Part shown: one piece after another, positions 1-64,000 of the stretch
Numbering within the stretch: the stretch's first letter is position 1
Layout: each line of letters opens with the position of its first letter
IMG/VR virus record: IMGVR_UViG_3300023184_000024
Span: 1 to 64,000 of that record
From: a virus
Direction: 5' to 3' (one strand)
Length of the DNA: 64,000 nucleotides
Translations under genes and position numbers: made by a program
The notes under the pieces: model-generated
What the model saw: only the letters and a program-made list of their open reading frames with translations
Told to the model about the DNA's origin: nothing
Database searches by the model: none

Positions 1-207
1 GACTTCACAGACATATCTGATCTTGATTTAACTAATCCAGACAACATTGCACCATTTCTACTGGTGTTATCTCAGCAAAATACCAGCTACTATTACCAAA
101 AGTATCTTGCTCTCAGCGAAAAAATTATGTATAATAAGCAACACTTTGACACTTATGTACAAAGACAATATCAAAAAATTCAACAAGGAATACAATGCCA
201 AATTTAG
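1..207 (+). CDS. C-terminal end of an unidentified phage protein (partial)
   Basis: An open frame runs in from the left edge and stops with TAG at 205-207, giving the last 68 residues. The visible part is rich in Gln, Tyr, Asp and Asn and predicted mostly helical, without a motif I recognise. It overlaps the clpP start by 13 bases in another frame, so the two are probably co-transcribed and translationally coupled. Function unknown; only the tail of the gene is visible. Confidence 0.6.
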
Positions 208-788
208 TACCTATTGTGCTTGAACAAACAAGCAAGGGAGAACGTAGCTATGATATCTACAGTCGACTGCTTCGAGACCGTATCATTATGCTAGACACCG
301 AAGTCAGTGAGCATAGTGCCAGCTTGATTGTGGCACAGATGTTGTTTTTAGAAAGTGACGATCCTGACAAAGACATTAGTTTTTACATCAACAGTCCTGG
401 CGGCAGTGTCACTGCTGGCATGGCCATCTATGACACCATGCAGTTTATCAAGTGTGATGTGCACACCATTGTGATGGGACAGGCCTGTAGCATGGGCAGT
501 TTGTTGGCCACAGCAGGTGCGCCAGGCAAACGCTACATCTTGCCCTATGCACGACACATGATTCATCAGCCTAGTGGTGGTGCTCGTGGACAAGCCACAG
601 ATATTCAGATCCAAGCTAGAGAAATTCAAAAGATGAAACAGTACCTAACTGAAATCTATGTGCGACACAATTCTGCTGGCAAAACCTATGATGAGTTTGC
701 CGCAGACATGGAACGTGACTTCTTTATGAGTGCACAAGAAGCAGTGGATTACGGTCTAGCAGATAAAATAATCACCAAGCGTGATTAA
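195..788 (+). CDS. clpP: ATP-dependent Clp protease proteolytic subunit ClpP
   Basis: Complete 197-residue ClpP, the usual family length. The catalytic triad is intact: Ser99 in GQACSMG, His124 in HMIHQPSGG, and Asp175 in MERDFFM. The oxyanion-hole segment SPGGSV lies at 67-72. ClpP forms a double heptameric barrel that degrades proteins fed to it by ClpA or ClpX. Phages of the T4-like group often carry clpP, but this window also encodes a ClpA (58485-60746) with a ClpP-docking loop, so a phage-encoded ClpAP machine is plausible. A role as prohead-type protease is an alternative. Start chosen at the ATG that overlaps the upstream gene. Confidence 0.96.
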
Positions 789-886
789 ATCCAACCTGTA
801 AACTCGCTGTCAAGGTCAATGGGATGTACTTCCCAACCTTGATTTTTCCAGCGCAACAACATTATTAATGTGTTTAGAAATGTCAT
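785..886 (-). CDS. Tiny hypothetical protein (33 aa), last gene of a minus-strand mini-operon
   Basis: The minus-strand ATG at 886 overlaps the stop of the preceding 27-codon gene by 4 bases (ATGA). The stop TAA at 787-785 overlaps the clpP stop, so the two genes converge tail to tail. The peptide begins [20 protein letters not shown] and ends in TGWI. No family recognised. Support is positional: it is the fourth member of a chain of overlapping small ORFs. Confidence 0.5.
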
Positions 887-966
887 TTAAAAAACTCCTG
901 CGCCATGTATATAAGAATTATTATTCCAAATATTATAATCTGAATTGCTACTAATTCTATATCCAT
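883..966 (-). CDS. Single-span membrane peptide (27 aa)
   Basis: The minus-strand ATG is at 966. The product is almost wholly one hydrophobic helix (IELVAIQIIIFGIIILIYMA) followed by QEFFK, so it should be a single-pass inner-membrane peptide. It overlaps the next gene by 4 bases and follows the previous stop by 2 bases. Such micro-membrane peptides are common in phage early regions, but no specific role can be given. Confidence 0.5.
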   Translation of the reverse strand: MDIELVAIQIIIFGIIILIYMAQEFFK

Positions 967-968
967 GA

Positions 969-1073
969 TCACTTCCAATAATGGTATTTGCTGGCAGAGC
1001 TTTGTCGATATTCGTGGATCATTTCGGCCCAATTGATTAGACCTTGGTATATTGTGTTTAAAACATTTTTCAT
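969..1073 (-). CDS. Tiny hypothetical protein (34 aa)
   Basis: The ATG at 1073 overlaps the stop of the upstream 54-codon gene in an ATGA junction, which indicates translational coupling. The peptide starts MKNVLNTIYQGLINWAEM and ends SKYHYWK; it is basic and aromatic, likely an amphipathic helix. No family recognised. Confidence 0.5.
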   Translation of the reverse strand: MKNVLNTIYQGLINWAEMIHEYRQSSASKYHYWK

Positions 1074-1234
1074 AGATAACTCCCTCGACGGTCAAACTCT
1101 TTGATCCAGTGTTCTACTTCACCGATGTCTTTGATATTTTTACTTGTAAGATAAGCGTCTAATTTACTTTGATAGTTCTGTTGTGGGAACATTTCAGCCA
1201 GACGCTCGATTAGTTTTGCTATTGTTGCTGTCAT
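1070..1234 (-). CDS. Small protein resembling the DUF3563 family (54 aa)
   Basis: The minus-strand ATG at 1234 is preceded by a good ribosome site (AAAGGAAG, 6 bases upstream). The C-terminal half (LDAYLTSKNIKDIGEVEHWI, then KEFDRRG) has the pattern of DUF3563-like short proteins: a YL pair, an acidic linker and a terminal (L/F)DRR. Function is unknown for that family. It is the first gene of a four-gene overlapping minus-strand cluster (1234 down to 785) inserted between plus-strand genes. Confidence 0.65.
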   Translation of the reverse strand: MTATIAKLIERLAEMFPQQNYQSKLDAYLTSKNIKDIGEVEHWIKEFDRRGSYL

Positions 1235-1256
1235 TTCGCTTCCTTTAATGTGAGAA

Positions 1257-1317
1257 ACTCATGGTTTCTACTGAGTTATTTATGTTGCATTGCAATAACA
1301 CTCATGGTTTCTACTGA
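1257..1317. repeat. 18-base direct repeat between divergent transcription units
   Basis: The 18-base sequence ACTCATGGTTTCTACTGA occurs at 1257-1274 and again at 1300-1317, 43 bases apart start to start. It lies just upstream of the minus-strand mini-operon (start 1234) and upstream of the plus-strand promoter at 1359. The spacing is about four helical turns, which would suit an operator bound on one DNA face. No matching pair was noticed at other promoters. Confidence 0.7.
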
Positions 1318-1336
1318 TTGTTGCACAAAAACAACA
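1318..1336. other. Small inverted repeat ahead of promoter
   Basis: GTTG and CAAC arms enclose an A-rich loop (GTTGCACAAAAACAAC). A very similar element, GTTGTGTAAAAACAAC, lies at 12976-12991. Both are followed within about 45 bases by a TTGAC(C/T)-type promoter. No U-tract follows, so it is not a good terminator. It could be an operator or an upstream promoter element. Confidence 0.35.
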
Positions 1337-1358
1337 CCAAAAACCCCCCAAATTTTGG

Positions 1359-1387
1359 TTGACCGGAAATACCCAATTTGCTATAAT
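1359..1387 (+). promoter_or_regulatory. sigma70-type promoter
   Basis: TTGACC at 1359-1364, a 17-base spacer, and TATAAT at 1382-1387. It is followed by ACTTGTATAGTAATTAAAA, then AGGAG and the ATG at 1418. The core is nearly identical to the promoters at 1687, 2099 and 2548. Confidence 0.88.
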
Positions 1388-1417
1388 ACTTGTATAGTAA
1401 TTAAAAAGGAGCCCGAG

Positions 1418-1690
1418 ATGACAGCAACAGAATCAATTCGTGCCGCAGTTGGCCGCAATATTCAGCGCGATCGTGAGATTGCCATGTACGGTTTAACAGA
1501 AGCTGATTTACGTGCCAGTGTCGAACGTAGCATTACATTCAAGACTTCAGGCCCAGCAATGGTTGCCGCCAGCTGGATGAGTGACTCACAAGAAGAGATT
1601 GCACACGGCATGAGCGAATCAGCTCGCAAGACCTTGAACCGTGCAAAATGGGTGCTTTTTGAGTACATCATGGACCGTGAAAACGGTTGA
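1418..1690 (+). CDS. Small hypothetical early protein (90 aa)
   Basis: The ATG at 1418 is chosen because it sits 7 bases after an AAAAAGGAG ribosome site and downstream of a consensus promoter. The open frame extends further upstream, but that extension would translate the promoter. The protein has an N-terminal basic helix (RAAVGRNIQRDREIAMYGLT) and a mixed C-terminus. No family recognised. It belongs to a series of four short genes, each with its own promoter. Confidence 0.75.
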   Translation: MTATESIRAAVGRNIQRDREIAMYGLTEADLRASVERSITFKTSGPAMVAASWMSDSQEEIAHGMSESARKTLNRAKWVLFEYIMDRENG

Positions 1691-1715
1691 CCAGAAATTC
1701 CCGATTTGTTATAAT
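1687..1715 (+). promoter_or_regulatory. sigma70-type promoter
   Basis: TTGACC at 1687-1692, 17-base spacer, TATAAT at 1710-1715. The -35 box overlaps the stop codon of the upstream gene. The +1 region (ACTTGTATAGTAATTAAAAGGAGC) repeats that of the promoter at 1359. Confidence 0.88.
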
Positions 1716-1744
1716 ACTTGTATAGTAATTAAAAGGAGCAGACA

Positions 1745-2098
1745 ATGACAGTAGTCGCAACACACATCACAGAACAACTGGTTCAAGACGCTTGCAATGA
1801 AGCAGGCATTCAGGCCCGTACAGCCGCCAAGGCATTTTATGCAAAACACGGTGATTGCGATGCCTGCGGCTTTGCATGGGTCAATGTCTGGGGTGTTCGC
1901 TCCAACAGCAAAGTAGGCAAGTGGCTACAGGCCGCAGGCTTCCGCAAAGACTACACCGGTGCATTGAGCCTGTGGAACCCCAGCGGTTACCCCACGCAAA
2001 GCATCAGCATCCTGGAAGCAGGTGCCGAAGCCTATGCCCAAGTGCTCAAAGACAAATTGGGACTGGATCGTGTTTACGCCGGCTCACGATTAGATTGA
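1745..2098 (+). CDS. Hypothetical early protein (117 aa)
   Basis: Complete ORF with AAAAGGAG 6 bases before the ATG. Residues 38-41 (CDAC) form a CxxC pair that could bind metal. The following segment (GFAWVNVWGVRSNSKVGKWL) suggests a compact alpha/beta fold. No paralogue was found in the window and no family is recognised with confidence. Confidence 0.75.
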   Translation: MTVVATHITEQLVQDACNEAGIQARTAAKAFYAKHGDCDACGFAWVNVWGVRSNSKVGKWLQAAGFRKDYTGALSLWNPSGYPTQSISILEAGAEAYAQVLKDKLGLDRVYAGSRLD

Positions 2099-2127
2099 TT
2101 GACCGATAATTCCCATTCTGCTATAAT
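2099..2127 (+). promoter_or_regulatory. sigma70-type promoter
   Basis: TTGACC at 2099-2104, 17-base spacer, TATAAT at 2122-2127. It drives the gene at 2159, which has AAAAGGAG in front of it. The -35 box again begins at the stop codon of the preceding gene. Confidence 0.87.
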
Positions 2128-2158
2128 ATACACATATTAACACTAAAAGGAGCGAGAA

Positions 2159-2542
2159 ATGACTAAAGTAAACTATGACGACTTTGCTAGTTTTGACATT
2201 AACGAGTGCTGTGACCACTTTGACAGTGAGAAGCAGAGCAACTGGAAGAAGATAAACAAGTTCATCGTGGCAGATGGACAAGAGTACGCCCACATTATGG
2301 AAACAAAGTTTGACTTTGATGAAACGGGTGCAAACGAGTACGAGGCCTTCCAAGCAGGCGTCAAGTATGCCCTTACCAAAATGAACATTGCGTTTGAAGC
2401 GGCCGCAGTAGACCTGCAGGTATGCGAGGTGGACTTGGTAGAGAGCATGGGCTTTGTGCTGGTACGTGCAGATGACGAGCCCGAGGACTTTGTAAAACGG
2501 GTTATGAAGAAGCCCGTGATGATGGTTGACAGCTGGGTCTAA
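2159..2542 (+). CDS. Hypothetical acidic early protein (127 aa)
   Basis: Complete ORF behind its own promoter and an AAAAGGAG site. The protein is strongly acidic (many Asp/Glu, for example in the N-terminal 60 residues) and has no recognisable motif. The C-terminus ends KKPVMMVDSWV. Acidic small early phage proteins often inhibit or mimic host DNA-binding targets, but nothing here shows that directly. Confidence 0.72.
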   Translation: MTKVNYDDFASFDINECCDHFDSEKQSNWKKINKFIVADGQEYAHIMETKFDFDETGANEYEAFQAGVKYALTKMNIAFEAAAVDLQVCEVDLVESMGFVLVRADDEPEDFVKRVMKKPVMMVDSWV

Positions 2543-2547
2543 TTTTG

Positions 2548-2576
2548 GTTGACCGGTATTTCTCAATTTGCTATAA
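2548..2576 (+). promoter_or_regulatory. sigma70-type promoter
   Basis: TTGACC at 2548-2553, 17-base spacer, TATAAT at 2571-2576, followed by ACTTGTACTGTAATTAAAAGGAGC before the ATG at 2607. This is the fourth member of the near-identical promoter/RBS cassette series. Confidence 0.88.
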
Positions 2577-2606
2577 TACTTGTACTGTAATTAAAAGGAG
2601 CCTAAG

Positions 2607-2879
2607 ATGACCGTTAATGAAATCAACCGTGCCATTATAACTGGCAATCTCAATAACACCGAATTGTCCAGCATTATTGATGCTGTGAAGTTTGCTCGAG
2701 CTCAATTAACTAAACAGAAAACTCGTACCTTCCAACTTGGGGACAGAGTAAAGTTTACCAGCAACCGCAATGGGTTGACCTATGTTGGTGATATTCAAAA
2801 GGTTAAAATTAAATTTGTACTGGTCAAAACCCCTGGCGGCCTGTTCAATGTACCAGCCAACATGCTGGAGGCGGCATGA
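2607..2879 (+). CDS. Small protein with a C-terminal SH3/KOW-like barrel (90 aa)
   Basis: The N-terminal 40 residues are helical. From about residue 44 the pattern FQLGDRVKFTSNRNG, then YVGDIQKV and VLVKTPGGLFNVPANML, fits a small beta-barrel of the SH3/KOW type seen in many phage hypotheticals. It may bind nucleic acid, but this is inference from the pattern only. It overlaps the next gene by 4 bases. Confidence 0.7.
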   Translation: MTVNEINRAIITGNLNNTELSSIIDAVKFARAQLTKQKTRTFQLGDRVKFTSNRNGLTYVGDIQKVKIKFVLVKTPGGLFNVPANMLEAA

Positions 2880-3046
2880 CATTCAAGCCGTTTCGTACTT
2901 GGCTAGCCGATGTATGGCGAGACAACTGTGAAGAAAACGACGGGTGGGGTCAACCTAGAATGACCATGAAAGAATATTTTGCACAATACAAATGGTGGCT
3001 CAAACGTGAGTACCAATATCAAAAAGGAAAAGGACGTGAATATTAA
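2876..3046 (+). CDS. Small basic hypothetical protein (56 aa)
   Basis: The ATG at 2876 overlaps the preceding stop (ATGA). The 56-residue product is Trp/Tyr/Lys rich (WLADVWRDN, MKEYFAQYKWWLKREYQYQK) and ends KGREY. No family recognised. The coupling and the 1-base gap to the next ATG support its being a real gene. Confidence 0.6.
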   Translation: MTFKPFRTWLADVWRDNCEENDGWGQPRMTMKEYFAQYKWWLKREYQYQKGKGREY

Positions 3047-3047
3047 C

Positions 3048-3287
3048 ATGCCATCACAAAGACAAATAGATGATGCACTACAATGGTCAGGTGCTGTGGC
3101 CATCATTGCAGGACATGTGCTCAATGCTGTAGGTCCCGGTGTGTACCCTTACAACATTCTGGCCTTTGCTGTGGGTACCATACTGTTTCTTGCCTGGGCC
3201 ATACGTGTGAGCAACAAACCCCAGATGTTGGTCAATGTTGTGGCATTGGTCATTGGACTTGTGGGTCTGGTTACCGCGTTTTTATAA
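3048..3287 (+). CDS. Small integral membrane protein (79 aa)
   Basis: The ATG at 3048 lies one base after the previous stop; an upstream extension would run through the 56-aa gene in another frame. After a short soluble N-terminus there are three hydrophobic stretches, about residues 13-30, 36-52 and 58-78, so three membrane spans are likely. It could be a small early membrane protein or a holin-like protein. No lysis gene is adjacent, so I do not assign one. Confidence 0.65.
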   Translation: MPSQRQIDDALQWSGAVAIIAGHVLNAVGPGVYPYNILAFAVGTILFLAWAIRVSNKPQMLVNVVALVIGLVGLVTAFL

Positions 3288-3288
3288 T

Positions 3289-3636
3289 ATGAAAGTCTTT
3301 CAAGAAACCACTGCTTGGGAGACCAATACTCCCAACCACATCTACTTTCTCGATGACAGCAAGAGCAAGATGTATGCCTACATCAAGTTTGGCGAAGGTA
3401 CACCATTTCGTTTTAAAAATCCTATTCGAATTGATGTTCGGGGACGCAAATTCCTTGAAGTGCCAAATCAATGGGGTTTTACAATGGATGACCAACCACT
3501 TGGTCAAACATGGAAGATTACTGGGTCCAAAGGCGATGTTTACACAGTCACTGATGAATCAGGAACACTAACTTGCAGTTGTTCGGGATTCAAGTTCCGT
3601 GGCGCATGTAAACACACTAGCCAGGTCAACTGTTAA
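3289..3636 (+). CDS. SWIM-type zinc-finger protein (115 aa)
   Basis: The start at ATG 3289 is one base after the preceding stop. The C-terminus carries the CxC...CxH signature of a SWIM finger: Cys96, Cys98, Cys107 and His109. SWIM fingers bind Zn and take part in DNA or protein contacts. The N-terminal 80 residues are beta-rich and unassigned. Transcription ends at the hairpin starting at 3657. Confidence 0.78.
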   Translation: MKVFQETTAWETNTPNHIYFLDDSKSKMYAYIKFGEGTPFRFKNPIRIDVRGRKFLEVPNQWGFTMDDQPLGQTWKITGSKGDVYTVTDESGTLTCSCSGFKFRGACKHTSQVNC

Positions 3637-3656
3637 TATTTGATTTTGATGTCACA

Positions 3657-3682
3657 AAAAAGCCACCCTAGGGTGGCTTTTA
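3657..3682. terminator. Bidirectional intrinsic terminator
   Basis: The stem AAAGCCACCC/GGGTGGCTTT is flanked by A-runs on one side and a T-run on the other. It lies between the plus-strand gene ending at 3636 and the minus-strand frame ending at 3680, so it can serve both directions. Its stem resembles the terminator at 4603. Confidence 0.88.
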
Positions 3683-3863
3683 TGTTTGCTTATGAATTTG
3701 TTGGTATTTCATAAGAGCTAGATTCCTAGCTAACCATAATCTAAATTTTGCATGGTCTGATGGTTCAAAGTCTTCATGGACTATTTTACCAAACTCTACG
3801 CTACGTCGATTACGACCAAATGTGACCTCATCGTCGATGACAAGGTCACTGTCTTCAACACCG
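3680..3863 (-). pseudogene. Start-less coding remnant or frameshift-dependent ORF
   Basis: The minus strand carries about 60 codons of protein-like sequence (DLVIDDEVTFGRNRRSVEFG, later ARNLALMKYQQIHKQ) ending at the terminator. No ATG, GTG or TTG start was found near its 5' end. It begins directly after the stop of the secreted protein gene (3867-4085), in the +1 frame relative to it. It may be a gene that lost its start, a gene with a non-standard start, or a frameshift extension of the upstream gene. Confidence 0.45.
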
Positions 3864-3866
3864 TAA

Positions 3867-4085
3867 TTATTTTGCGACTTTGGCGTCTGCTTTAGATGCG
3901 TCTTTCTTAGCAGGATCACTTTTGGCAGGCGTTGCTGTCGCTGGAGCGATAGGGGCCGGAGCGGCAGCGGCAGGTGCTGTGACAGCAGGTTTGGCATCAG
4001 CTTTCTTTTCTTCTTTCTTGGCAGGTTCTGCGGCGAAAGCGGTAACAGCAAATGCAGTGGCAATGATAGCAATAGTTGATTTCAT
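3867..4085 (-). CDS. Secreted Ala/Pro/Lys-rich protein (72 aa)
   Basis: The minus-strand ATG at 4085 is preceded by AAAGGAAACTT. Residues 1-19 (MKSTIAIIATAFAVTAFAA) form a clear Sec signal peptide with an AFA cleavage site. The mature part is low complexity, rich in Ala, Pro and Lys (repeated AKKEEKKADAKP-like units). Host envelope proteins of this look are common in beta- and gammaproteobacteria, so it may have been acquired from a host. Role unknown, probably periplasmic. Confidence 0.72.
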   Translation of the reverse strand: MKSTIAIIATAFAVTAFAAEPAKKEEKKADAKPAVTAPAAAAPAPIAPATATPAKSDPAKKDASKADAKVAK

Positions 4086-4219
4086 GATAAGTTTCCTTTG
4101 GTTAATGTAGGAATGTTTACTCCTACACATATATAACGCCTTGGATTGCGATTTAGTTGACAACATTTGGGCATTTTTCCAAACAATTACTTTTAGGCAA
4201 CATGCATTGCCAAAAAGCA

Positions 4220-4247
4220 TTGATTTTTTAACAGTTTGTGTTATACT
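4220..4247 (+). promoter_or_regulatory. sigma70-type promoter (weaker)
   Basis: TTGATT at 4220-4225, 16-base spacer, TATACT at 4242-4247, upstream of the helix-turn-helix gene at 4300. An AAAGGAAA ribosome site lies at about 4289. Confidence 0.65.
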
Positions 4248-4299
4248 AGTATCACGTTGCAATTTTATTGTAACGAAATTTTATTTTAAAGGAAATGTT

Positions 4300-4569
4300 A
4301 TGAAATTTATTAATCCAGAAACCAAAACATACAAGATCTTTTCTGCATTGCAGAAAGGCGAAACATTGACAGCTAGCCAAGCTGAAAAGCGTTTTGGAGT
4401 TAAAAACCTAAGCGCAGAAGCTAGCCGTATTCGCCAGCATGGTTTTGCTGTGTATGCAAACACACGCAAGGCCGGCAATGGTGTAACAGTCACCGAGTAC
4501 GTTTTGGGCAAACCTAGCCGTAAGGTTGTTGCCGCCGGTTACAAAGCATTGGCTTTGGGTTTGGTTTAA
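4300..4569 (+). CDS. Winged-helix/helix-turn-helix-like DNA-binding protein (89 aa)
   Basis: Start at ATG 4300, behind AAAGGAAATGTT. The segment KIFSALQKGETLTASQAEKR, then FGVKNLSAEASRIRQHGFAV, has the shape of a winged-helix domain (three helices, then a beta wing ending in VTEYVLGKPSRK). The C-terminus is basic. It sits alone between its own promoter and a terminator, fitting a phage transcription regulator. The target is unknown. Confidence 0.72.
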   Translation: MKFINPETKTYKIFSALQKGETLTASQAEKRFGVKNLSAEASRIRQHGFAVYANTRKAGNGVTVTEYVLGKPSRKVVAAGYKALALGLV

Positions 4570-4578
4570 AAATTCGCT

Positions 4579-4635
4579 GAACTGTTCAAACAGTTCACAC
4601 CAAATAAAGCCACCCACGGTGGCTTTATTCTTTTG
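4579..4635 (+). terminator. Tandem hairpins with intrinsic terminator
   Basis: A first inverted repeat GAACTG/CAGTTC lies at 4579-4596. A second hairpin follows, with AAAGCCACC and GGTGGCTTT arms (4603-4628) and a T-rich tail (ATTCTTTT). The second is a classical intrinsic terminator ending the HTH gene unit. Confidence 0.86.
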
Positions 4636-4655
4636 TATTGTGGAAATTTATACGT

Positions 4656-4661
4656 TAAATA
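4656..4661 (+). promoter_or_regulatory. Late-type promoter element TAAATA
   Basis: TAAATA at 4656-4661 ends 5 bases before the ATG at 4667. T4-group late promoters have TATAAATA at about -10, so the transcript would begin at or next to the start codon (leaderless). Confidence 0.55.
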
Positions 4662-4666
4662 TCTAA

Positions 4667-5305
4667 ATGATACATGCACAGCACATACACAATGTTTTTG
4701 ATTTAGATGAAGTTGATCGTATTAAAAAACTCTTGTCCTTGGTTCCTGCACAAGACCATATTAAAAATAGGTCAATTGTGACCAACGGGTTTACATCCAA
4801 GGATCCGATTTACCTAGCTATAAAAAAACTTGTAATTGACCGCATCAATACAGTGTGTGAACACAAGGTATCGAACCTAACAGTTGGCATGCACTTGATA
4901 ACAAGAGACCCATTTGGTATACACAGCGATGCGCCAGGCAAGGGCGACAATGGTAGTGGGATTGCCTATTTGGTTCCGTTAGAAATGGTTCGCAACGACA
5001 GTGCCAAACCAACGTCAAGTACCATCATTTTTGATCAAGTCTGGACAGACACCACATCAATAGAAGATTACATTGCCAGTGGCCCTGAAAAAGTTGCTAG
5101 TCCGGCAACACATGTTTGGCCCATGCTGTCCGAAAAGTGCGATCCTGCTTGGGCGCCCTACCTCAGCGTCAAGCTTGTGGCCGAGTGGCAAATTGGTTCC
5201 GTTATAGTCTGGGATCGAAGGTTGTTGCATGCCAGTGATGATTTTTTGGCTGCAGGATTAATTGAAAAATCAGCCTTGGTTCTCTTTACTAATTCGCAGT
5301 CATGA
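4667..5305 (+). CDS. 2OG-Fe(II) oxygenase-like protein (212 aa)
   Basis: The HxD pair (His86, Asp88 in GIHSDAPGKG) and a distal His188 (RLLHASDD) fit the 2-His-1-carboxylate iron site of 2-oxoglutarate oxygenases. A strand pattern (SVIVWDRRLLHAS) of the double-stranded beta helix precedes the last His. Such enzymes hydroxylate small molecules, nucleotides or protein side chains; the substrate is unknown. It overlaps the next gene, a radical SAM enzyme, by 4 bases, so the two probably act on the same product. Confidence 0.72.
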   Translation: MIHAQHIHNVFDLDEVDRIKKLLSLVPAQDHIKNRSIVTNGFTSKDPIYLAIKKLVIDRINTVCEHKVSNLTVGMHLITRDPFGIHSDAPGKGDNGSGIAYLVPLEMVRNDSAKPTSSTIIFDQVWTDTTSIEDYIASGPEKVASPATHVWPMLSEKCDPAWAPYLSVKLVAEWQIGSVIVWDRRLLHASDDFLAAGLIEKSALVLFTNSQS

Positions 5306-6738
5306 TAACAGCAGTGATTGCGTCGGTTCCTTGGACTGACACTGACTCCCCATTGATGGCGCCAGGTGTGTTAAAAAGCGCACTGACTCAGCATGGAATA
5401 AAATCAGTGGCCATTGATTTAAATGCAGAAATACGTCAATACATTTTGACCCACCCAAAGAAAGATGACTTGTTGCAGTTTATATTGACCGAACAAGTCA
5501 CTGCCGGATGTGAGCAAGATGTACACGACCTGATAAACATGATGGTTGATCGTATACTAGCATTTAATCCAGAATGGGCAATATTGAGTCTGTTGACCTA
5601 CATAAGTCAGATACCAAACAAATGGTTGTGCTTCCAACTACGGCAGAGAAATCCAAACATTAAAATTATCATTGGCGGCCCTGGGTGTTTCAGTAGTTTA
5701 AAAAGCATTGATTCGTACGCAGTGAATTTAAAATCTCAAGGGTTGGTTGACCATTTTGTAGCCGGTGATGGTGAAGTGGCCCTGCCTATGCTGTTAAAGG
5801 GCGAAACCGGTCCGGGGATCAACAATGTTGATTGGCAACAGCTAGATAACATAGATATTTTGCCAAGTCCAGACTACGATGACTACGATTGGTCACTGTA
5901 TCGATTAAAAAAAGTCAACATCCTAGGTAGTCGTGGCTGTGTCAGAGAATGTACTTTTTGTGACATACACGAACATTGGCCAAAATTTCAATGGAGGTCA
6001 GGTGCAAATATCTTTGAAGAAATGAAGCATCAAAGAGAAAAGTACGGTATTAATTATTTTTCATTTGCTGACAGTTTGGTCAATGGCAACCAGCGTGAGT
6101 ACCGGGACCTCATACAACGACTAGCTGATTACAACCAAGCCAAGACTGATCCTGATGATAAAATCAACTGGACCGGTGCATTCATTGTACGCCCGGCCGA
6201 TCAGATGAAAGAACGCGACTGGGAATTGACTGCTGCCAGTGGTGCAGTCATGTTGTCCGTGGGAGTAGAGAGTTTTGTAGAGCACATACGATACCATATT
6301 AAAAAGAAATTCAGCAATGCTGACCTTGACTATGCTTTACAAATGGCACAGAAGCACACGGTGTCCATGCAGTTGTTGATGATTGTTGGGTACGTAACTG
6401 AAACTCAAGAAGATCACGAACAGCAAAAACAATGGGTCACTGATAACCAGCATTATATAAACTCACCCATCAAGCTTATTCAAATTGGCAGTGGACTGGG
6501 CATACTTCCCGGCACCTGGCTACAACGCAATCAAGAAAGCTTGGGTATAAAAATTGGCAGTGCTGATGTGTATCAAGATTGGGTTAGAGAATCAATTGGC
6601 AGCACTCCGTTGGTTCGCATGCAATGGCACAAAGAGATGAAGCAACACATGGAACAAACAGGGTTTACTGTGGCCTACCTCAAAGATAACCATGTGTTGA
6701 TTGAAAATTATCTACGGGATCGTTATGCCAAAACTTAG
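5302..6738 (+). CDS. B12-binding-domain radical SAM enzyme (478 aa)
   Basis: The N-terminal third has the layout of a cobalamin-binding Rossmann domain (IKSVAIDLNAE, IIIGGPGCF, DHFVAGDGEVALPML). The radical SAM core follows, with Cys213, Cys217 and Cys220 in GCVRECTFC binding the 4Fe-4S cluster. The later SVGVESF and GYVTETQEDH segments match the TIM-barrel strands of this class. Members methylate or rearrange unactivated carbons in natural products, hopanoids, chlorins and glycans. The overlaps with the oxygenase upstream and the hypothetical gene downstream indicate a dedicated pathway; the substrate is unknown. Confidence 0.88.
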   Translation: MITAVIASVPWTDTDSPLMAPGVLKSALTQHGIKSVAIDLNAEIRQYILTHPKKDDLLQFILTEQVTAGCEQDVHDLINMMVDRILAFNPEWAILSLLTYISQIPNKWLCFQLRQRNPNIKIIIGGPGCFSSLKSIDSYAVNLKSQGLVDHFVAGDGEVALPMLLKGETGPGINNVDWQQLDNIDILPSPDYDDYDWSLYRLKKVNILGSRGCVRECTFCDIHEHWPKFQWRSGANIFEEMKHQREKYGINYFSFADSLVNGNQREYRDLIQRLADYNQAKTDPDDKINWTGAFIVRPADQMKERDWELTAASGAVMLSVGVESFVEHIRYHIKKKFSNADLDYALQMAQKHTVSMQLLMIVGYVTETQEDHEQQKQWVTDNQHYINSPIKLIQIGSGLGILPGTWLQRNQESLGIKIGSADVYQDWVRESIGSTPLVRMQWHKEMKQHMEQTGFTVAYLKDNHVLIENYLRDRYAKT

Positions 6739-7153
6739 TATGAACTTATCTGTGGGGCATTGTCGTGGTACGAGTATGAGTCTTTGTGTCACAGTCAACG
6801 GTGAAGAAATTTACAAAGCTGACAGCATTGATGAGCCAACAATCATAATTGAGCATAGTGCAATACTACCATTGAGCTTGATTTTTGATGTTGGCAACAA
6901 AAGCGACTCAGACACTGTGATTGACAGCAATGGTAAAATACTAGAAGACAAGTTTATACAAGTAGATCGCTTGCTGTTGGACGGGCTAGATATAAAACCT
7001 TGGGTGTTACAAAGCCGAGTGTTTGAGTTTAACTCAAACAACGGCATGACCAAAACCAATTGCTTTGCTTACAATGGACAAGCCTCTATGAATGTTGAGC
7101 AAACTGATTTATTAAAATACTTTTTAGAATTGATGGTGAAAAATGATTACTAA
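6725..7153 (+). CDS. Hypothetical beta-rich protein (142 aa)
   Basis: The ATG at 6725 lies inside the last codons of the radical SAM gene (14-base overlap). The sequence alternates hydrophobic and polar residues (MSLCVTVNGEEIYKADSIDE, ILPLSLIFDVGNKSDSDT), suggesting a beta sandwich, perhaps carbohydrate binding. The end overlaps the glycosyltransferase-like gene by 11 bases. No family recognised; it is probably a partner of the neighbouring enzymes. Confidence 0.68.
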   Translation: MPKLSMNLSVGHCRGTSMSLCVTVNGEEIYKADSIDEPTIIIEHSAILPLSLIFDVGNKSDSDTVIDSNGKILEDKFIQVDRLLLDGLDIKPWVLQSRVFEFNSNNGMTKTNCFAYNGQASMNVEQTDLLKYFLELMVKNDY

Positions 7154-8294
7154 TTTTCGCGACGTAGTCGCTTATAAAAAATATGGGCGGCAGCCCAAAG
7201 ATTACCACATTGCTGGTATTATTAGAACCCAACTGATCTACGCAGTCAGAGATGCCCCGGTACAACAGCCCAAAGGCCCATACGTTGAACAAGCACTGGA
7301 ATTGATGTTTGGAAACATTGATTGGACAAACACATTTCACACACCCCACACCATAGTGATTGAAGAAACTGCTACCTCAGAACACTTGATGGGCATGCAC
7401 AATTGGATTCGCCGAAAATGCGCAAACATTGAAAACGTCACTGTGGTGATCACTGGAAATACCGGAGTGTGCGATTGGTGGAAGTCTTGGTGCACAGTTT
7501 TTAGAGAAAAATCTTTTAGAGTCATTGAATGGCCATTTCCTTACCGTACTTGGAATATCGATCGAGGGTTTGCACCGTCAGAAATACCCCCAACAATTGG
7601 GCCAAAAAATTTACAATATGTGTTTAGCTGTTATGGCGGAAGTTATTCCATCATTGACCGTTGTTATCTAATATTGAAACTTTGTAAGTTCTATAAATCT
7701 TCGGTGATTGATTATCTAGGAAAGTTTTGTACCAAACAAGAACTGTTAGACTATGTGGAATGGAAAAGTTATTACAGCAATCAAAATGAAATTGACGCCA
7801 TAGATAATCTATACGACCAATACATTGTCAATCAAGAGTATGCTAAACCATCATTGCCCAACTTGACTATTGTCAAATCTAAGGTCAACGAAGCCATCAA
7901 TTGGGACGGATTTCAGTGGGCAGTTGACCAAAAATGCTTTGCCGCCGTGGTCAGAGAAACCATCAACGATGATGTATTCCCCACTGTGTCAGAAAAAACC
8001 ACACGTAGTTTCTTGCATTTTTGCACAGTATTACCAACCGGATACAACGCAGTCAAAGATTTAGAAACTTTGGGATTTTGGTTCCCACACGACTTGATTG
8101 ACTACAGTTATCAATCACATGCTAGTTACATTGACCGAATAAACGGACTTTGCAAAAATTTAGAAAAGTTGCAAGCCCTTTTGGAGACAGGCGAATTACA
8201 GGACTACTACAACGATAATTTTGAAAAATATCAACACAATGCACTATTGGTTTTGGACATGTATCAGGACGCCGAACAGCAACTAAACACTTGA
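7143..8294 (+). CDS. Glycosyltransferase-like protein (383 aa)
   Basis: About residue 280 the segment SEKTTRSFLHFCTVLPTGYN, then LETLGFWFPHDLIDYSYQ, resembles the nucleotide-sugar-binding motif of fucosyltransferase-like (GT10-type) enzymes (T/S-EK-hydrophobic, then a LGF-F and D-Y pair). The N-terminal part is unassigned. It closes the operon of oxygenase, radical SAM enzyme and hypothetical protein, which suggests assembly of a modified glycan. Family assignment is tentative. Confidence 0.55.
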   Translation: MITNFRDVVAYKKYGRQPKDYHIAGIIRTQLIYAVRDAPVQQPKGPYVEQALELMFGNIDWTNTFHTPHTIVIEETATSEHLMGMHNWIRRKCANIENVTVVITGNTGVCDWWKSWCTVFREKSFRVIEWPFPYRTWNIDRGFAPSEIPPTIGPKNLQYVFSCYGGSYSIIDRCYLILKLCKFYKSSVIDYLGKFCTKQELLDYVEWKSYYSNQNEIDAIDNLYDQYIVNQEYAKPSLPNLTIVKSKVNEAINWDGFQWAVDQKCFAAVVRETINDDVFPTVSEKTTRSFLHFCTVLPTGYNAVKDLETLGFWFPHDLIDYSYQSHASYIDRINGLCKNLEKLQALLETGELQDYYNDNFEKYQHNALLVLDMYQDAEQQLNT

Positions 8295-8320
8295 CCGTTA
8301 AATAGCAGGTGTGTTATAAT
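8291..8320 (+). promoter_or_regulatory. sigma70-type promoter producing a leaderless start
   Basis: TTGACC at 8291-8296, 18-base spacer, TATAAT at 8315-8320. Only 5 bases separate the -10 box from the ATG at 8326, so the mRNA should begin at the start codon. Confidence 0.8.
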
Positions 8321-8325
8321 GAGAT

Positions 8326-8796
8326 ATGCTTAAAAAACTCATGCAATATTTTGGACGACACCGGGTGATCATGGATCGTGTGTCATCGGAACCTTATCTT
8401 GAGAGATACTATTTGTTCCTCAAAGATAGAAAACGGTTTCCGTTTAATGTGTTCCTGCACAAGTTCCTTAAAAGTGATCCTGACGATGTGCACGATCATC
8501 CATGGCCTTACGCTACAATTATTTTAAAAGGTGGTTATTATGAATGGGTGGCAAAATTTAACTCCTTGGGAGAAAAGATCGGTGAAGAAAGAATGTGGCG
8601 TGGTCCTGGCCATTTCCGTGTATGTAGTGCTACTTCTTATCATCGTATTGAACTTAAAGCAGGAACAGACTGCTGGACTTTGTTCATGCCAGGTCCACAA
8701 CGTAGAGAATGGGGTTTCTTAGTTGACAACAAATGGCTACACAATGAAGATTATCTTGCACAGCAAATTGCAAATAAATTAAAGGAAACAGCATAA
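8326..8796 (+). CDS. Cupin-like protein (156 aa)
   Basis: The core SDPDDVHDHPWPYATIILKG, then YEWV, and the later HRIEL and WTLFMPGPQRREWGF fit the two conserved boxes of a small cupin barrel; the His-rich HDHP would bind a metal. Cupins of this size act as isomerases, dioxygenases or sugar-binding proteins. The gene has its own promoter with no room for a Shine-Dalgarno site, so translation is probably leaderless. It follows the glycan-type operon directly. Confidence 0.72.
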   Translation: MLKKLMQYFGRHRVIMDRVSSEPYLERYYLFLKDRKRFPFNVFLHKFLKSDPDDVHDHPWPYATIILKGGYYEWVAKFNSLGEKIGEERMWRGPGHFRVCSATSYHRIELKAGTDCWTLFMPGPQRREWGFLVDNKWLHNEDYLAQQIANKLKETA

Positions 8797-8972
8797 TGCA
8801 ACAGTTTACACTCACACGCAAGCAAGTTGAAGAAATTTATCGTATATTCAAAGATAATGGTGATGCATTGACCCAAGTTGAAATCTTGGTTGAAAGCACA
8901 AATGGCATTGGGCCCACGATGACTGTGGAATACTCGGCCACACTTGATATAACTGACACGGAGAATTGGTAA
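8796..8972 (+). CDS. Small hypothetical protein (58 aa)
   Basis: The ATG overlaps the cupin stop by one base (TAATG); an AAAGGAAA ribosome site lies 11 bases upstream. The product begins MQQFTLTRKQVEEIYRIFKD, a helical segment, then a beta pair (VEILVES, MTVEYSATLDI). It ends in another TAATG junction with the next gene. Function unknown. Confidence 0.62.
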   Translation: MQQFTLTRKQVEEIYRIFKDNGDALTQVEILVESTNGIGPTMTVEYSATLDITDTENW

Positions 8973-9703
8973 TGAAAGTTTACATTGGCAACTATCGAGA
9001 TCACTGGATCTCCCCTTACACCATGTTGGACTACATGTTCTTCTGGACTGACTGGAGCAAGTGTGCTCGTTGGAAACTTCTGCAAACATTAGAAGACGAG
9101 GGCCGAGAAAAATCTGTGTACGTGGAACGTCCAGATTGGTGCGAACCGTGGAGTGATCGACTGGAACCTATCAGTAAAGCTATTCAGTGGGTGTTGGATC
9201 TTGTGCATCCTAAAATTAACTATGTGAAAATTGACTACTACGACACCTGGAGCATGGATCACACTTTAAGTCCCATCATTCTGCCCATGTTGCGACAACT
9301 CAAAGAAAAAAAGCACGGTTCTCCGCTGGTAGACGATGACGATGTGCCCGAAGGCCAGGGTCTGCGTAGCACCGAAGCAGGCCCCAAAGAAAACGAGTGG
9401 GACATAGATGAAAATCACTTTAAACGTTGGGACTGGGTCATGAACGAAATGATCTTTGCATTTGAGTGCAAGGTTGATGATTCATGGCAGGATGCCTACC
9501 GCGAAGGTGAAATTGACTGGATCAGTGTTCCGGTGGATGCTGCCGGCAATGAAGTCCCTAAAGGCGAACACAAATACTACCAAATGAAAGATGGACCTAA
9601 AAATACCTACAAGTGCGACTATGAAGGTATGAAAAAGGTTGAAGACCGTATTCAAAACGGCTTCCGCTTGTTTGGCAAATACTACCAGGGCTTGTGGGAT
9701 TGA
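8972..9703 (+). CDS. Conserved phage hypothetical protein (243 aa)
   Basis: The ATG at 8972 overlaps the upstream stop by one base. The sequence opens MKVYIGNYRDHWISPYTMLD and contains YYDTWSMDHTLSPIILPML and WDWVMNEMIFAFECK. I recall proteins of this style in several T4-like and other phages without known function. It is Trp/Tyr/Asp rich, soluble and without a membrane span. Confidence 0.72.
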   Translation: MKVYIGNYRDHWISPYTMLDYMFFWTDWSKCARWKLLQTLEDEGREKSVYVERPDWCEPWSDRLEPISKAIQWVLDLVHPKINYVKIDYYDTWSMDHTLSPIILPMLRQLKEKKHGSPLVDDDDVPEGQGLRSTEAGPKENEWDIDENHFKRWDWVMNEMIFAFECKVDDSWQDAYREGEIDWISVPVDAAGNEVPKGEHKYYQMKDGPKNTYKCDYEGMKKVEDRIQNGFRLFGKYYQGLWD

Positions 9704-9957
9704 TGATTAATTTTATTACTGCAAGTCCCATGGATTATACTGTGGGCATGTTAAACAAAAAACGTACCCCAAATTTTAGCCTTACATCGACGCAATATGC
9801 ACAGTGGAAAAAACGCTACACGTTTGATGGACTGCGAGGGGCAAAATACGGTCAGAGTTTTTGCCAACAATTTGACATTGTAGATAATATCTTACAATAT
9901 TGTTTACCCCCACTTGATGCTGATAGCTATATACAGGAACATTATATTGTCGAATGA
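9703..9957 (+). CDS. Hypothetical protein (84 aa)
   Basis: The ATG at 9703 overlaps the previous stop by one base (TGATG). The product is a small soluble protein with aromatic residues (SSTQYAQWKKRYTFDG-like region, then YGQSFCQQFDIVDNILQY). No family recognised. It overlaps the next gene by 4 bases. Confidence 0.6.
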   Translation: MINFITASPMDYTVGMLNKKRTPNFSLTSTQYAQWKKRYTFDGLRGAKYGQSFCQQFDIVDNILQYCLPPLDADSYIQEHYIVE

Positions 9958-10208
9958 CCGTTGCCCATCCTGTACATGAAGCCCGCCCCACTGCTTCCTT
10001 GCGGAGCAAAGAAAGTTTTCCTTTTGTACAGGAAATAATAAAACCATACGGTGAGTTGGATTCAATTATTGCCTGGTGTAAATCTGAATGCAGAGACATC
10101 TGGCGCTGGCAATTGTTGGATATAAGTTCGGATACATGTCCCGGAAAGTATCGTTTTTACTTTGATTCGGACCTAGATTGTTCGGCATTCATTATAAAAT
10201 GGTGCTAA
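9954..10208 (+). CDS. Small protein with a C-terminal Trp-ending domain (84 aa)
   Basis: The C-terminus (RWQLLDISSD, then YRFYFDSDLDCSAFIIKWC) has the pattern of aromatic strand, F-x-D/N-x-x-D, and hydrophobic-W ending. This pattern also appears at the ends of the proteins at 20982-21206 and 57305-57604. The family looks widespread in marine T4-like phages; the function is unknown to me. Confidence 0.65.
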   Translation: MTVAHPVHEARPTASLRSKESFPFVQEIIKPYGELDSIIAWCKSECRDIWRWQLLDISSDTCPGKYRFYFDSDLDCSAFIIKWC

Positions 10209-10226
10209 AACCCACAGTTATTGTGG

Positions 10227-10255
10227 TTGACCAGTAATTCCCTTTATTGTATACT
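10227..10255 (+). promoter_or_regulatory. sigma70-type promoter
   Basis: TTGACC at 10227-10232, 17-base spacer, TATACT at 10250-10255, then the repeated TTGTAT at +1. A small hairpin, CCACA/TGTGG (10212-10226), precedes it. It drives the ParB-like gene at 10305. Confidence 0.82.
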
Positions 10256-10304
10256 TGTATTTGTGTAGTTAATACACATCACAATTTAACTTTTGGAGTA
10301 CTTT

Positions 10305-11378
10305 ATGACTAAGCGACTATCGCGCCTATTGTCTGAGGTTGCCGCAGAAGTCCTGACAGAGCTCAAGGACAAGCACAATTTCACCGACAAAGAACTAGAC
10401 CGTATCAAAGCCCGTATCAAATCTACCGGGTACGGATTTCCCATTGGACTAGCACTGATGGACATCACTGACATTTGGATCGACTATGAAGTTCAGCGTG
10501 ACGTCATTGTCAAGCATGTGCTCAACATCATTCGAAAATTTGATCCAAGGATTGTTGGTGCGGCCAGTTGTGTGAGACTTCCTAAAAGCAAGTTTCCCAA
10601 CAGATACTATGCATATGATGGACAGCACCGAAGCCTGGCAATGTGGATTTTAGGCTACACTCATATCCCTGCCTGCTATGTTGAAACAGACAATGAACGT
10701 TTTGCCAGTGAAGCATTTGAGATTCTCAACGACTCTGGTATCAAGAAAATCGGCAAGCCGGACCTACATCGTATTCGCTTGAATCTTGTGGACAAGGGCA
10801 GTGAAGACAAAGCCAATTTACAGGCTAGAACTTTGCAGGATCAGTTTGACATCACAGATGTGGACTTGCAAGAATCTGCACATAGGGAGAACCCAAAGAA
10901 GTGCGGCCCTAATCAACACTGGTTCAGTCACTTTGACTATGCTTACAAAGGCATCAAACAAGATGCCAGCGGTGAAGTGATCAAAGACATTCTCACAGCA
11001 ATTAAAACTGTGTTTCCAGAGCAAGATGAAATTGACCAAGGTGTTTACATTGGACTGTTGCAGTTGGCAAACCTCAACAAAGAGCTGGTACTCAAACAGC
11101 CTGCCAATTGGATGATACAGATCTTGCGTGACGGTGTGGCCAAGTCGTTTACATCCAGCCACATGGCACATGATATGTCCAAGGCCCAGTGGAAACACGC
11201 CATTGGATCGTGGAGTGCCCCGGATGCCATGAGCAAGTTCCTGCGTGAGATGTACAAACTGCATGGCGGCAAATTGATTGTGCCCACACAAGGACGTGGC
11301 ATGGGTATCCTACCCGACGAAGACGGCAGAACATTCTTGTGTGATGCCATCAAGCCTGCATTGAAAGGACTAGTATGA
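10305..11378 (+). CDS. ParB/Srx-like nuclease-domain protein (357 aa)
   Basis: Start at ATG 10305, with GGAG 9 bases upstream. The segment DIWIDYEVQRDVIVKHVLNI, the linker, and YAYDGQHRSLAMWILGYTHI (about residues 100-120) match the ParB-N/sulfiredoxin fold, in which DGQHR is the phosphate-binding or nuclease box. The C-terminal 230 residues are helical and unassigned. Phage proteins of this type may nick DNA or act as regulators. It overlaps the next gene by 4 bases. Confidence 0.75.
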   Translation: MTKRLSRLLSEVAAEVLTELKDKHNFTDKELDRIKARIKSTGYGFPIGLALMDITDIWIDYEVQRDVIVKHVLNIIRKFDPRIVGAASCVRLPKSKFPNRYYAYDGQHRSLAMWILGYTHIPACYVETDNERFASEAFEILNDSGIKKIGKPDLHRIRLNLVDKGSEDKANLQARTLQDQFDITDVDLQESAHRENPKKCGPNQHWFSHFDYAYKGIKQDASGEVIKDILTAIKTVFPEQDEIDQGVYIGLLQLANLNKELVLKQPANWMIQILRDGVAKSFTSSHMAHDMSKAQWKHAIGSWSAPDAMSKFLREMYKLHGGKLIVPTQGRGMGILPDEDGRTFLCDAIKPALKGLV

Positions 11379-11926
11379 GCTTGCAAAAATTAGTGGAAAG
11401 TTTTGTCCCTGTTAACTACAGTCGTGTGCAACGTGGAGAAAAATCTTATCGAGAGTCTTTGGCTTTCACTGTAAGCGAACTTGAGCGACTGGTTCCTATG
11501 TACAAGGCTCAGACCACAGTGGACCAAACTGCTCGTCAGATTCGAGACAGCATGGATCATCAAATCCGTAGATACCATGACTATGCTATCAAAGGATCAA
11601 TCGGTGCTCACTATCGCGAGGTTGGAGTAGATCCTAAAAAATGTGTGTTTGAACATGTTATTCCGCTGGCCAAACTTAGAGATATGATGTTGCAAGGTAT
11701 CTTGACAGTGCCACAAGCATTGAACGCACCAACTTGTTTGATCAGTATACACAATGACGAGATACTGCGAGAAGAAGGGCATGTGAGTTCAAGTCCCGAC
11801 TACTGGCATTTTTTCGACAGGTATGCGGTGTTCGACGATACTCGCTTTACCACTTACACTGGTGAGGAGATCTCTGATCCACATGCATGGACCTTGGAAA
11901 AGCATTTTGAGTATTTCAACGCCTAG
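11375..11926 (+). CDS. Conserved phage protein, possibly HNH/His-Me nuclease-like (183 aa)
   Basis: The segment KCVFEHVIPLAKLRDMMLQG, followed by PTCLISIHNDEILREEG, resembles an EHV-P core with a later H/N box, as in some degenerate HNH-type proteins, but a full HNH motif is not evident. It is translationally coupled to the ParB-like gene. The two may form a nuclease or regulator pair. The stop lies inside a perfect palindrome (11918-11931). Confidence 0.55.
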   Translation: MSLQKLVESFVPVNYSRVQRGEKSYRESLAFTVSELERLVPMYKAQTTVDQTARQIRDSMDHQIRRYHDYAIKGSIGAHYREVGVDPKKCVFEHVIPLAKLRDMMLQGILTVPQALNAPTCLISIHNDEILREEGHVSSSPDYWHFFDRYAVFDDTRFTTYTGEEISDPHAWTLEKHFEYFNA

Positions 11927-11931
11927 GCGTT
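11918..11931. repeat. Perfect 14-base palindrome
   Basis: AACGCCTAGGCGTT covers the TAG stop of the preceding gene and lies 16 bases before the promoter at 11947. It could be a dimeric-repressor operator, or be coincidental. Confidence 0.5.
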
Positions 11932-11946
11932 AGTTATCCAATTATA

Positions 11947-11975
11947 TTGACCTCATTAACAGGGTTTATTATAAT
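11947..11975 (+). promoter_or_regulatory. sigma70-type promoter with long structured leader
   Basis: TTGACC at 11947-11952, 17-base spacer, TATAAT at 11970-11975. About 100 bases of leader follow before the ATG at 12084, with a possible stem CAGCGGC/GCCGTTG at about 12017-12047. The leader is long compared with the other promoters here. Confidence 0.8.
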
Positions 11976-12083
11976 AAAAATTTGCCATACATAAATTTAC
12001 GTCTCTAAAAAGACCACAGCGGCTTTTGTATATTTTCGGGCCGTTGGTGTTGGAAAGCCAGCATTTAACCTAAAGGAACCAAA

Positions 12084-12650
12084 ATGAAAAAATATATGCA
12101 AAAGGCATTGCATCTTGCAATGTTTGCACTTATCGCCTTCACAGGCATTACCGTGGTGACATACACCACACAAACCAAGTTTGATAGATTGCGAGCAGAT
12201 TTACCTGGTGATGTTTCAACCATTGGTGACTTTAAGGCCGCACTACGAGACAAAGAACGCAGGATGCAGTGCATGACACAAAATGTGTACTGGGAAGCAG
12301 CCAGTGAACCAGCAGAAGGTAAAATTGCAGTGGCTCAGGTTGTAATGAATCGTGTGGCCAGTGGCAAGTACCCTGCAGACCCTTGCCAGGTAGTGCACCA
12401 AAAGAATGTGGTGTACGAAAGAGTACTGTGTCAGTTTAGTTGGTATTGTGAAAACACCAGCAAGACCAGACCAGTGCATAAAAAGCTCTGGGCCGAAAGC
12501 GAAGAAGCAGTAAAGATGGTCATGATTGATGGCTTTAGATTGCCCGAACTCAAAGACGCATTGTACTATCACGCCGACTATGTAAACCCACAGTGGAACA
12601 AAAAACGTGTGACAAAGATTGGCCGACATATTTTTTACAAGGATATCTAA
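12084..12650 (+). CDS. SleB-type cell-wall hydrolase with N-terminal membrane anchor (188 aa)
   Basis: Residues 9-28 form a signal anchor. The Hydrolase_2/SleB pattern follows: CMTQNVYWEAASEPAEGKIA, AVAQVVMNRV, YPADPCQVV and CQFSWYCE. Glu71 in the WEAxxE box is the likely catalytic acid. SleB-like enzymes are lytic transglycosylases acting on peptidoglycan. It is separate from the GH19 endolysin at 53095. Together with the 3-span membrane protein after it, it may act at infection onset, in superinfection exclusion or in lysis control. AAAGGAA precedes the start. Confidence 0.85.
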   Translation: MKKYMQKALHLAMFALIAFTGITVVTYTTQTKFDRLRADLPGDVSTIGDFKAALRDKERRMQCMTQNVYWEAASEPAEGKIAVAQVVMNRVASGKYPADPCQVVHQKNVVYERVLCQFSWYCENTSKTRPVHKKLWAESEEAVKMVMIDGFRLPELKDALYYHADYVNPQWNKKRVTKIGRHIFYKDI

Positions 12651-12956
12651 ATGAAAAACTTTGACATTGAAAAAACAGTAACTTGGTTGCAAGAGTGGAT
12701 GGCTCCCGTTTCAGCAAAGACTCTGGGATGGTTGGCTGTGCTGTTGTTACACGCCGCAACTTTGCCCACGTTACTGGCCATCCTTACTGGTCTTAGCGAT
12801 CGCATGCCCAGTGTAGACATGGTGTTGTTGACCTGGGCTGGCTTGGTTGCTATGTTTGCGCAGGCCTGTGTGCAACGCAACTTTCTGAACATTGTGACCA
12901 TTGCTCTGGGCTTTATGATCCAAGCCAGTCTAATGGTGTTGATATTCTTTAAATAA
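12651..12956 (+). CDS. Membrane protein with three predicted spans (101 aa)
   Basis: It starts directly after the SleB stop. Hydrophobic segments lie at about residues 24-45, 54-72 and 77-100. Size, topology and position after a peptidoglycan hydrolase would fit a holin-like protein. A better holin candidate exists at 56063, so the lysis role is uncertain. Confidence 0.6.
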   Translation: MKNFDIEKTVTWLQEWMAPVSAKTLGWLAVLLLHAATLPTLLAILTGLSDRMPSVDMVLLTWAGLVAMFAQACVQRNFLNIVTIALGFMIQASLMVLIFFK

Positions 12957-12975
12957 TTGCTTAAAAATTAGACAA

Positions 12976-12991
12976 TGTTGTGTAAAAACAA
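12976..12991. other. Small inverted repeat ahead of promoter
   Basis: GTTGTGTAAAAACAAC repeats the arms and A-rich loop of the element at 1318-1336 and is likewise followed by TTTCGGTTGAC-type sequence. No U-tract is seen. Possible shared operator or upstream element. Confidence 0.35.
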
Positions 12992-13005
12992 CACTTAAAT
13001 TTCGG

Positions 13006-13034
13006 TTGACTCAATATTCCTTTTTTGCTACAAT
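13006..13034 (+). promoter_or_regulatory. sigma70-type promoter
   Basis: TTGACT at 13006-13011, 17-base spacer, TACAAT at 13029-13034. It is followed by ACAAGGAG before the ATG at 13065. Confidence 0.82.
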
Positions 13035-13064
13035 AGAAGCATATTAAGAAACAAGGAGTCATTG

Positions 13065-13763
13065 ATGTATTCATATTACCGCCCCGGCTTCAGTGCAAAA
13101 CGCAAAGTGATCAATGGAATCAAATTCTCTCTGGACAATGTATGGGGTGCGGCAGTAGCGGCACAACGTGTTAACGGCGAGTACGTCAAAGAAGATAAGA
13201 TCAATATCAATGAAGATGGGTCTCATGAAACTCTCAAGAAGCGCAATCGTGACATCATGATGGACTTCCTGGCTGTACCCGGAACCATCACTGACGAAGA
13301 TCGTGCAACTGGTCGCGAATGCCGTAGATTCTTACAAAATGATCTTACCTTCCGAGCTCTCAAAGGTCAGCTGAGTGCATTTGATGCAAGTGTCAGCAAG
13401 GTAGTGGCTGTGGAAGAAGAATTTGACAGTGTGCAACATCGCCTAGAACTGGCTGTGGTTGCATGCCTGCCACAGAGCCATCAACGTGCAATAGTACGCC
13501 AGTCGATCCAGGATCGTGTTCGCAATGCCGGCGGCTATATTGGTAATGTCAGCGACAAAGTTGCATTGGACGCAGAAGTTGTGAGCGCCAATTGGAGCAA
13601 CATATACAACATTTTTTGGGTTACTGCAATTACTCAAGATAATCAAGCTTTGTTTTTCAGCTACAAATCCCAGCTGAACTCGGGCGTCCAAATCAAATTA
13701 GTTGGTACGGTGAAAGCTCACCGTGACAACAAAACTCAACTCAACCGTGTCAAGGTAATTTAA
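13065..13763 (+). CDS. Conserved phage hypothetical protein (232 aa)
   Basis: ATG 13065 is preferred over TTG 13062 because of the AAGGAG spacing. The N-terminus (MYSYYRPGFSAKRKVINGIK, then FSLDNVWGAAVAAQRVNGEY) and the C-terminal strand-rich part (QALFFSYKSQLNSGVQIKLV, then GTVKAH) suggest a beta-barrel tail, perhaps OB-like. A middle helical segment (QHRLELAVVACLPQSHQR) separates them. It may bind nucleic acid, but no motif proves this. Confidence 0.7.
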   Translation: MYSYYRPGFSAKRKVINGIKFSLDNVWGAAVAAQRVNGEYVKEDKININEDGSHETLKKRNRDIMMDFLAVPGTITDEDRATGRECRRFLQNDLTFRALKGQLSAFDASVSKVVAVEEEFDSVQHRLELAVVACLPQSHQRAIVRQSIQDRVRNAGGYIGNVSDKVALDAEVVSANWSNIYNIFWVTAITQDNQALFFSYKSQLNSGVQIKLVGTVKAHRDNKTQLNRVKVI

Positions 13764-14000
13764 ATGAATAAAAGACCCATTACATTAACAAATCTAACAC
13801 CACACCAAGTTGATCTATTAGATCAAATGTGGGCACTGGAAAGCATGGAAGAAGTTGAAGAATGGATGCTCACATTGAGTGCTCGAGATCGTGTGTTAAG
13901 CTCGACCCTGATGCAAATGGTTATGCAAGAGATGGTTGAGGAGTTGGCAGTCGAAGATCTAAGTTTGGCCAATGACTATCTAAAACGTTTTCAATTATGA
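13764..14000 (+). CDS. Small acidic helical protein (78 aa)
   Basis: It starts immediately after the preceding stop. It is rich in Glu, Met and Leu (MWALESMEEVEEWMLTL, MQMVMQEMVEELAVED) and should be all helical. It overlaps the next gene by 4 bases. No family recognised. Confidence 0.65.
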   Translation: MNKRPITLTNLTPHQVDLLDQMWALESMEEVEEWMLTLSARDRVLSSTLMQMVMQEMVEELAVEDLSLANDYLKRFQL

Positions 14001-14338
14001 ACTACAAAGAACATCAATTCTTGGTTATGTGGGACTGTAATGGTCTTGAGTATGTGGCCGATGTCACTGCTGATCAACAACGTGTGACTTGGGAAAAGCT
14101 TCAAGGCAAAGAAACACCAAGACATTCGTATGCAAACCCATATCATTTGAAGCTTAGGGCACAGTTTAATTCGCAACGTCACTACGAGATCTACACATTC
14201 AATGCTGTCGAAGGCATTGGTGAACAAGAAATCCGTGACATGTTTGAAAACGATCCGCAGATGGCCGCAGACACCATTCGTAGAATAGGACATTGTATTC
14301 ACAGCGACCGTGCCACGGAACAAGTCACAATTCGCTAA
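13997..14338 (+). CDS. Hypothetical protein (113 aa)
   Basis: The ATG overlaps the preceding stop (ATGA). The N-terminal strand pattern HQFLVMWDCNGLEYVADVT is followed by a basic stretch and NDPQMAADTIRRIGHCIHSD near the end. It is a soluble protein in the same operon as its neighbours; function unknown. Confidence 0.65.
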   Translation: MNYKEHQFLVMWDCNGLEYVADVTADQQRVTWEKLQGKETPRHSYANPYHLKLRAQFNSQRHYEIYTFNAVEGIGEQEIRDMFENDPQMAADTIRRIGHCIHSDRATEQVTIR

Positions 14339-14377
14339 ATGAAGTTCAAACGTCAACAAGCAAAAGAAAGATTAGAT

Positions 14378-14797
14378 ATGGGACTTGACATGTATGCATA
14401 CGTGGCCGCCAAGGCAGGCCAACAACGAGAATACGACGGCGCCAGCTGGGACGACGTCGCTAAAGATATTGTAAACAACGCAGTTTCTAAACCTCGTGAG
14501 ATTGCTTACTGGCGTAAACATCCGAACCTGCATGGTTGGATGGAACAACTGTGGAATCGACGTAATGGAGGCAATCAAGACGGTGGCCCTTTCAATGGCG
14601 TTGAGTTGGAACTGACTTACGAAGACTTAGAGGCTCTTGAGTTAGATGTCATTGCTGGTACTCTACCCGAAACCACTGGATTCTTCTTTGGCAACGACTC
14701 TGATGCCCATTATCGTAACGACGACCTTGAGTTTATCAAGCTTGCCCGTGCAGAATTGTTCATGGGTTTGCATGTTTTCTACAACAGTAGTTGGTAA
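14378..14797 (+). CDS. Conserved phage protein of the MGLDMYxY type (139 aa)
   Basis: I place the start at ATG 14378 because related phage proteins typically begin MGLDMYAY; ATG 14339 would add 13 residues and lacks an evident Shine-Dalgarno site. Conserved-looking blocks are IAYWRKHPNLHGWMEQLW, FNGVELELTYEDLEAL and LPETTGFFFGND, ending GLHVFYNSSW. The family is common in phages of many hosts, but no biochemical function is established as far as I know. Confidence 0.72.
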   Translation: MGLDMYAYVAAKAGQQREYDGASWDDVAKDIVNNAVSKPREIAYWRKHPNLHGWMEQLWNRRNGGNQDGGPFNGVELELTYEDLEALELDVIAGTLPETTGFFFGNDSDAHYRNDDLEFIKLARAELFMGLHVFYNSSW

Positions 14798-14825
14798 GTG
14801 CTTACTAACATGTTTAAAATAACGG

Positions 14826-14854
14826 TTGACCAATTATTGCTTATTTGCTATAAT
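14826..14854 (+). promoter_or_regulatory. sigma70-type promoter (upstream member of a tandem pair)
   Basis: TTGACC at 14826-14831, 17-base spacer, TATAAT at 14849-14854. An ATG follows 6 bases after the -10 box (14861), but its frame runs through the next promoter and is probably not a gene. It lies 111 bases upstream of a near-copy at 14937. Confidence 0.82.
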
Positions 14855-14936
14855 ATTGATATGAACTGTACAAACACCCCCGAATTTGAGTTGCCCAAAA
14901 CCAATGTTTTTGGTAATTCAAATATAGCAAAAGTGA

Positions 14937-14965
14937 TTGACCAATTAATCATCTTTTGCTATACT
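14937..14965 (+). promoter_or_regulatory. sigma70-type promoter (downstream member of a tandem pair)
   Basis: TTGACC at 14937-14942, 17-base spacer, TATACT at 14960-14965. The spacer and flanks resemble the promoter at 14826 (both read TTGACCAATTA), so the pair looks like a duplication. Initiation would fall at the first arm of the hairpin at 14971. Confidence 0.8.
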
Positions 14966-14970
14966 AACGG

Positions 14971-14995
14971 TATGCTGAAAACACAGCATATTTTT
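14971..14995 (+). terminator. Hairpin with U-tract at the 5' end of the transcript
   Basis: TATGCTG (14971-14977), loop AAAACA, CAGCATA (14984-14990), then TTTTT. It has terminator form but lies at +1 of the promoter at 14937, about 130 bases after the start of the upstream promoter. It could terminate the upstream transcript and act as a 5' stabilising hairpin for the downstream one. Confidence 0.62.
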
Positions 14996-15029
14996 AACTT
15001 TAACTTAGGCTCTTTGAAAGGCATCTATC

Positions 15030-15380
15030 ATGGCTCAAACTGAAAAACTTTTTACCGTTGCTGGCACCGCTACACAAAATGGCACTACCAAAGTGCGTTT
15101 TGCCAACGACATGGTTGCTCGTGTCAAAATTTTGACAAAGAACAACTGTGATAACATTAACCTTATTGAGCTTCCACGCCCAATGACCAAATTGGAAGCT
15201 TTGCAACATTTGCAAACTTTGGGCATCACTGATGGTGACGCAGGCTATGCTGTTGCCAACAAGTTGTCAGAAAAATCCAAGGTCGCTAAACGTGCTGAGG
15301 TAAAAGTAGCAGTAAAACCTGCCACAAGCAACAAAGCAAAAGCAAAAGCTACTGTAGGCTCTACGCTGTCAGAAGCTTAA
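15030..15380 (+). CDS. Basic Ala/Lys-tailed protein, putative DNA-associated (116 aa)
   Basis: Residues 1-85 form a compact domain (FTVAGTATQNGTTKVRFAND, MTKLEALQHLQTLGITDGDA). Residues 86-116 are a Lys/Ala-rich tail (KRAEVKVAVKP, KAKAKATV) like histone H1-type tails. AAAGG lies 9 bases before the ATG. It has two tandem promoters and its own terminator, suggesting strong independent expression. DNA binding is inferred from composition only. Confidence 0.65.
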   Translation: MAQTEKLFTVAGTATQNGTTKVRFANDMVARVKILTKNNCDNINLIELPRPMTKLEALQHLQTLGITDGDAGYAVANKLSEKSKVAKRAEVKVAVKPATSNKAKAKATVGSTLSEA

Positions 15381-15403
15381 TAACTCTTAAGCAATTTTGC
15401 TAC

Positions 15404-15428
15404 AAAGCGGCCATAGTGCCGCTTTTCT
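15404..15428 (+). terminator. Intrinsic terminator
   Basis: AAAGCGGC (15404-15411), loop CATAGT, GCCGCTTT (15418-15425), followed by TCTTTT. It closes the unit of the basic protein gene. Confidence 0.88.
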
Positions 15429-15458
15429 TTTGACTTTGTCAATTGTCATAATTACTAG

Positions 15459-15713
15459 ATGTCAAATGAGGATATGTTAGAATTTGTAATCCGTGGAATC
15501 GTCATTGAGATCTGCGAGGTAATGTATAGGCATGGGCTCAACCCAGTGCCGTTGGCTCCTATAATGCGTTTGTTAGAAGTGCCAGAAGAGCAGGCTAAAA
15601 AATACGATGGTATGGTGTTTGAATTAGACGACGAGTTCATTGAGTTGGCCAAAAAACATCGGAATATTCAAAACAGTCTTCTGAGCATGCCGTCAGACGC
15701 TACAATACATTGA
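15459..15713 (+). CDS. Hypothetical protein (84 aa)
   Basis: The segment LEFVIRGIVIEICEVMYRHG, then LNPVPLAPIMRLL, looks helical with a hydrophobic face. The C-terminus is acidic and helical (FELDDEFIELAKKHRN). It overlaps the next ATG by one base. No family recognised. Confidence 0.62.
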   Translation: MSNEDMLEFVIRGIVIEICEVMYRHGLNPVPLAPIMRLLEVPEEQAKKYDGMVFELDDEFIELAKKHRNIQNSLLSMPSDATIH

Positions 15714-15952
15714 TGTCTATAACCAGTTACCGGGCCAATGAGCCGCTGTATCTTGTGATCATAAGACACAACAATGCCGAAAAGTTACTAAAGGAATGGG
15801 CACAATCGACCAGGACTGATGTATCAATTGACAACAACCGAATGAGATTATTTGAGGACAAGGCATTAAATTTATTCCAAGTCACTTGGTCACACAGTTG
15901 GGACATGGTTACTATCTGGGATTACTGGAATAAGCGACACATTTATTTTTAG
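15713..15952 (+). CDS. Hypothetical aromatic-rich protein (79 aa)
   Basis: The ATG at 15713 is coupled to the previous stop (TGATG). The sequence contains MRLFEDKALNLFQVTWSHSW, then DMVTIWDYWN. The F-Q-V-T-W strand loosely recalls the Trp-ending module found in three other small proteins of the window. No terminator was noticed before the next promoter (15981). Confidence 0.6.
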   Translation: MSITSYRANEPLYLVIIRHNNAEKLLKEWAQSTRTDVSIDNNRMRLFEDKALNLFQVTWSHSWDMVTIWDYWNKRHIYF

Positions 15953-15980
15953 CTAGAGTGCCAAAATCACCAGAAAAGTG

Positions 15981-16009
15981 TTGACTTATTGACATCAATG
16001 TCATAAAAT
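15981..16009 (+). promoter_or_regulatory. sigma70-type promoter
   Basis: TTGACT at 15981-15986, 17-base spacer, TAAAAT at 16004-16009, then ACTTGTACTGA as in the promoters near 1.4-2.6 kb. AAAGGAG precedes the ATG at 16037. Confidence 0.82.
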
Positions 16010-16036
16010 ACTTGTACTGATCACAAAGGAGAACAC

Positions 16037-16228
16037 ATGTCAGCAAATCACGACGCAATCAAAACCGCATACGAAACTTATGTTTTGGAAAATGAGAAGT
16101 TCACAGGCAAAGGTGTCAAAGCTGCCGCCGCCCGTGCCAGAAAAGCCTTGCAGGAAATGAGCAAAGCAATCAAAGAACGCCGAAAAGAAATCACCGCAGA
16201 AAAAGAAGCGTTAACAGTGGCCAAGTAA
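16037..16228 (+). CDS. Small histone-like basic protein (63 aa)
   Basis: The pattern YVLENEKFTGKGVKAAAARA, then RKALQEMSKAIKERRKEI, resembles short histone H1/Hc1-like proteins of bacteria and their phages (acidic helix, G-K hinge, RARKALQE-like basic helix). Such proteins coat or condense DNA. AAAGGAG lies 7 bases before the ATG. It is expressed from its own promoter with the epimerase gene 5 bases downstream. Confidence 0.72.
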   Translation: MSANHDAIKTAYETYVLENEKFTGKGVKAAAARARKALQEMSKAIKERRKEITAEKEALTVAK

Positions 16229-16233
16229 CCAAT

Positions 16234-17352
16234 ATGAAAATTTTAATGACTGGTGCCAGTGGCTTTATTGGGAGCCATCTGTTTCCGATACTATCAACTA
16301 GTCATGACGTACATGCACTAACTAGTGACTTGTTGAATTTTTCTGAAGTTCGACAAGAAGTAGAAAGTTGTAATCCAGATTTAGTTATACATTTGGCAGC
16401 AAGAACAGAAGTGGAACGTAGTTTTTACGAACCAATGACGTTCAGTCAAATTAACTATGATGGTAGTATCAATCTCATTGAAACATGTAAAAAGTTACCT
16501 AACCTACGTAACTTTTTATTTGCAAGTACCATGGAAGTATATGGATGGCAGCCTATCAGCGACGAGGTACAACACACCGGAAGTTTTGTACAGTCTGTGG
16601 CATTCGATGAACATACCGCACCTAATCCCAATGCACCTTATGCAGTGGCCAAATTTGGGGTGGAAAAGTATCTTGAATACATGCACCGAAGCCAAGGGTT
16701 TCCTTTTACATCACTGAGACAAACCAATGCATACGGTCGAAAAGACAATGACTTTTTTGTAACAGAGCAAATAATTACTCAAATGTTGAAAAATCCATCC
16801 GATGTGTATTTGGGTTACGAAAAACCTTTTCGTAACTTTATCTATGTTGACGACCTTATATCCGCTTGGGTAAGTTTGGTTGAGCACACAGATTCAGTCA
16901 ACCAAGGAATGATTTTTACTGTTGGCCCGGATAACCCAATTCAAATAGGTGCCTGGGCTGATATTATTGCAAAAAAACTCAACTGGCACGGGCAGATACA
17001 TTGGAACTCCAAGCCCACTCGCCCTGGTGAAATATATTGGCTGAACAGTGGGAACACACTGATCCATCAAGTCACCGGGTGGCATCCATTGGTAGAGTAC
17101 GATCAAGGTTTAGATAATACCATTGATATATGGAAAAAAAAACTTGCAAGTTATACAATGACTGATACAAAATTTACTAGAACCATTGTGGAAGATCCGG
17201 ATAGTCCGGGGGAACTCATGTTGGATCTCGGAGATGAAGTATGTGATCATCTGGGATGGCAACCAGGTGATGTCGTAGAATGGATTGACAACAAGGATGG
17301 TTCATGGACTTTACGCAAATCAATCTTGCCCTCAACAACAACGATACTATGA
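16234..17352 (+). CDS. NAD-dependent sugar epimerase/dehydratase fused to a small C-terminal domain (372 aa)
   Basis: Residues 1-305 form an extended short-chain dehydrogenase: GASGFIG (7-13) binds NAD, STMEVYG holds the catalytic Ser/Thr region, and Y136-x3-K140 is the active pair. Such enzymes epimerise or dehydrate UDP-, GDP- or dTDP-sugars. From Met309 an unrelated segment follows (FTRTIVEDPDSPGELMLDLG, then DEVCDHLGWQPGDVVEWI). It looks like an AbrB/swapped-hairpin-type module, which in other phages I recall as a separate small protein. The fusion, or internal initiation at 17158, is unusual. Confidence 0.82.
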   Translation: MKILMTGASGFIGSHLFPILSTSHDVHALTSDLLNFSEVRQEVESCNPDLVIHLAARTEVERSFYEPMTFSQINYDGSINLIETCKKLPNLRNFLFASTMEVYGWQPISDEVQHTGSFVQSVAFDEHTAPNPNAPYAVAKFGVEKYLEYMHRSQGFPFTSLRQTNAYGRKDNDFFVTEQIITQMLKNPSDVYLGYEKPFRNFIYVDDLISAWVSLVEHTDSVNQGMIFTVGPDNPIQIGAWADIIAKKLNWHGQIHWNSKPTRPGEIYWLNSGNTLIHQVTGWHPLVEYDQGLDNTIDIWKKKLASYTMTDTKFTRTIVEDPDSPGELMLDLGDEVCDHLGWQPGDVVEWIDNKDGSWTLRKSILPSTTTIL

Positions 17353-17732
17353 TGGGCCCGCACACTATTGACACGATTGATTCTATCACTCTTGATTCTA
17401 TCAATGTCAATTCTCACACTTATACTACTATAGCTGGTGGAAACATCGGACCGGGATCAGTTCTTACCACCAACGGTTGGTCGCCTAACCCTACATTGAC
17501 GGTGAGCCAAAGTGGCACCATACAGCTCGAAGGCAAAAATGCAGACATCAAAGTAAACGGCGAAAGCATGATGGAAACCCTGCGAGGAATACAGAATCGG
17601 CTTAACATGCTTCGTCCAAACACAGAGTTAGAAGCCGAATGGGACCAGTTACGAGAACTTGGAGAACAGTACAGAAAACTCGAAGCCGAGTTTGAAGAAA
17701 AAAGCAAGATGTGGAACACATTAAAAAAATGA
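17349..17732 (+). CDS. Hypothetical virion-like protein with C-terminal coiled coil (127 aa)
   Basis: ATG 17349 overlaps the epimerase stop by 4 bases; an upstream ATG at 17304 would overlap by 49 bases. The N-terminal half is beta-rich and repetitive in Thr/Ile (IDTIDSITLDSINVNSHTYT). The C-terminal 45 residues (LEAEWDQLRELGEQYRKLEA) form a coiled coil. This layout is reminiscent of phage minor structural or scaffold proteins, but the neighbours are metabolic. Confidence 0.62.
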   Translation: MMGPHTIDTIDSITLDSINVNSHTYTTIAGGNIGPGSVLTTNGWSPNPTLTVSQSGTIQLEGKNADIKVNGESMMETLRGIQNRLNMLRPNTELEAEWDQLRELGEQYRKLEAEFEEKSKMWNTLKK

Positions 17733-18547
17733 AACCTAAACAAAGAATTAATCACATAGTCAAATGGCTTCGTGCCTATGCCAAGAGTGCCAAAATCTCC
17801 ACTTTTGTAGTAGGAATCTCAGGCGGAATTGACAGCTCAGTTGTAAGTGCATTATGCGCCGAAACTGGCCTGAAAACCATTGTGGTACAGATGCCTATTC
17901 GACAGGCCAAGACACTGGACACTCGCAGTAGTATGCAAGCAGGATGGTTGTTGGAACGCTACAAGGACACAGTTACACACATGAGCATGGATCTAACTCC
18001 TGTGTATGCCGCATTTGAAAAGAAAGTTGGGCCATTCTGTTCTGTGGAACAAGAACCCAATGAGTCTGAACAACTGGCATTTGCCAACTCACGTGCTAGA
18101 CTGCGCATGATGACCCTGTATCAAATTGCACAAAGCCATGGTGGCATTGTGGTGGGCACAGGCAACCGGGTAGAAGATTTTGGTGTGGGTTTCTTTACCA
18201 AGTATGGTGATGGTGGAGTAGACATCAGCCCCATCGGTGATTGTCTCAAAACTGAGGTATGGGACATGGGCAGAGAATTTGGCTTGCCACAAGAAATCAT
18301 TGATGCTGCACCAACAGATGGATTGTGGACAGACGGTCGCACAGACGAAGATCAATTGGGCATGAGCTATCCTGAACTGGAACGGGCCATGGCCAATGAC
18401 GCTATAGAACAGCATGATGTATACAACACATTGCCTTTAGAATTGAGCAAAGATGAAAAGTCACAACTCAGGAAGTACCGTGCTATCCGTGCTCGTAACT
18501 TGCACAAGATGATGCCCATTCCTGTGTGCAAGATTGACACACAATGA
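17729..18547 (+). CDS. nadE: NAD+ synthetase NadE (ammonia-dependent type, 272 aa)
   Basis: ATG 17729 overlaps the preceding stop by 4 bases and is preferred over an upstream GTG. The ATP-pyrophosphatase loop SGGIDSS is at 31-37. [32 protein letters not shown] and [14 protein letters not shown] are the conserved deamido-NAD and ATP contact blocks. No glutaminase domain is present, so ammonia is the N donor. The enzyme makes NAD from nicotinate adenine dinucleotide. It overlaps the ferredoxin gene by 4 bases, an unusual pairing that points to redox-cofactor support during infection. Confidence 0.93.
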
Positions 18548-18870
18548 CCTATATTGTCACAGAAGCCTGTGTAAAATGCAAGTACACAGATTGTGTCAAC
18601 GTCTGCCCTGTGGACTGCTTCAAAGTAGGACCAAACTTCCTGGTCATTGATCCGGACGAATGTATTGACTGTGCGGTATGTGTACCGGAATGCCCAGTGA
18701 ACGCAATCTACGCCGAAGAGGATCTGCCCGAAGATCAACGGGAGTTCATACAACTCAATCGAGATCTAGCCCTTGTTTGGCCCACTATTACCAAATCAAT
18801 TGCACCATTGGAAGATGCCGATCATTGGGCAACTGTTGTTGATAAAAAACAGTACCTTGATCGTAGTTGA
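18544..18870 (+). CDS. fdxA: 7Fe (3Fe-4S/4Fe-4S) ferredoxin, FdxA type (108 aa)
   Basis: Nine cysteines at 9, 12, 17, 21, 25, 40, 43, 46 and 50 reproduce the spacing of Azotobacter FdI-type ferredoxins, which carry a 3Fe-4S and a 4Fe-4S cluster. The C-terminal 55 residues also match the long tail of that family. It is a low-potential electron carrier and could reduce the radical SAM enzymes or heme oxygenase of this phage. Cyanophage ferredoxins are usually the plant 2Fe-2S type, so this one is notable. Confidence 0.93.
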
Positions 18871-18895
18871 CATACAATTCTATTTGTGCTATAAT
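18867..18895 (+). promoter_or_regulatory. sigma70-type promoter producing a leaderless start
   Basis: TTGACA at 18867-18872 overlaps the ferredoxin stop; 17-base spacer; TATAAT at 18890-18895. The ATG at 18901 is 5 bases after the -10 box. Confidence 0.84.
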
Positions 18896-18900
18896 AAAGC

Positions 18901-19164
18901 ATGAAACTTGTACACGATCACTGTAATGTTATAGTAGAAACTCGCCCGTTAATGCAGGACGTTATGGTCATACTAGAAGGTGGCCTCGACGCAGGCGACT
19001 GGATGTGGGCTCGGAAAGAGTTTACAGCTCGTCACGAACGCTGGATAAAATGGATGATCCAACACGGCTACCAAGCAGGCCGACACTACTGGCGGTGCAA
19101 AGAAGGCTATCGATTTTCTTCCGGCGCCCTGGCCACAGCATTTGTATTAGGAATAACAAAATGA
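18901..19164 (+). CDS. Hypothetical protein (87 aa), leaderless
   Basis: The product is soluble and Trp-rich: GDWMWARKEFTARHERWIKW, then QAGRHYWRCKEGYRFSSGAL. The C-terminus is hydrophobic (ATAFVLGITK). There is no Shine-Dalgarno site between promoter and start. It heads a three-gene chain with 4-base overlaps. No family recognised. Confidence 0.65.
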   Translation: MKLVHDHCNVIVETRPLMQDVMVILEGGLDAGDWMWARKEFTARHERWIKWMIQHGYQAGRHYWRCKEGYRFSSGALATAFVLGITK

Positions 19165-19391
19165 TCGAGATTAGCACAAATTCCAAAACATTTAAAACTC
19201 TGCGTCCGGGCGATCCAGACTTTGTAATGGGCAATGGCATACTCATGGCACCTCGTGCTGGACTTGAGATCAGTGACAACTGTCCTAATAAATACGTGTC
19301 AGTAATCAGAGAATGTATCAACCAAGGCTGGCTCAAGCCAGTGGCCCACATGCGAGATTCAGAATATACCTGGGAGTTACTACAGAAATGA
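19161..19391 (+). CDS. Hypothetical protein (76 aa)
   Basis: ATG 19161 overlaps the previous stop (ATGA), which decides the start over longer versions. It contains KTLRPGDPDFVMGNGILMAP, then RAGLEISDNCPNKYVSVI, probably an alpha/beta fold. Function unknown. Confidence 0.65.
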   Translation: MIEISTNSKTFKTLRPGDPDFVMGNGILMAPRAGLEISDNCPNKYVSVIRECINQGWLKPVAHMRDSEYTWELLQK

Positions 19392-19546
19392 TTGATACCG
19401 AAACCAATGCAAGAGACATTGTTTACTCCAAAGAGCATGATGCCTACTACAACCAAACAACCAACGAGTGGACCGAAACCAAGTGCGATGATCCTGCTTG
19501 TGAATACTGTGCCACCCGCCCTGAACGACCAGTAGTTGACAAATAA
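19388..19546 (+). CDS. Small Cys-containing protein (52 aa)
   Basis: ATG 19388 overlaps the previous stop by 4 bases. The C-terminus has three Cys in a CDDPACEYC arrangement that could bind zinc. The next promoter's -35 box begins in its last codons. No family recognised. Confidence 0.58.
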   Translation: MIDTETNARDIVYSKEHDAYYNQTTNEWTETKCDDPACEYCATRPERPVVDK

Positions 19547-19564
19547 ATTTGGGCATGTTATAAT
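19536..19564 (+). promoter_or_regulatory. sigma70-type promoter
   Basis: TTGACA at 19536-19541, 17-base spacer, TATAAT at 19559-19564. TTTGGAG precedes the start at 19589. Confidence 0.86.
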
Positions 19565-19588
19565 ATACACATAATTTGGAGATAATTG

Positions 19589-19975
19589 ATGAGCATGCAC
19601 TTACATCACCCTAGCTTGAGTCTCAACGGCAAGTATCGTGGCAAAGTAAAATATCGTAATGCCGCAGAAGCACAGAAAGCTCGTGAACTAGACGAGGCTT
19701 GGAAACTCCTCCAGAAGAAATGGGAATTAGATACTGATGAAAAAAGGCGCCAACGTGCCTTGGCCGCCGAGCCGTTGAATTACAAATTGAGCATACCTGC
19801 TGGCAGAGATACCAAGCATATCCCCAGCCGAGACACTGGTGGTAATGCGGCCCTGGCTCCGGCCAAAGTATACACTGGTACCAAAGTCAAAGGCATTGGC
19901 ACCATGCATAAAAGCAATGCTGTTCCTATCTTCAGTGACGAGGAGGCCATTGCAATTTCAACAATGAGACGATAA
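19589..19975 (+). CDS. Conserved phage hypothetical protein (128 aa)
   Basis: ATG 19589 is taken over the in-frame TTG at 19586. The N-terminal YRGKVKYRNAAEAQKARELD, then EAWKLLQKKWEL, is a basic helix region. The C-terminal part (SIPAGRDTKHIPSRDTGGNA) is extended and ends in FSDEEAIAISTMRR. I recall proteins of this composition from many tailed phages without function. Probably cytoplasmic. Confidence 0.68.
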   Translation: MSMHLHHPSLSLNGKYRGKVKYRNAAEAQKARELDEAWKLLQKKWELDTDEKRRQRALAAEPLNYKLSIPAGRDTKHIPSRDTGGNAALAPAKVYTGTKVKGIGTMHKSNAVPIFSDEEAIAISTMRR

Positions 19976-20170
19976 ATGAATATAGAAGTAAAAACAGATG
20001 TTAGTGGTAAGTGGGTCGCACGTGATGATGTTGATGTTATTATTAAAAATACAGCGCAAGAATGCATTAGTATTTTAAACAATCCACACACTGCATCTAA
20101 TCTAGATCTCGCTCAGAGCGTGACCAACGAGATAGTTAAGCAAATCAAACAACGATTTGAGATAACATGA
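19976..20170 (+). CDS. Hypothetical protein (64 aa)
   Basis: It starts right after the preceding stop. It has an N-terminal beta hairpin (MNIEVKTDVSGKWVARDDVD) followed by helices (NTAQECISILN, QSVTNEIVKQIKQRF). It overlaps the metallophosphoesterase by 4 bases. Confidence 0.62.
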   Translation: MNIEVKTDVSGKWVARDDVDVIIKNTAQECISILNNPHTASNLDLAQSVTNEIVKQIKQRFEIT

Positions 20171-21009
20171 AACTATATGTAACCAGTGACATTCACCTTG
20201 AATTTGGTGATTGCATAATTGAAAACACGGACAACGTAGATGTGCTGATCCTCAGTGGCGATATCATGATTGCCCAGGATCTGCATGACCATTCCGAAGA
20301 AAGCCTACGTGCAGGCATTGTAACCGAGAGTCTAGGCGAACGTCAAGCAAAAGCTATTCGCTTTCGTGAGTTTTTGCAACGATGCAGTGATGACTTTCCG
20401 CACGTAATTTATATTGCAGGAAATCATGAGTTTTACCATGGCAAGTGGCCCATTGGCATTGAGTACCTGCGTGAAGAGTGTGCAAAGTTTTCCAATGTTT
20501 ACTTTATGGAAAATGATTGTAGAAACATCGATGGGTACACATTCATTGGCAGTACATTGTGGACTGATATGAACAAGGGTGATCCAATTACCCTGTATCA
20601 TATTGCTGGTATGATGAATGACTATAGAATCATTCGCAACAGTGACCATGGCTTTAGACGTCTAACACCCGAAGATGTTGCACTACGTCACCGCACCAGT
20701 GTGGGGTACATCAAAACAATCATTGAAGGTAAGTTTGATCAAAAGTTTGTAGTGGTAGGACACATGGCTCCCAGCAGATTAAGCACCCATCCTAGATATG
20801 CCGACGACAATATCATGAATGGCGGATACAGTTCTAGCTTGGATGAGTTTATCATGGATCACCCACAAATTAAACTATGGACGCACGGACACACACATGA
20901 AGATTTTGATTATATGGTTGGCAGTACTCGTATTGTATGTAATCCACGTGGGTATATCAACTACGAAGAAAGAGCTGATACATGGCAACCAAAACTAGTG
21001 GAAATTTAA
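20167..21009 (+). CDS. Calcineurin-like metallophosphoesterase (280 aa)
   Basis: The five family motifs are present in order: Asp8/His10 in TSDIHLEF, the GD in LILSGDIMI, GNHEFYHG, GHMAPS, and GHTHEDFD. The fold binds two metal ions and hydrolyses phosphomonoesters or diesters. Phage members act on nucleic acid ends, cyclic nucleotides or other phosphoesters; the substrate cannot be read here. It overlaps the preceding ORF by 4 bases and the next by 28. Confidence 0.9.
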   Translation: MKLYVTSDIHLEFGDCIIENTDNVDVLILSGDIMIAQDLHDHSEESLRAGIVTESLGERQAKAIRFREFLQRCSDDFPHVIYIAGNHEFYHGKWPIGIEYLREECAKFSNVYFMENDCRNIDGYTFIGSTLWTDMNKGDPITLYHIAGMMNDYRIIRNSDHGFRRLTPEDVALRHRTSVGYIKTIIEGKFDQKFVVVGHMAPSRLSTHPRYADDNIMNGGYSSSLDEFIMDHPQIKLWTHGHTHEDFDYMVGSTRIVCNPRGYINYEERADTWQPKLVEI

Positions 21010-21206
21010 CAAACTATCCACATGTGACAAGAATTACATGGACCAGGGTTCCCAAATGGAACGAAATGTGTGCCTGGGCAATTGAACATTTTGGATTACC
21101 AGGTGATCGATTCATTACACATGCAACAGAAGATTACATGGAATGGATGTTTAATAATGCCGACGATCAATTATTTTTTATTTTAGCATGGGGAAATGAC
21201 CGATGA
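20982..21206 (+). CDS. Small Trp-ending domain protein (74 aa)
   Basis: The core IEHFGLPGDRFITHATEDYM, then EWMFNNADDQLFFILAWGND, shares the D-x-x-x-F-x-L-x-W ending with the proteins at 9954 and 57305. It is embedded between the phosphoesterase and the SH3-like gene, with overlaps at both ends. Function unknown; probably a conserved phage module. Confidence 0.66.
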   Translation: MATKTSGNLTNYPHVTRITWTRVPKWNEMCAWAIEHFGLPGDRFITHATEDYMEWMFNNADDQLFFILAWGNDR

Positions 21207-21556
21207 ACTTTGAAGAAACAACAATGTGGCAACGGCTCAGCAACGGTGATGCCAACTATTATACCAAGGCCGCGGAACCTGAACGAACAGCTTTTCGTGT
21301 TTGGTTCAAAGGTCTGCTTCAAGAACGACAGATTACTGTGGAATTTGAAAAAGCAGATGGCACTGTTAGGGCCATGATTTGCACTTTAAACGAAGACAAC
21401 GGTGCTAAGTACACGGTGAATGAAACAAAGGAAGATAATGCCGCATCTAAAAAGAAACCCAACGATGATGTGTGCGTGGTTTGGGACTGCACACAACATG
21501 CATGGCGCAGTTTTCGTTGGGATAGACTGAAAAGGATTGAATTTTCAATTGGCTAA
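21203..21556 (+). CDS. WYL_2/DUF2693-like SH3 beta-barrel protein (117 aa)
   Basis: The segments [30 protein letters not shown], and [20 protein letters not shown] fit the phage Sm-like/SH3 family known as WYL_2 or DUF2693. In T4-like phages such proteins are conserved but poorly characterised and may bind nucleic acid. The stop overlaps the IF-1 start by 8 bases, so the two may be co-translated. Confidence 0.74.
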
Positions 21557-21767
21557 AGAAGAAGGTTTTAAGATAGACGGACAGGTAATTGATGTACTGC
21601 CCAACGCAATGTTTAGGGTTAAATTATCCAATCTGGATGAGCCTATTACCGGCATAATTTCGGGAAAAATGCGACAACACAATATTAAAATTCTACTAGG
21701 TGACACAGTAGAAGTAGAGTTTAGCCCATACGATTTAACACGTGGTCGTATTACCCGACGCAAATAA
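21549..21767 (+). CDS. infA: Translation initiation factor IF-1 homologue (72 aa)
   Basis: With the TTG start at 21549 the protein begins M-AKEEG, exactly like bacterial IF-1, and has the standard 72 residues. The OB-fold signature is complete: [50 protein letters not shown]-1 binds the A site of the 30S subunit during initiation. A phage copy could bias initiation toward phage mRNAs, which in this genome include several apparent leaderless ones. No ATG is available in frame, so the TTG start is required. Confidence 0.93.
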
Positions 21768-21770
21768 ATA
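21765..21770 (+). promoter_or_regulatory. Late-type promoter element TAAATA
   Basis: TAAATAC begins at the infA stop codon (21765) and ends 4 bases before the SOD ATG at 21775. It may give a leaderless SOD mRNA, or be a chance overlap with the stop codon. Confidence 0.45.
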
Positions 21771-21774
21771 CAAG

Positions 21775-22323
21775 ATGGAACTACGTGACTCTATCAATCT
21801 TGTAGAAGCAAGCACTCGCCCAGCAAAACTGGAAACCACTCCTTTGCCGTACGGGGTCAAAGACCTTGAACCCGTGATGAGCAAGGAAACCATAGACTAT
21901 CATTTTGAGCATTTAGCCAAAGGCTATGCCCGACGTTACAATGCAGGAGAAGGCAATGCGGATTTTAATCGTGCTGGCAGTTTTTTACATAATAAGTTTT
22001 TCCCTCAGCTTCGGGCTCCCAAAGGTGCCAATCGGCCCCGGGGTGCAGTACTTGCACTCATAGAAGAAAAATTCAAAACTTGGGAAGATTTCAAAGACGC
22101 TTTCAAAGAAGCCGCAATGAAGATCCAAGGAAGTGGTTGGGTTTATTTGAGCACAGGTGGTGATATCAAAACCATTGCCAATCACTCTGTGCGCACCGAC
22201 ATTGCATTAATTTTAGATATGTGGGAACATGCATTTGCTCTCCAATACCAATGGGATAAAGAAGCCTACATTGATAGTTTCTGGAAAATAGTAGACTGGA
22301 ATGTCGTGAATGAACGACTATGA
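21775..22323 (+). CDS. Iron/manganese superoxide dismutase (182 aa)
   Basis: The four metal ligands are in place: His43 (DYHFEHL), His72 (LHNKFF), Asp148 and His152 (LDMWEHAF). Length and the C-terminal QYQWDKEAYIDSFWKIVDWN block match the family. The enzyme converts superoxide to peroxide and oxygen in the cytoplasm. Some side positions differ from host SODs: LHNKFF replaces the NHxFxW box and YLST follows GSGWV, so activity and metal preference should be considered open. Neighbours are IF-1 and, after an HNH gene, an Fe-S carrier. Confidence 0.9.
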   Translation: MELRDSINLVEASTRPAKLETTPLPYGVKDLEPVMSKETIDYHFEHLAKGYARRYNAGEGNADFNRAGSFLHNKFFPQLRAPKGANRPRGAVLALIEEKFKTWEDFKDAFKEAAMKIQGSGWVYLSTGGDIKTIANHSVRTDIALILDMWEHAFALQYQWDKEAYIDSFWKIVDWNVVNERL

Positions 22324-22325
22324 CA

Positions 22326-22331
22326 TAAATA
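22326..22331 (+). promoter_or_regulatory. Late-type promoter element TAAATA
   Basis: CATAAATACT at 22324-22333 lies 22 bases upstream of the HNH gene ATG (22354), with ACAAGGA as ribosome site. The motif matches the elements before the virion genes at 23383 and 28643. Confidence 0.6.
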
Positions 22332-22353
22332 CTTGTGGGAACACACAAGGACT

Positions 22354-23004
22354 ATGTCAAAAGATTATCGAAAACTTTACGAACGCTATTATCAAGCATC
22401 TCTACTAGAAGGTGTTGATATCCATCATATAGATGGAAATCATGCGAACAATGATCCAACAAATTTACAAGCAGTAACGTTAGAAGAACATTACAATATA
22501 CACAAGTCTCAGGATAATTTTTATGCTTGCTTTATGATTGCTCAGCGTATGAAAATCAAACCCGAAGATTGGGTAGAGATGGCAAGGGCAAATGGTAAAA
22601 AGTCAGCAGAACAAAACATGGAACGCGGCATCGGGCTTACTGTCTGGGCAAAGAACAATCCAACATTAGCAAAAGAAATCCAAAGCAAAGCAGGCATCAT
22701 TGGGGGCAAAAAAACTGTTGATGAAAAAATTGGTATACATGCCCTTTCTAAAGAAGAAAAACAAAAGATTGCATCGCAGGGTGGAAAACGGTCAGCAGAT
22801 TTAGGGCATGGATTTAAAGCAGGACACGCATCCGAAGCAGGTAAGATTGGTGGGAAAAAGGGCGGAGCATACGCCAAAGAAAATCGTACAGGTATCTTTG
22901 CGTTAACTCCGGAAAAGAATAAACAAAGACATTTCAATTCTGTTGTGTCAAAGTTGATTAAAAACGGCAAGGCAAGTGCTTGGCCAAGAATGGAAACTAT
23001 ATGA
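22354..23004 (+). CDS. HNH homing endonuclease with Gly/Lys-rich repeats (216 aa)
   Basis: The HNH core is [20 protein letters not shown] (residues 22-41), followed by EEHYNIHK. The C-terminal part has repeated Gly-Gly-Lys units ([28 protein letters not shown]), which are NUMOD3-like DNA-recognition repeats. Free-standing homing endonucleases insert between phage genes and promote their own spread. This one separates SOD from the Fe-S carrier and overlaps the latter by 4 bases. Confidence 0.88.
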
Positions 23005-23324
23005 CTTTAAACGACACTGCTATTACAAAATTAAAAGAATTATTACAAGAAGAAAACAACCCAAATCTCATGCTACGAGTATTTGTACAAGGTGGCGGGT
23101 GCAGTGGAATGAGTTATGGATTTAGCTTTGACGAATCGCAGAACGAAGACGACTTTGATTTCAACTACGAACAAGTCAAGGTTGTGGTGGACAGCATGAG
23201 CATGCAATATCTGCAAGGTGCAGAGATCAATTATCGTGATGACGATATGGGGGCTAGCTTTGTTATCAGTAACCCCAACGCAGAAACAACCTGCGGCTGC
23301 GGCAGTAGTTTTAGCCCGGCATAA
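23001..23324 (+). CDS. IscA/ErpA/HesB-type iron-sulfur carrier (107 aa)
   Basis: The A-type carrier signature is complete: Cys34 in [12 protein letters not shown], and Cys98/Cys100 in TTCGCGSSF. These proteins hold and deliver 2Fe-2S or 4Fe-4S clusters. A-type carriers occur in several marine phages. Here possible clients encoded in the same window are the 7Fe ferredoxin and three radical SAM enzymes. The ATG overlaps the HNH stop; before HNH insertion it was probably next to the SOD gene. Confidence 0.93.
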
Positions 23325-23335
23325 TTTAGAAGTGT

Positions 23336-23380
23336 AACTGTGTTCAATTCCGGTAAATACTGGAATACAAGGACACAGTT
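23336..23380 (+). promoter_or_regulatory. Late-type promoter inside an inverted repeat
   Basis: Arms AACTGTGT (23336-23343) and ACACAGTT (23373-23380), and inner arms ATTCC (23347-23351) and GGAAT (23362-23366), flank GGTAAATACT. TAAATA at 23354-23359 is the late-promoter-like element. The ribosome site AAGGA (23369-23373) abuts the outer arm, so a hairpin in longer transcripts might mask it. Confidence 0.58.
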
Positions 23381-23382
23381 AA

Positions 23383-26175
23383 ATGCCTACTGGAAATACC
23401 CAACAAGTAATAAATTACGGAGCCACTGCCAATGACGGGCAGGGCGATCCCTTACGCACAGCATTCATCAAAACAGATGAGAATTTTGACAACATCTGGC
23501 TGGCAGGCCCTGCAGGATCCAATGTAAGGATAACCAACAACACCATTGGTGTGATTGACACCAATGGTAATTTGATACTGAGTCCCAATGGTGTTGGGGT
23601 GATCCAAACCAATAACAATGTTGTTCCTAGGGCAAATAGAACCTACGATCTAGGCTCGGCTAATTTACAGTACCGAACAGTATACGCAAATTCGGCCACA
23701 TTCCAAACTGTTGGTGTTGCTGGAGATTTATCAGTCAGCGGCAATCTTACAGTGCAGGGCAACATTATACAAGTTGGTAATATTGTCACCGAAACATTGA
23801 CTATTCAATTGGCCAATGCTGCCACCACGGCCAATGCTGCCAACGGTGCCGGTATCACAGTGGGTGCCAGTGACAACATTGCTACATTATTATATAATTC
23901 CGCCAGCAATGTGTGGACCACAAACATTGGTGTAAGTGCAACAGGCAATGTCACAGCTCCTTATTTTATTGGTAATGGTAGTCAACTAACTGGAATTACA
24001 AGTTCATATGGAAATTCAAATGTAACCACCTTGTTGGGCAATCTAGGTAGCAACGTCATCAGCGGCACAGGAAATATTACCACAACTGCCAACATTTCGG
24101 GTGGAAATATTCTTGGTAATGGTAGACAACTAACTGGCATTGTATCAAGTTATGGCAACGCCAATGTGGTGGCCAACTTGTCCGCATTGGGTACTAACCC
24201 AATTTCAACTACAGGCAATGTGAGTGCAGGCAACATTAGTGCTAGTGGTAATGTTTCGGGTGCTTACGTTAAAGGCAACGGCAGTGAATTGACCAACTTG
24301 CCAGCACCCACAGTCACACAAGACATCACCTCCAACGGTGCCATGAGCATAATGACCTATGATGGCGTCATAAAGTATGTAAACTATGCTACTGTTGAGC
24401 CCTCTTCTGGCAACATTGCTGGTGGCAATATCAGTGCTATTGGTAATGTTGCAGGCAACTTTTTCCTTGGCAACGGCAGTCAACTCACTGGAATTTCAAC
24501 TGCCGACACCGGCAATGTCACATTTGATGACGTCAACATCATTGGCACGGGTAATTTAAACCTACAACCAAATGGCAGCGCCAGTGAATATCTAAATATT
24601 TACTTGACTGGTGCCGCGGATATACATGTGGCATACGGTGGCGGCAGTGGCAATGTGATTTTGGGCACAGATGAAGAAGCCAATGTTGCTGTTTTACAGG
24701 GCGGCAACGTGGCCATACAGGCCGGTAATGTTGCTGGAACCAAGACCTGGACATTTGATACCGCTGGCAACTTGACCTTGCCATTGAATAGTGTTGTTTA
24801 TGAAACCAACATTCCTGACGGCGCACTTAGTGGTAGTGCCATTGCTTTAAAACCAACAGGTGGAACTACTGCCAATCAACAGTTGTTGATTTATCCAACT
24901 GCAAACGACGGTGACCATATACACATGACAAGTGGAAACTTGTATACAACCGAGTTGTTCTTGGGCAGTGATAACTTCTATGCTAAGTTAGCAAACACAG
25001 GTGATATTGTTCTACACGCTAATACTGGCTTAGCAAATGCTACTTGGACGTTTGGTGCAAACAGCAGAACATCATTGCCCGGTGGTACTGTACTTCTAGA
25101 TTCTAGTGGCCTAGGATTACTCACATCAGGTATTGCTAATGCTACTATTGGCACATTCGTACAAGGTGCTGACGGTGGCGTAGGTTGGGAGTATCAAGGT
25201 GATGGCGCAGATGCTAATACTAGTTACGGTGCTGTAGCTTTAGATACAGGTGGAACTGCTAACACCGCAAACTTACGTTTTAAAGTACAATTAGTAGCGG
25301 ATCAAAATGATCCATCTACTAATAAAGAATGGTTGTTTGATACTAGTGGTAACCTAACACTACCAGGCAACACATTTGCTGTTAACTATGCCAACGGCAC
25401 AGCAGTTAGCTTGGGTGGCAGCAGTTATGGCAATGCCAATGTTGTTGCTAACTTGGCCGCACTTGGCTCAAATCCAATCAGCACTACAGGCAATATCACA
25501 GCCGGCAACTTTGTGGGCAACGGCGCGGCCCTGAGCAATGTGACTATAAGTCTTGCTGGTAATGTTGTTGGCACGCAAGCAAATGTTACCCTGGTTGCCG
25601 GTAGTTATTCAACGGTGTTTGACAATACCGGAGTAGCAACATTCCCAGGCAATGTCATAACTGCAGGCAACATCAGTGCCACTGGCAGTATTTTGGCAAC
25701 CCCAGCTTGGACCAGTGCCGGAGCAATCACACTTACTGGAACTACTACCAATCCCACAAAAGGTACAACAACATCTGACAATATCAGTTATCGTCAACTG
25801 GGTGCAAAACAGTGGGAAGTGGTAATGACTTACATACAAAGTTCAGGTACAGGCGGCGCCACCGGCTCGGGAGATTATTTGATCACGCTACCCAATGGAT
25901 TGAGTTTTGATACCACACTACCAAGCCAACCAATTTATACCAGTGGTGTTGGAGTAAGTACCTTTGCACACCTGCCCTATGTAATTCCCAACTGCAACGG
26001 CACTATCACCAACGACATTGTTGGGGGCCAAATATTTCCAATGATCTATAGTGCCACAAAGTTCCGCATACTGACATTCACATACGGCAGTGGCATACAA
26101 TGTTGGGGGGCTGGGTTTTATTCGTGCACTGATGATCCACGAATACAACTGACATTTAGGTTCACATCCACATGA
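23383..26175 (+). CDS. Long repetitive tail-fibre/adhesin-like virion protein (930 aa)
   Basis: The N-terminal module (INYGATANDGQGDPLRTAF, then IKTDENFDNIW) is shared with the protein at 28643 and probably attaches to the virion. The body is built of degenerate Gly/Asn/Thr-rich repeats such as YFIGNGSQLTGI and ISATGNVSAGNIS-like units, with scattered WTFDTAGNLTLP repeats, as in long phage fibres. The last 130 residues differ and may be a receptor-binding or trimerisation tip. It is expressed from a late-type promoter. Co-directional with a lectin-like gene that overlaps it by 4 bases. Confidence 0.83.
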   Translation: MPTGNTQQVINYGATANDGQGDPLRTAFIKTDENFDNIWLAGPAGSNVRITNNTIGVIDTNGNLILSPNGVGVIQTNNNVVPRANRTYDLGSANLQYRTVYANSATFQTVGVAGDLSVSGNLTVQGNIIQVGNIVTETLTIQLANAATTANAANGAGITVGASDNIATLLYNSASNVWTTNIGVSATGNVTAPYFIGNGSQLTGITSSYGNSNVTTLLGNLGSNVISGTGNITTTANISGGNILGNGRQLTGIVSSYGNANVVANLSALGTNPISTTGNVSAGNISASGNVSGAYVKGNGSELTNLPAPTVTQDITSNGAMSIMTYDGVIKYVNYATVEPSSGNIAGGNISAIGNVAGNFFLGNGSQLTGISTADTGNVTFDDVNIIGTGNLNLQPNGSASEYLNIYLTGAADIHVAYGGGSGNVILGTDEEANVAVLQGGNVAIQAGNVAGTKTWTFDTAGNLTLPLNSVVYETNIPDGALSGSAIALKPTGGTTANQQLLIYPTANDGDHIHMTSGNLYTTELFLGSDNFYAKLANTGDIVLHANTGLANATWTFGANSRTSLPGGTVLLDSSGLGLLTSGIANATIGTFVQGADGGVGWEYQGDGADANTSYGAVALDTGGTANTANLRFKVQLVADQNDPSTNKEWLFDTSGNLTLPGNTFAVNYANGTAVSLGGSSYGNANVVANLAALGSNPISTTGNITAGNFVGNGAALSNVTISLAGNVVGTQANVTLVAGSYSTVFDNTGVATFPGNVITAGNISATGSILATPAWTSAGAITLTGTTTNPTKGTTTSDNISYRQLGAKQWEVVMTYIQSSGTGGATGSGDYLITLPNGLSFDTTLPSQPIYTSGVGVSTFAHLPYVIPNCNGTITNDIVGGQIFPMIYSATKFRILTFTYGSGIQCWGAGFYSCTDDPRIQLTFRFTST

Positions 26176-26897
26176 TCATATCAGGTGTAACACTCAGCAA
26201 TACTGTTGTATACGATGCATCGTTCAATTCAACGGGTGCGTTACTGTATTTAGATCCGGGAAATGTTGCCAGTTATCCAGGTTCGGGAACCACATGGACT
26301 GACCTGTCAGGCAACAACAACACAGCCACCTTGGTGGGTAGTCCAACTTGGACCAGTGCTGGCGCAGCCAGTTACTTCTCACTCAACGGCACCGGTTCAC
26401 AGTATGTGTCCACAGTCTCTAACAAATACAATCAAACCTACACTGGTAAAACTGTCATGGCGGCCATAAGAATCAATGCCAGTGCTTGGACTCCAGGGCT
26501 TGATCAATACCGTGGAATATTTGGCACAAACACTGGCCTTAGAAACTTCAACACTTACATACACCACGATGTTTCAAACAACCTACAAATACATTACAGC
26601 GCAGGCGGGTTTGGCGGATTCAGCGACAATGTGTCAATCCCCGCAAACACCTGGGCCATTGTTGCTGTGACACAGACCACCAGCGGTGTAGTGACTTTTT
26701 ATTTCAACGGAGAAGCAGTGGGAACTGTGGCCGGGCAGACATTTGCCCAGTATCAGAGCAGTTCAACTGAAAATGTAGGTCGACTCGACAACTTTTGGTA
26801 CGGTGACATTGGCGTAACCGCGGTATACGGGCGAGCACTGGATGCTGACCAAATAAAACAAAACTACACTGCTCTAGCACTTGACTACGGACTGTAA
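26172..26897 (+). CDS. LamG/concanavalin-like lectin-fold virion protein (241 aa)
   Basis: The jelly-roll pattern is visible: LLYLDPGNVASYPGSGTTWT, DLSGNNNTATLVGSPTW, YFSLNGTGSQYV, ... VTFYFNGEAVGTV, ending IGVTAVYGRALDADQIKQNY. This is the LamG-like fold that binds carbohydrates. The 4-base overlap with the fibre gene suggests a fibre tip or accessory adhesin recognising host surface glycans. Confidence 0.82.
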   Translation: MIISGVTLSNTVVYDASFNSTGALLYLDPGNVASYPGSGTTWTDLSGNNNTATLVGSPTWTSAGAASYFSLNGTGSQYVSTVSNKYNQTYTGKTVMAAIRINASAWTPGLDQYRGIFGTNTGLRNFNTYIHHDVSNNLQIHYSAGGFGGFSDNVSIPANTWAIVAVTQTTSGVVTFYFNGEAVGTVAGQTFAQYQSSSTENVGRLDNFWYGDIGVTAVYGRALDADQIKQNYTALALDYGL

Positions 26898-26902
26898 AAA
26901 CA

Positions 26903-27448
26903 ATGAGCATACTACGAGAAATAACACAGACACGCCATCAAGCAGTGGAAAATCTGCCGTTTGTTCAGTATCTATTGCGTGGCAACATCACAGCTGACCA
27001 CTACGTGATATACCTTGCAGAGATGTTGGCCATCTATCAGCACCTGGAGCAGTTGGCCGCCCAAGCTGGATTGCTGGACGACATGCCAGAGTTGCCCAGA
27101 GCTGATCGTATCAAACAAGATCTTGCTGAACTAGATCCCGACTATCAACACAGGCTTACCACAGCCACCAAAAATTATCTGCAACACCTTGATCAACTGT
27201 CCAAGAGTGAAAAGTCCGGAGATTTGTTTGCACATGTGTACGTGAGACACTTGGGTGACATGTACGGTGGAAAACTGATATCGCGAGTTGTGCCTGGGTT
27301 GGGTCGTTGGTATGAGTTTGATAATCGTGCAGGCCTTGTGGCTAGATTCAATGCGCACCTACACCTGGACCTGGCCAACGAAGCCTTGACAGCGTTTGAT
27401 CATTTTGGTAATATTTTTGAGGAGTTGTGGACCCGCATACATAATTGA
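26903..27448 (+). CDS. Heme oxygenase (181 aa)
   Basis: The proximal heme ligand is His12 in TQTRHQAVE; the distal helix carries GDMYGG at 118-123, the family's flexible glycine motif. Length fits bacterial heme oxygenases, which open heme to biliverdin, CO and Fe2+. Cyanophages use this step for bilin pigments, but here no bilin reductase or photosynthesis gene is visible, so iron release from heme is a more natural reading. The position between a lectin-like fibre gene and a glycosyltransferase is striking; the next ATG overlaps the stop by one base. Confidence 0.9.
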
Positions 27449-28572
27449 TGCGATTTCACATTTTAGGACTCCCCCACACAGTTTCCAGCAAAGAGTACAA
27501 TGCTTGTGCTTACACCCAAAAGGTTGTCAAGTTTGGTAAAATGATGACTGCCCGAGGGCATGAAGTCATTCACTATGGTCACGAGGACAGTGATCTTGAC
27601 TGCACCGAACATGTCACAGTGATCAACAATCAAGATTTAGAAAAGGCCTACGGCAACTATGATTGGCGCCGTAACTTTTACAGATTTGACACCGGTGATC
27701 ATGCTTACCAAACATTCTACAAAAATGCCATACGTGAAGTGGGCTTGCGCAAACAACAAAACGATTTTATACTGCCGTTTTGGGGATCGGGTGTGCGCCC
27801 TGTGTGTGATGCACACACAGACTTGATCTGTGTGGAACCCGGAATAGGCTATGCCGGCGGGCACTGGGCACGTTGGAAAATTTTTGAAAGCTATGCCATT
27901 TATCATGCCTATTGCGGACTAGAGTCCGTGAGCACCTGCAAACAAGACTGGTACGATGCTGTGATCCCCAATTATTTTGATCCTGACGATTTTGAATTCA
28001 ATGACAAAAAAGACAACTTCTTTTTGTTTTTGGGCAGAGTTTATTCAGGCAAAGGCATAGATATTGCAATACAAGCAACCGAAGCCACCGGCAATAATCT
28101 AGTGATAGCAGGACAAAATCCCGACAATTTATCATTCCCACCGCATGTGGAGTTTGTGGGCTATGCTGACGTTGATCGCCGCCGCATGTTAATGAGCAGA
28201 GCCAAAGGTGCATTTGTGGCCAGTCAGTATCTGGAGCCATTTGGTGGTGTGCAAATTGAAATGTTGTTTTCAGGAACTCCTACAATCACCACAGACTGGG
28301 GCAGTTTTACAGAAAATAACCTACACGGAATTACCGGATATCGTTGCAGAAGTTTTGAGCAATTTTGCTGGGCCACGGAAAATATTGAGCAAATTGATCC
28401 CAAAGCCTGCTGGACCTGGGCTGAAAATTTTACCCTAGATCGTGTGGCTCCCATGTATGAAGAATACTTCAACAGCGTTTTAAATGTTTACACTGGAAAT
28501 GGTTGGTATGAGCCTAAATTGGATCGTACCAATCTTGATTGGTTGTATAAAAATATCCCAACAAAACTCTAG
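27448..28572 (+). CDS. GT4-type glycosyltransferase (374 aa)
   Basis: ATG 27448 overlaps the heme oxygenase stop. The C-terminal Rossmann half has [20 protein letters not shown] and [20 protein letters not shown], then TITTDWGSF, the nucleotide-sugar-binding E-x7-E type region of the GT4 family. The N-terminal half holds the acceptor side. It could glycosylate virion fibres, host surface polymer or DNA; the location within the fibre cluster favours virion or surface glycans. Confidence 0.85.
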
Positions 28573-28615
28573 AATTTAACCAGGACCCTCTAGAATATTA
28601 ATAAACTCTCCGCCA

Positions 28616-28621
28616 TAAATA
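28616..28621 (+). promoter_or_regulatory. Late-type promoter element TAAATA
   Basis: CCATAAATACTC at 28613-28624 lies 21 bases upstream of the ATG at 28643, with CAGGAAAA between. It heads the second virion gene block. Confidence 0.68.
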
Positions 28622-28642
28622 CTCGACACAGGAAAATCAAGC

Positions 28643-29938
28643 ATGGCACAGCAAATTATTGAAGTAGGACAAGCACCCAACGATGGGCTCGGCGATCCGT
28701 TACGTACCTCCTTTATTAAAATCAATGATAACTTTAGTGAATTGTACTCTGGTGCAATTGGCGGCACTGTAGATAATGTCTACTATGTGAGTAAGAGTGG
28801 CAACGATGGCAATGCCGGAAATTCTCTTGGTCAAAGTTTTTTAACAATAAAACGTGCAGTGGATGTGTCCACTGCTTACCTGGCCAATTATCCCACACGA
28901 AAAGTTTGTATTTTTGTAAAGAGTGGGGATTACACTGAAATTAATCCCATTCTAATGCCACGTAATCTCACCATATGGGGCGACAATCTACGCAGTGTAT
29001 CAGTGCGTCCGTTGACACCCACGTTAGATATTTTCCATGTACAAAACGGTGACTACTTGTCGGGCATGACTTTTAGAGGTCATATATCCCCGGCAGCCGC
29101 TGTGGCATTCCCCAGTGGTGGCGCTGGTGTTATTACCACCAGTCCTTATGTACAAAATTGCTCCAGCATCACCACTACTGGCACCGGTATGCGCATCGAT
29201 GGTGCGCTAGCTGGTGGTCTCAAGAGCATGGTCACAGATGCCTTCACACAGGTGAACGAGGGCGGAATAGGAATTCATATTTTGAATCAAGGCTACGCTC
29301 AACTAGTCAGCGTTTTTACTGTATGTTGTAATGTAGGAGTCCTGGTAGAATCTGGCGGCTATTGCAGTATTACCAACTCCAACACTGACTTTGGTACCTA
29401 TGGCCTAGTGGCCGACGGCAAAGTTGAGCTGTCTAACACCGGTGCTGTTGCTGGCCCTGATCATGTTGGGCAAAACATTTTAGTTGATGGCATGACTAGT
29501 CAACCCACATCAAACCAGAGCTTGAGTTTCGATGGTGGAGTGACTCTTTATGATATATGGGAAGCCACACCATTGACAGCTGGTGCCAGTGTGATTACCA
29601 TATCTGAATCTCTTGCAGTTCCATTTCCTGATAACACCCCAGTTACTTTTTACATACGCAGTGCTATAAATGCCAGTTCACATACCTTCGAATGGGTTGG
29701 CACAGGAGATACCTTAGCTAATGCACTGCCTGCCACTGGTGCTATGCCAGTACAGGCCAATGAAGTACAAGAATTAAATGGTGGTGTAGTGGTATATACC
29801 AGCACAGATCAACGTGGCGATTTTCGTATTGGTGGTCAACTTACCATTAATGGAGCAACTGGTACCATCACCGGTGACACATTTGACAAAGCCTTGTTTG
29901 CAGTGTTGACTCCATACGTATTAGCAATTGAAGGATAA
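28643..29938 (+). CDS. Tail spike/fibre-like virion protein with beta-helix-like middle (431 aa)
   Basis: The N-terminal module (IEVGQAPNDGLGDPLRTSF, then KINDNFSELYSG) repeats that of the 930-aa fibre. The middle (NVYYVSKSGNDGNAGNSLGQ, VCIFVKSGDYTEINPILMP, ... ITNSNTDFGTYGLVADGKVE) has pectate-lyase-like or right-handed beta-helix character. I recall closely similar virion proteins in T4-like cyanophages. The C-terminal part is an Ig/jelly-roll-like tail. Polysaccharide binding or cleavage is possible. Confidence 0.8.
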   Translation: MAQQIIEVGQAPNDGLGDPLRTSFIKINDNFSELYSGAIGGTVDNVYYVSKSGNDGNAGNSLGQSFLTIKRAVDVSTAYLANYPTRKVCIFVKSGDYTEINPILMPRNLTIWGDNLRSVSVRPLTPTLDIFHVQNGDYLSGMTFRGHISPAAAVAFPSGGAGVITTSPYVQNCSSITTTGTGMRIDGALAGGLKSMVTDAFTQVNEGGIGIHILNQGYAQLVSVFTVCCNVGVLVESGGYCSITNSNTDFGTYGLVADGKVELSNTGAVAGPDHVGQNILVDGMTSQPTSNQSLSFDGGVTLYDIWEATPLTAGASVITISESLAVPFPDNTPVTFYIRSAINASSHTFEWVGTGDTLANALPATGAMPVQANEVQELNGGVVVYTSTDQRGDFRIGGQLTINGATGTITGDTFDKALFAVLTPYVLAIEG

Positions 29939-29944
29939 CAAATA

Positions 29945-30271
29945 ATGGCAATTAATATTTTTAAAAGCGTGACAGAAAATTTAACTACAGCACTGACCAC
30001 GCTCTATACTGCACCGGTGGGCTACAGTGCAATTGTGTTAATGGCACAAATCAGTAACACCACTGGTAGTCCGGCAACTACCACAGTAAAAGTTGTAAAC
30101 GTTAGCACTGCCGAAACTTCTTTGGTCACTGGGTTTGAAATACCCGGCAATGACTCTGCCGGAGTGTTGACCGGAAAACTAGTGTTAGAACCCGGGCAAA
30201 GCATCAAAGCATTGGCCAGTGCCAACAGCACTTTGCAAATGGTAATGAGCATACTTGAATCACAGAACTAA
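29945..30271 (+). CDS. Small virion structural protein (108 aa)
   Basis: It is a beta-sandwich-like sequence: YTAPVGYSAIVLMAQISNTT, TTTVKVVNVSTAETSLVTGF, and LVLEPGQSIKALASANSTL. Proteins of this type occur among the fibre genes of T4-like marine phages and may be fibre or baseplate decoration. It is tightly spaced to both neighbours (6 and 3 bases). Confidence 0.72.
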   Translation: MAINIFKSVTENLTTALTTLYTAPVGYSAIVLMAQISNTTGSPATTTVKVVNVSTAETSLVTGFEIPGNDSAGVLTGKLVLEPGQSIKALASANSTLQMVMSILESQN

Positions 30272-30274
30272 ACC

Positions 30275-32236
30275 ATGCCAATACTATTATCTGGAAAAGT
30301 AAAAACCACACCACCCGATCAAGTATCTGCTGAGAGATATGATTATCTGTCTCTGGAACAAGCTGAACCCAATCTTGGAGTACCTCCGGGAAATGCTTAT
30401 GTGTTAACCAGCAATGTTGATGGAACACGCACTTGGGGCCTACCTTCAGGATCCACCGGCGCCACAGGTGCCACTGGACTTACTGGTGCCACCGGCAGCA
30501 CAGGACCACAAGGCGCCACAGGCAGCACAGGTGTTCAAGGCGCCACAGGCATACAAGGCAGCACAGGACCAATCGGAGCCACCGGCAGCACAGGACCAAT
30601 CGGAGCCACCGGAGCAGGCAGCACAGGTGCCACAGGACTCAGGGGAGATCAATACTCTACTACATCATCTACATCATTGACCATTGGCACAGGAGTAAAA
30701 TCCTTGACAGTGGGAACAGGGCTGGCTTGGACTCCAGGTCAACCAGTTCTTATTGCATATGACTCTGTTAATACCATGTCTGGAACAGTGACCAGTTATA
30801 CTTCTGGTACCGGCGCTATGGTGACAAATATAACCTCTACCACTGGGTCTGGAACCTATACAAGTTGGGCTGTTAACTTATCTGGTGTTGCTGGAATCCC
30901 GGGAGCCACTGGTGTTTTTGGAGCCACTGGCAGTACAGGACCACAAGGTAGTACTGGCAGTACAGGACCACAAGGTGCCACTGGAGTAGTTGGGGCCACC
31001 GGCAGCACTGGCGTACAAGGTGCTACTGGCATACAAGGCAGCACTGGAGCAGGTAGCACAGGTGCTACTGGAGCCACAGGTCCTGTTTCCACAGAGCCTG
31101 GCGCAACAGGTGCCACCGGGGCAGGAGCCACAGGACCCATAGGCGCCACTGGTACGATCGGTGCTACTGGCAGCACAGGACCAGCAGGCAGCACAGGACC
31201 ACAAGGCACTCCTGGAGGAGCCACTGGCAGCACAGGTGCCACAGGACTAGGCGCAACAGGAGCCACAGGAGCATTTGGTCTTACTGGTTCTACCGGTGCA
31301 ACAGGCCCACAAGGCAATCCAGGAGGAGCCACTGGCAGCACTGGTGCCACAGGCATCACTGGAGCCACAGGAGTACCCGGGATATTTGCCGGAATAGGCG
31401 CAACTGGTAGTACAGGGCCACAAGGACCACAAGGAAATCAAGGCGCACAAGGCAATCCAGGCGGAGCCACAGGCGCCACTGGATCTACAGGGCCGACTGG
31501 CGCAACTGGAATTCCTGGATCATTTGCTGCCATGGGCGCAACTGGCGCATCAGGGCCAACTGGATCTACAGGGCCGACTGGCGCAACTGGACCAGCAGGT
31601 ACACCGGGGTCAACTGGTCCTACATCTAGTCTTAGTGTGGTTGACACAGCTGACAACAACGATTACTATGTGTCATTCTTGGCACAATTTACAGGCACCA
31701 CAAACACAGTTTATGTGGCCAATCCAGAATTCAAATTCAACCCTTCTACTAAAAACCTAACAGTGGGCGGGATAATAAATGCCAACAGTGATGGGTTTGG
31801 TAATATTGGATCCCTAGGGGGATCATTTAACACAGTGTTTGCCAAATCAACCAGCGCACAGTATGCTGACTTGGCCGAGTATTATTTGGCTGATCAAGAT
31901 TATCCACCAGGTACTGTGGTCAAGTTTGGTGGCACAGAAGAACTCACCATTGCAGATCAAGATCTTGATCCAACCATTGCTGGAATAGTATCCACTACTC
32001 CAGCCTATGCTATGAACTCAAGCCTAACTGGTGAACATGTCATTGCTGTGGCACTGGTAGGCCGTGCACCGTGCTTGGTCAAAGGACCTGTGCGTCGGGG
32101 GCAAATGATGGTGTCAGCTGGTGATGGCTATGCCCGAGCTGAAAACAGTCCTGCCATGGGCACAGTAATTGGCAAATCGCTAGAAGATTTCAATGAAGAA
32201 TCGGGCAAAATTGAAATTCTTGTTGGAAGAATGTAA
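30275..32236 (+). CDS. Collagen-like tail fibre protein (653 aa)
   Basis: Two long Gly-X-Y blocks (30449-30650 and 30892-31622) built of GAT, GST, GPQ and GPT triplets form collagen-like triple helices. A non-collagen insert of about 80 residues separates them. The C-terminal 200 residues contain [26 protein letters not shown] and later [15 protein letters not shown], a domain I recall from many marine phage fibres, often as an end domain that assists folding. It overlaps the next gene by one base. Confidence 0.88.
30449..31622 (+). repeat. Collagen-coding tandem repeats
   Basis: Degenerate 9-base units (GGN-GCN-ACN and relatives, such as GGCGCCACAGGC) repeat many times, with an interruption at about 30651-30891. 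Synonymous drift between units shows long maintenance, but identical longer runs remain and could promote slippage or recombination that varies fibre length. Confidence 0.85.
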
Positions 32237-34902
32237 TGCCTACTTCACCGGATAGAATTTCCTGGATTACTCCGGCCGGAAATCTGGGTACAATCCCCGA
32301 AGGAATATTCTTCCAGGTGCCTATTTTAGCAAATGTTCCTGCAGGCAGAGACGTGTATTATCGAATGCTTGCTGGGTCGTTGCCCGACGGTATACAATGC
32401 CGCAAAACTGGATTGATTGAAGGCACCCCCAAGGCAATAGCAAGCTTGCAAGGCGTACCGCAAGAAGTGTCTAGAGATGTAACTTCGACGTTTACTGTAA
32501 GGGCGTACACTGAAATAATGGTCAACGGGCGCGAAATCATCGATCAAGTTTTGGATCGTACCTTTTCGTTGACTGTGACCGGCAACGATATTCCTGATTT
32601 TATTACACCTCCGGGATTGATTGGAACATACTACGACGGATCAGAAGTTGCGATACCCATAGAATTCACTGATAGAGATCCCGATGACAGAGTAAAAATA
32701 TCAATATTATCTGGTGCATTGCCACCAGGATTGGTGTTAACTAAAACAGGTATAATCACTGGATTTATTTCTCCACTGGTTGGACCACCGGGCACTGCTG
32801 ATCCGGGCTACGATGACACCTCCAAAGACCAATACCCAAATGATTTTACTACACGGGCCGCCAGTCAAAACTTTCAATTTACAGTTGGCATAACAGATGG
32901 CAAAGAATCAAATGTTAGAACTTTTCAAATCTATGTGTATGCCAAACAATCAATGTCGGCTGACACCACTGATTTCACAACCGACAATACATTCATCACT
33001 GCCGACGTTATGCCGCAGAGAACACCGGTTCTTATCACCCACCCCGGTGACCTAGGAAGAATTAGAGCAGACAATTATTTCTCTTACAAGTTTGATGCCA
33101 TTGATTTCGACGGAGATGCTGTTGAATACAGCATCCTTGTTGGATCAGGAATTGGCTACGACAGCGAAGGGTTTGATGCCAGCGATGCCGGCTTTGATCG
33201 AGGATCATTTAGTTTACCACCCGGACTTAGTATAGATTCTGAAACTGGGTGGTTTTACGGATATGTGCCCGATCAAGGAGCAACCGAACGTTCCTATAGA
33301 TTTGCTATTCGAGTTTTTAAACGCGACTACCCTGAATTTATTTCAAAATTTTATTATTTTACCGTTACTATTATTGGAAATATTGACACTGAGGTTACTT
33401 GGTTAACAGATCCTTATCTTGGAACCATTAACAATGGCGCAGTAAGCTATTTTTCTGTGTCGGCAATAAATGTTGGTGGAAGGTCATTGCAGTACAGATT
33501 GTTGTCCGGCTCCGACAGCAAGTTACCGCAAGGTCTACGTTTACTGTCATCTGGTAATATTGTGGGACGAGTAAGTTTCAATACATTTGCACTAGACAAC
33601 GGAACTACCACATTCGATAAAGAATTGGGTACCAGGTTAGAAGTCAACGAAACAACGTTTGACTTGGAATTTAATTTCACAGTTAATGCATTTGCATCAC
33701 AAAGTCAACAAATTGAATATCAGGTAAGTTCCATTGTACTATCCAATGGTGGCTTGGGATACACAAGCCAACCTACTGTGACTATTTCACCGCCGCCAAA
33801 CACTGCTGGAGCAATACAGGCCACTGCAGGACTGGTAACTATTCAAGGCGGTGCAATCACAGCAATCAATTTAGGCAACCCTGGATTGGGATACCAAGCA
33901 CCGCCAACTATTACCATCACAGGCGGCGGTGGCAATGGAGCAAAGGCTGTTGCTCAGATAATTGAAGCAAAACAAGTAAATGCTGTTTCTGTGCTAAGAA
34001 GATTTACAATCAATGTCAATCGTGTATTTGACCAACCCTACGAAACATTGTATATTAAAGCAATGCCACCTGCCAACGACAGAACAATTATTTCACAATT
34101 GTTGCAGGACCAACAATTGATTCCTGTCAGCGAACTATATCGAGCCGATGATGTAAACTTTGGAGTTGCACAAAATGTACGATACAATCATGCATATGGA
34201 CTTACAGCATCAACGCTGGAAAAATATGTCAGTGCATTGGATTTAAATCATTATTGGAAAAATTTAACGTTGGGTAAGATCAAATTGGCCCGAGCACTTG
34301 ATCCGGCTGGCAATGTTTTGTATGAAGTAATCTACAGCGAAGTCATTGATAATTTAGTCAACAACCAAGGACAAAGTGTAGGAAAATCTGTTACATTGCC
34401 GTATCCTGTAACACAAGGTGCTACTGAGATTACCACAGTTTATCCCAACAGTTTAATAGACATGAGAAACCAAGTCATTGACACTGTGGGGCAGGTCAGC
34501 CCAGCGTTGCCGTTGTGGATGATATCTAAACAATCCAATGGAAATGTACTGGGTTTTACTCCTGCTTGGGTCATTGCATATATCCAACCGGGCAAGGGCG
34601 AAAAGATATTGTACAATATTAATAGACGCTTTGGCACAGAACTTAACAAAATTGACTTTGAAGTTGATAGATACGAGCTAGACAAATCAATGACTTTTGC
34701 CTATTCTGGCTACGAGGACAGCACCGGTCAGGGATATTGGCTGCCAGCACCTCCGGTTGCAACCACCTTTGACGGAACCATGACACCGCCTACCGTTTTT
34801 GACGGAACCAGCACTGATTTTATCACTCCATCAGATACTGTAACCAGCATTGACACGTTTGATAAATATCTCGTATTCCCCAAGATCAATATTTTAGGAT
34901 AA
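32236..34902 (+). CDS. Large virion protein with repeated putative Ig domains (888 aa)
   Basis: The start overlaps the preceding stop by one base. At least four repeats follow the He_PIG-type pattern of L-P-x-G-(L/I) then T-G-x-I-x-G: LPDGIQCRKTGLIEGTP, LPPGLVLTKTGIITGFI, LPPGLSIDSETGWFYGYV and LPQGLRLLSSGNIVGRV. A Gly-rich beta segment (GGLGYTSQPTVTISPPP) occurs twice around residues 510-570. Likely a long baseplate or tail-fibre component that binds surface sugars. Confidence 0.82.
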   Translation: MPTSPDRISWITPAGNLGTIPEGIFFQVPILANVPAGRDVYYRMLAGSLPDGIQCRKTGLIEGTPKAIASLQGVPQEVSRDVTSTFTVRAYTEIMVNGREIIDQVLDRTFSLTVTGNDIPDFITPPGLIGTYYDGSEVAIPIEFTDRDPDDRVKISILSGALPPGLVLTKTGIITGFISPLVGPPGTADPGYDDTSKDQYPNDFTTRAASQNFQFTVGITDGKESNVRTFQIYVYAKQSMSADTTDFTTDNTFITADVMPQRTPVLITHPGDLGRIRADNYFSYKFDAIDFDGDAVEYSILVGSGIGYDSEGFDASDAGFDRGSFSLPPGLSIDSETGWFYGYVPDQGATERSYRFAIRVFKRDYPEFISKFYYFTVTIIGNIDTEVTWLTDPYLGTINNGAVSYFSVSAINVGGRSLQYRLLSGSDSKLPQGLRLLSSGNIVGRVSFNTFALDNGTTTFDKELGTRLEVNETTFDLEFNFTVNAFASQSQQIEYQVSSIVLSNGGLGYTSQPTVTISPPPNTAGAIQATAGLVTIQGGAITAINLGNPGLGYQAPPTITITGGGGNGAKAVAQIIEAKQVNAVSVLRRFTINVNRVFDQPYETLYIKAMPPANDRTIISQLLQDQQLIPVSELYRADDVNFGVAQNVRYNHAYGLTASTLEKYVSALDLNHYWKNLTLGKIKLARALDPAGNVLYEVIYSEVIDNLVNNQGQSVGKSVTLPYPVTQGATEITTVYPNSLIDMRNQVIDTVGQVSPALPLWMISKQSNGNVLGFTPAWVIAYIQPGKGEKILYNINRRFGTELNKIDFEVDRYELDKSMTFAYSGYEDSTGQGYWLPAPPVATTFDGTMTPPTVFDGTSTDFITPSDTVTSIDTFDKYLVFPKINILG

Positions 34903-34906
34903 TAGG

Positions 34907-35788
34907 ATGACATCAAATATAAACCCAAACAACATCGACGGCTCTTATCCAGTTGCCGGTCAAGACAACGACAGCCAAGGTTTTCGTGACAATTTTACCA
35001 ATATTAAAACAAACTTTGCGTATGCAAGTGCCGAAATAACAGATTTGGAAAACAATGCTGTGTTAAAAGGCGCATTGACCGGGTCTGTTTTAAACAATAA
35101 TATGAACGGCAGTATATTGTCTAATGCCCAACTGCAAGACATGAGTGAAACCAAAGTCTCTATGGGCACAGTTACAGGTTCACAGACAATTAACTACATG
35201 TCTGGACCATATTACACATTGACCACAGCTGGCTCAGTGTCGTTGACTTTTACTAACTTTCCGCCAGCTGGCCAAGTCGGGCGTATAAGATTTCAAATCA
35301 CAGTGGCCAATACAGCACACACACTGACATTGCCAGGGGTGGTCAACGTGGGCACTTCTAACATACAAGGTATCAGCTCAAATATTATTACTTTTAATAA
35401 AACTGGTACGTACGAGTTTGAATTTGAAAGCAGTGACGGTGGGTCAACAGTTACAATCATTGATCAAAATAGGAACTTGGATCCTATATATTTGCCCAGC
35501 AAAGAGGATTTGGCAGACACAGCGGCTGCCAGCACTTTGCTGACCACCAGTTATTTTACCACTGCCGGTTCAGAATCTGCCACACTGGCAGCCGGAGTAG
35601 AAGGTCAGGTAAAAGTGTTGGCCATGTACGGGGATGGTGGTGACATGGACATTACTGTTACCAACGCAGGGTGGAAATCATCGGGCACGGGCGTTGTTAC
35701 ATTTGACACAATTGGCGATGCGTGTACATTGATGTACATCAACTCAAAATGGTTTGCCATCGGCAATAATGGTTGTGTATTTTCTTAA
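34907..35788 (+). CDS. Virion structural protein (293 aa)
   Basis: The N-terminus (MTSNINPNNIDGSYPVAGQD, then NDSQGFRDNFTNIKTNFAYA) is a variant of the DPLR-x-x-F...N-DNF attachment module found in two other fibre genes here. The central part is beta-rich (GPYYTLTTAGSVSLTFTNFP). The C-terminal segment ends in a small barrel-like region. It ends the structural block before a promoter-terminator element. Confidence 0.78.
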   Translation: MTSNINPNNIDGSYPVAGQDNDSQGFRDNFTNIKTNFAYASAEITDLENNAVLKGALTGSVLNNNMNGSILSNAQLQDMSETKVSMGTVTGSQTINYMSGPYYTLTTAGSVSLTFTNFPPAGQVGRIRFQITVANTAHTLTLPGVVNVGTSNIQGISSNIITFNKTGTYEFEFESSDGGSTVTIIDQNRNLDPIYLPSKEDLADTAAASTLLTTSYFTTAGSESATLAAGVEGQVKVLAMYGDGGDMDITVTNAGWKSSGTGVVTFDTIGDACTLMYINSKWFAIGNNGCVFS

Positions 35789-35797
35789 CCAAAACAA

Positions 35798-35844
35798 TTG
35801 ACATCAATGGCCCTTGATGCTATACTAGCAACAAGGGCTTTTTC
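35798..35844 (+). promoter_or_regulatory. sigma70-type promoter whose -10 lies in a terminator hairpin
   Basis: TTGACA at 35798-35803, 17-base spacer, TATACT at 35821-35826. The same DNA forms the stem GCCCTTG (35810-35816) with CAAGGGC (35832-35838), an inner stem TGCTA/TAGCA and a TTTTTC tail. Upstream transcripts should stop here while new ones start for the gene at 35849. A similar element is at 56884. Confidence 0.8.
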
Positions 35845-35848
35845 TTAA

Positions 35849-36088
35849 ATGGACCATCCACTAATAAACAACATTGACTCATTGTCGATTGAAGAACTTC
35901 AATCAAAAATATCAGACCTTACAAAAAAACTTGGGTTTGCTCATCGTACTGGCAACCAAAACTTAATTGGGCAAATAAGACTGGCGCTTAATTCGTACCA
36001 GGGCAAATACAACGAAAAAGTTCAAGCAATGTACGAGTCCACTAGAAAATCTGGACCGGACTTTTCGGATAAAATAGATATATCATGA
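35849..36088 (+). CDS. Conserved small helical phage protein (79 aa)
   Basis: The product is mostly helical: SIEELQSKISDLTKKLGFAH, then RTGNQNLIGQIRLALNSYQG. Similar short proteins are familiar from marine T4-like phages, but I know no function. It overlaps the next gene by 4 bases and is the first gene after the promoter-terminator element. Confidence 0.7.
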   Translation: MDHPLINNIDSLSIEELQSKISDLTKKLGFAHRTGNQNLIGQIRLALNSYQGKYNEKVQAMYESTRKSGPDFSDKIDIS

Positions 36089-36687
36089 ATGTAAGACTTA
36101 AACGATCTTTTGACTTTTACGCCGGGATGGTCTATGACCAGGAATTCTCGGTGAATCGTTATACTTTAACCGTAAGTATGACAACACAAACGTCGGATGT
36201 TGATATGCATAATATTGCATATGAACGTATTAAATATTGGATTAATTATGTTTTGCATAATTCAGTACTGATTTCAGAATCTGACCCAACTTTGGAAAAA
36301 TGGCTGGCCACCGAACAGCGAATACTGATTTTGCCCGATCAACCGGTTGATCAATTAGTTGGAATTATGTTATACTTAAAACTGACTGCCATCATTGAAC
36401 AACAGTTTTTAATATCAGAAGTTGAGATATCCAGTGACGATGGTGATGAAATGATTTATCTACATGGTGCAGATGAATCTCTTGGCCCAATGGACGCCAA
36501 TGGATGGTGGAATGACCCTAAACCAAATTGGATTACCAATCCTAGAAAAAAATCTAGCACAGGAAAAGTTATCAAGTTAACTCGTATACCGGAATGGAAA
36601 GAACTCGAGTTAGATTTTGTCATGAACAACGACAACGTAGACTGTGAAATATTAGTTGGAAATTTTATCAAAGATGATAAAAAATAA
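36085..36687 (+). CDS. Conserved phage hypothetical protein (200 aa)
   Basis: It contains MNVRLKRSFDFYAGMVYDQE, a central helical segment (IAYERIKYWINYVLHNSVLI) and a strand-rich C-terminus. The order small helical gene, this gene, Pol III-like fragment, virion gene is the kind of conserved block seen in T4-like marine phages. Function unknown. Confidence 0.68.
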   Translation: MNVRLKRSFDFYAGMVYDQEFSVNRYTLTVSMTTQTSDVDMHNIAYERIKYWINYVLHNSVLISESDPTLEKWLATEQRILILPDQPVDQLVGIMLYLKLTAIIEQQFLISEVEISSDDGDEMIYLHGADESLGPMDANGWWNDPKPNWITNPRKKSSTGKVIKLTRIPEWKELELDFVMNNDNVDCEILVGNFIKDDKK

Positions 36688-37198
36688 TTTTGGTGAGATT
36701 GTGTTGGACGAAAATGACCTTTGTGACCTGGTCATGCAAGGACATGATCTTTCTACAGTGTCAAATGCTGTGGTTGATCAATCTGTAAACATTGAGAAAT
36801 TTGCCACCATACTAGAGCACCCAATTGAATCTTTGGCCACATGGACGTTGCCCAACAACAGCAACATGTCAATCTCGGAATGGGACAGTTTGAATCAACA
36901 AACTTGGTACATGCCCGAAGAATATAAAAACATCGACATTGCTGAATATATACTAGGGTTATGTAAAACATCCGAGGAAATGCAGAGATGTGGGGAAGAG
37001 TTACTTCTTTATCAAGAGCGCAATTTATTTGACTTATTAAGGTACTTAAAGTACCTAGTAGATGTCATGCGCAACAACAACTTGATTTGGGGAGTTGGAC
37101 GGGGATCTAGTGTGTCTAGCTATGTGTTATATCTATTAGGAGTACATAAGATTGACAGTTTATACTATGATTTAGACCCGCAGGAATTTTTACGTTAA
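36674..37198 (+). CDS. DNA polymerase III alpha-like fragment protein (174 aa)
   Basis: ATG 36674 overlaps the previous gene by 14 bases. The last 35 residues (WGVGRGSSVSSYVLYLLGVH, then KIDSLYYDLDPQEFLR) match the C-family polymerase palm entry motif GRGSAAGSLVAYLLGIT...DP...ERFL. The protein stops just before the catalytic PDFDID aspartates, so it cannot be a polymerase. It may bind DNA, nucleotide or the clamp. The intact length and late-gene neighbours argue against a decayed pseudogene. Confidence 0.75.
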   Translation: MIKNNFGEIVLDENDLCDLVMQGHDLSTVSNAVVDQSVNIEKFATILEHPIESLATWTLPNNSNMSISEWDSLNQQTWYMPEEYKNIDIAEYILGLCKTSEEMQRCGEELLLYQERNLFDLLRYLKYLVDVMRNNNLIWGVGRGSSVSSYVLYLLGVHKIDSLYYDLDPQEFLR

Positions 37199-37201
37199 AT
37201 A
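37196..37201 (+). promoter_or_regulatory. Late-type promoter element TAAATA
   Basis: GTTAAATACC at 37194-37203 starts at the stop codon of the preceding gene. The ATG at 37226 follows an AAGGA site. Confidence 0.58.
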
Positions 37202-37225
37202 CCATTATTCATACAAGGATTAAAA

Positions 37226-37708
37226 ATGACACGCAAACTTTATCGATCAGCACAAGGAAAAACCATAGACATTGGCGCACTACAATTGCGAAATGAAAGC
37301 ATTCGAGCTGTGGGCAATATGGGCGTAAACGCCCGTGGGGACTTGGTCGACTCTACTAATACACCTATTTCTAGTAGAAATACACAGGTATCTAAACAGT
37401 ACAATCGGCAGGTATCTAATGTCAATGATTCGCCGGTGTTCAGCAGTGCAAAAGCACAGAGTGCTGTAGTAATTGATATTCCTGAGCCACCAGAAGATTT
37501 TGATGACAACTTTGAAAAGATTGTTGAGGATTCTGCCACAGACGAATCACCGGTCAACAGTGTCCCAAGGGAAAGAAAAAATGATCGTACTGCGCCTAGC
37601 TCAAAGATACCCCAGGGTGGTCTGGCAAGTGCTATTGCAAAAGCACGGCAAGTCAAGCAAGATCCACTGACATCACCAAACAAATCAAACGGTCCTTCTA
37701 GAATCTAA
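37226..37708 (+). CDS. Putative virion or head-related protein (160 aa)
   Basis: The N-terminus (LYRSAQGKTIDIGALQLRNE, then SIRAVGNMGVNARGDLVD) resembles a conserved T4-like marine phage protein of unknown role. The rest is low complexity, disordered and Ser/Pro/Asp rich, ending in a basic tail. It has its own late-type promoter. Confidence 0.7.
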   Translation: MTRKLYRSAQGKTIDIGALQLRNESIRAVGNMGVNARGDLVDSTNTPISSRNTQVSKQYNRQVSNVNDSPVFSSAKAQSAVVIDIPEPPEDFDDNFEKIVEDSATDESPVNSVPRERKNDRTAPSSKIPQGGLASAIAKARQVKQDPLTSPNKSNGPSRI

Positions 37709-37709
37709 T

Positions 37710-38093
37710 ATGAGTAAACCTGCTTTTTCTCCTTCCCGTATTAAAAAACTCACAGCACTCAACAGTGATGTTATTGCCACAGACATGGTGTTTGACGTTC
37801 GAACACTGTCTAGTGGAATTATTTTGCTGGATGACAACGGAACCACTGCTGGTATCCGACCACGTTGGGGATGTGTGTATGCTGTTGGACCCAACCAAAC
37901 AGATGTTAAAATTGGTGACTGGATCTGTGTGACTCACGGTCGCTGGAGCCGTGGTCTTGACATCGAAGACGATGAAGGCAAAAAGACCATACGCAAAATC
38001 GATCCCAAAGACATTCTGCTGATCTCAGATGAAAGACCGTCTGACGACACAATGAGCGATGCCATTCAAGCACAGGCCAAGAATCGATTCTAA
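37710..38093 (+). CDS. GroES-like co-chaperonin (127 aa)
   Basis: The beta-barrel pattern (SSGIILLDDNGTTAGIRPRW, GCVYAVGPNQTDVKIGDWIC, IRKIDPKDILLIS) fits a Cpn10/gp31-type fold, with the loop around residues 30-45 as mobile-loop candidate. T4 gp31 replaces GroES for capsid protein folding. The gene lies among late genes and may serve the same purpose. Assignment is by pattern, moderately sure. Confidence 0.66.
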   Translation: MSKPAFSPSRIKKLTALNSDVIATDMVFDVRTLSSGIILLDDNGTTAGIRPRWGCVYAVGPNQTDVKIGDWICVTHGRWSRGLDIEDDEGKKTIRKIDPKDILLISDERPSDDTMSDAIQAQAKNRF

Positions 38094-38317
38094 TGGGATT
38101 TAAACAACGTTGGGACATGCCAGATATGTATTCACAGATACGTGCTCTGGCAATTGAAATTCGCAGTCCTTACAATGACGGTTTTACCTCTTTCTCTTGC
38201 AAACAAGAACTTTATATGTTAAAATGCTTTATAGAAGACAACTACAGTGATCTTCCTAAGTTTAGCGGAGAAGAAGAGTGGGAACAACAGAGAATAATAC
38301 AAAAACTCAAGAAGTAG
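38093..38317 (+). CDS. Conserved small phage protein (74 aa)
   Basis: The ATG overlaps the preceding stop by one base (TAATG). The segment FKQRWDMPDMYSQIRALAIE, then FTSFSCKQELYMLKCFIEDN, is helical with two Cys. It overlaps the following zinc-membrane protein by 40 bases. Function unknown. Confidence 0.66.
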   Translation: MGFKQRWDMPDMYSQIRALAIEIRSPYNDGFTSFSCKQELYMLKCFIEDNYSDLPKFSGEEEWEQQRIIQKLKK

Positions 38318-38562
38318 TTTGCAACACCTGCAAACTACCTTACCATCCCAATTGCGATTACAAACAAGGGCGTTGCCCACACCATAAACCTGTGATTAAA
38401 ATTCAACCAAAAGATACTAGCCGGGGACATTTCTATGTCAGCCTTGCAAAAAGTTTTATTCGCATTGGCGCAGGATGTTGGTTAATGACCGGCAACTTGT
38501 TAATGGCCGGTGTTTGTTTTATTCTAGCAGAAGTGTTTGGAATTTTTGAGGAACTAGTATGA
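38278..38562 (+). CDS. Zinc-ribbon plus membrane-helix protein (94 aa)
   Basis: GTG 38278 is the only reasonable start. Residues 15-34 (CNTCKLPYHPNCDYKQGRCP) contain a CxxC pair and two further Cys, a likely zinc ribbon. From residue 53 a hydrophobic tail (FIRIGAGCWLMTGNLLMAGV, then CFILAEVFGIFEELV) provides one or two membrane helices. The combination is conserved in marine phages as far as I recall. Overlap of 40 bases with the upstream gene is unusual. Confidence 0.68.
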   Translation: MGTTENNTKTQEVVCNTCKLPYHPNCDYKQGRCPHHKPVIKIQPKDTSRGHFYVSLAKSFIRIGAGCWLMTGNLLMAGVCFILAEVFGIFEELV

Positions 38563-38933
38563 ATCCCTTTCGCGATCAAGAAAAATTTATGCGAGCGTGT
38601 GATCAAAGTGTTGATACACTAAATGCAGAACAATACAAATTGTATTTGACCCTCATGGAAGAAGAATGGAGAGAACTCAAGGCTGCTCTCCTAATGGAAG
38701 ATCGAGTTGAACAACTCGACGCATTGCTGGACTTTGTTGTTGTCACCATTGGTGCTATTCATAGCGGTGGCTTTGACGGAGAAGGCGGATGGAAAGAAGT
38801 AATGAGTACTAATCTTGCCAAAATAGACAAAGAAACTGGCAAAGTGCGTAAACGTGAAGATGGCAAAGTGCTTAAACCAGTGGGCTGGACTGCTCCTGAT
38901 CTAACCCCGTATGTTACTAAAATTGGAAAATAA
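38559..38933 (+). CDS. MazG-like NTP pyrophosphohydrolase (124 aa)
   Basis: The helical metal-binding pattern is present: MEEEWRELKAALL (E-E-x-x-E) and EQLDALLDFVVVTIGA (E-x-x-D). This is the all-alpha NTP-pyrophosphatase fold (MazG/PRA-PH). Such enzymes clear non-canonical NTPs, lower ppGpp indirectly, or act as dUTPases. The substrate is unknown. It overlaps the previous gene by 4 bases and precedes the clamp loader by 3. Confidence 0.8.
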   Translation: MNPFRDQEKFMRACDQSVDTLNAEQYKLYLTLMEEEWRELKAALLMEDRVEQLDALLDFVVVTIGAIHSGGFDGEGGWKEVMSTNLAKIDKETGKVRKREDGKVLKPVGWTAPDLTPYVTKIGK

Positions 38934-38936
38934 TCA

Positions 38937-39854
38937 ATGAAAGAATTGTGGACTGAAAAATATCGACCACGCACAGTGGCTGACTACGTGTTTCGAGACA
39001 ACGAACAAAAGAATCAAGTACAAAATTGGATCGACTCAAAATCGATTCCTCATTTGTTGTTCAGCGGAGCTCCTGGTGTGGGCAAAACAACACTGGCAAA
39101 AATCTTAATCAATGAATTAAAAATTGATGAGTACGATGTGTTAGACATCAATGCAAGTCGTGAAAACAGTGTGGATACAATACGAGATAAAATCACAGGT
39201 TTTGTACAAACCATGCCGTTTGGAGACTTTAAAATAGTGCTGTTAGATGAGGCAGACTACATTAGTCCCAATGGACAAGCCGCCTTGCGTGGAGTCATGG
39301 AAACGTATCATGCCAGTGCTCGTTTCATTCTCACTTGCAACTATCCCAGCAGAGTTATTCCTGCACTGCACAGTCGTTGTCAAGGGTTCCACATCGAACG
39401 TGTTGATGTCACTGAATTCACAGCCAGGATGGCCACAGTGCTGGTAACTGAAAGTGTGGAGTTTGATCTAGACACTCTTGACACCTATGTCAAAGCCACT
39501 TATCCTGACCTACGCAAATGCTTGAACATGTGTCAGATGAATTCAACTGATGGCACACTTGTTTCACCCAAAGGTGACGAAGGCGGAGTACGAGATTGGA
39601 AACTCAGTGCAGTTGAGTTATTCAAAGCCGGTCGGGTCAGAGAAGCACGTACCTTGATGTGTGCAAGTGTGCGACCAGAAGAAATGGAAGAAGTATTTCG
39701 TTGGATGTATGACAACCTAGAGCTTTGGGGCAACGACGCCGAGAAACAAGACCGAGCAATTGTGGTCATCCGAGACGGTGCTGCCAACGTGCCTTTGGTG
39801 GCAGACCAGGAAATTAATCTTTCAGCAACTTTAATAGAATTGGCCAATTTATGA
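38937..39854 (+). CDS. 44: Sliding-clamp loader large subunit, gp44-like (305 aa)
   Basis: This AAA+ RFC/gp44 protein shows WTEKYRPRTVADYVF at the N-terminus, Walker A GAPGVGKT at 44-51, Walker B in LLDEADYIS, sensor 1 LTCNYPSR, and the SRC arginine finger in ALHSRCQGF. It loads the phage sliding clamp for replication and late transcription. Presence of this gene, with TAAATA late promoters, supports T4-type late gene control (clamp-activated). The gp62-like partner is not recognised here. Confidence 0.93.
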   Translation: MKELWTEKYRPRTVADYVFRDNEQKNQVQNWIDSKSIPHLLFSGAPGVGKTTLAKILINELKIDEYDVLDINASRENSVDTIRDKITGFVQTMPFGDFKIVLLDEADYISPNGQAALRGVMETYHASARFILTCNYPSRVIPALHSRCQGFHIERVDVTEFTARMATVLVTESVEFDLDTLDTYVKATYPDLRKCLNMCQMNSTDGTLVSPKGDEGGVRDWKLSAVELFKAGRVREARTLMCASVRPEEMEEVFRWMYDNLELWGNDAEKQDRAIVVIRDGAANVPLVADQEINLSATLIELANL

Positions 39855-40159
39855 GATATATGTTATTGACTTATTACAAAAAGCCCAACGGGCAGGTCGA
39901 CGAAAGTGTGACAGTGGCACGTAGTATCAAAGCCAAAGATTACCAGATGTCCAATGTCATACTTGACTTTAAAAAGCTGGCTGTGGTACAGTGTAGCATG
40001 GGCGGAATACAAGTGCCCAAAGATTGGGACAAACTAATTTCTTACTATCACAAACACTACGGCTCTACAATTGAACGATTACTCAAAGAAAATGGATACG
40101 AAATTGTCAAACCACAAGAAACCACAGAAACACAACCCCAAGCAGTTGATCCTAGTTGA
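39851..40159 (+). CDS. Conserved phage hypothetical protein (102 aa)
   Basis: It overlaps the clamp loader stop by 4 bases. The first 60 residues (MLLTYYKKPNGQVDESVTVA, VILDFKKLAVVQCSMGGIQV) are alpha/beta; the last 20 are Thr/Gln/Pro rich. I recall this protein next to gp44 homologues in marine T4-like phages. It does not look like gp62. Function unknown. Confidence 0.7.
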   Translation: MRYMLLTYYKKPNGQVDESVTVARSIKAKDYQMSNVILDFKKLAVVQCSMGGIQVPKDWDKLISYYHKHYGSTIERLLKENGYEIVKPQETTETQPQAVDPS

Positions 40160-40721
40160 TGCCGATGGCGTACTCTTAAACTGGGAGTATGCTTTTAGTA
40201 TCTGGATGGAACAGCACGGGTTTGAAAAAATACCCGGTGGCGATTTAAACTACGACATTGGTGAACGTTACAACATTTCCTGGGATCAAGGGAAAAAACT
40301 AATCAAGATGTTCAACGAATCAGCATCTATTGGATTTTTGCCTCCCTTGCGTGATGCCATGTACTATGTCAAGAGACTGCACGAAGAACATGGCTATGTG
40401 TTTCACTGTATTACTAGCCTGAGTTCCGATGTCAATGCACAGCGTTTGAGAGAAATGAATCTAAGCAAGTTGTTTGGGGACACCGTGTTTCAACGAATTG
40501 TGTGTTTAGAAACAGGTGCAGACAAAAACGATGCCTTGGAACCTTACAGAGATAGCGGATGTTGGTGGGTCGAAGACAAACCAGAAAATGCCGAGGTTGG
40601 CCACAGCATGGGCTTACGTTCTATATTAATGGAACATGGACACAACATGACTCACCATAACAATGATATTCCTGTGGTCAAGAATTGGAAAGAAATTTAC
40701 GATATTGTGGTTGATCAGTGA
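40092..40721 (+). CDS. HAD-family hydrolase or phosphatase-like protein (209 aa)
   Basis: The HAD motif 1 is LILVDADGVLL; a later WVEDKPENAEVG fits motif 4 (acidic pair). HAD proteins of this type are 5'-nucleotidases or polynucleotide phosphatases. ATG 40092 gives a 68-base overlap with the upstream gene; TTG 40143, nearer the domain, is an alternative start. Its stop overlaps the stop of a convergent radical SAM gene by 7 bases. Confidence 0.8.
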   Translation: MDTKLSNHKKPQKHNPKQLILVDADGVLLNWEYAFSIWMEQHGFEKIPGGDLNYDIGERYNISWDQGKKLIKMFNESASIGFLPPLRDAMYYVKRLHEEHGYVFHCITSLSSDVNAQRLREMNLSKLFGDTVFQRIVCLETGADKNDALEPYRDSGCWWVEDKPENAEVGHSMGLRSILMEHGHNMTHHNNDIPVVKNWKEIYDIVVDQ

Positions 40722-41701
40722 CCACAGGCAGCAACACAGGCATACAACTTTCCGTGTGCTATGCTGGGCAATGCCCAAGTTTTTTCCACTAGGTCAAACC
40801 AATCGATACAGTGCTCTAAGCTGTGATGTTTGGCATTGTTTTCTTTGACCATGTCTTTGAATTGGCTATTGCCAGGCTGATGCATGGTACCAGGAAAGAA
40901 CCCTAGAAAACAACACGGGTATATAGATCCGTCAGCAGCCACATAAATTTCTTTTTGTTTTATGTGAGCACATTTTATTTCTGCGTCATCGTTGACCCAG
41001 GGTATTTTCTTTGTGTGATCAAACCAGGTCACATGACTTTCAAGCAACACATCAACCTTGGGTGGCTCGGGTTCGGGACTGCCCAACCAATGACTAAATT
41101 CGCCATCTCTTGTGAACACCGGTCCTTGATTGCGTCCGTGATCTCGTAGTACGAACTCCGAAAACCCTAGTTGACTGCTCATTGCTCGACATGCATCAAG
41201 CTGATGTTGATTGTGTGTGAATGGAATAAACTTCCAAACAGCGTTGCCGCCTACAGCAATCAAGGCCTTGGCATTTTCTAGTATTTTCCCCCATTGGGTA
41301 TCTTGGCGATACAAGCTGTGTGTGTCTTCAAGACCGTCTAATGCAAACAGCACTTTGATTCGAGGATTACTTAATTGCTGCCACCAAGCAGGAGAACGAG
41401 TACTGCCGTTGGTTTCAATTTGTATGTGCGCACTGCTGTTGTCTAAAAAATAGTCAACAATGGCCAGGGCATCACTGGCCAGACTAAAGTCCCCAAGGTT
41501 GCCATTGAAGTTTACACGATTGATTTGCTTTAGGAACGCAGGAGTGAATATGTGTTGAATATCATCAAGTGATAATTCAGTCAATGGGTAACCACCGTTG
41601 AACTCCGATCCCCGATAGTTGCGCATACACATGGGACACCGGGCATTGCATCGAGTGCTGAGTTCAATGTGCAATGCCCGAATTTGGTCTACTTTGATCA
41701 T
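40715..41701 (-). CDS. Twitch/SPASM-type radical SAM enzyme, copy 1 (328 aa)
   Basis: Cys18, Cys22 and Cys25 (STRCNARCPMC) bind the SAM 4Fe-4S cluster. The C-terminal cysteines in CAHIKQKEIYVAADGSIYPC and CVAACG suit a second, twitch- or SPASM-like cluster. Many residues match the enzyme at 62414 (for example FALDGLEDTHSLYR and WKFIPFTHNQHQLD), so the two are paralogues. Such enzymes modify peptides or small molecules; no precursor peptide is evident. It is transcribed against its neighbours from its own late-type promoter. Confidence 0.87.
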   Translation of the reverse strand: MIKVDQIRALHIELSTRCNARCPMCMRNYRGSEFNGGYPLTELSLDDIQHIFTPAFLKQINRVNFNGNLGDFSLASDALAIVDYFLDNSSAHIQIETNGSTRSPAWWQQLSNPRIKVLFALDGLEDTHSLYRQDTQWGKILENAKALIAVGGNAVWKFIPFTHNQHQLDACRAMSSQLGFSEFVLRDHGRNQGPVFTRDGEFSHWLGSPEPEPPKVDVLLESHVTWFDHTKKIPWVNDDAEIKCAHIKQKEIYVAADGSIYPCCFLGFFPGTMHQPGNSQFKDMVKENNAKHHSLEHCIDWFDLVEKTWALPSIAHGKLYACVAACGH

Positions 41702-41706
41702 TCAAA

Positions 41707-41714
41707 TATTTATA
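41707..41714 (-). promoter_or_regulatory. Late promoter TATAAATA (minus strand)
   Basis: A perfect TATAAATA on the minus strand lies 5 bases before the ATG at 41701. It is the T4 late consensus and implies a leaderless mRNA for the radical SAM gene. Confidence 0.75.
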
Positions 41715-41737
41715 GACCGCCTTTGATCAACAAATGT

Positions 41738-42493
41738 TTATGTGTAGAGTTTTAACACACTGCTGATAATTGGGTGTCGTTGAATGTCTTTGGATCCCAG
41801 TTCGCAAACAGCCAGTCCGTTGACCTGGTGTTGTTTGTACCTTGTGGTCAAATCCAACAGACCATTGTTGTCCGTGGCACGATCTGTTTGTTCAACATCC
41901 CCGGTCACTATTATCTTACTGTTTTCACCAATGCGTGTCAGCAACATTTTCATTTGATTTGGTGTGGCATTCTGCATTTCATCTGCTACTATCCAGGTAT
42001 TTTTAAATGTGCGTCCACGCATGTAGGCCAGTGGAGATATTTCAATGACTTCATCCTCGATCATTTTTATAACTTCCCTGGGGTGGTAAAACTCTTTTAT
42101 AATGTCAAGCAAGGGTCGTGTCCAGGGCTCCATTTTCTTGAATAGATCCCCGGGCAAAAACCCATGTTGTTCGTTCTCAACCCCCACTGCTGGTCGTGTC
42201 AATACAATTTTTTGACAGTGTCCGTATCGCAGGCTTTTCAGTGCTGCCAACATGGCTAGATAACTCTTGCCAGTTCCTGCAGGACCCACTGCTATTGCTA
42301 TGTTTATTTGGGGATCAAACAAATTTACTATGAAGTTTTCCTGTGCTCTTGATTTAGGAATTAGTTCTATTTGTCGAGATTTTGATTTAACTACTTGGTT
42401 AAAATCAATGGTATTTTCTACCACCTGTTGTTGAAGTCGGCGCTGGGCCTTTTGTCCTCGTGCTCTACTCAAGTGTAACTCTCCTTGTTTCAT
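41738..42493 (-). CDS. phoH: PhoH-like ATPase (251 aa)
   Basis: ATG 42493 is preferred over GTG 42514 for its Shine-Dalgarno spacing (GAAAGG). Walker A is GPAGTGKSYLAML; the Walker B-like region is TWIVADEMQNATPNQM; PRALLDIIKEF-type and IGENSKIIVTGDVEQTDR blocks match PhoH. PhoH is an ATPase linked to RNA metabolism and is a common marker of marine phages. It is transcribed on the minus strand together with, or parallel to, the radical SAM gene. Confidence 0.92.
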   Translation of the reverse strand: MKQGELHLSRARGQKAQRRLQQQVVENTIDFNQVVKSKSRQIELIPKSRAQENFIVNLFDPQINIAIAVGPAGTGKSYLAMLAALKSLRYGHCQKIVLTRPAVGVENEQHGFLPGDLFKKMEPWTRPLLDIIKEFYHPREVIKMIEDEVIEISPLAYMRGRTFKNTWIVADEMQNATPNQMKMLLTRIGENSKIIVTGDVEQTDRATDNNGLLDLTTRYKQHQVNGLAVCELGSKDIQRHPIISSVLKLYT

Positions 42494-42517
42494 GTTGGTC
42501 GCTACCTTTCGCACTGG

Positions 42518-42523
42518 TATTTA
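42518..42523 (-). promoter_or_regulatory. Late-type promoter element TAAATA (minus strand)
   Basis: CCTAAATACC on the minus strand lies 24 bases before the phoH ATG at 42493. It matches the TAAATAC form found before virion genes. Confidence 0.5.
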
Positions 42524-42630
42524 GGCTCTGTGACCTGGAGGTTTTATGCGGGTACTTTTCGTTAATATATGTGCTAAGTATTAGGCTCCACACAGCAGAT
42601 CATCAAAATTGTGCTAACGCATCACAGCCA

Positions 42631-42636
42631 TAAATA
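42631..42636 (+). promoter_or_regulatory. Late-type promoter element TAAATA
   Basis: CATAAATACC at 42629-42638 ends close to the ATG at 42642, leaving 5 bases after TAAATA. The transcript should be leaderless or nearly so. Confidence 0.65.
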
Positions 42637-42641
42637 CCTGT

Positions 42642-43226
42642 ATGGACAAAGACATTTTTAAAGATCACAGCGACTATTGGCTTGTAGCCGAAAACATCAA
42701 GGACCTTTACATGAGCGAAGGCAGTATCCTTAGCCTGCTTGATTTTGAGCGTGTGCTTGATGAGTTGGATCTGTATGCTTTTAAAAATTGGGCTCTTGGT
42801 GAATTAGTACAAGGACCCGATATTAGCAAATACAAAGTTGGTTGTATTTTTATGTGGCCTGAGAAATTAATGCCGGACCCCAGGGGCGGCAAACGTTTAC
42901 TGCCGTTTGATTGTGAAATCAAATACATGAAAAAAATGATAAAGATACCAATCAAAATCGAAGAACCCGATGATTATATTCCTGGCACACACAAGGCTAG
43001 ATTGATTGAAAAACCTGTTTGGCTGGTAGAAATTGTAATGCCAAAGAGTTTGATGAATGACATACGCACAGGAAGCATAGAACTCGAAGATCAAAGCATA
43101 GACCTAGAGGATCTCGATTCGGCTTATGAAGAAGACTTGAACCAAGAAGAGTTCAAGGACAACAGTGAAGATGACGCACAACCGCAACAGCCAGACCAAA
43201 ATGCACAACAACAACCAACTATTTGA
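42642..43226 (+). CDS. Conserved late phage protein (194 aa)
   Basis: Residues 1-150 form a globular region (GSILSLLDFERVLDELDLYA, CIFMWPEKLMPDPRGGKRLL, PVWLVEIVMPKSLMND). The C-terminal 40 residues are acidic then Gln/Asn/Pro rich. The late-type promoter and neighbours suggest a virion or assembly role. No family name recalled. It overlaps the next gene by 26 bases. Confidence 0.7.
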   Translation: MDKDIFKDHSDYWLVAENIKDLYMSEGSILSLLDFERVLDELDLYAFKNWALGELVQGPDISKYKVGCIFMWPEKLMPDPRGGKRLLPFDCEIKYMKKMIKIPIKIEEPDDYIPGTHKARLIEKPVWLVEIVMPKSLMNDIRTGSIELEDQSIDLEDLDSAYEEDLNQEEFKDNSEDDAQPQQPDQNAQQQPTI

Positions 43227-43746
43227 AGCCCTTGAATACAAGGATTTAGAAGGCATGATGAAGCCCACGGTTCACATTGACGAATTTGCCAGTAAAATGG
43301 GCGACGATGACGACATCATTGTTGCAAGTTTTTTTGTTCGCAGTAAAGAAGCCGCAACAGACCTGTCAAATTGGTTTGAAAAAGGCTATGATTTTATACT
43401 GGATGCTGACCAAAGCCCCGGAGAAATCAGCCCTGGACGTTACTTGGTTTATGTAGAATTACGTAGACGCAGACAAGCAGGTGCACACATACAAGAGCTC
43501 ATCAGCGACTTGGCCACATTGACTGAGTTTGAACCCGACGACTGGACCTTGCACTACAATGATAAAACTGTGCCATTTAGCCAAGAAACGTTTGACCGTT
43601 TGGTTCCATTGAATCCCAACGACTACCGGTTACGCAAAGAAAAAGATTTAAACACAGTGAGAGAAGCCGCTGGTTTACCAGTGCGTCAGATTTTTGACCG
43701 CACACCTGATATTTTAATACTACAAAGCGCAGCCGGCATAAGATAA
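43201..43746 (+). CDS. Conserved late phage protein (181 aa)
   Basis: ATG 43201 is chosen; upstream in-frame starts would overlap the previous gene even more. It contains IIVASFFVRSKEAATDLSNW, GRYLVYVELRRRRQAGAHIQ, and DDWTLHYNDKTVPF. It is soluble, alpha/beta. Its location beside the preceding late gene suggests joint function in assembly. Not identified. Confidence 0.7.
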   Translation: MHNNNQLFEALEYKDLEGMMKPTVHIDEFASKMGDDDDIIVASFFVRSKEAATDLSNWFEKGYDFILDADQSPGEISPGRYLVYVELRRRRQAGAHIQELISDLATLTEFEPDDWTLHYNDKTVPFSQETFDRLVPLNPNDYRLRKEKDLNTVREAAGLPVRQIFDRTPDILILQSAAGIR

Positions 43747-43750
43747 TTAC

Positions 43751-44386
43751 ATGCAACTAAAAAGCTTTGGTTGTAGCTTTGTGTTTGGCAGCGACCTGCG
43801 TGATACCGGCACCCATGCTACTCCCAGTCAATTAACTTGGCCCGCACTGTTGGCCCGACAGTTAGGACACGAATATGCGTGTCATGCTTGTCCGGGTGTG
43901 GGCAATCTCTACATACTAGAACAATTATTAAATGAATTAACCAGCAATGATCCTGCTGTGTATGTTGTAAATTGGACCTGGATCGATCGTTTTGATTACA
44001 CAGAGCATGACAATTCCTGGGCCAGTTTGCGTCCTGGCGACGATAACAGCACTGCCAGGTTCTATTATAAAAATCTACATTCTCAATATCGGGACAAGCT
44101 CACAACACTGTCGTTGATCAAGCTGGCAATTGATGCACTCCTACAGAAAAAGCAAAGTTTCATAATGACTTACATGGATGATTTAATCTTTGAAACACAA
44201 TGGCATACCAGTCCTGCCATTGCCAGTATGCAGGAGTATGTGCAGCCGTATCTGCGCAATTTTGATGGTTTGAATTTTTTAGCTTGGGCTCAACACAACA
44301 ACTTTGAAATAAGCCCAACTCTGCACCCACTGGAGGCAGCACACAGTGCCGCTGCCAATTTAATACTGAATCAAAGCTTGGTGTAG
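43751..44386 (+). CDS. SGNH-hydrolase-like protein, copy 1 (211 aa)
   Basis: The N-terminal GCSFVFGSD resembles block I (G-x-S) of SGNH esterases; GVGNLYILEQL resembles block II/III, and HPLEAAHSAAA near the C-terminus supplies the catalytic His box. SGNH enzymes remove acetyl or acyl groups from glycans, or transfer them. It opens the accessory island and has a relative at 50123. It overlaps the convergent methyltransferase gene by 16 bases. Confidence 0.72.
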   Translation: MQLKSFGCSFVFGSDLRDTGTHATPSQLTWPALLARQLGHEYACHACPGVGNLYILEQLLNELTSNDPAVYVVNWTWIDRFDYTEHDNSWASLRPGDDNSTARFYYKNLHSQYRDKLTTLSLIKLAIDALLQKKQSFIMTYMDDLIFETQWHTSPAIASMQEYVQPYLRNFDGLNFLAWAQHNNFEISPTLHPLEAAHSAAANLILNQSLV

Positions 44387-45099
44387 ACAAAATACAGTCT
44401 ATCGTTGGCGTCTTTTTTAAAGGTTTCCAATTTTAAATTGTAGCGTTCTGCAAACTCATTTACTACTTCGAACGTCCAAGGAAATATTTCCACATACGGC
44501 CCTGTCTTGTGCGTGATTCCGGGATTGGCTCGCAAATAGAATCGACCGCCAGGTTTCAATAAATTCACACAGTGTGCAAAACGTGCTTCGATTTCCGCAC
44601 GATCATTGAAGTTTATTGAACCCAGTGCCATGATCACATCATGTGATTCAGGCTTGACCTTGTAGTCTAGAATGTCTACTTCGTAGTCAGCACAGTTGTT
44701 GTAGGGATCAATACCAATTAGGTTGTTGATACGCCCTTTAAACGGATGATATCCACATCCCACGTCTAGCACCCGTTCAGGATTTAGCTTGTTGATTTCT
44801 TCAGCCAACTCCCATCCGGTGTGTTCATAGTCACCAGTCCTGGGCTTCCATATTTCACTGAAGAAACGCAGGATATAGCGTTCACTTAGGTCATTGACAA
44901 TGTCTTTTAATGTGCCTACATAATCGCAGGGCAAGTGCAGTTCTGCTTCCACTGCATCTTTGAACTTTTTGTAACGGGCCGGAGTCCAAGGTAGGTCTTG
45001 TATCTGCGTGTCTGCGTCAACAGTGACGTTGGCGTACTTGGGTAAATTAAAAGAGTCCTGCAAATTTTTGCAGATTAGGTTAAAAATTTTGGTGTTCAT
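44371..45099 (-). CDS. Class I SAM-dependent methyltransferase (242 aa)
   Basis: SAM-binding motif I is VLDVGCGYHPFKG, followed by LIGIDPYN, DYEVDILDY, VIMALGSINF and the post-motif LLKPGGRFYLRANPG. The N-terminal 90 residues are helical. Acceptor unknown; it could be a sugar, lipid or protein. It is transcribed toward the SGNH gene, within the surface-modification island. Confidence 0.86.
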   Translation of the reverse strand: MNTKIFNLICKNLQDSFNLPKYANVTVDADTQIQDLPWTPARYKKFKDAVEAELHLPCDYVGTLKDIVNDLSERYILRFFSEIWKPRTGDYEHTGWELAEEINKLNPERVLDVGCGYHPFKGRINNLIGIDPYNNCADYEVDILDYKVKPESHDVIMALGSINFNDRAEIEARFAHCVNLLKPGGRFYLRANPGITHKTGPYVEIFPWTFEVVNEFAERYNLKLETFKKDANDRLYFVYTKL

Positions 45100-45110
45100 A
45101 AAAAATTTGG

Positions 45111-45116
45111 TAAATA
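45111..45116 (+). promoter_or_regulatory. Possible late-type promoter element TAAATA
   Basis: GGTAAATAAC at 45109-45118 lies 75 bases upstream of the solute-binding protein ATG (45192). A TATACT at 45171-45176 without a clear -35 box is a second candidate. AAGGAG sits at 45180-45185. Confidence 0.4.
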
Positions 45117-45191
45117 ACTTAGAATTTTTACAAGACCACTAAAATTTTTAATCAGTGCCTTGTTTTTGATTATACTATTTAAGGAGTTACA

Positions 45192-46169
45192 ATGTCAATC
45201 AAAAAATTATTGCTAGCCGCTTTATTAATGCCAATTATGGCATTTGCTTGGGAACCCACCAAACCTGTACAGGTTTATATTGGAAATACACCGGGCGCAG
45301 GTAACGAAATGGCCTTTAGGAAACTGGCTGAAATCGTTCAGAAACATAATCCCAAATTTGTTTATGTTGTACAAAACATTCCCGGGGCAGATTCAGTTAT
45401 TGCTAACAACCGGTTTTTAGAAGCACCCAATGATGGCTATACAATTAACTTGCCCAGCCACATGAGTAGCTATGTTACAAATGACATTTGGGAAAAGTCA
45501 ATTAAGAAATACAATTATGACTCATTTATTGATGTGCTCACAATGGGCAAATCACCATTGGTCCTAGTTGCTGGTGTCAAAAGCGGCATCAACACCCCAC
45601 AGGAGTTTGTGAAGTATATTCAAAGTGGTAGAACAATCAGTATTGCCATTGGTGGAGGCGCACATCGTACAGCATTTGAATACTTAATGGAAAAAGGTCG
45701 GGGCAATAAAGACACAGTCAAACCTATTAAATTTAACGGTCCAATGCCAGCCGTGACCAGTGCCGCAAGCTATGATGGTAAAACAGGTACGGAATTTGCT
45801 ATTATTCCTATTGCGGTTGCAAAAGCATTAGTTGACGCGGGCAAGGTTAAACCAATTGGCTTTACTGGTACACAACGGATGGCACAGTTTCCTAATGTTC
45901 CGTTGTTGCGTGATGTAGCACCTGGCATCAATGTGTATGCTGCCTGGAGTATTCAATTGCCGCCTGGGACAAGTAAAGATATTGTTGAGTGGTACCAACA
46001 GCAGTTTAGCAAAGCAGTGCGTTCAGCAGAGTACAAAGAATACACAGATGCCAATGTTATATTCTACGCAGAAGATGAACTTACACCTGCAGGATTAAAG
46101 CGTCACATGGATGAACTACGTGCGGCATTTATTCCTGTGTTAAGCAAAATTGATTTAGGTAAAGAATGA
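45192..46169 (+). CDS. Bug/TctC-type periplasmic solute-binding protein (325 aa)
   Basis: Residues 1-19 are a Sec signal peptide ending AFA. The mature protein has the Bug family layout: VQVYIGNTPGAGNEMAFRKL near the start, VVQNIPGADSVIANNRFLEA, GYTINLPSHMSS, GAHRTAFEYLME, and KVKPIGFTGTQRMAQFPNVP, then VYAAWSIQLPPGTSKDIVEW. These proteins capture carboxylates for tripartite tricarboxylate transporters. No membrane subunits are encoded here, so it would have to work with host TctAB or act otherwise. A phage-borne copy is unusual; AAGGAG precedes the start. The next gene follows at once. Confidence 0.92.
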   Translation: MSIKKLLLAALLMPIMAFAWEPTKPVQVYIGNTPGAGNEMAFRKLAEIVQKHNPKFVYVVQNIPGADSVIANNRFLEAPNDGYTINLPSHMSSYVTNDIWEKSIKKYNYDSFIDVLTMGKSPLVLVAGVKSGINTPQEFVKYIQSGRTISIAIGGGAHRTAFEYLMEKGRGNKDTVKPIKFNGPMPAVTSAASYDGKTGTEFAIIPIAVAKALVDAGKVKPIGFTGTQRMAQFPNVPLLRDVAPGINVYAAWSIQLPPGTSKDIVEWYQQQFSKAVRSAEYKEYTDANVIFYAEDELTPAGLKRHMDELRAAFIPVLSKIDLGKE

Positions 46170-46748
46170 ATGTCTTTACCTAAAAGAATATTCTTTGCAG
46201 GTGTACCAGGATCTCGTTGGTCCGGGGTTGCACAACTATTAGAAACTGTACCAGGGTTTAACACAAGCGATCGCACACCCGAGCGCACGTTTATCTTTAA
46301 ACCCTTTTCAGATCATTTAGGCGCATACTTTGGTTCGGGCATGGAATTCCCACTGGATTTAAACCCTGCTAATATTGATAGCGCACACACTACATTGGAT
46401 GGCTGTAGATTAATTAAAGCACATGAGTGGGCATACCATTTAGATGCAATTAAGCAACAGTACCCCGAAGATTGGATCATAATGGTATATCGTCCAGACA
46501 CTATTAGTTTTGCCTGGTGGAATGGTGCAGGCGGGTTTAATATTACATATCCCAAGTATGATGCATTTAAAGATGCCACAAATATGATGTGTGAAATCGC
46601 GCAAATGAATAAATCTATCCTGGAGTTTTCGTATAAACACAATGCGACTTGGAATCATTTAACACCCCAATGGGTATTAGATAATTTTGGTGTCAACAGA
46701 GAAGTTGACCACAAGTTTCATGACATGCTAATTACTATTATAAAATGA
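46170..46748 (+). CDS. Sulfotransferase-like P-loop protein A (192 aa)
   Basis: The 5'-phosphosulfate-loop-like motif FAGVPGSRWSGV lies at 9-20, and VYRPDTISFAWWNGAGGFNI resembles the 3'-phosphate-binding region of PAPS-dependent sulfotransferases. It begins directly after the binding-protein stop and overlaps the next, related protein by 4 bases. The family is common in marine T4-like phages with unproven activity. Acceptor unknown. Confidence 0.7.
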   Translation: MSLPKRIFFAGVPGSRWSGVAQLLETVPGFNTSDRTPERTFIFKPFSDHLGAYFGSGMEFPLDLNPANIDSAHTTLDGCRLIKAHEWAYHLDAIKQQYPEDWIIMVYRPDTISFAWWNGAGGFNITYPKYDAFKDATNMMCEIAQMNKSILEFSYKHNATWNHLTPQWVLDNFGVNREVDHKFHDMLITIIK

Positions 46749-47374
46749 AATATATCTTTGTAGCCGGTGCTCCTGGCAGTAAATGGAGCAGTGTAGTCAA
46801 AAACATCTACTATAGTCCTGATATCGATCGGTCAGACTATAGAGATGAATGGACTTATTATCATGACGCTTCGGGTACTCGGGAACTAATGCACCTGGGT
46901 GCTTACTTTGACCCGGGAATGATTAGCCCGTTGCCTGAGGATTTGACCACGTTGTCAAGGCAGCAACTAGAAGAGATATTTGCTGAGCCATTTCAATTTA
47001 AAGAATCTCGAGGTGTGCGCATTATCAAAAGCCATGTGTTCTCAAATCACATTGACTATTTGCGCGAACTATTCCCTGAAACACCCATTGTAATCGTGCA
47101 TCGCAGTGATGACGCCTGCCTGGGCTGGTGGGTCAAGTGTGGTCATTTCGACATCACTTATCCTGATTATCATGAGTATTTTAAAGATTTAAAAACAATG
47201 GCCCGTATCATTAAAAGCCAAAATGCAGACATCTTAACAGCATGGTGGAAATACAATGATTGTCCGGTAATGGACAACAATCTTCGATTGGCTGCGGCCT
47301 TGGGCATAGATGCACCTCCCCCAGAATACACACAAGAATATGCAGTAAACGACATAAGGGTAAAAGTAATATGA
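46745..47374 (+). CDS. Sulfotransferase-like P-loop protein B (209 aa)
   Basis: It is paralogous to the preceding protein: FVAGAPGSKWSSVV at 5-18, LGAYFDPGM, VRIIKSHVFSNHIDYLREL, VIVHRSDDACLGWWVKCGHF, then DITYPDYHEYFKD. The HRSD region is the 3'-phosphate contact. Tandem duplication with divergence suggests two acceptors or a heteromer. It overlaps the oxygenase gene by 4 bases. Confidence 0.7.
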   Translation: MKYIFVAGAPGSKWSSVVKNIYYSPDIDRSDYRDEWTYYHDASGTRELMHLGAYFDPGMISPLPEDLTTLSRQQLEEIFAEPFQFKESRGVRIIKSHVFSNHIDYLRELFPETPIVIVHRSDDACLGWWVKCGHFDITYPDYHEYFKDLKTMARIIKSQNADILTAWWKYNDCPVMDNNLRLAAALGIDAPPPEYTQEYAVNDIRVKVI

Positions 47375-48036
47375 TAACAGACGAATTTAAAAGCAGTTGG
47401 GATTTCACTAAAAGCACCAGCACATACCATTTTGATCCTACGAAACTGGATCGTTTTGAAGATGTGATCGCACATCTTGGACACATTGAACCCACCTGGA
47501 CAGCGGATGTAGCAGACATTGTTGCTAATAGCAAGCCAGCAACCTGGGAAACACGTGGCTACAAAGGCGAGGGCGTGCTGCCTCCACGTGAAGATTTGGC
47601 GGCCGAAGAATATGACCTAGAGCGTGTGGGTGCAGACCCAAAAATGACAATCACTCATTTAAATTGGAACATGCCCGAATCGCTTAAAAAGATTTCCCGG
47701 CAATTTGCTCTAGATGACTGCATGGAGCGTATTCACGTGCAACGCCCGGGGGAGGTGTGGAATCTACACATGGATAAACTACAGAAATGGAACCCCGAAG
47801 ATCCCAGTCGTATAATGCGTATCTTTGTTCAGCTCACAGACTGGCAGCCAGGGCAGTTCTGGGAGTACGGCAACCATCACTGGAATCAATGGCGTGCCGG
47901 CGATGTTTCAACCTTTGACTGGGCCAACATGCCACACAGCACAGCCAATGCAGGACACCATCCCCGAGTTACACTACAGTTAACAGGCGTTATCACTGAT
48001 CGCACACAAGAATACTTGGCCAATATACCCAGATGA
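47371..48036 (+). CDS. 2OG-Fe(II)/Asp-beta-hydroxylase-like oxygenase (221 aa)
   Basis: ATG 47371 overlaps the upstream stop (ATGA). The iron site is His133-x-Asp135 (NLHMDK) and His189 (MPHSTAN), with Arg199 after it as 2-oxoglutarate contact; VQLTDWQPGQFWEYGNHHWN, then WRAGDVSTFDW, forms the beta-helix core. It should hydroxylate a small molecule, lipid or protein side chain. It is translationally coupled with sulfotransferase-like genes on both sides, so hydroxylation may create the site that is sulfated. Confidence 0.8.
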   Translation: MITDEFKSSWDFTKSTSTYHFDPTKLDRFEDVIAHLGHIEPTWTADVADIVANSKPATWETRGYKGEGVLPPREDLAAEEYDLERVGADPKMTITHLNWNMPESLKKISRQFALDDCMERIHVQRPGEVWNLHMDKLQKWNPEDPSRIMRIFVQLTDWQPGQFWEYGNHHWNQWRAGDVSTFDWANMPHSTANAGHHPRVTLQLTGVITDRTQEYLANIPR

Positions 48037-48659
48037 AAACACTGTTGATCATTACTGGCCCACAAGGCTCAGGCAATCATTTATGGAGCAAGATCTTTGC
48101 ACTACATCCTGATGTACATGGTTGGCATGCTCTGCTACACGAATACTGGATAGGGCATGATCAGGAGCCTTTTGCGGCCTATTGGGAGAACCCCGATTTA
48201 CTTCAAGATTTTGACTGGAGTCGTTGTGATCATTATGTCACCAGTGTCAGCACACCTTACATGCTCAACGGTGAGCGCACTGTGCCCAACATTGTGCAGT
48301 TTGCTGCCACTGCCATGGGACTGGGTATATGTGTAAAAATTGCCATCATAGGTCGTGATCGTAATATATTAACCTATCAAGAACAGCGTGTGCGTGGCGA
48401 TGCCACCTATGATACAGCATTAAAAGAATATGAAAAACTCAGGACCTGGAGCCCGGTGTTCTTGAGTTATGAATTACTGCATCTTTATCGGGATCTTTAT
48501 CTACAACAAATTGCCAATCAATTGGAATTCCCTGTGGATTACTCTAGTGCCCAGCTGGCAAATATTTTAACAGATGATACTAACAGTAAATATTTCAACC
48601 CTGTGGATCATCATCCCACTGATGATCTAGCACGACACTCTTCAAGGAAATGGAAATAA
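48033..48659 (+). CDS. Sulfotransferase-like P-loop protein C (208 aa)
   Basis: P-loop TGPQGSGNHLWSKIF lies at 8-22, and IAIIGRDRNILTYQEQRVRG provides the R-D pair typical of the 3'-phosphate site. HPDVHGWHALLHEYW and the C-terminal HHPTDDLARHS are His rich. It is coupled to the oxygenase (4-base overlap) and 1 base from the kinase fusion. It differs in sequence from proteins A and B. Confidence 0.68.
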   Translation: MKTLLIITGPQGSGNHLWSKIFALHPDVHGWHALLHEYWIGHDQEPFAAYWENPDLLQDFDWSRCDHYVTSVSTPYMLNGERTVPNIVQFAATAMGLGICVKIAIIGRDRNILTYQEQRVRGDATYDTALKEYEKLRTWSPVFLSYELLHLYRDLYLQQIANQLEFPVDYSSAQLANILTDDTNSKYFNPVDHHPTDDLARHSSRKWK

Positions 48660-48660
48660 C

Positions 48661-49464
48661 ATGCCACAACGTATATTAATCATGGGCTTGCCTGGCGCAG
48701 GCAAAACATATCTAGCACAGCACATACTCGAACACTTGCAAAACGAAAAGAAACGAGTGCAATGGCTCAACGCTGACGATGTGCGTAAAAAATACAATGA
48801 CTGGGATTTCAGTCACGAAGGACGTATTCGCCAAAGTCTGCGCATGCGAGAACTAGCAGATGCCATGACTGATGTAGACTATGTTATCTGCGACTTTGTT
48901 GCTCCGCTGGTTGAAATGCGCAACAACTTCAAAGCAGATTGGACCGTCTGGGTTGATACCATAGACAAGGGCAGATACGAAGACACTAATCGAGCCTTTG
49001 TCCCTCCCGAAGTCTACGACTTCAGAATCACAGAACAACACGGGGAAAAGTGGGGCGAGTTTGTTGCCGCACACATACTAGATAATCGTCGTCGTCCTGT
49101 ATTTGATTGGCAGCGAGAAACAGTGCAGATGTTGGGTCGCTGGCAGCCTTGGCATGCCGGTCACCGTGCATTATTTGAACGAGCCATAGCCAAAACTGGG
49201 CAAGTTTGTATAATGATCCGGGATTGTCAGGGCTGGCAGGGATCCAACCCTTTTGCCATAGAACAAGTCAAAGGGTATATTCGACGAGACCTAGACATGC
49301 TGTATCAAGGGCAGTATGAAATACAAGTTGTGCCCAACATTGTCAACATCACCTACGGCAGAGATGTGGGTTATCGGATTGAACAAGAATCATTTGATGC
49401 TGCCACACACTCTATTTCAGCTACTAAAATACGAAAAGAATTAAAAGACCAAGGTCTTTTATAA
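48661..49464 (+). CDS. APS-kinase-like domain fused to a nucleotidyltransferase domain (267 aa)
   Basis: Residues 1-125 resemble adenylylsulfate kinase: GLPGAGKT at 9-16, WLNADDVRKKYNDWDFSHEG, then RIRQSLRMRELADAM, and VICDFVAPLVEMR. Residues 150-267 form an HxGH nucleotidyltransferase: GRWQPWHAGH (159-168) and ISATKIR (252-258). With sulfotransferase-like neighbours, PAPS synthesis is the attractive reading, but the second domain looks more like NMN- or CTP-type transferases than ATP sulfurylase. NAD salvage (NadR-like, order reversed) is the main alternative. Confidence 0.75.
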   Translation: MPQRILIMGLPGAGKTYLAQHILEHLQNEKKRVQWLNADDVRKKYNDWDFSHEGRIRQSLRMRELADAMTDVDYVICDFVAPLVEMRNNFKADWTVWVDTIDKGRYEDTNRAFVPPEVYDFRITEQHGEKWGEFVAAHILDNRRRPVFDWQRETVQMLGRWQPWHAGHRALFERAIAKTGQVCIMIRDCQGWQGSNPFAIEQVKGYIRRDLDMLYQGQYEIQVVPNIVNITYGRDVGYRIEQESFDAATHSISATKIRKELKDQGLL

Positions 49465-50126
49465 TGAAAACAGTGACCCAGACTGACATTGAAGTGTGCT
49501 CGTGTGGACCATTGGTGTATGTGAGAACACTGAAATGTGCCAGCACCTTTTTTTATTGGAATTTTACAAAAACTTTTGGTTGGCATGAAATCGACTACCA
49601 AGACATTGACTGGGACCGTCAACATGTGTTTGGACATCTGGCTGAACCCATTACACGCAGACACAAAGCCGTGGCCGAGTACATTGACATGCACAGTCTT
49701 GGTCATGAATATCTCAACAATGAAAATCTACAGCAATTGTTGGATGAAACACCAACCTTGGACTGCCATTCTGCGCCGTATTTAGATACATTTCAGACTG
49801 ATGCTTATCGAATTGATTGGATTCCGTTGTCAGACAACAACGATGACAACATTGACATAACAGCTCGATTGTTGCGCACCTACGGCGTCGATAATGTTCA
49901 ATGGGACCGTGATTTTGATCACAGTGCCAGTGCATCAAAAAAAGCTGTGGAATTAAAATTAAAAGAAACATGGGAAAAGAGATATTCCACGTACAATGAT
50001 TTACCTGCATGGTTGAAACGTCATTACTCTGATGATATAACCTTGTACCGTGTAGTTACATCAAAGTTTAATCCTGATGCGTCCAGCTGGACTGACACCA
50101 GTTGGATACGACACCCAACGCCATGA
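49464..50126 (+). CDS. Sulfotransferase-like protein D (220 aa)
   Basis: VRTLKCASTFFYWNFTKTFG (20-39) corresponds to the K-x-A-S-T phosphosulfate loop of carbohydrate sulfotransferases of the Sulfotransfer_2 kind; HVFGHLAEPITRRHKAVAEY follows like their 3'-phosphate box. The start overlaps the kinase fusion by one base and the end overlaps the SGNH gene by 4. Acceptor unknown, probably a glycan. Confidence 0.66.
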   Translation: MKTVTQTDIEVCSCGPLVYVRTLKCASTFFYWNFTKTFGWHEIDYQDIDWDRQHVFGHLAEPITRRHKAVAEYIDMHSLGHEYLNNENLQQLLDETPTLDCHSAPYLDTFQTDAYRIDWIPLSDNNDDNIDITARLLRTYGVDNVQWDRDFDHSASASKKAVELKLKETWEKRYSTYNDLPAWLKRHYSDDITLYRVVTSKFNPDASSWTDTSWIRHPTP

Positions 50127-51049
50127 TCTTGCCTGACTTTGACATACTAGAATTCCGCAATTTGCAACTGGAATATTCGGGCATGGATCACCCTGATTTT
50201 TGCGCTGATCCGGCGCATTTTAAAAAATACACAAAGAAAATACACTATCAATACAACAGTCGAGGTTTTCGAGACAGGGAATGGCCTGCCAATCCGCAAC
50301 TACGAGATTGTGTATGGTGCTTTGGGGACAGTTTCACAGCTGGTGTGGGCAGTCCAGGGACAGACACCTGGGTGCGTCAGGTTGAACAAGCACTGGGCCG
50401 ACCTTGCGTCAACATCAGCTTGGATGGCGCCAACAACCAATGGATAGCAGAAAAAATACAGCGTGTTCAACGGGAAATCAATCCCAGATATATCATTGTG
50501 CAATGGAGTTATCTTCATAGAGTGCCGGCTTCTGCCGACGATTTTGCCGACCGTGTCAACGATGCATGGCAACGATTTTATGAAAATATCCGGGACCCTG
50601 GTTGGCCCGACTGTGCAGACCACAAGAATTTTGTCAATTTACCTGAAGAAATAAAACAAGAAATTGTCAAAGACTTTGGTATTCCTGGTTACTTCGAATA
50701 CCAAAATTCTGAATTAATTGTCAACGACTTTAAATTGGATAATCTCAAACTTAGGCACCATGCACCTTGGATTCCGAGCACACACGAAGAAGACCTGGCA
50801 AGAACACTGGACGGTGTTAAACGTGTACAACGTTGGGGCGAAACAAAAATTCTTCACAGTTGTGTGCCGTTGTTTGCACCAAAAAATATACGCAAGTTAT
50901 TTTACCAGCACTTGTCTGACCAACAATATCATTATATTCCAGAGTTCACACCGCTTGACCTTGCCCGAGATGGCTGGCATTATGACATCAAAACTAGTGA
51001 GAAATTTGCTGAATTGGCAAAGGCGCACTGGCATCAGCAGAATTGGTAA
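50123..51049 (+). CDS. SGNH-hydrolase-like protein, copy 2 (308 aa)
   Basis: ATG 50123 overlaps the preceding stop. Block I is CVWCFGDSFTAGVGSPGTDT (Ser nucleophile in GDSFT), block III GANNQWIAEKI (G-x-N), and block V LARDGWHYDIKTSEKFAEL (D-x-x-H). All four SGNH blocks are visible, so esterase or acyltransferase activity is likely. With the sulfotransferase-like genes it fits modification of a surface polysaccharide. It converges with the next minus-strand gene (56-base overlap). Confidence 0.83.
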   Translation: MILPDFDILEFRNLQLEYSGMDHPDFCADPAHFKKYTKKIHYQYNSRGFRDREWPANPQLRDCVWCFGDSFTAGVGSPGTDTWVRQVEQALGRPCVNISLDGANNQWIAEKIQRVQREINPRYIIVQWSYLHRVPASADDFADRVNDAWQRFYENIRDPGWPDCADHKNFVNLPEEIKQEIVKDFGIPGYFEYQNSELIVNDFKLDNLKLRHHAPWIPSTHEEDLARTLDGVKRVQRWGETKILHSCVPLFAPKNIRKLFYQHLSDQQYHYIPEFTPLDLARDGWHYDIKTSEKFAELAKAHWHQQNW

Positions 51050-52151
51050 TTAACTGCGGGTTCCATACCTGCTGTTCAGACTCAATTTGAGCCTGCACTA
51101 CAAGCTCAGTGACTGGCTTGCCCACGGTGGGATTTTCTGCAATCCATTGATTGTAGATTTCTCTGCATTGTTCAAAGTTGCGTATCATAAAACGCTTTTC
51201 TGCTAGAGTTTGTTTTTTAATAGGAACGTTGCCAGATAATATACCTAGGTTAATCATTTTTTCAATGCTGTGTGTGGCAGCCATGTAATTTTTGACATGT
51301 GTTCTTACAAAACTACGTTGCTCCACCGGCAAGTGGGCAACAACATTACTGGGAGCAGATTCGGGCAAGTCTTTGTCAATGTTGGTTGATCCTAGTTTTA
51401 GCAGGCCGTTACTGTTGTCCATGGCCAGTGCTCCTATGTTACTGGTATAATAATTACACCGATTCCAGTCGCTGAAACTAATGCCATAGGTATCTTTGAA
51501 AGTTTGTATTTTTTTCTGGCCTGCAAATATTGGCAGATTCAGCGCATAATTTTCTATGTCAGGCATGTGTCGTTCATAATGAAAATACGAACTTATCCCA
51601 AAATGGCGTTCACTCCATTCTAAATATAGACGATAGTCTTCGAGTATTTTAACCATTACTTCAGGATCAACATCAACCCCGTCGCGATATATTTCATAAA
51701 ATGCACTGATTTTCTCCTGTCCCGAATAGACATTTTTCTTTTTGGTTATTCTATTCAATGCCCATGATATGGCATGCTCAAACACATTTTCTCGACGAGC
51801 TGAAATAATAAAGAAATTGTCATTGAGGTATTGATAAAAAGGCATCAACTCGCTCATGTCATCGTTGCGATTTCGCAGATGATAGTGTGCCAAGCGTGAT
51901 GTTTTAAAATGATCAACGCTGCTCAGCATGTCCACAATTTCCGTCAATGATTGATGGTATCCCCAAGTGGCCTGGTGTTTGCAGACAATTTCTCGATTGA
52001 AATCTGCACTGTAAAATTTGTTTAGACCATTGACAAGTTCGTGCAAATTAATAACAGGCTGACCATAGTCCTGCAACTGCATAAAAACTGTGATCACTCG
52101 TTGCAGTAAAGTACTGCCAACGGCATCTGGCGTGAGTATAAGTACGTTCAT
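50994..52151 (-). CDS. Sulfotransferase-like protein E (385 aa)
   Basis: The N-terminal ILTPDAVGSTLLQRVITVFM (5-24) is a P-loop-like phosphosulfate loop; FFIISARRENVFEHAISWAL supplies the R...S-type 3'-phosphate site. The C-terminal 150 residues are helical, and the last 40 (QAQIESEQQVWNP onward) look flexible. I recall similar long proteins in T4-like cyanophages annotated as sulfotransferases. It is transcribed opposite to the rest of the island from a TAAATA element. Confidence 0.7.
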   Translation of the reverse strand: MNVLILTPDAVGSTLLQRVITVFMQLQDYGQPVINLHELVNGLNKFYSADFNREIVCKHQATWGYHQSLTEIVDMLSSVDHFKTSRLAHYHLRNRNDDMSELMPFYQYLNDNFFIISARRENVFEHAISWALNRITKKKNVYSGQEKISAFYEIYRDGVDVDPEVMVKILEDYRLYLEWSERHFGISSYFHYERHMPDIENYALNLPIFAGQKKIQTFKDTYGISFSDWNRCNYYTSNIGALAMDNSNGLLKLGSTNIDKDLPESAPSNVVAHLPVEQRSFVRTHVKNYMAATHSIEKMINLGILSGNVPIKKQTLAEKRFMIRNFEQCREIYNQWIAENPTVGKPVTELVVQAQIESEQQVWNPQLITNSADASAPLPIQQISH

Positions 52152-52159
52152 AATAACTG

Positions 52160-52165
52160 TATTTA
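52160..52165 (-). promoter_or_regulatory. Late-type promoter element TAAATA (minus strand)
   Basis: ATTAAATACAG on the minus strand ends 8 bases before the ATG at 52151. The gap between the divergent genes is only 18 bases, so the plus-strand gene at 52170 must use a promoter inside its neighbour or read-through. Confidence 0.55.
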
Positions 52166-52169
52166 ATCG

Positions 52170-53072
52170 ATGACCAAAGACCTTAATATTCTTTATTTCA
52201 GTGGAGGTGGTGGATTCTTATTCTGCCATTTATTGTTGCTGGGTGAACAGCATTTTGCACACATTGATTATCCGCAGGCCTATGATCAGTCCGGGCCTTG
52301 GGTACTACAACTGGCACAGGATCCTGATTTTTGCCAGTGGATCATGGACCAGGGTAGACTGCCTGAATCAGACTACCAAGGATTGAAACAGCCGTCATGG
52401 CCTAGTTACTCAGACTACGTTGCGCAAGGCAATCATTGGCCTGAAGTGCAACAGGCCCTGCTGTATGCAGTGGCCCAAAACAACAATGACATTGCCGACG
52501 TTGCTGAGTTGAATTATCGTAAATTTCGTGTGTTTTTTCAACATGTGATGCAGTCACAGTGGGATCCAGGACGACGTTACTGGAAGCAAACTGAATACTG
52601 GCCGCGCAACGACACCACTGGAACAACACCCATACCGCCAGGGGTGGGCAGACTATATCTACACGGACACAAACTCACTGACTGGTTGGAATCCCCACAC
52701 CCAGGCACAAAAGTATTGTTGTACACAGATGTGCGCAGTCATCTGCGATTGGCCAGCTATAAAAATGCTTGGTTTTACAATGATCTAGACGGCCGGACCT
52801 GGAAACCCACTAGAACAAATGGGCATCGCTGGGTGCTGAGGAACTGGACTGGGCACATGCCCGACGGGCAGCCGGTGTTCAACCAAGCTGCCACTGCTGA
52901 AAAATACGCTGACATTGTGATAAAATTGCAGGATTTGGTCAACTATCCAGAAGCAACATTGGCCAAGTTTGGCATGAGTTTCAACCACAGTCAGCAAAAA
53001 TTGCTGGCGCACTGGCGCAGTCAGCACCCAGTTGAACTGCTTGAACGACTGGGCATCCACCCGAACAACTAA
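52170..53072 (+). CDS. Possible sulfotransferase-like protein F (300 aa)
   Basis: The N-terminal LYFSGGGGFLFCHLLLL (8-24) could be a degenerate phosphosulfate loop, and TKVLLYTDVRSHLRLASYKN a later nucleotide-contact strand. The rest is Trp/Tyr/His rich. Similar proteins sit next to sulfotransferase-like genes in other marine phages as I recall. The assignment is weak, mostly by context. Confidence 0.5.
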   Translation: MTKDLNILYFSGGGGFLFCHLLLLGEQHFAHIDYPQAYDQSGPWVLQLAQDPDFCQWIMDQGRLPESDYQGLKQPSWPSYSDYVAQGNHWPEVQQALLYAVAQNNNDIADVAELNYRKFRVFFQHVMQSQWDPGRRYWKQTEYWPRNDTTGTTPIPPGVGRLYLHGHKLTDWLESPHPGTKVLLYTDVRSHLRLASYKNAWFYNDLDGRTWKPTRTNGHRWVLRNWTGHMPDGQPVFNQAATAEKYADIVIKLQDLVNYPEATLAKFGMSFNHSQQKLLAHWRSQHPVELLERLGIHPNN

Positions 53073-53075
53073 ATA
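53070..53075 (+). promoter_or_regulatory. Late-type promoter element TAAATA
   Basis: ACTAAATATATC at 53068-53079 starts at the stop codon of the preceding gene and lies 19 bases before the endolysin ATG (53095). It heads the lysis cassette. Confidence 0.6.
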
Positions 53076-53094
53076 TATCAGCCTAGGAACTAAC

Positions 53095-53730
53095 ATGAGT
53101 TTTGAATTTGAATTTACCCAACAAAAATTAGCAGAAATGGTGCCAGGAAATCCCTACATCGACCATTGGTACGAAGCCATTGCTGAAATACTACCCGAGT
53201 ACGAAATTAACACACCAGCCCGAGTGGCCATGTTCATTGCACAGTGTGCGCATGAAAGTGGTGGGTTCCGTGCCATCAAAGAAAACTTGAATTATCGTGC
53301 CGCAAGTTTGCGCAAGTTATTCCCCAAGTATTTTGCCGACGATGCTGTGGCAAATCGCTATGCCAGCATGCCCAACAAGCAAGAAGCCATTGCCAATAGA
53401 ATCTATGCCAACAGAATGGGCAACGGCCCAGAAGAAAGCGGTGACGGCTATCGCTACTGTGGCCGTGGACTAATTCAACTCACTGGCAAAAACAACTACA
53501 CTTTGTTTGCTGGCAGCTTGGGCATACCTGTAGAAGAGTGTGCCGACTACCTGGCCACCTTTGAAGGTGCTGTGCAAAGTGCTTGCTGGTTCTGGGAAAC
53601 CAACAATTTAAATCAATGGGCCGACAAAGGTGATGTGCTCACTGCAACAAAACGCATCAATGGTGGCACAATTGGCCTAGAAGATCGCATCAAACACTAC
53701 AACCATGCACTGCATGTGTTAGGAGCCTGA
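53095..53730 (+). CDS. GH19-type endolysin (211 aa)
   Basis: ATG 53095 is chosen behind the late element. The GH19 chitinase/lysozyme pattern is clear: MFIAQCAHESGGFRAIKENL with catalytic Glu54, IYANRMGNGPEESGDGYRYC, GRGLIQLTGKNNYTLFAG, SACWFWETNNLNQWAD and ATKRINGGTIGLEDRI. It cleaves peptidoglycan glycan strands at lysis. No signal peptide, so it needs the holin. The spanin-like gene follows. Confidence 0.93.
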   Translation: MSFEFEFTQQKLAEMVPGNPYIDHWYEAIAEILPEYEINTPARVAMFIAQCAHESGGFRAIKENLNYRAASLRKLFPKYFADDAVANRYASMPNKQEAIANRIYANRMGNGPEESGDGYRYCGRGLIQLTGKNNYTLFAGSLGIPVEECADYLATFEGAVQSACWFWETNNLNQWADKGDVLTATKRINGGTIGLEDRIKHYNHALHVLGA

Positions 53731-53734
53731 ACCT

Positions 53735-54211
53735 GTGTGGATACTACATTTCTTACCTGACGGATTTCTAGAATTTGTAATCTATGCAATATTGGGTGCA
53801 GGGTTTGTGGCCACTGTGGTGTCATTGGTGTTTATCAATCCCTTGTTGAGATTCTTTCCCGGCATTGCTGGCACATATAGATTGATACAATTGGCCAGTG
53901 TGGCGGTGTTCCTGGTGGGTGTTTATCTATGGGGCGGGTACAGCACAGAAATGCGCTGGCGCAAGGAAGTTGCAGAACTGCAACAACGAGTTGAAGAAGC
54001 AAAGGCAGCGGCAACAGCAGCCAATGAGTTGATTGTCGAAGATAGTAAAACCAAAGTCAAGTACATCAAAGGACGCACAGAGTATATCACACAGTACATT
54101 GACAAAGAGATTGTCAAATACGACACCAAGTTTTTACCCGGAGGAGTCTGTGAGATTCCTAGAGAATTTATCAAGGCACACAATGATGCCGCGGAGGCAC
54201 CCAAAAAATGA
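53735..54211 (+). CDS. Inner-membrane spanin-like protein (158 aa)
   Basis: GTG 53735 start with AGGAG upstream. Membrane spans lie at about 11-34 and 47-66, then a coiled coil (RWRKEVAELQQRVEEAKAAA). The C-terminus CEIPREFIKAHNDAAEA resembles the end of Rz-type i-spanins (C-x-(I/V)-P-x-x...-x-H-N-x-A). Two spans instead of one is atypical. The likely outer partner is the lipoprotein at 55248. It overlaps the next gene by 4 bases. Confidence 0.74.
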   Translation: MWILHFLPDGFLEFVIYAILGAGFVATVVSLVFINPLLRFFPGIAGTYRLIQLASVAVFLVGVYLWGGYSTEMRWRKEVAELQQRVEEAKAAATAANELIVEDSKTKVKYIKGRTEYITQYIDKEIVKYDTKFLPGGVCEIPREFIKAHNDAAEAPKK

Positions 54212-55248
54212 GAGCAAACGAATTCGTCACTGAAGGCTGGAGCCAAAAGTACAAGAACAGCATCAACTGTAGTCACCCCAAAGGCTTTAGTCAACGTGCT
54301 CATTGTGCTGGTAAAAAGAAACACAATGAGTCAATTGAAATGGAAATGGTGTGTGAAGACTGCGGTATGTGCCAAACACACGGCAACCTCAATGAAATTA
54401 AAAAAGGTGCCAAAGACTCAAATGGCTTTACCAAGTGCTGGCCGGGTAAACATGCAGTAGGTACTAAGAAGGGCAAGAATGGCGGCCAGGTTCGTAACTG
54501 TAAGCCCAACGAAAGCGCAGAATTAAATGAATTTGCACTGCCTGGTGGTAGCGGCGGCGATTCAGGACAGTGGTACACTGATGACGAGCTTGCAGACATC
54601 ATTGGTGACGATTGGTTCGAAGACTTTGACGTTAGTAACGATGGATTCAACATTGATGCCTACGGTGAAAAAGCCAAGAAAAACCTAGTGGGTTATGCCA
54701 ACTCCTGGTTTGACGATAAAGGTTACAATGTCAACGTAATGGGCGTAGAACACAATGATGTTGACCATGACTTAAAATGGTACATTGTTGGTAGTTTTCA
54801 CAATCCTAACTTTGCAGATAAAGATGTAGACGAAGGCTTGACAGAAGAGTTTGATCTTATTGAATCTATTATTGAAGGTATTGCGGCACAAAATGGTGTA
54901 GATGCTGAAGCAGTCTGGGCGGACCTAGAATCATTAACTGAAGATGAGTTGTATGCTTTTGCTGTGACTTCACAACTGAACGAAGACTGGCAGAAAGCCA
55001 ACAAGCGTGACAGCACAGATGGCATGAGTCAAAAAGCAGTTAATGCTTATCGCAGAGAGAATCCAGGTAGCAAGTTAAAGACTGCTGTGACTACCAAGCC
55101 CTCAAAGTTGAAGAAAGGGTCAAAGGCCAGCAAGCGTAGATCAAGTTATTGCAGTCGTAGTCGTGGGCAAATGAAAATGCACAACATCAGCTGTGCTAAG
55201 ACTCCCGACAAGGCCATCTGCAAAGCACGACGTAGGTGGAACTGCTGA
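54208..55248 (+). CDS. Virion-associated-like protein with Cys/Lys-rich repeats (346 aa)
   Basis: It opens MRANEFVTE, a leader type common in late proteins of marine T4-like phages. Two Cys-containing modules, WSQKYKNSINCSHPKGFSQR...AHCAGKKK and NGFTKCWPGKHAVGTKKGKN, flank an acidic middle. The C-terminal 85 residues (MSQKAVNAYRRENPGSKLKT...SKASKRRSSYCSRSRGQ, ending KARRRWNC) are strongly basic and DUF6321-like. Nucleic-acid binding inside the capsid is plausible. Its place inside the lysis cassette is odd. Confidence 0.72.
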   Translation: MRANEFVTEGWSQKYKNSINCSHPKGFSQRAHCAGKKKHNESIEMEMVCEDCGMCQTHGNLNEIKKGAKDSNGFTKCWPGKHAVGTKKGKNGGQVRNCKPNESAELNEFALPGGSGGDSGQWYTDDELADIIGDDWFEDFDVSNDGFNIDAYGEKAKKNLVGYANSWFDDKGYNVNVMGVEHNDVDHDLKWYIVGSFHNPNFADKDVDEGLTEEFDLIESIIEGIAAQNGVDAEAVWADLESLTEDELYAFAVTSQLNEDWQKANKRDSTDGMSQKAVNAYRRENPGSKLKTAVTTKPSKLKKGSKASKRRSSYCSRSRGQMKMHNISCAKTPDKAICKARRRWNC

Positions 55249-55514
55249 TGAGATATCTTGTGTTTGCACTAGCACTAGGGTTGACTGCGTGTACCACAGT
55301 TCCTGTCACTGCACAGTTTCCCAACAAGCCCGGAGAATTAGTTTCAACTGCTTGCCCCAATTTGGAAAAATTAAAAGACGCACCAACATTGAGTGATGTG
55401 TCACGTACCATTACCAATAATTATGGTGCCTACTACGAATGTGCTGTCAAGGTTGACATGTGGATTCGCTGGTACAATGAACAACGAGTTATATTTGAAG
55501 GAGTTAGTAAATGA
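55248..55514 (+). CDS. Outer-membrane lipoprotein, candidate o-spanin (88 aa)
   Basis: ATG 55248 overlaps the previous stop by one base. The signal peptide ends in the lipobox LTAC (Cys18), so the mature protein is a lipoprotein. The mature part (ACPNLEKLKDAPTLSDVSRT, NYGAYYECAVKVDMWIRWYN) includes two Cys. Phage o-spanins are such small lipoproteins near the endolysin gene. It is not nested in the i-spanin as in lambda. Overlaps the next gene by 4 bases. Confidence 0.76.
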   Translation: MRYLVFALALGLTACTTVPVTAQFPNKPGELVSTACPNLEKLKDAPTLSDVSRTITNNYGAYYECAVKVDMWIRWYNEQRVIFEGVSK

Positions 55515-56047
55515 CCGAAGAAAAGAAACCCCTATCACGCAGTGAACGTGAAGCACAGATCAAAGACAAAGCAGGTCTTGTCATTGTTGTCATGGCCCTG
55601 TTCCTGGCAGCCAACACCTACCTTGCCAACAGCTTTAGTGGCACTGCGCAAACCAATCTGTTGCAGGCCAGCAACACTTACGGCTTTTATCAGAGTAAAT
55701 CAATCAAGCAAACTCTAGCTGAAGGACAGTTAGAAGAAGCTCGAAAGGGCACAGACAAGGCACGTATCGAAAAGTTAGAAGCCAAGATTGCTAGATACGA
55801 AAGTGAGCCTGCCACCGGCGAAGGTAAAAAAGAACTGTTGGCCAAGGCACGAGCACAGGAAGCCGCACGTGACGAGGCTAGAGCACACGGACCTTGGTTG
55901 ACATTTTCGGGCATGTTGTTTCAACTTGCCATTGTGTTACTTTCTGCTAGTATTCTAGCAGTGAATAACCGCATGTACAAAGGTAGTTTGGCAGTGGGCG
56001 CACTGGCTGCTGTGCTAATGGCCCAAGGCTATTGGTTGTGGATTTAA
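55511..56047 (+). CDS. DUF4337-like membrane protein (178 aa)
   Basis: It has a cytoplasmic basic N-terminus, a span at about 21-40, a long charged helix (TLAEGQLEEARKGTDKARIE), then two spans (FSGMLFQLAIVLLSASILAV, then GSLAVGALAAVLMAQGYWLW). This is the DUF4337 topology, with a membrane-proximal coiled coil. The role is unknown; position in the lysis cassette suggests a pinholin or antiholin-like helper, unproven. Confidence 0.72.
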   Translation: MTEEKKPLSRSEREAQIKDKAGLVIVVMALFLAANTYLANSFSGTAQTNLLQASNTYGFYQSKSIKQTLAEGQLEEARKGTDKARIEKLEAKIARYESEPATGEGKKELLAKARAQEAARDEARAHGPWLTFSGMLFQLAIVLLSASILAVNNRMYKGSLAVGALAAVLMAQGYWLWI

Positions 56048-56062
56048 TAACAAGGACGTAGT

Positions 56063-56653
56063 ATGACAGCAAAAATAAGCGCGAGCGAGCAGAAAAAAGA
56101 AGACTGGATGAATTCAAAGTGGCGTCCGGCCATGGGTTGGTTGTACATGTTTGTGTGTTTCTTTGACTTTGTACTTGCACCCATACTCTGGAGCCTAGTA
56201 CAGGCCTTGTACAAGGGTGGTGTCAATGTACAATGGCAACCACTTACACTGCAAGGTGCTGGGCTATTCCACATCTCCATGGGCGCTGTGCTGGGTCTTG
56301 CCGCTTATGGTAGAACACAAGAAAAACTAAACGGAGCAAACAATGGCGGAATCAACTTACCACCGAATGTCGGAACAACATATCAAGCTCCGGCACCAGC
56401 TGGACAGTCCATGCCCGGTGCATTTGGTGCCCCAACAGCAACAACAGTCACACAGTCCTGGGGCACAACTCCCATCGGTGGCGGGTACGGAACCTCAGCA
56501 CCCGGATTCGGGGCAGTACCACCAGCCTCAACAGGCTTTGGTGGCAATACAGGATTTGGAGCGTCAGCGTCTAATGGCTTTGGGCCAGCAACGGTGACAA
56601 CTGGATGGGGCGGCAAGAAGGTTGTACCCCAACAAGACGATCCATTAATTTAA
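56063..56653 (+). CDS. 3TM holin-like protein with Gly/Pro-rich tail (196 aa)
   Basis: The segment WRPAMGWLYMFVCFFDFVLA, then PILWSLVQALYKGG, and PLTLQGAGLFHISMGAVLGL, then AAYGRTQEK, match the holin-of-3TMs pattern found in gene transfer agents and phages. The last 95 residues are a long Gly/Pro/Thr-rich, probably periplasmic or cytoplasmic disordered tail. AAGGA precedes the ATG. This is the best holin candidate. Confidence 0.78.
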   Translation: MTAKISASEQKKEDWMNSKWRPAMGWLYMFVCFFDFVLAPILWSLVQALYKGGVNVQWQPLTLQGAGLFHISMGAVLGLAAYGRTQEKLNGANNGGINLPPNVGTTYQAPAPAGQSMPGAFGAPTATTVTQSWGTTPIGGGYGTSAPGFGAVPPASTGFGGNTGFGASASNGFGPATVTTGWGGKKVVPQQDDPLI

Positions 56654-56663
56654 GGAAATTAAA

Positions 56664-56882
56664 ATGAAAAACGTTATATTTGTAGCAGGACTATGTTTGA
56701 CATTGGCACAGCCAGTGTTGGCCGAAGAGCCAAAAAAAGAAACTGTACGAGTCTGTATTGATGTACAAGGCAAGGATGGCAAGCCTGTCTTGGACGCTAA
56801 AACGGGTAAACCCAAACAGGACTGCAAAGAAATGAAAAAGCACAAAAAGCACGAAGGCACAGCTATTCCTGAAAAGAAATAA
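56664..56882 (+). CDS. Small secreted Lys-rich protein (72 aa)
   Basis: Residues 1-20 (MKNVIFVAGLCLTLAQPVLA) form a Sec signal peptide. The mature part has a DVQGKDGKPVLDAKTGKPKQ-like segment with Cys on each side and a basic tail (MKKHKKHEGTAIPEKK). Two Cys could form a disulfide in the periplasm. A lysis-related or envelope role is possible from position only. It ends at a promoter-terminator element. Confidence 0.68.
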   Translation: MKNVIFVAGLCLTLAQPVLAEEPKKETVRVCIDVQGKDGKPVLDAKTGKPKQDCKEMKKHKKHEGTAIPEKK

Positions 56883-56883
56883 C

Positions 56884-56930
56884 TTGACTTAACTCAACAA
56901 GTCCTGTATAATTGTTGTACAGGACTTTTT
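56884..56930 (+). promoter_or_regulatory. sigma70-type promoter whose -10 lies in a terminator hairpin
   Basis: TTGACT at 56884-56889, 17-base spacer, TATAAT at 56907-56912. A 10-bp stem AAGTCCTGTA (56899-56908) / TACAGGACTT (56918-56927) with a T-tail spans the -10 and start region. It ends the lysis unit and starts the next gene at 56932, where the ATG lies 19 bases after the -10 box. Same design as at 35798. Confidence 0.84.
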
Positions 56931-56931
56931 C

Positions 56932-57312
56932 ATGACTGATAAATTTATTATTAACGATTTACCCAATGGCACATACAGTGTAACTTGGCCAGGGCATGAA
57001 CACATTGTGGTCAATAATCCCGGCAAAGTACTAAAGTTGCTGGAGATCATGTTTGATGTTGTGGGTGTAGATGAAGCCATGATTGGTTTGTACGAACGGG
57101 GCAGAGACAACCACTGGCGCACCATGCACATTTCAAATATGCTATGGTTAGAAGATCATGTTCGTGAACACATGGCCAAACGGCTGGCAGAATATACTAT
57201 ACCAGGTGTAAGATTTACAGACATTTATCAAGCAGAGAAGTTCAAGAATCACATGGAAAAACTGTTGGTCTGGGCCAGACTCAGCAACGGAATGTCATGG
57301 TGCCATGAGTGA
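56932..57312 (+). CDS. Hypothetical protein (126 aa)
   Basis: It begins just after the hairpin with no Shine-Dalgarno site apart from AGGAC inside the stem. It contains VTWPGHEHIVVNNPGKVLKL, then a helical region (HVREHMAKRLAEYTI) and LLVWARLSNGMSWCHE at the end. Overlaps the next gene by 8 bases. Not identified. Confidence 0.66.
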   Translation: MTDKFIINDLPNGTYSVTWPGHEHIVVNNPGKVLKLLEIMFDVVGVDEAMIGLYERGRDNHWRTMHISNMLWLEDHVREHMAKRLAEYTIPGVRFTDIYQAEKFKNHMEKLLVWARLSNGMSWCHE

Positions 57313-57604
57313 TTTAGAAAACGAAATAGCCCAGACTCTAGCTGACGAAATTGCCAAAGAAATAGACAAAGAAATACTAGATACATTTATGACGGACATA
57401 TTAGTAGAAGAAGGTTGGATAAAAACTAAAATCAATCCTGCGTTTCCACCTAACGGAATGATGTCTGGCAGTTTCAATGAATGGTACAGCCAAACCGCAG
57501 AATGGGTACACTTAAACGCCCAAGGTGACTACAAGTTGTTAAAAGGTCAGTGGTTATTCAAGGACCCCAAAGACGCCACTGCGTTCTTATTGAGGTGGTC
57601 ATGA
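57305..57604 (+). CDS. Protein with a C-terminal Trp-ending module (99 aa)
   Basis: The N-terminus is a regular acidic helix (ENEIAQTLADEIAKEIDKEI). The C-terminal part (YKLLKGQWLFKDPKDATAFL, then LRWS) shares the F-K/D-x-x-D-A-x-x-F-hydrophobic-W ending with the proteins at 9954 and 20982. Conserved in marine T4-like phages as I recall; function unknown. Confidence 0.68.
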   Translation: MSDLENEIAQTLADEIAKEIDKEILDTFMTDILVEEGWIKTKINPAFPPNGMMSGSFNEWYSQTAEWVHLNAQGDYKLLKGQWLFKDPKDATAFLLRWS

Positions 57605-57623
57605 CAACGACATAATTATTAAC

Positions 57624-58418
57624 ATGAGTGACTTTTACACAGTGTTGGGTGTTGGCAAAACAGCATCTGCCGACGAAATTAAACGTGCCTATAGGAAGCT
57701 GGCCAGCCAACACCATCCCGACAAAGGTGGTGACACAAAGAAATTCCAGGAAGTTGAAGAAGCTTATCGCACCCTGAGTGATCCGGCACAGCGACAGGCC
57801 TACGACAACCCTCGACCACAGCATAACAGCATGCATGGTCAACATCCAGGATTCAATTTCAACGAAATATTCAATATGTTTGGCGCAAGGTTTGGGCCAG
57901 GCGCGGATCATTTTGCCGGCGGTCAACAACGTAGCGCCAGGATAAGCTTGTGGATAAAACTGTCAGATATTGTTGATGGCGGTCCCAGGGTAATCGGGGT
58001 TAATACATCAACCGGCAGCAAAAACATAGAGATACAAATACCTGCCGGCATTGATGATGGCGATAATGTTCGATATGCACAAATCTTGGATGGCAATGAC
58101 TTAATTGTACAATTCCGTGTACAACCTGAGCCTGGATGGGAACGACAAGGTAGCACATTAATTACCGCAATAACTGTGGACTTCTGGGATTTGATACTGG
58201 GCGGAGAGCCCATGGTAAAAACCTTGAATGATCGAACATTGGCCATGACCATTGCTCCAATGACTCAGCCCGGCACTACCCTGCGTATTCGTGGATTTGG
58301 GTTGCCGGCCAAACAAGGAGGCCCCAAGGGGGACCTGTTAGTAAAACTCAATGCTGAATTACCAAAAAATATTCCTGATAATTTAAAGGATATAATTCGG
58401 CAAACTCGTGGTCAATAA
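57624..58418 (+). CDS. DnaJ/CbpA-like J-domain protein (264 aa)
   Basis: The J domain occupies residues 1-65, with His31-Pro-Asp in QHHPDKGGD and helix III (FQEVEEAYRTLSDPAQRQAY). A short G/F-like linker follows, with no zinc fingers, then a substrate-binding C-terminal domain (ISLWIKLSDIVDGGPRVIGV, VRIRGFGLPAKQGGPKGDLL-like region). This is the CbpA type and should activate host DnaK. No phage DnaK is visible. It precedes clpA by 66 bases. Confidence 0.92.
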   Translation: MSDFYTVLGVGKTASADEIKRAYRKLASQHHPDKGGDTKKFQEVEEAYRTLSDPAQRQAYDNPRPQHNSMHGQHPGFNFNEIFNMFGARFGPGADHFAGGQQRSARISLWIKLSDIVDGGPRVIGVNTSTGSKNIEIQIPAGIDDGDNVRYAQILDGNDLIVQFRVQPEPGWERQGSTLITAITVDFWDLILGGEPMVKTLNDRTLAMTIAPMTQPGTTLRIRGFGLPAKQGGPKGDLLVKLNAELPKNIPDNLKDIIRQTRGQ

Positions 58419-58422
58419 ATAT

Positions 58423-58451
58423 TTGAGTTTATCGTAGAACTATGCTACAAT
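58423..58451 (+). promoter_or_regulatory. sigma70-type promoter
   Basis: TTGAGT at 58423-58428, 17-base spacer, TACAAT at 58446-58451, about 34 bases before the clpA ATG, which has TAAGGA upstream. Confidence 0.72.
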
Positions 58452-58484
58452 AACATTGCACTGTAGCTAAAAATTAAGGAAACT

Positions 58485-60746
58485 ATGCAGAACCCGGAAA
58501 TTGAACAAATTGTAGACAATGCAGTCAAGATTGCACGTAGTAAAACTCATGCGTATGTGTTGACCGAGCATTTACTGCTGTCTATGTTGGCCCATGCCCC
58601 ATTTAGAACTGTGTTGGTCAAGTTTGGCACAGATGTAGACATGCTGGAAAAAGAAGTAAACGGATATCTCGACAGTCTAGTCAATCTCATTGACATCAGC
58701 GAGGATCTCAGGCCAAGAAAAACCAATACCTTGGAACGATTGTTTAATCGTGCACTCACGCAGGTGATGTTTACTGGCCGACGTGCTATTACCACAGCAG
58801 ATTTGTATTTGTCAATAATGAATGAATCAAACAGCCATGCACATTATTTCTTGTTAAAATACGGAGTATCCAAACAAGAGTTTATTAAATTCTGGGACTC
58901 TCATTACAATCACAACGATTCCCGCATTGATGATGCGCAGGCCAACGAAATCCTTGAAGAATACTGTATCAACATGTCCGGCCTGGCCCAGGCAGATAGA
59001 TTGGAACCAGTGATTGGTCGCGAACAAGAGTTAGAAGAATTAATCACAGTGCTGGCTCGTAGGTTCAAAGCCAATGTACTCATGGTGGGTGACCCCGGCG
59101 TAGGAAAAACAGCCATAGTTGAAGGACTGGCACAGCGTATTGCAAAAAATACAGTGCCAGAATTTTTAAAGAATCACGAAGTCTGGGGTTTAGAAATTGG
59201 TAATCTGTTGGCCGGCAGTAAGTATCGCGGAGACTTTGAAGAAAAACTCAAGCATATTATCAAGGCCCTGGAACACAAAAAAAATTGTGTGCTGTTCATC
59301 GACGAAGCGCACACCATGAAAGGTGCAGGGTCAACCAGTGGATCCAGTCTGGACTTTGCCAACATGATCAAGCCGGCCATTACCAAAGGTGTGCTCAAAG
59401 TTGTGGCAAGTACAACCTGGGAAGAGTACTACGAAAGCTTTGAAAAGGATCGTGCGTTGATGCGCCGTTTCCATAGACTCAGCATCGACGAACCGTCACG
59501 TGAAAACACAGAAAAGATCTTGATTGGCCTGAGCCCACGTTTGGAAAAGTTTCACAATGTCATGATTGACACTGACGCAATCACAGCGGCAGTGGAACTG
59601 AGTGCAAGATACATTCATGATAAAAAGAACCCCGACAAAAGCATTGATCTAATTGATGCTGCCTGTGCCAGAGAACGTGTCAAGGACCAAGGCAGTGTCA
59701 CCATCAACAAAGATTTGATTCTTGCGCAGGTCAGTCGTATTGCCAATGTGCCAATGGATAGACTGCAAAATGCACAAAGTAAACGAATACTTGAATTGGA
59801 AAGCAATGTCAAACAAAGAATTTACGGCCAAGACCAAGTCATTGAGCCAGTGCTGGAAAGAGTCTACGTTAGTTTTGCCGGGCTGAACAATCCCACTAAA
59901 CCAATGTCTAGTTTCTTGTTTTTAGGACCAACTGGCACAGGTAAAACAGAATTTGCAAAAACTTTGGCAGATAATCTAGACATGAAATTGTTAAAATATG
60001 ACATGAGCGAGTACCAGGAAAAACACACTGTGAGCAGTTTAATCGGTGCACCCCCGGGCTACGTGGGCTACGAAGACAGCAACTTAGCCGGCGGCAAACT
60101 GATCAACGATCTGAGCAAAAATCCATTTTCAATTTTGCTGTTTGACGAAATTGAAAAAGCGCACCCAGATGTCAGTAATATATTGTTGCAAATGTTGGAC
60201 GAAGGCAAGATCACAGGAAGCAACGGCAAGACAGTTGACTGTAAGAACACCATCATCATCATGACTTCAAACTTGGGTGCAAGAGACAACGAAAACAACA
60301 ACATTGGTTTCAGCGTTGATCTAACTCGCACCGGCAGTGAAGACAAGGCTTTGAAAGATTTCTTCAAGCCCGAATTGCGCAATCGCATTGACATGATTTG
60401 TAAATTTAATCCATTGAATCAATTGGCTATTAAGAAGATTGTGGTCAAGTTCATCGACGAACTCAAGCAAAGTTTAGTGGAACGACAAGTTAAACTCAAC
60501 TTCAGCGAAGCTGCCATTGATCTACTGGCCAAAGAAGGCTATGATCCTAAAATGGGTGCAAGACCGTTGTCACGAAAAATTGATGAATTAATACGTGTAC
60601 CATTGAGTCGCAAAATTTTGTTCGAACGTCTTGAAAATTGTGTCGTAGACGTTGATGTTGCTGATGAGAAAATTAAATTTTCTCACATTGATTCCGCTGT
60701 AGTACAACCCAAGGTTGATAATAATGGATACATTGTCCTTGACTAA
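58485..60746 (+). CDS. clpA: ClpA-type AAA+ unfoldase with ClpP-docking loop (753 aa)
   Basis: The order is that of ClpA: an N domain (1-145) with two helical repeats; AAA module 1 with Walker A GDPGVGKT at 202-209, Walker B VLFIDEAHTM and arginine-finger region; AAA module 2 with GPTGTGKT at 481-488 and LLFDEIEKAHPDV; then the D2 small domain. No ClpB-type middle coiled coil is present. Ile607-Gly-Phe609 is the IGF tripeptide that docks ClpA/ClpX to ClpP. It would feed substrates to ClpP (phage copy at 195 or host). Confidence 0.95.
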   Translation: MQNPEIEQIVDNAVKIARSKTHAYVLTEHLLLSMLAHAPFRTVLVKFGTDVDMLEKEVNGYLDSLVNLIDISEDLRPRKTNTLERLFNRALTQVMFTGRRAITTADLYLSIMNESNSHAHYFLLKYGVSKQEFIKFWDSHYNHNDSRIDDAQANEILEEYCINMSGLAQADRLEPVIGREQELEELITVLARRFKANVLMVGDPGVGKTAIVEGLAQRIAKNTVPEFLKNHEVWGLEIGNLLAGSKYRGDFEEKLKHIIKALEHKKNCVLFIDEAHTMKGAGSTSGSSLDFANMIKPAITKGVLKVVASTTWEEYYESFEKDRALMRRFHRLSIDEPSRENTEKILIGLSPRLEKFHNVMIDTDAITAAVELSARYIHDKKNPDKSIDLIDAACARERVKDQGSVTINKDLILAQVSRIANVPMDRLQNAQSKRILELESNVKQRIYGQDQVIEPVLERVYVSFAGLNNPTKPMSSFLFLGPTGTGKTEFAKTLADNLDMKLLKYDMSEYQEKHTVSSLIGAPPGYVGYEDSNLAGGKLINDLSKNPFSILLFDEIEKAHPDVSNILLQMLDEGKITGSNGKTVDCKNTIIIMTSNLGARDNENNNIGFSVDLTRTGSEDKALKDFFKPELRNRIDMICKFNPLNQLAIKKIVVKFIDELKQSLVERQVKLNFSEAAIDLLAKEGYDPKMGARPLSRKIDELIRVPLSRKILFERLENCVVDVDVADEKIKFSHIDSAVVQPKVDNNGYIVLD

Positions 60747-61443
60747 TTACACCCTTGAGACATCCAGCACTGATCGGTTGTACTACGATCAGTATGAATA
60801 CTGCATGAAATTTGAATTTTCTGAAATTTGTTGTCTTCGTGGGTTTCCCAAAGACACACAGAGATGTCATACTCATATTGAAACTGCGTATCGTCGACGT
60901 GTGGAATGGAATGATCGATATGATCGGCGCATTAACTACGGCGGTTCTTGGCGGCGAAGACGTGACAAGGAATTTCCCGAGTCGACAAAAGAACTACACA
61001 TTTTAGCCAAAGCTTTGCTTGACAACAACGACTCATACAAACTGGTCAACTACGGGCAATGTGCATTTTTGTACTCGAATAATCTAAATTGGTTGGAACA
61101 AATTTCTATACTGCCCGGGGTAGATCAACCGGCATTTGTCAAAGCAGTGGTATCAAGACCGCGAGATACTGTGGTGTTAAAAAATCCTGCATTTTCTAAC
61201 AGAACTTACTTCAAAGATGTTGTAATTAACAAGTCAGAAAAATCAGCAATTCTTGCGTTTTTTAAACAGCAACAAGATATTAAACTAAGTCCGGGATTCG
61301 CTAAGTGGGTGTCTAGTAACAGTTTATACATCATGCGTTATATGTTTGTTGATCATAACCACAAGGCTTTCCTGACAATGCTGGGATTGATTTGTCCTAG
61401 ATTGGTAAGAAAAACTGTTGATATAATTGAAATAAATAACTGA
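60724..61443 (+). CDS. Conserved T4-like phage hypothetical protein (239 aa)
   Basis: ATG 60724 overlaps the clpA end by 23 bases. It contains YYDQYEYCMKFEFSEICCLR, a basic stretch (RRINYGGSWRRRRDKEF) and NRTYFKDVVINKSEKSAILA. Proteins of this look recur in T4-like marine phages near structural genes; no function is known to me. Contains two adjacent Cys but no metal motif. Confidence 0.66.
   Translation: MDTLSLTNYTLETSSTDRLYYDQYEYCMKFEFSEICCLRGFPKDTQRCHTHIETAYRRRVEWNDRYDRRINYGGSWRRRRDKEFPESTKELHILAKALLDNNDSYKLVNYGQCAFLYSNNLNWLEQISILPGVDQPAFVKAVVSRPRDTVVLKNPAFSNRTYFKDVVINKSEKSAILAFFKQQQDIKLSPGFAKWVSSNSLYIMRYMFVDHNHKAFLTMLGLICPRLVRKTVDIIEINN
61433..61438 (+). promoter_or_regulatory. Late-type promoter element TAAATA
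   Basis: AATAAATAACTG at 61431-61442 overlaps the stop of the preceding gene and ends 7 bases before the ATG at 61446, another near-leaderless arrangement. Confidence 0.48.
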
Positions 61444-61445
61444 CT

Positions 61446-61610
61446 ATGGCAAAAATACACGAAGAAGTAGTTGTGATCAAACTCTCAAAACTGATCAAAG
61501 ATAACGATGCCAGCATTGAAATTGCCAATGCTGAAATTGTTGCTGCCTTGCAAAGCATAGCCGAAGAGCTGGCCGGCGCAGGTGTTGTTGTGGAAGCAGA
61601 TCGAGCATAA
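61446..61610 (+). CDS. Small helical protein (54 aa)
   Basis: It starts 2 bases after the previous stop. The sequence MAKIHEEVVVIKLSKLIKDN, then a Glu/Ala-rich helix (EIVAALQSIAEELAGAGVVV), suggests a strand plus two helices. The stop overlaps the next ATG by one base (TAATG). It precedes two virion-like genes and may be part of the same structural set. No family recognised. Confidence 0.6.
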   Translation: MAKIHEEVVVIKLSKLIKDNDASIEIANAEIVAALQSIAEELAGAGVVVEADRA

Positions 61611-61978
61611 TGAAGACTACAACGCTACAATTGTTGCCTACTACCACACATGGTACACCATCGGGCAATTATGATGGTAGCAGTCTGGACTGGGCCGGCA
61701 TTGACCAGCAGGCCGCAAATTATTACGGCGGCTTTGGTGGCCTACAAACATTGGCCTATTATCTAAACGGATTTGAAGGCCACATCATTGTTGAAGCCAG
61801 TTTAGAAAGTGAGCCGGCATCGGATGCCGACTGGTTCAAAGTTGATGATTTTGACAGCACTTCATCGGCAACCACCAACAACTTTAGTAGAAACGTAACT
61901 GGCAATTTTACCTGGTTACGTGCTCGCGTTGAACTGTTTTCTGCAGGAACAATTACTAAATTAATGTTGTCTTATTGA
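61610..61978 (+). CDS. Virion-like small protein (122 aa)
   Basis: A beta-sandwich-type sequence: LDWAGIDQQAANYYGGFGGL, FEGHIIVEASLESEPASDAD, WFKVDDFDSTSSATTNNFSR and WLRARVELFSAGTITKLMLS. Such proteins are conserved among marine T4-like phages as presumptive structural components. A carbohydrate-binding-like fold is possible. Confidence 0.68.
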   Translation: MKTTTLQLLPTTTHGTPSGNYDGSSLDWAGIDQQAANYYGGFGGLQTLAYYLNGFEGHIIVEASLESEPASDADWFKVDDFDSTSSATTNNFSRNVTGNFTWLRARVELFSAGTITKLMLSY

Positions 61979-61979
61979 T

Positions 61980-62414
61980 ATGGATACTTCAACGCTGACA
62001 TTTGATGCAGTGGCATCAGCACCTGGATTAACTCTAACTGTTACTTTTGATCAAGAAACAGTGTTTGATGGCCCAGTAGATGGCAATGTTGTGCATGTAA
62101 AACATCAATTCAATGATGACAGTGACCTCGATCATCTGCTAGAAATTACCATGCAAGGCAAAACCGCCAGAGATACCCAAGTCGACGAGCATGGCAACAT
62201 TGTCAGCGATGTTACATTAACTGTTTCAAATATTGCGCTAGACGACATTGTGCTCAGCAGTTCCTTGCTGGCAAACTGCAATTATCATCATAATTTCAAT
62301 GGCAGTCAACCTGATATCATTGATGAATTTCATGGTATAATGGGCTGTAATGGCACAGTGAAAATACCATTCAAATCGCCAATCTACATTTGGCTGCTTG
62401 AAAACATGGCCTGA
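61980..62414 (+). CDS. Carbohydrate-binding-like small protein (144 aa)
   Basis: The pattern LTFDAVASAPGLTLTVTFDQ, VVHVKHQFNDDSDLDHLLEI, TMQGKTARDTQVDEHGNIV and LTVSNIALDDIVLSSSL fits a beta-sandwich like certain CBM domains. It overlaps the radical SAM gene start by one base, so the two are translationally coupled. It may be the substrate or carrier of that enzyme, or a structural protein. Confidence 0.66.
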   Translation: MDTSTLTFDAVASAPGLTLTVTFDQETVFDGPVDGNVVHVKHQFNDDSDLDHLLEITMQGKTARDTQVDEHGNIVSDVTLTVSNIALDDIVLSSSLLANCNYHHNFNGSQPDIIDEFHGIMGCNGTVKIPFKSPIYIWLLENMA

Positions 62415-63394
62415 TGACAACAGTTGATCAACTACACGAAATAGTTTTTGAAGCCACAAGTCATTGTAATCTGCATTGTCCACAATGCGAGCGTTATGAT
62501 CAAGATGGATACCTTCATCCAAAGTTAACCCCTCAACACATCGATTTTGATCTTGTCAAGCAAAACATCAATGTTGCCCAGCTTGTTGGATTAAAGAATG
62601 TAACCTTTGAAGGCAACTACGGCGACATATTGATGCACCCACGTGCTCGAGAGTTGTTTGATTTATTTTCAACAGTGGAACGTGTTGCAGCCACCACCAA
62701 CGGAAGTTTACGCAACAAAGCTTGGTGGGCCGACCTAGGGCGCAACAGCAAAGTTGATGTTATGTTCAGCATAGATGGACTTGAAGATACCAACCATGTT
62801 TACCGCATCAATTCAAACTGGCAACGCATCATGGAAAATGCAGAAAGTTTTATTTCTGCTGGTGGACAAGCATACTGGAAATTTATAGTATTCAAGCACA
62901 ACGAACACCAACTTGATCAAGCAAGAGAACTGAGCAAGACCATGGGCTTCCAAGATTTCCATTGGCAGTACAGTGATCGCAGTTGGTTTCAAGGAAGAGT
63001 TTGGCCTGTCAAAGTTGAAGGGCAGTATCTCTACGACCTAGAACCCGCAAAATCAGTCACTGCCAATACCTCTACTCCAGCTGTGATTACTTTGGACAAG
63101 ATTAAAAAGAAGAATTATACCAATCCTGTGCAGAAGTGTTTTTTGCCACAAGGCAGGCTCTACATCAACAGCAAAGGGCATGTTTTGCCCTGTTGTATGA
63201 CCAGTGGCAAAACCTGGGGGCACGATCTTGAAAGCCGTATGTGGCAACGTTTAATAGGCGACATAAACAGCATTGATCTACATCATCACACACTTGAAGA
63301 TATATTAAACAGTGACTTTTATCAGCATCGTTTGATCAACAGTTTTTCCGGCAGTCCCTACACGCATCCTTCGTGTGTGGCCTATTGCGGATAA
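62414..63394 (+). CDS. Twitch/SPASM-type radical SAM enzyme, copy 2 (326 aa)
   Basis: Cys18, Cys22 and Cys25 (TSHCNLHCPQC) form the SAM cluster site. FSIDGLEDTNHVYR and WKFIVFKHNEHQLD repeat motifs of the minus-strand paralogue at 40715. C-terminal cysteines in KCFLPQGRLYINSKGHVLPC and SCVAYCG suit a second cluster. It is coupled to a virion-like protein gene upstream and followed by a late-promoter nucleotidyltransferase. Substrate unknown; virion protein modification is one possibility. Confidence 0.87.
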   Translation: MTTVDQLHEIVFEATSHCNLHCPQCERYDQDGYLHPKLTPQHIDFDLVKQNINVAQLVGLKNVTFEGNYGDILMHPRARELFDLFSTVERVAATTNGSLRNKAWWADLGRNSKVDVMFSIDGLEDTNHVYRINSNWQRIMENAESFISAGGQAYWKFIVFKHNEHQLDQARELSKTMGFQDFHWQYSDRSWFQGRVWPVKVEGQYLYDLEPAKSVTANTSTPAVITLDKIKKKNYTNPVQKCFLPQGRLYINSKGHVLPCCMTSGKTWGHDLESRMWQRLIGDINSIDLHHHTLEDILNSDFYQHRLINSFSGSPYTHPSCVAYCG

Positions 63395-63396
63395 CG

Positions 63397-63404
63397 TATA
63401 AATA
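63397..63404 (+). promoter_or_regulatory. Late promoter TATAAATA
   Basis: A perfect T4-late consensus TATAAATA at 63397-63404 lies 6 bases before the ATG at 63411. Together with 41707 it is the best late-promoter match in the window. Confidence 0.8.
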
Positions 63405-63410
63405 CCATAT

Positions 63411-64000
63411 ATGAAAAAATTAGTGATTATTCCCGGTGGCTTTCACCCGTTCCATGCAGGACACAAGGCTTTGTATGACAAAGCAGTTGAAGCATTTCCT
63501 TCAGCTGATGTTTATATTGCAGCCACTGATGATCGTAGTGAGCGACCGTTTCCTTTTGCTATCAAGAAAAAACTAGCACAACTGGCCGGTGTGCCACCAC
63601 ATAGATTTATACAAGTCAAGAGTCCGTTTAAACCCGACGAAATTACCAGCCACTATCCTGACAATGATACACAGTTAATATTTGTCAAGAGTCAAAAGAA
63701 TGCCAAAAATGGACCTGATCCTGAAGGACCATTCCCGGCCGAAGTAGATCCCAAAACCGGGCAATTGCCCTTAGTCACTCGCGGTGCTAGAAAAGGGCAA
63801 CCTGTGAGTGATTGGTTGCAGTACTACAAGCGCAATGGCCTTGCCCCAATGAGTCAACACGGTTATTTGAAGTACCTACCTGTGCATGAATTCAATGGCA
63901 TGACATCAGGCAGTGAAATTCGTGCCAAGTGGGCCAACTATGATGATGCTACCAAAGCACAGTTGGTTAACATCATGTACCCAACCACAGTTAATAATCC
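63411..64000 (+). CDS. HxGH nucleotidyltransferase-like late protein (partial, N-terminal 196 aa)
   Basis: MKKLVIIPGGFHPFHAGHKA shows the HxGH adenylyl/cytidylyltransferase motif at the start; the later GMTSGSEIRAKWANYDDATK resembles the ISxTxxR-type end motif. The protein continues beyond the window. In T4-like marine phages similar proteins occur in the late region, sometimes as the front domain of a structural gene. The substrate (NMN, CTP or other) is unknown. Confidence 0.78.
   Translation, partial: MKKLVIIPGGFHPFHAGHKALYDKAVEAFPSADVYIAATDDRSERPFPFAIKKKLAQLAGVPPHRFIQVKSPFKPDEITSHYPDNDTQLIFVKSQKNAKNGPDPEGPFPAEVDPKTGQLPLVTRGARKGQPVSDWLQYYKRNGLAPMSQHGYLKYLPVHEFNGMTSGSEIRAKWANYDDATKAQLVNIMYPTTVNN

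Follow-up and report, generated by a model that had tools for sequence, protein, structure and literature searches.

A solute-binding protein of the tripartite tricarboxylate transporter (TTT) family, here named TctC1, is encoded by a gene that we find to be resident and conserved in phage genomes and not a host contaminant. The recurrence of this gene, together with a cluster of enzyme genes, in dozens of related uncultured giant phages suggests that these phages aid the uptake of organic acids by their hosts and then process the acid. We think it somewhat probable that exported TctC1 binds a carboxylate, feeds a host (rarely a phage) TctA permease, and in this way supplies a phage metabolic pathway. 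The window, by which we mean the whole 64-kb stretch of DNA analyzed here, sits within a 352,754-bp virus record. Judged by its clamp loader, this phage has its nearest named relatives in the PA5oct-like Pseudomonas jumbo phages, whose clamp loaders are 58% identical.

The following features define the gene and its predicted product:

45181-45186, plus strand: Shine-Dalgarno sequence AAGGAG upstream of TctC1; the context TATTTAAGGA is also found in most of the orthologues inspected
45192-46169, plus strand: TctC1, TctC/Bug-type solute-binding protein with predicted export (PF03401, fold, 65 viral loci)
45192-45248, plus strand: codons of the putative signal peptide, residues 1-19, ending in AFA (A-x-A in the sequence) before Trp20
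45282-45308, plus strand: predicted beta1-alpha1 ligand loop, residues 31-39, GNTPGAGNE, replacing the TTT signature PFxAGGxxD (alignment)
45651-45671, plus strand: predicted second pincer loop, residues 154-160, GGGAHRT (alignment with TphC)

The initial annotation had described a full-length, signal-peptide-bearing TctC/Bug protein directly abutting the next gene, and this description holds. The open reading frame is intact and encodes 325 amino acids, its product scores 75.7 bits on the PF03401 (TctC) profile, for which the cut-off is 27 (E 5.5e-21), and the ATG of the following gene lies at 46170, 0 bases behind the stop codon. No PHROGs family matched TctC1. By eye and by hydropathy the N-terminus, MSIKKLLLAALLMPIMAFA^W, is signal-peptide-like, with a Lys-rich start and a hydrophobic core, and the complete homologues inspected likewise begin with a Lys-rich hydrophobic segment. 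It reads as a Sec signal peptide, and the protein is probably periplasmic. On the minus strand, a perfect sigma-70 consensus (TTGACA-18-TATAAT, 45198-45169) overlaps the TctC1 start codon and could be the promoter of the divergent methyltransferase gene described below. The T4-type late promoter TATAAATA showed no excess within the 64-kb window and did not occur near TctC1.

An AlphaFold2 model of TctC1, built from 19 phage orthologues and of moderate quality (mean pLDDT 72, pTM 0.59), predicts a two-domain type II binding-protein fold that is closest to TctC structures. In a Foldseek search of the PDB the top 17 matches were all TctC/Bug structures. VIA-align Z scores reached 24.6 for Bug27 and 23.7 for TphC (20-24.6 across TctC structures), compared with 14.1 for the best binding protein outside the TctC group. 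TTT binding proteins grip the carboxylate of the ligand between two pincer loops, the first of which carries the motif PFxAGGxxD (PMC8556258, PMC5812351). This signature is near-universal rather than defining, since some Bugs are without it (PMC5812351). TctC1 does not carry it either: GNTPGAGNE retains one Gly and has Glu in place of Asp. Seven of its nine residues are invariant among the 19 orthologues (the exceptions are T33 and P34), and both pincer loops are almost invariant over orthologues at 74-91% identity. In the second loop, which is three residues shorter than that of TphC, His158 aligns with TphC His157. Where TphC has Phe30, the aromatic residue that the signature places in the pocket, TctC1 has Asn. 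The direct TphC contacts T155 and T242 and the pocket-narrowing Q150 are not retained, so terephthalate is an unlikely ligand. Going by its altered and mostly invariant loop residues, TctC1 would keep a binding site with a specificity of its own. The departure of GNTPGAGNE from PFxAGGxxD makes the ligand class uncertain; the ligand is presumably a carboxylate.

All relatives of TctC1 found here lie on metagenomic contigs. A first scan of IMG/VR returned 27 loci at 73-91% identity, at many of which the clamp loader, PhoH and endolysin genes are in place as neighbors. From the 153 stretches matched in a broader scan 80 were retained, and a second scan was started from a divergent branch (36-37% identical). 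Combined, the scans gave 93 TctC1 loci, 65 of them non-redundant, at 36-91% identity and on contigs of up to 524 kb. Most of the 65 share the same cluster: a divergent methyltransferase, TctC, P-loop sulfotransferase-like proteins, an oxygenase-like protein and an APS-kinase/nucleotidyltransferase. Chimeric assembly with bacterial flanks, which would have undone the initial claim that the gene is phage-borne, is excluded by this recurrence of gene and neighborhood across non-redundant viral loci. The same annotation proposed a search of other phage genomes, which succeeded in IMG/VR and failed in INPHARED. The sole INPHARED match, MT836965, was rejected as a phage: the entry (MT836965.1, L109, "Bacteriophage sp.") carries GntR-like, DapA-like, TctC, TctB-like and TctA-like genes and is apparently bacterial DNA, a TctCBA scaffold labeled as phage.

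Of 11 local genes, TctC1 has the lowest median pN/pS, 0.177 as computed against 18 orthologues, at a median pS of 0.70, which is near saturation. The neighbors range from 0.193 (methyltransferase) and 0.194 (APS-kinase gene) to 0.317 (endolysin), 0.333 (PhoH) and 0.339 (clamp loader). TctC1 is therefore under strong purifying selection. A tree that also includes its paralogues and eight sequences from plasmids or scaffolds places TctC1 in a single clade (100/100) on a long stem with no bacteria inside; the tree has only eight bacterial rows, its bootstrap is not settled and its deep forks are open. A tblastn search of 72,556 plasmids gave best matches at about 24-31% identity. On these two grounds a recent bacterial donor was rejected within the plasmid and scaffold sequences sampled, and the phylogeny that had been proposed as a way to find the donor yielded a phage-only clade instead.

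TctC1 is flanked by the following genes:

44371-45099, minus strand: divergent SAM methyltransferase-like gene (Methyltransf_25 E 3e-4, under the cut-off)
46170-46748, plus strand: ST1, P-loop sulfotransferase-like, often absent in relatives (34% identity to ST2; no Pfam family of its own)
46745-47374, plus strand: ST2, P-loop sulfotransferase-like (PF13469 E 2.3e-4, below the cut-off)
47371-48036, plus strand: putative 2OG-Fe(II) oxygenase-like protein (invariant HxD...H...R pattern, read from sequence only)
48033-48659, plus strand: second P-loop protein, GPQGSGNH, conserved in the cluster (alignment; at least 46 of 65 loci)
48661-49464, plus strand: APS-kinase-like P-loop domain plus HxGH nucleotidyltransferase domain (PF01583 E 3e-12)

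The initial annotation placed TctC1 at the head of a sulfotransferase operon. Sulfotransferase-like genes do follow it; the label itself is tentative, as it comes from a match of one gene, ST2, to PF13469 that stays under the cut-off (21.9 bits against 27) and is seen in 5 of 12 family members. A PDB sequence search gave no significant match for the ST2 family, and neither Pfam nor a PDB sequence search gave one for the oxygenase-like protein, so both names are weak. The gene at 48661-49464 also matches APS kinase and PAPS synthetase, and its C-terminus hits NMNAT-type models at E about 1e-5, far under their cut-offs. Among the 65 non-redundant loci, which span 5-6 kb or end at contig ends so that counts are lower bounds, a methyltransferase is nearby in at least 59, the oxygenase-like gene in at least 55, ST2 in at least 53, the second P-loop gene in at least 46 and the APS-kinase/nucleotidyltransferase in at least 32. 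ST2 directly follows TctC1 in 50 of the 65; the gap behind TctC1 has a median of -4 bases, so translation of TctC1 and the gene after it is probably coupled. In 23 loci the surroundings of TctC1 include a class-I glutamine amidotransferase (PF07722/PF00117).

Two further neighbors were noticed in relatives. A protein of about 235 residues (KQFVNELVENNQ...DEALHYRLVKEVIEHI) recurs beside TctC1 in L178 (6654-7361) and 24 further loci; it has no credible Pfam match and, by eye, looks like a helical diiron protein. On viral contig L184 (6006-8755) a complete DnaK (PF00012, E 1e-256) lies downstream of TctC1, with Hsp20-like and ClpS-like genes recognized by eye.

The same phage carries a second, canonical TctC (TctC2) at about 141.4-142.3 kb of the record, and related records hold up to three TctCs each. 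As a query, TctC2 found no relatives among IMG/VR viral contigs. Directly adjoining it is a gene for a 382-aa protein with a YSGGSDS motif. The cluster around TctC1 in the window is without such a PP-loop gene, which lies some 94 kb away beside TctC2. PP-loop genes also stand beside TctC in records G001, G003/G004, G006 and G009. TctCs other than TctC1 adjoin a gene of this ATP-pyrophosphatase-like kind in five of the six lineages examined. A profile of four PP-loop proteins found exactly one member per record in 7 of 15 records, next to TctC in six and next to TctA in one. When IMG/VR was scanned with three PP-loop queries and the neighbors were tested with the TctC profile, TctC was adjacent or one gene away at 10 of 15 non-redundant loci at up to 64% identity to the query; the queries had originally been picked for lying beside TctC, which biases near-identical loci and divergent ones much less. 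In G006 and in L090, L122, L126, L189, L193, L194 and L198, a single cluster unites TctC1 and TctC2 with ST2, the oxygenase-like gene and the PP-loop gene. In L143 the order is TctC1, ST2, oxygenase-like gene, second P-loop gene, PP-loop gene and two DctP (TRAP-type) proteins.

Within the SGGxDS motif, S81, G83 and D85 are invariant in 26 members. The model of the PP-loop protein, a confident one (pLDDT 87, pTM 0.89), has its best Foldseek matches mostly among PP-loop enzymes (E 7e-4; carbapenam, beta-lactam, GMP and NAD synthetases and LarE), matches that are partial, with TM 0.2-0.3 over the query. The neighbor of the paralogous TctCs thus has the PP-loop motif and, as modeled, the PP-loop fold. 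Enzymes of this class use ATP to activate a carboxyl or carbonyl group, and the phage protein may do the same.

Several other arrangements involve these genes. DctP proteins (TRAP-type, PF03480) stand beside the PP-loop gene in L068 (4298-5251), L070 (2934-3878), L071 (5231-6187), L073 (5170-6162) and L143 (9244-10972); since the four N-termini inspected are without a signal peptide, they may act in the cytoplasm. In G003 (L051, 4131-6541) a third TctC lies directly behind an AMP-binding (adenylate-forming) ligase, between gp46/gp47-like recombination genes. Viral contig L085 (476-6097) has genes for a cytochrome P450, a monooxygenase-like protein, a PP-loop protein, TctC and an acyl-transferase (PF00698) close by, a grouping reminiscent of a biosynthetic cluster, and on viral contig L083 (4110-6563) TctC adjoins a carbamoyltransferase gene (PF16861/PF02543).

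Permease genes are rare. Two of 41 related records, G005 and G022, encode TctA, which is absent from G000, the record of this phage; TctB was found in 0 of 15 records, a poorly conserved protein that may have been missed. Transport in this phage would therefore depend on a host permease. For bacteria, orphan TctCs without TctAB are the norm (PMC5812351, PMC8556258). The two TctA genes form clusters with a PP-loop gene and a binding protein (G005: L049, 7809-11221; G022: L211, 4842-8224) in differing gene order. The TctAs are 29% identical to each other and the binding proteins match the phage TctC profile moderately (26-32 bits), so these clusters look like separate or old acquisitions.

The route that we favor would run as follows. 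TctC1, made by the phage and exported to the periplasm, would capture one particular carboxylate and pass it to a TctA(B)-type permease of the host, so that the infected cell would import the acid. The acid or its product could then be used by a phage-encoded pathway with genes in the TctC1 cluster or elsewhere in the genome; candidates are the PP-loop enzyme, the glutamine amidotransferase (in relatives), the methyltransferase, the oxygenase-like and sulfotransferase-like proteins and the APS kinase/nucleotidyltransferase. A boost to uptake through host TctAB had been suggested at the outset; the phage TctA beside a binding protein in two relatives and the phage porins described below lend it indirect support.

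The scarcity of TctB (0 of 15 records) and of TctA (absent in 39 of 41) would also suit the other initial suggestion, a protein that intercepts signals, binding a periplasmic metabolite and acting on a host sensor kinase or on Bug/TctAB traffic with no import at all. Orphan Bugs are suspected of signaling roles in bacteria (PMC5812351), and the sensor domains of BvgS and EvgS share the general fold (Z 13), as do all type II binding proteins. We nevertheless consider such a role unlikely, in view of the two relatives with TctA adjoining the binding protein and the PP-loop gene, the constant linkage to enzyme genes, and the neighbors of TctC1, among which no regulator gene was seen.

Porins and modification enzymes are classical tools for changing a cell surface, and a Gram-negative porin (Porin_4, PF13609) is encoded in 9 of 21 records, including this phage at 318,953-319,840, mostly far from the TctC genes. 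TctC1, the porins and the sulfotransferase-like genes might together alter the envelope and block other phages, with ligand binding a vestige, as the altered signature of the ligand loop could indicate. Such superinfection exclusion or surface remodeling appears quite unlikely: the pocket loops are almost invariant, unlike those of an arms-race protein, pN/pS is 0.18, and the TctC genes are linked to PP-loop and TctA genes. The porin of L068 bears on the host as well. Its plasmid relatives are Burkholderiales in nine of nine cases, a hint that the host belongs to this group, which is rich in orphan Bugs; the initial guess of a host with many such systems is thus plausible.

The window also encodes an enzyme that could be relevant to a pyridine-carboxylate ligand:

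17711-18547, plus strand: phage NAD+ synthase NadE (PF02540 E 2e-51)

TctC1 and its paralogues could on this basis bind quinolinate or nicotinate and feed NadE and the NMNAT-like domain at 48661-49464. The idea is attractive because of NadE, encoded in the window as well as in 10 of 15 related records, and because of the affinity of Bug27/69 for quinolinate (Kd 70-136 nM; PMC11452294), Bug27 being the closest fold to TctC1; in G009, nadE lies about 2 kb from a TctC. We hold it to be very unlikely all the same. The signature aromatic is Asn in TctC1, the nucleotidyltransferase domain matches NMNAT models far under their cut-offs, and salvage of nicotinate was rejected after a search for NAPRTase-family genes gave no match in 15 records. 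Finally, a passenger gene or assembly chimera without phage function, for which the great abundance of TctC genes in Burkholderiales and hence easy chance capture might speak, deserves next to no credence in the face of 65 non-redundant loci with mostly the same cluster and of a low pN/pS at a median pS of 0.70, with no relaxed selection.

Uptake of a carboxylate for phage metabolism thus remains our preferred reading. A more far-reaching version is a tentative possibility: a jumbo-phage pathway of import and activation in which an outer-membrane porin, exported TctC, sometimes TctA, a cytoplasmic PP-loop enzyme (with glutamine amidotransferase) activating the acid, and tailoring enzymes would make a small molecule or modification of the phage's own from an imported precursor. 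With a TctC cluster conserved across dozens of jumbo phages, the range of phage uptake genes would widen to organic acids. Binding protein and PP-loop gene, repeatedly paired and sometimes joined by TctA, offer a testable route to a phage metabolic pathway. The finding also provides a handle on the ligands of the very large family of orphan Bugs.

We found no report of a phage TctC in the open-access literature, in agreement with the initial remark that a phage binding protein of this type was unfamiliar. The only viral TTT mention found concerns SUP05 viral contigs with a tctA domain hit (PMC4164917), a case alike in that a TTT component is reported on a viral contig; there, the contigs were called by a non-reference method, the domain is TctA only, and neither TctC nor a conserved cluster is reported. 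With the orphan Bugs of Burkholderiales (Bug27, BugD, TphC, MatC) TctC1 shares PF03401, the two-domain fold (Z 20-25), a signal peptide and the lack of linked TctAB. It differs in being phage-encoded, in its identity of about 20% to solved members, in the GNTPGAGNE loop, in its own long-stemmed clade and in its linkage to a phage cluster. The PP-loop protein beside the paralogues shares the SGGxDS motif and core fold with PP-loop ATP pyrophosphatases (beta-lactam/carbapenam, GMP and NAD synthetases, LarE), and is set apart by its length of about 390 residues, its partial structural match and a family without Pfam or PDB sequence match and with at most a marginal PHROG match.

The known uptake genes carried by phages mostly serve phosphate supply, and cyanophages encode PstS phosphate-binding proteins. 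Like PstS, TctC1 is the binding protein of an uptake system of the host, carried by a phage and predicted to be exported. PstS is an ABC-type binder of phosphate, whereas TctC1 is of the TTT type and carboxylate class and its relatives come with paralogues, a PP-loop gene and sometimes a permease. As a phage-borne uptake gene, TctC1 is of a known kind; the module of PP-loop gene, TctC and TctA is possibly the larger novelty.

Follow-up and report, generated by a model that had tools for sequence, protein, structure and literature searches.

In the human PAPS synthetases PAPSS1 and PAPSS2, an APS kinase domain is followed by an ATP sulfurylase domain. Sulfotransferases are known in phages, where their role has been described as unclear (PMC10580990), and in Campylobacter the methyl phosphoramidate pathway ends in CDP-phosphoramidate 3'-phosphate (PMC11800397). 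The window analysed here is a stretch of 64,000 nucleotides (positions 1 to 64,000 of IMG/VR record IMGVR_UViG_3300023184_000024) from a giant phage of freshwater type, to which nothing in the phage collection is closely related at the DNA level. It contains an island of Tct, sulfotransferase-like and APS-kinase-like genes; no phage island of this kind was found in the literature searched, within which the module is uncharacterised.

All of the open reading frames listed in a preliminary description of this region are present, and their coordinates show the abutting and overlapping arrangement that it claimed. It had the operon start at 46170, however, and the operon begins one gene earlier, with a predicted periplasmic receptor of the tripartite tricarboxylate transporter (TTT) type, TctC (45192–46169). 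Rightwards from TctC are ST1 (46170–46748), a paralogue of ST2; ST2 itself (46745–47374), a small P-loop protein of the sulfotransferase superfamily; a predicted 2OG-Fe(II)-type oxygenase, OXY (47371–48036); a sulfotransferase-like P-loop protein, ST3 (48033–48659); KNT (48661–49464), a fusion of an APS-kinase-like domain and an NMNAT-like nucleotidyltransferase; the uncharacterised ST4 (49464–50126); an SGNH/GDSL hydrolase (50123–51049); and, beyond the convergent P-loop-like ST5 (50994–52151, minus strand), the uncharacterised ST6 (52170–53072). All except ST5 are on the plus strand. A putative SAM-dependent methyltransferase gene, MT (44371–45099, minus strand), diverges from the operon, and a perfect sigma-70 consensus (TTGACA-18-TATAAT, 12/12 positions, 45169–45198, minus strand) points towards it, as a consensus match only. 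The bounds first drawn thus omitted both TctC and MT, whose conservation exceeds that of most proteins proposed as sulfotransferases.

The gene order of the island is kept in dozens of phage contigs, and ST2 has 264 relatives in IMG/VR. We compared 20 contigs whose ST2 proteins are less than 70% identical to one another. MT lies divergently upstream of ST2 in all 20; a Tct receptor (TctC, or TctA with a second receptor, TctC2) is also present in all 20, TctC lying no more than three genes upstream of ST2 in 19; and OXY is present in 19 and adjoins ST2 in 18. The invariant core of the island is therefore MT, TctC, ST2 and OXY. KNT occurs in 13 of the 20, being missing from about a third of islands, ST3 is a frequent member (9/20), and a Peptidase C26-type glutamine amidotransferase is found in nine. 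The SGNH hydrolase (6/20) and its partner ST5 (4/20) are accessory, ST1 is occasional (1/20), and ST6 (1/20) and ST4 (three relatives in 160 loci) are rare. The median overlap between island genes in this comparison is −4 bases. The module can also be rearranged, as in contig L201 (KNT-TctA-TctC2-ST3-MT-ST1-OXY). ST2 homologues are rare in bacteria: among 369 genomes of a single class, the starting genome alone had one; MT also adjoins ST2 homologues in two bacterial contigs, L245 and L246, the latter from a MAG, in which TctA, TctC2 and MT adjoin ST1. A search for KNT in 274 genomes from that class gave no matches and, run without a positive control, is uninformative, and neither ST3 nor a close TctC was found in annotated phages. 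Because dozens of other phages have the same genes together, we regard the island as a real pathway in which an APS-kinase-like enzyme is linked to sulfotransferase-like genes, as was first proposed, and not as a scatter of single occurrences.

The core genes other than ST2 suggest what such a pathway may act on. TctC matches PF03401 (E 5.5e-21) and its N-terminus, MSIKKLLLAALLMPIMAFA, reads by eye as a signal-peptide-like stretch, such that it is a predicted TTT receptor with a predicted export signal. TctA was not found in this phage record, and in five related contigs (L029, L142, L146, L201 and L244) TctC is replaced by TctA plus TctC2, the latter with a profile match of 97.9% to TctC. MT has a sub-cut-off match to Methyltransf_25 (E 3.4e-4). 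The oxygenase assignment at 47371 is upheld by its signature residues but not by a family match: the protein has no Pfam match, one relative gives PhyH at 0.08, and H133-x-D135, H189 and R199 are invariant in 12 divergent members, corresponding to the predicted HxD...H facial triad and 2OG-binding Arg of 2OG-Fe(II) oxygenases. The protein at 50123 is an SGNH hydrolase as first described (Lipase_GDSL, E 2.7e-5). The preliminary description took the set for a pathway that decorates a surface polymer or metabolite; in the polymer version, sulfate would be added to host LPS or a virion glycan, with KNT as the source of PAPS and the SGNH hydrolase as a deacylase. The APS-kinase-like KNT in company with ST2, ST3 and this hydrolase fits such a pathway, as does the prior occurrence of phage sulfotransferases (PMC10580990). 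However, the conserved core includes no glycosyltransferase or polymer gene and holds an uptake receptor and a methyltransferase instead, the hydrolase is present in only a minority of islands, and ST2 departs from the canonical PAPS site (see below); we consider polymer sulfation unlikely. The fixed uptake system (TctC, or TctA with its receptor) together with MT points to uptake and tailoring of a small molecule rather than to a surface polymer, so that the pathway part of the first proposal stands and a surface polymer as its target is weakened.

The sulfotransferase-like proteins themselves are a heterogeneous group, and the claim that five of them are clear sulfotransferases does not hold. 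Only ST2 has a family match, to Sulfotransfer_3 (E 2.3e-4), and its 21.9 bits do not reach the gathering score of 27; 15 of 43 ST2 homologues match this family at E<0.01, and one close homologue in BFVD, from an uncultured phage, is annotated 'Sulfotransferase family'. An ST2 profile has no match in the PDB. The predicted ST2 structure (pLDDT 93) gives weak Foldseek matches to tyrosylprotein sulfotransferases (TM about 0.4) and to P-loop kinases. PGSKWSS, KxH, R120 and W128-W129 are invariant in 71 of 71 sequences, but PGSKWSS, in the position of the 5'-phosphosulfate loop, is without the usual P-loop Arg/Lys, and although Arg120 is always kept, the position of the canonical 3'-phosphate-binding Ser is Trp128 in all 71, whereas R114 and S122 are invariant in canonical phage relatives. 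As judged from these motifs, ST2 appears not to have a canonical PAPS site, in which the phosphosulfate loop is combined with a 3'-phosphate motif of Arg and Ser. ST1 is 33% identical to ST2 and has conserved GVPGSRWS and WW motifs. ST3 has no Pfam match and matches canonical phage sulfotransferases by profile comparison only (81%, E 1.2e-5). ST4 has no significant Pfam or PHROG match and ST6 has none in either; ST5, with conserved PDxxGSTLL and R-x-N-x2-E-x3-S, has no match in Pfam, PHROG, the PDB or profile searches. Sulfotransferase homology of ST4, ST5 and ST6 is thus unsupported, and most of the proposed sulfotransferases have no recognisable PAPS site. As the sulfotransferases that Foldseek matches to ST2 are largely TPST and ST2 is so constantly coupled to TctC, ST2 and the oxygenase could be modifying a protein of the host or of the virion (TctC would be one candidate), and so alter uptake or superinfection, for example. 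We think this very improbable: the fold similarity is weak and common to small-molecule kinases, and no signal peptide is visible in ST2, whereas TctC is apparently exported (both read by eye).

The first description of the gene at 48661 as an APS-kinase-like/nucleotidyltransferase fusion agrees with our analysis. The kinase domain occupies about residues 1–125 of KNT and the nucleotidyltransferase about residues 155–262. The former matches Pfam APS_kinase (E 3.3e-12), all eight of its PDB sequence matches are APS kinases, as are nearly all of the best 50 Foldseek matches (E 5e-7), and G12, K15, D39, R42, F50, R55, R61, F79 and P82 are invariant in 80 of 80 sequences and kept in distant homologues. 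By sequence, predicted fold, P-loop and acceptor-side residues (D of DGD, R, GF, DR, RR and FISP) this half is APS-kinase-like, with Gln replacing the Asn of DRxEN in the alignment. The C-terminal domain is of a different kind. Its profile matches NMNAT (E 4e-9; PDB, E 3.8e-9) and also NadR, it has invariant GRxQPxHxGH and S-x-T-x2-R in agreement with the NMNAT motifs GRFQPxHxGH and ISxTxxR, and it gives no ATP sulfurylase match; hhalign against ATP sulfurylase cores yields 16%, with a template of only three sequences. Where NMNAT has its NMN-specific Asn and Trp, after the NPF motif, KNT reads PNIVNIxYGRDVGY and shows no conserved Trp. No ATP sulfurylase (PF01747) was found in the phage record. 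The second domain is thus predicted to be NMNAT-like and not an ATP sulfurylase, so that KNT would differ from a PAPS synthetase, and its proposed role in activating sulfate gains from the kinase half and loses from the other.

These C-terminal matches raise the question of NAD salvage, with KNT as a nucleoside kinase and NMN adenylyltransferase present by chance or for NAD repair, and the rest of the island a separate pathway. KNT occurs in many unrelated contexts, and in Stenotrophomonas phages its gene overlaps one for NADAR, as such a role might predict. Against this, the kinase half is of the APS-kinase and not the ribosylnicotinamide-kinase type, NAPRTase and NADAR were not found in this phage record, only the two Stenotrophomonas phages, of all loci searched, have NADAR near KNT, and sulfotransferases are enriched near KNT. 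NAD salvage is accordingly improbable. That enrichment was measured in unrelated phages by counting sulfotransferase-motif genes near KNT against far genes, as Pfam assignments of 127 KNT neighbours were too scattered for any enrichment to emerge: 17 of 320 gene families near KNT carry the motifs and 4 of 414 far ones do (p = 5e-4). Canonical sulfotransferases (PRSGST, Arg and Ser) lie no more than six genes upstream of KNT and are often directly adjacent, while for approximately 70% of the KNT loci found outside the island a sulfotransferase is not encoded within three genes. As KNT recurs beside many unrelated sulfotransferase families, these neighbourhoods favour a role in supplying a PAPS-like donor.

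The donor could be something other than activated sulfate. By analogy with Campylobacter, KNT might make a non-sulfate 3'-phospho-nucleotide donor, from which ST2-type proteins would transfer the group. The Campylobacter enzymes that form CDP-phosphoramidate 3'-phosphate are Cj1415–Cj1418, and Cj1415 and a C26 enzyme resemble genes of the island. The joining of an APS-kinase-like domain with a nucleotidyltransferase other than ATP sulfurylase, the C26-type amidotransferase in nine of 20 islands, the ever-present methyltransferase, the departure of the ST2 binding motifs from those of PAPS enzymes, and the 3'-phosphorylated nucleotide at the end of the Campylobacter route (PMC11800397) are all in keeping with this. 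It is nonetheless quite unlikely, given that other phages repeatedly have KNT next to sulfotransferases of the canonical PAPS type and that the amidotransferase is not tied to KNT.

Our preferred explanation, held tentatively and a little short of an even chance, is that the island is a phage cassette that takes up a small molecule, probably a carboxylate, and tailors it chemically, while KNT makes a 3'-phospho-adenylyl donor, either PAPS or an analogue. Exported TctC would capture the solute and host TctA/B would import it, some related phages bringing their own TctA; in the cytosol OXY may hydroxylate and MT methylate the imported molecule. The C-terminal nucleotidyltransferase of KNT would form X-AMP and its APS-kinase-like domain would phosphorylate the 3'-OH, giving PAPS if X is sulfate or a PAPS-like analogue, and ST2, with ST1 and ST3 as variants, would transfer a group from this 3'-phosphoadenosine-type donor. 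The constancy with which MT, the receptor and the oxygenase accompany ST2 (20/20, 20/20 and 19/20) argues for this explanation, as do the rearranged and bacterial occurrences of the module, the APS-kinase features of KNT and the sulfotransferases enriched around it; the absence from ST2 of the canonical Ser and P-loop Arg/Lys, its weak fold match to sulfotransferases, the NMNAT-like half of KNT, and the islands without KNT and outside loci without sulfotransferases argue against it. A more specific form, which we view as possible but doubtful, has KNT as a PAPS synthase born in phages, with an NMNAT-type nucleotidyltransferase in place of ATP sulfurylase; it would supply small sulfotransferase-like enzymes of a new class, whose substrate is the Tct-imported molecule. 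If KNT does make PAPS, there would be two evolutionary routes to activated sulfate, the second of them in phages. With a fixed, repeated gene set that includes a receptor and a candidate enzyme for making the donor, the substrate, donor and product are each testable on purified proteins.

Among described systems, PAPSS1/2 resemble KNT in joining an N-terminal APS-kinase-type domain to a C-terminal HxGH nucleotidyltransferase in the same order, and the kinase half of KNT matches PAPSS1 by sequence and predicted fold; the second domain of KNT differs in being only ~110 residues and NMNAT-like, with ATP-sulfurylase similarity limited to fold-class motifs. KNT also matches phrog_10255 across nearly its full length (E 2e-48), but PHROGs gives 'kinase' only and no coupling to the TctC-ST2-oxygenase module. 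The Campylobacter methyl phosphoramidate pathway is alike in that its enzymes finally yield a nucleotide donor bearing a 3'-phosphate (PMC11800397), although that donor is CDP-based. ST2 is a distant relative of the PF13469 sulfotransferases of marine phages and cyanophages, but is without the 3'-phosphate Ser and is nearly always accompanied by a Tct receptor, MT and OXY. Finally, TctC resembles the TctC/Bug receptors of TTT systems through its PF03401 match, and TctA is also present in some related phages; it differs from them in being phage-carried and linked to modifying enzymes.

The open reading frames of the proposed sulfation island (46170-53072) and their overlaps are borne out: six proposed sulfotransferase-like proteins, ST1 to ST6 (46170, 46745, 48033, 49464, 50994 on the minus strand, and 52170), a 2OG-Fe(II)-type oxygenase (OXY; 47371-48036), a kinase/nucleotidyltransferase fusion (KNT; 48661-49464) and an SGNH hydrolase (50123). 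The genes overlap as an operon, as previously described, but this does not start at 46170; its first gene is one earlier, encoding a tripartite tricarboxylate transporter-type receptor (TctC; 45192-46169) that abuts ST1 at 46170. A methyltransferase gene (MT; 44371-45099) is transcribed in the direction opposite to the operon, and a sigma-70 consensus match (12/12; a match to consensus only) at 45169-45198 (-) points towards it and overlaps the tctC start.

The window covers the first 64 kb of a 352,754-base virus record, whose length and genes for tail fibre, clamp loader, PhoH and protease indicate a jumbo tailed phage. A large tail-fibre cluster lies at 27445-35788 with a glycosyltransferase (phrog_3408) ahead of it, and two radical SAM/SPASM proteins are encoded near the island, at 40715-41701 (-), adjoining PhoH, and at 62414-63394.

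Scanning of IMG/VR identifies 264 relatives of ST2 and at least 597 of KNT, and the gene maps of the retrieved loci have a recurrent order: MT (leftwards), TctC, ST2, OXY and then, in some, ST3, KNT, and SGNH with a leftwards ST5. Twenty contigs have sufficient flanking sequence and an ST2 less than 70% identical; they were selected through ST2, which is therefore left out of the counts. MT is present in all 20, OXY in 19, and TctC in 19, the remaining one having the membrane subunit TctA and a second receptor type, TctC2. KNT (13/20) and ST3 (9/20) are also common, followed by SGNH (6/20), ST5 (4/20), ST1 and ST6 (one each) and ST4 (none). The TctC/ST2 and ST2/OXY junctions both have median overlaps of 4 bases. 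Because the right flank varies among groups of loci, the cassette is not merely part of a shared backbone. Two further genes join the island in these 20 contigs. A glutamine amidotransferase (Peptidase C26) is present in nine, and in many contigs it sits between MT and ST2 (e.g. L100:3637-4212). A conserved ferritin-like protein resembling diiron oxygenases, with no Pfam match, is present in six of the 20 (homologues include L100:1925-2623, L201:14093-14848 and L243:1067-1801).

The two receptor types are distant homologues (97.9%, profile match), and in five phage contigs (L029, L142, L146, L201 and L244) the TctA/TctC2 pair is linked to sulfotransferase-like and methyltransferase genes. L201 carries the same genes rearranged as KNT-TctA-TctC2-ST3-MT-ST1-OXY; in a contig binned as a marine bacterium (L246), ST1 and MT accompany TctC2 and TctA, and a Tahibacter locus (L245) has ST2 and MT. 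The receptor type is replaced yet a Tct receptor is kept, which argues that uptake belongs to the function of the island.

The kinase half of KNT is, by sequence match and predicted fold, APS-kinase-like. It matches the Pfam APS-kinase family (3e-12), and all eight PDB sequence matches are APS kinases. Of the 50 best Foldseek matches to an AlphaFold model (pLDDT 90.7), almost all are again APS kinases (E 5e-7 onwards). Alignment with 2yvu and 2pey places invariant residues of the KNT homologues at positions lining the APS-kinase acceptor site. The matches of the C-terminal half, to archaeal NMNAT (E 4e-9) as well as NMNAT/Nudix and NadR proteins, bring in NAD salvage by KNT as a rival explanation. 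This half retains HxGH and S-x-T-x2-R motifs and has an invariant GR-x-VGY; ATP sulfurylase is never among its profile matches, and comparison with an ATP sulfurylase profile of only three sequences gives 16%. KNT overlaps a NADAR-domain gene in Stenotrophomonas phages (L164:5565-6741, L161:5565-6738), a hint that KNT is connected there with nucleotides or ADP-ribose, and adjoining pairs of KNT-labelled reading frames in L041, L066, L175 and L207 are either duplications or split genes.

The preliminary description counted five clear sulfotransferase-like proteins and one weak one, but only ST2 has a family match, and that below the cut-off. The ST2 model is confident (pLDDT 93), but its Foldseek matches are only weak, some to sulfotransferases (TPST, SULT, Cpz8) and others to P-loop kinases. 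ST2 aligns weakly with canonical phage sulfotransferases (E 0.048), with Arg120 on Arg114 and Trp128 on Ser122. Profile comparison supports a sulfotransferase identity better for ST3 than for ST2, and ST4, ST5 and ST6 are unsupported as sulfotransferases. Sulfation of a surface polymer and modification of a protein are two further rivals to the reading favoured below.

Outside the island, a sulfotransferase gene lies within three genes of KNT in 44 of 140 loci, or 12 of 51 after removal of KNTs at least 80% identical (both counts take in the rearranged L201). Among non-redundant gene families, a sulfotransferase-type N-terminal loop occurs in 17 of 320 near KNT and 4 of 414 far from it (p = 5e-4, somewhat optimistic as the motif was picked after some neighbours had been seen). 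One canonical sulfotransferase family is encoded at -1 to -6 relative to KNT, almost never downstream, and has both Arg and Ser retained in its 3'-phosphate motif. In other phages (L184, L192, L196 and L221) sulfotransferase-domain proteins of 589-641 aa are encoded a few genes upstream of KNT.

We favour a reading in which a small carboxylate would be taken up and then modified by the island enzymes, with KNT making a 3'-phospho-adenylyl donor for the tailoring. Gene content, gene order, folds and conserved residues are the observed basis, from which we infer the substrate, the order of reactions and the identity of the donor; a phosphoramidate-like donor is the rival on this last point. A literature search covering few subscription papers found neither a prior description of the module described here nor an APS-kinase/NMNAT fusion acting with sulfotransferases. 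The role of phage sulfotransferases has been described as unclear (PMC10580990), and both these enzymes and phage auxiliary metabolic genes are already known.
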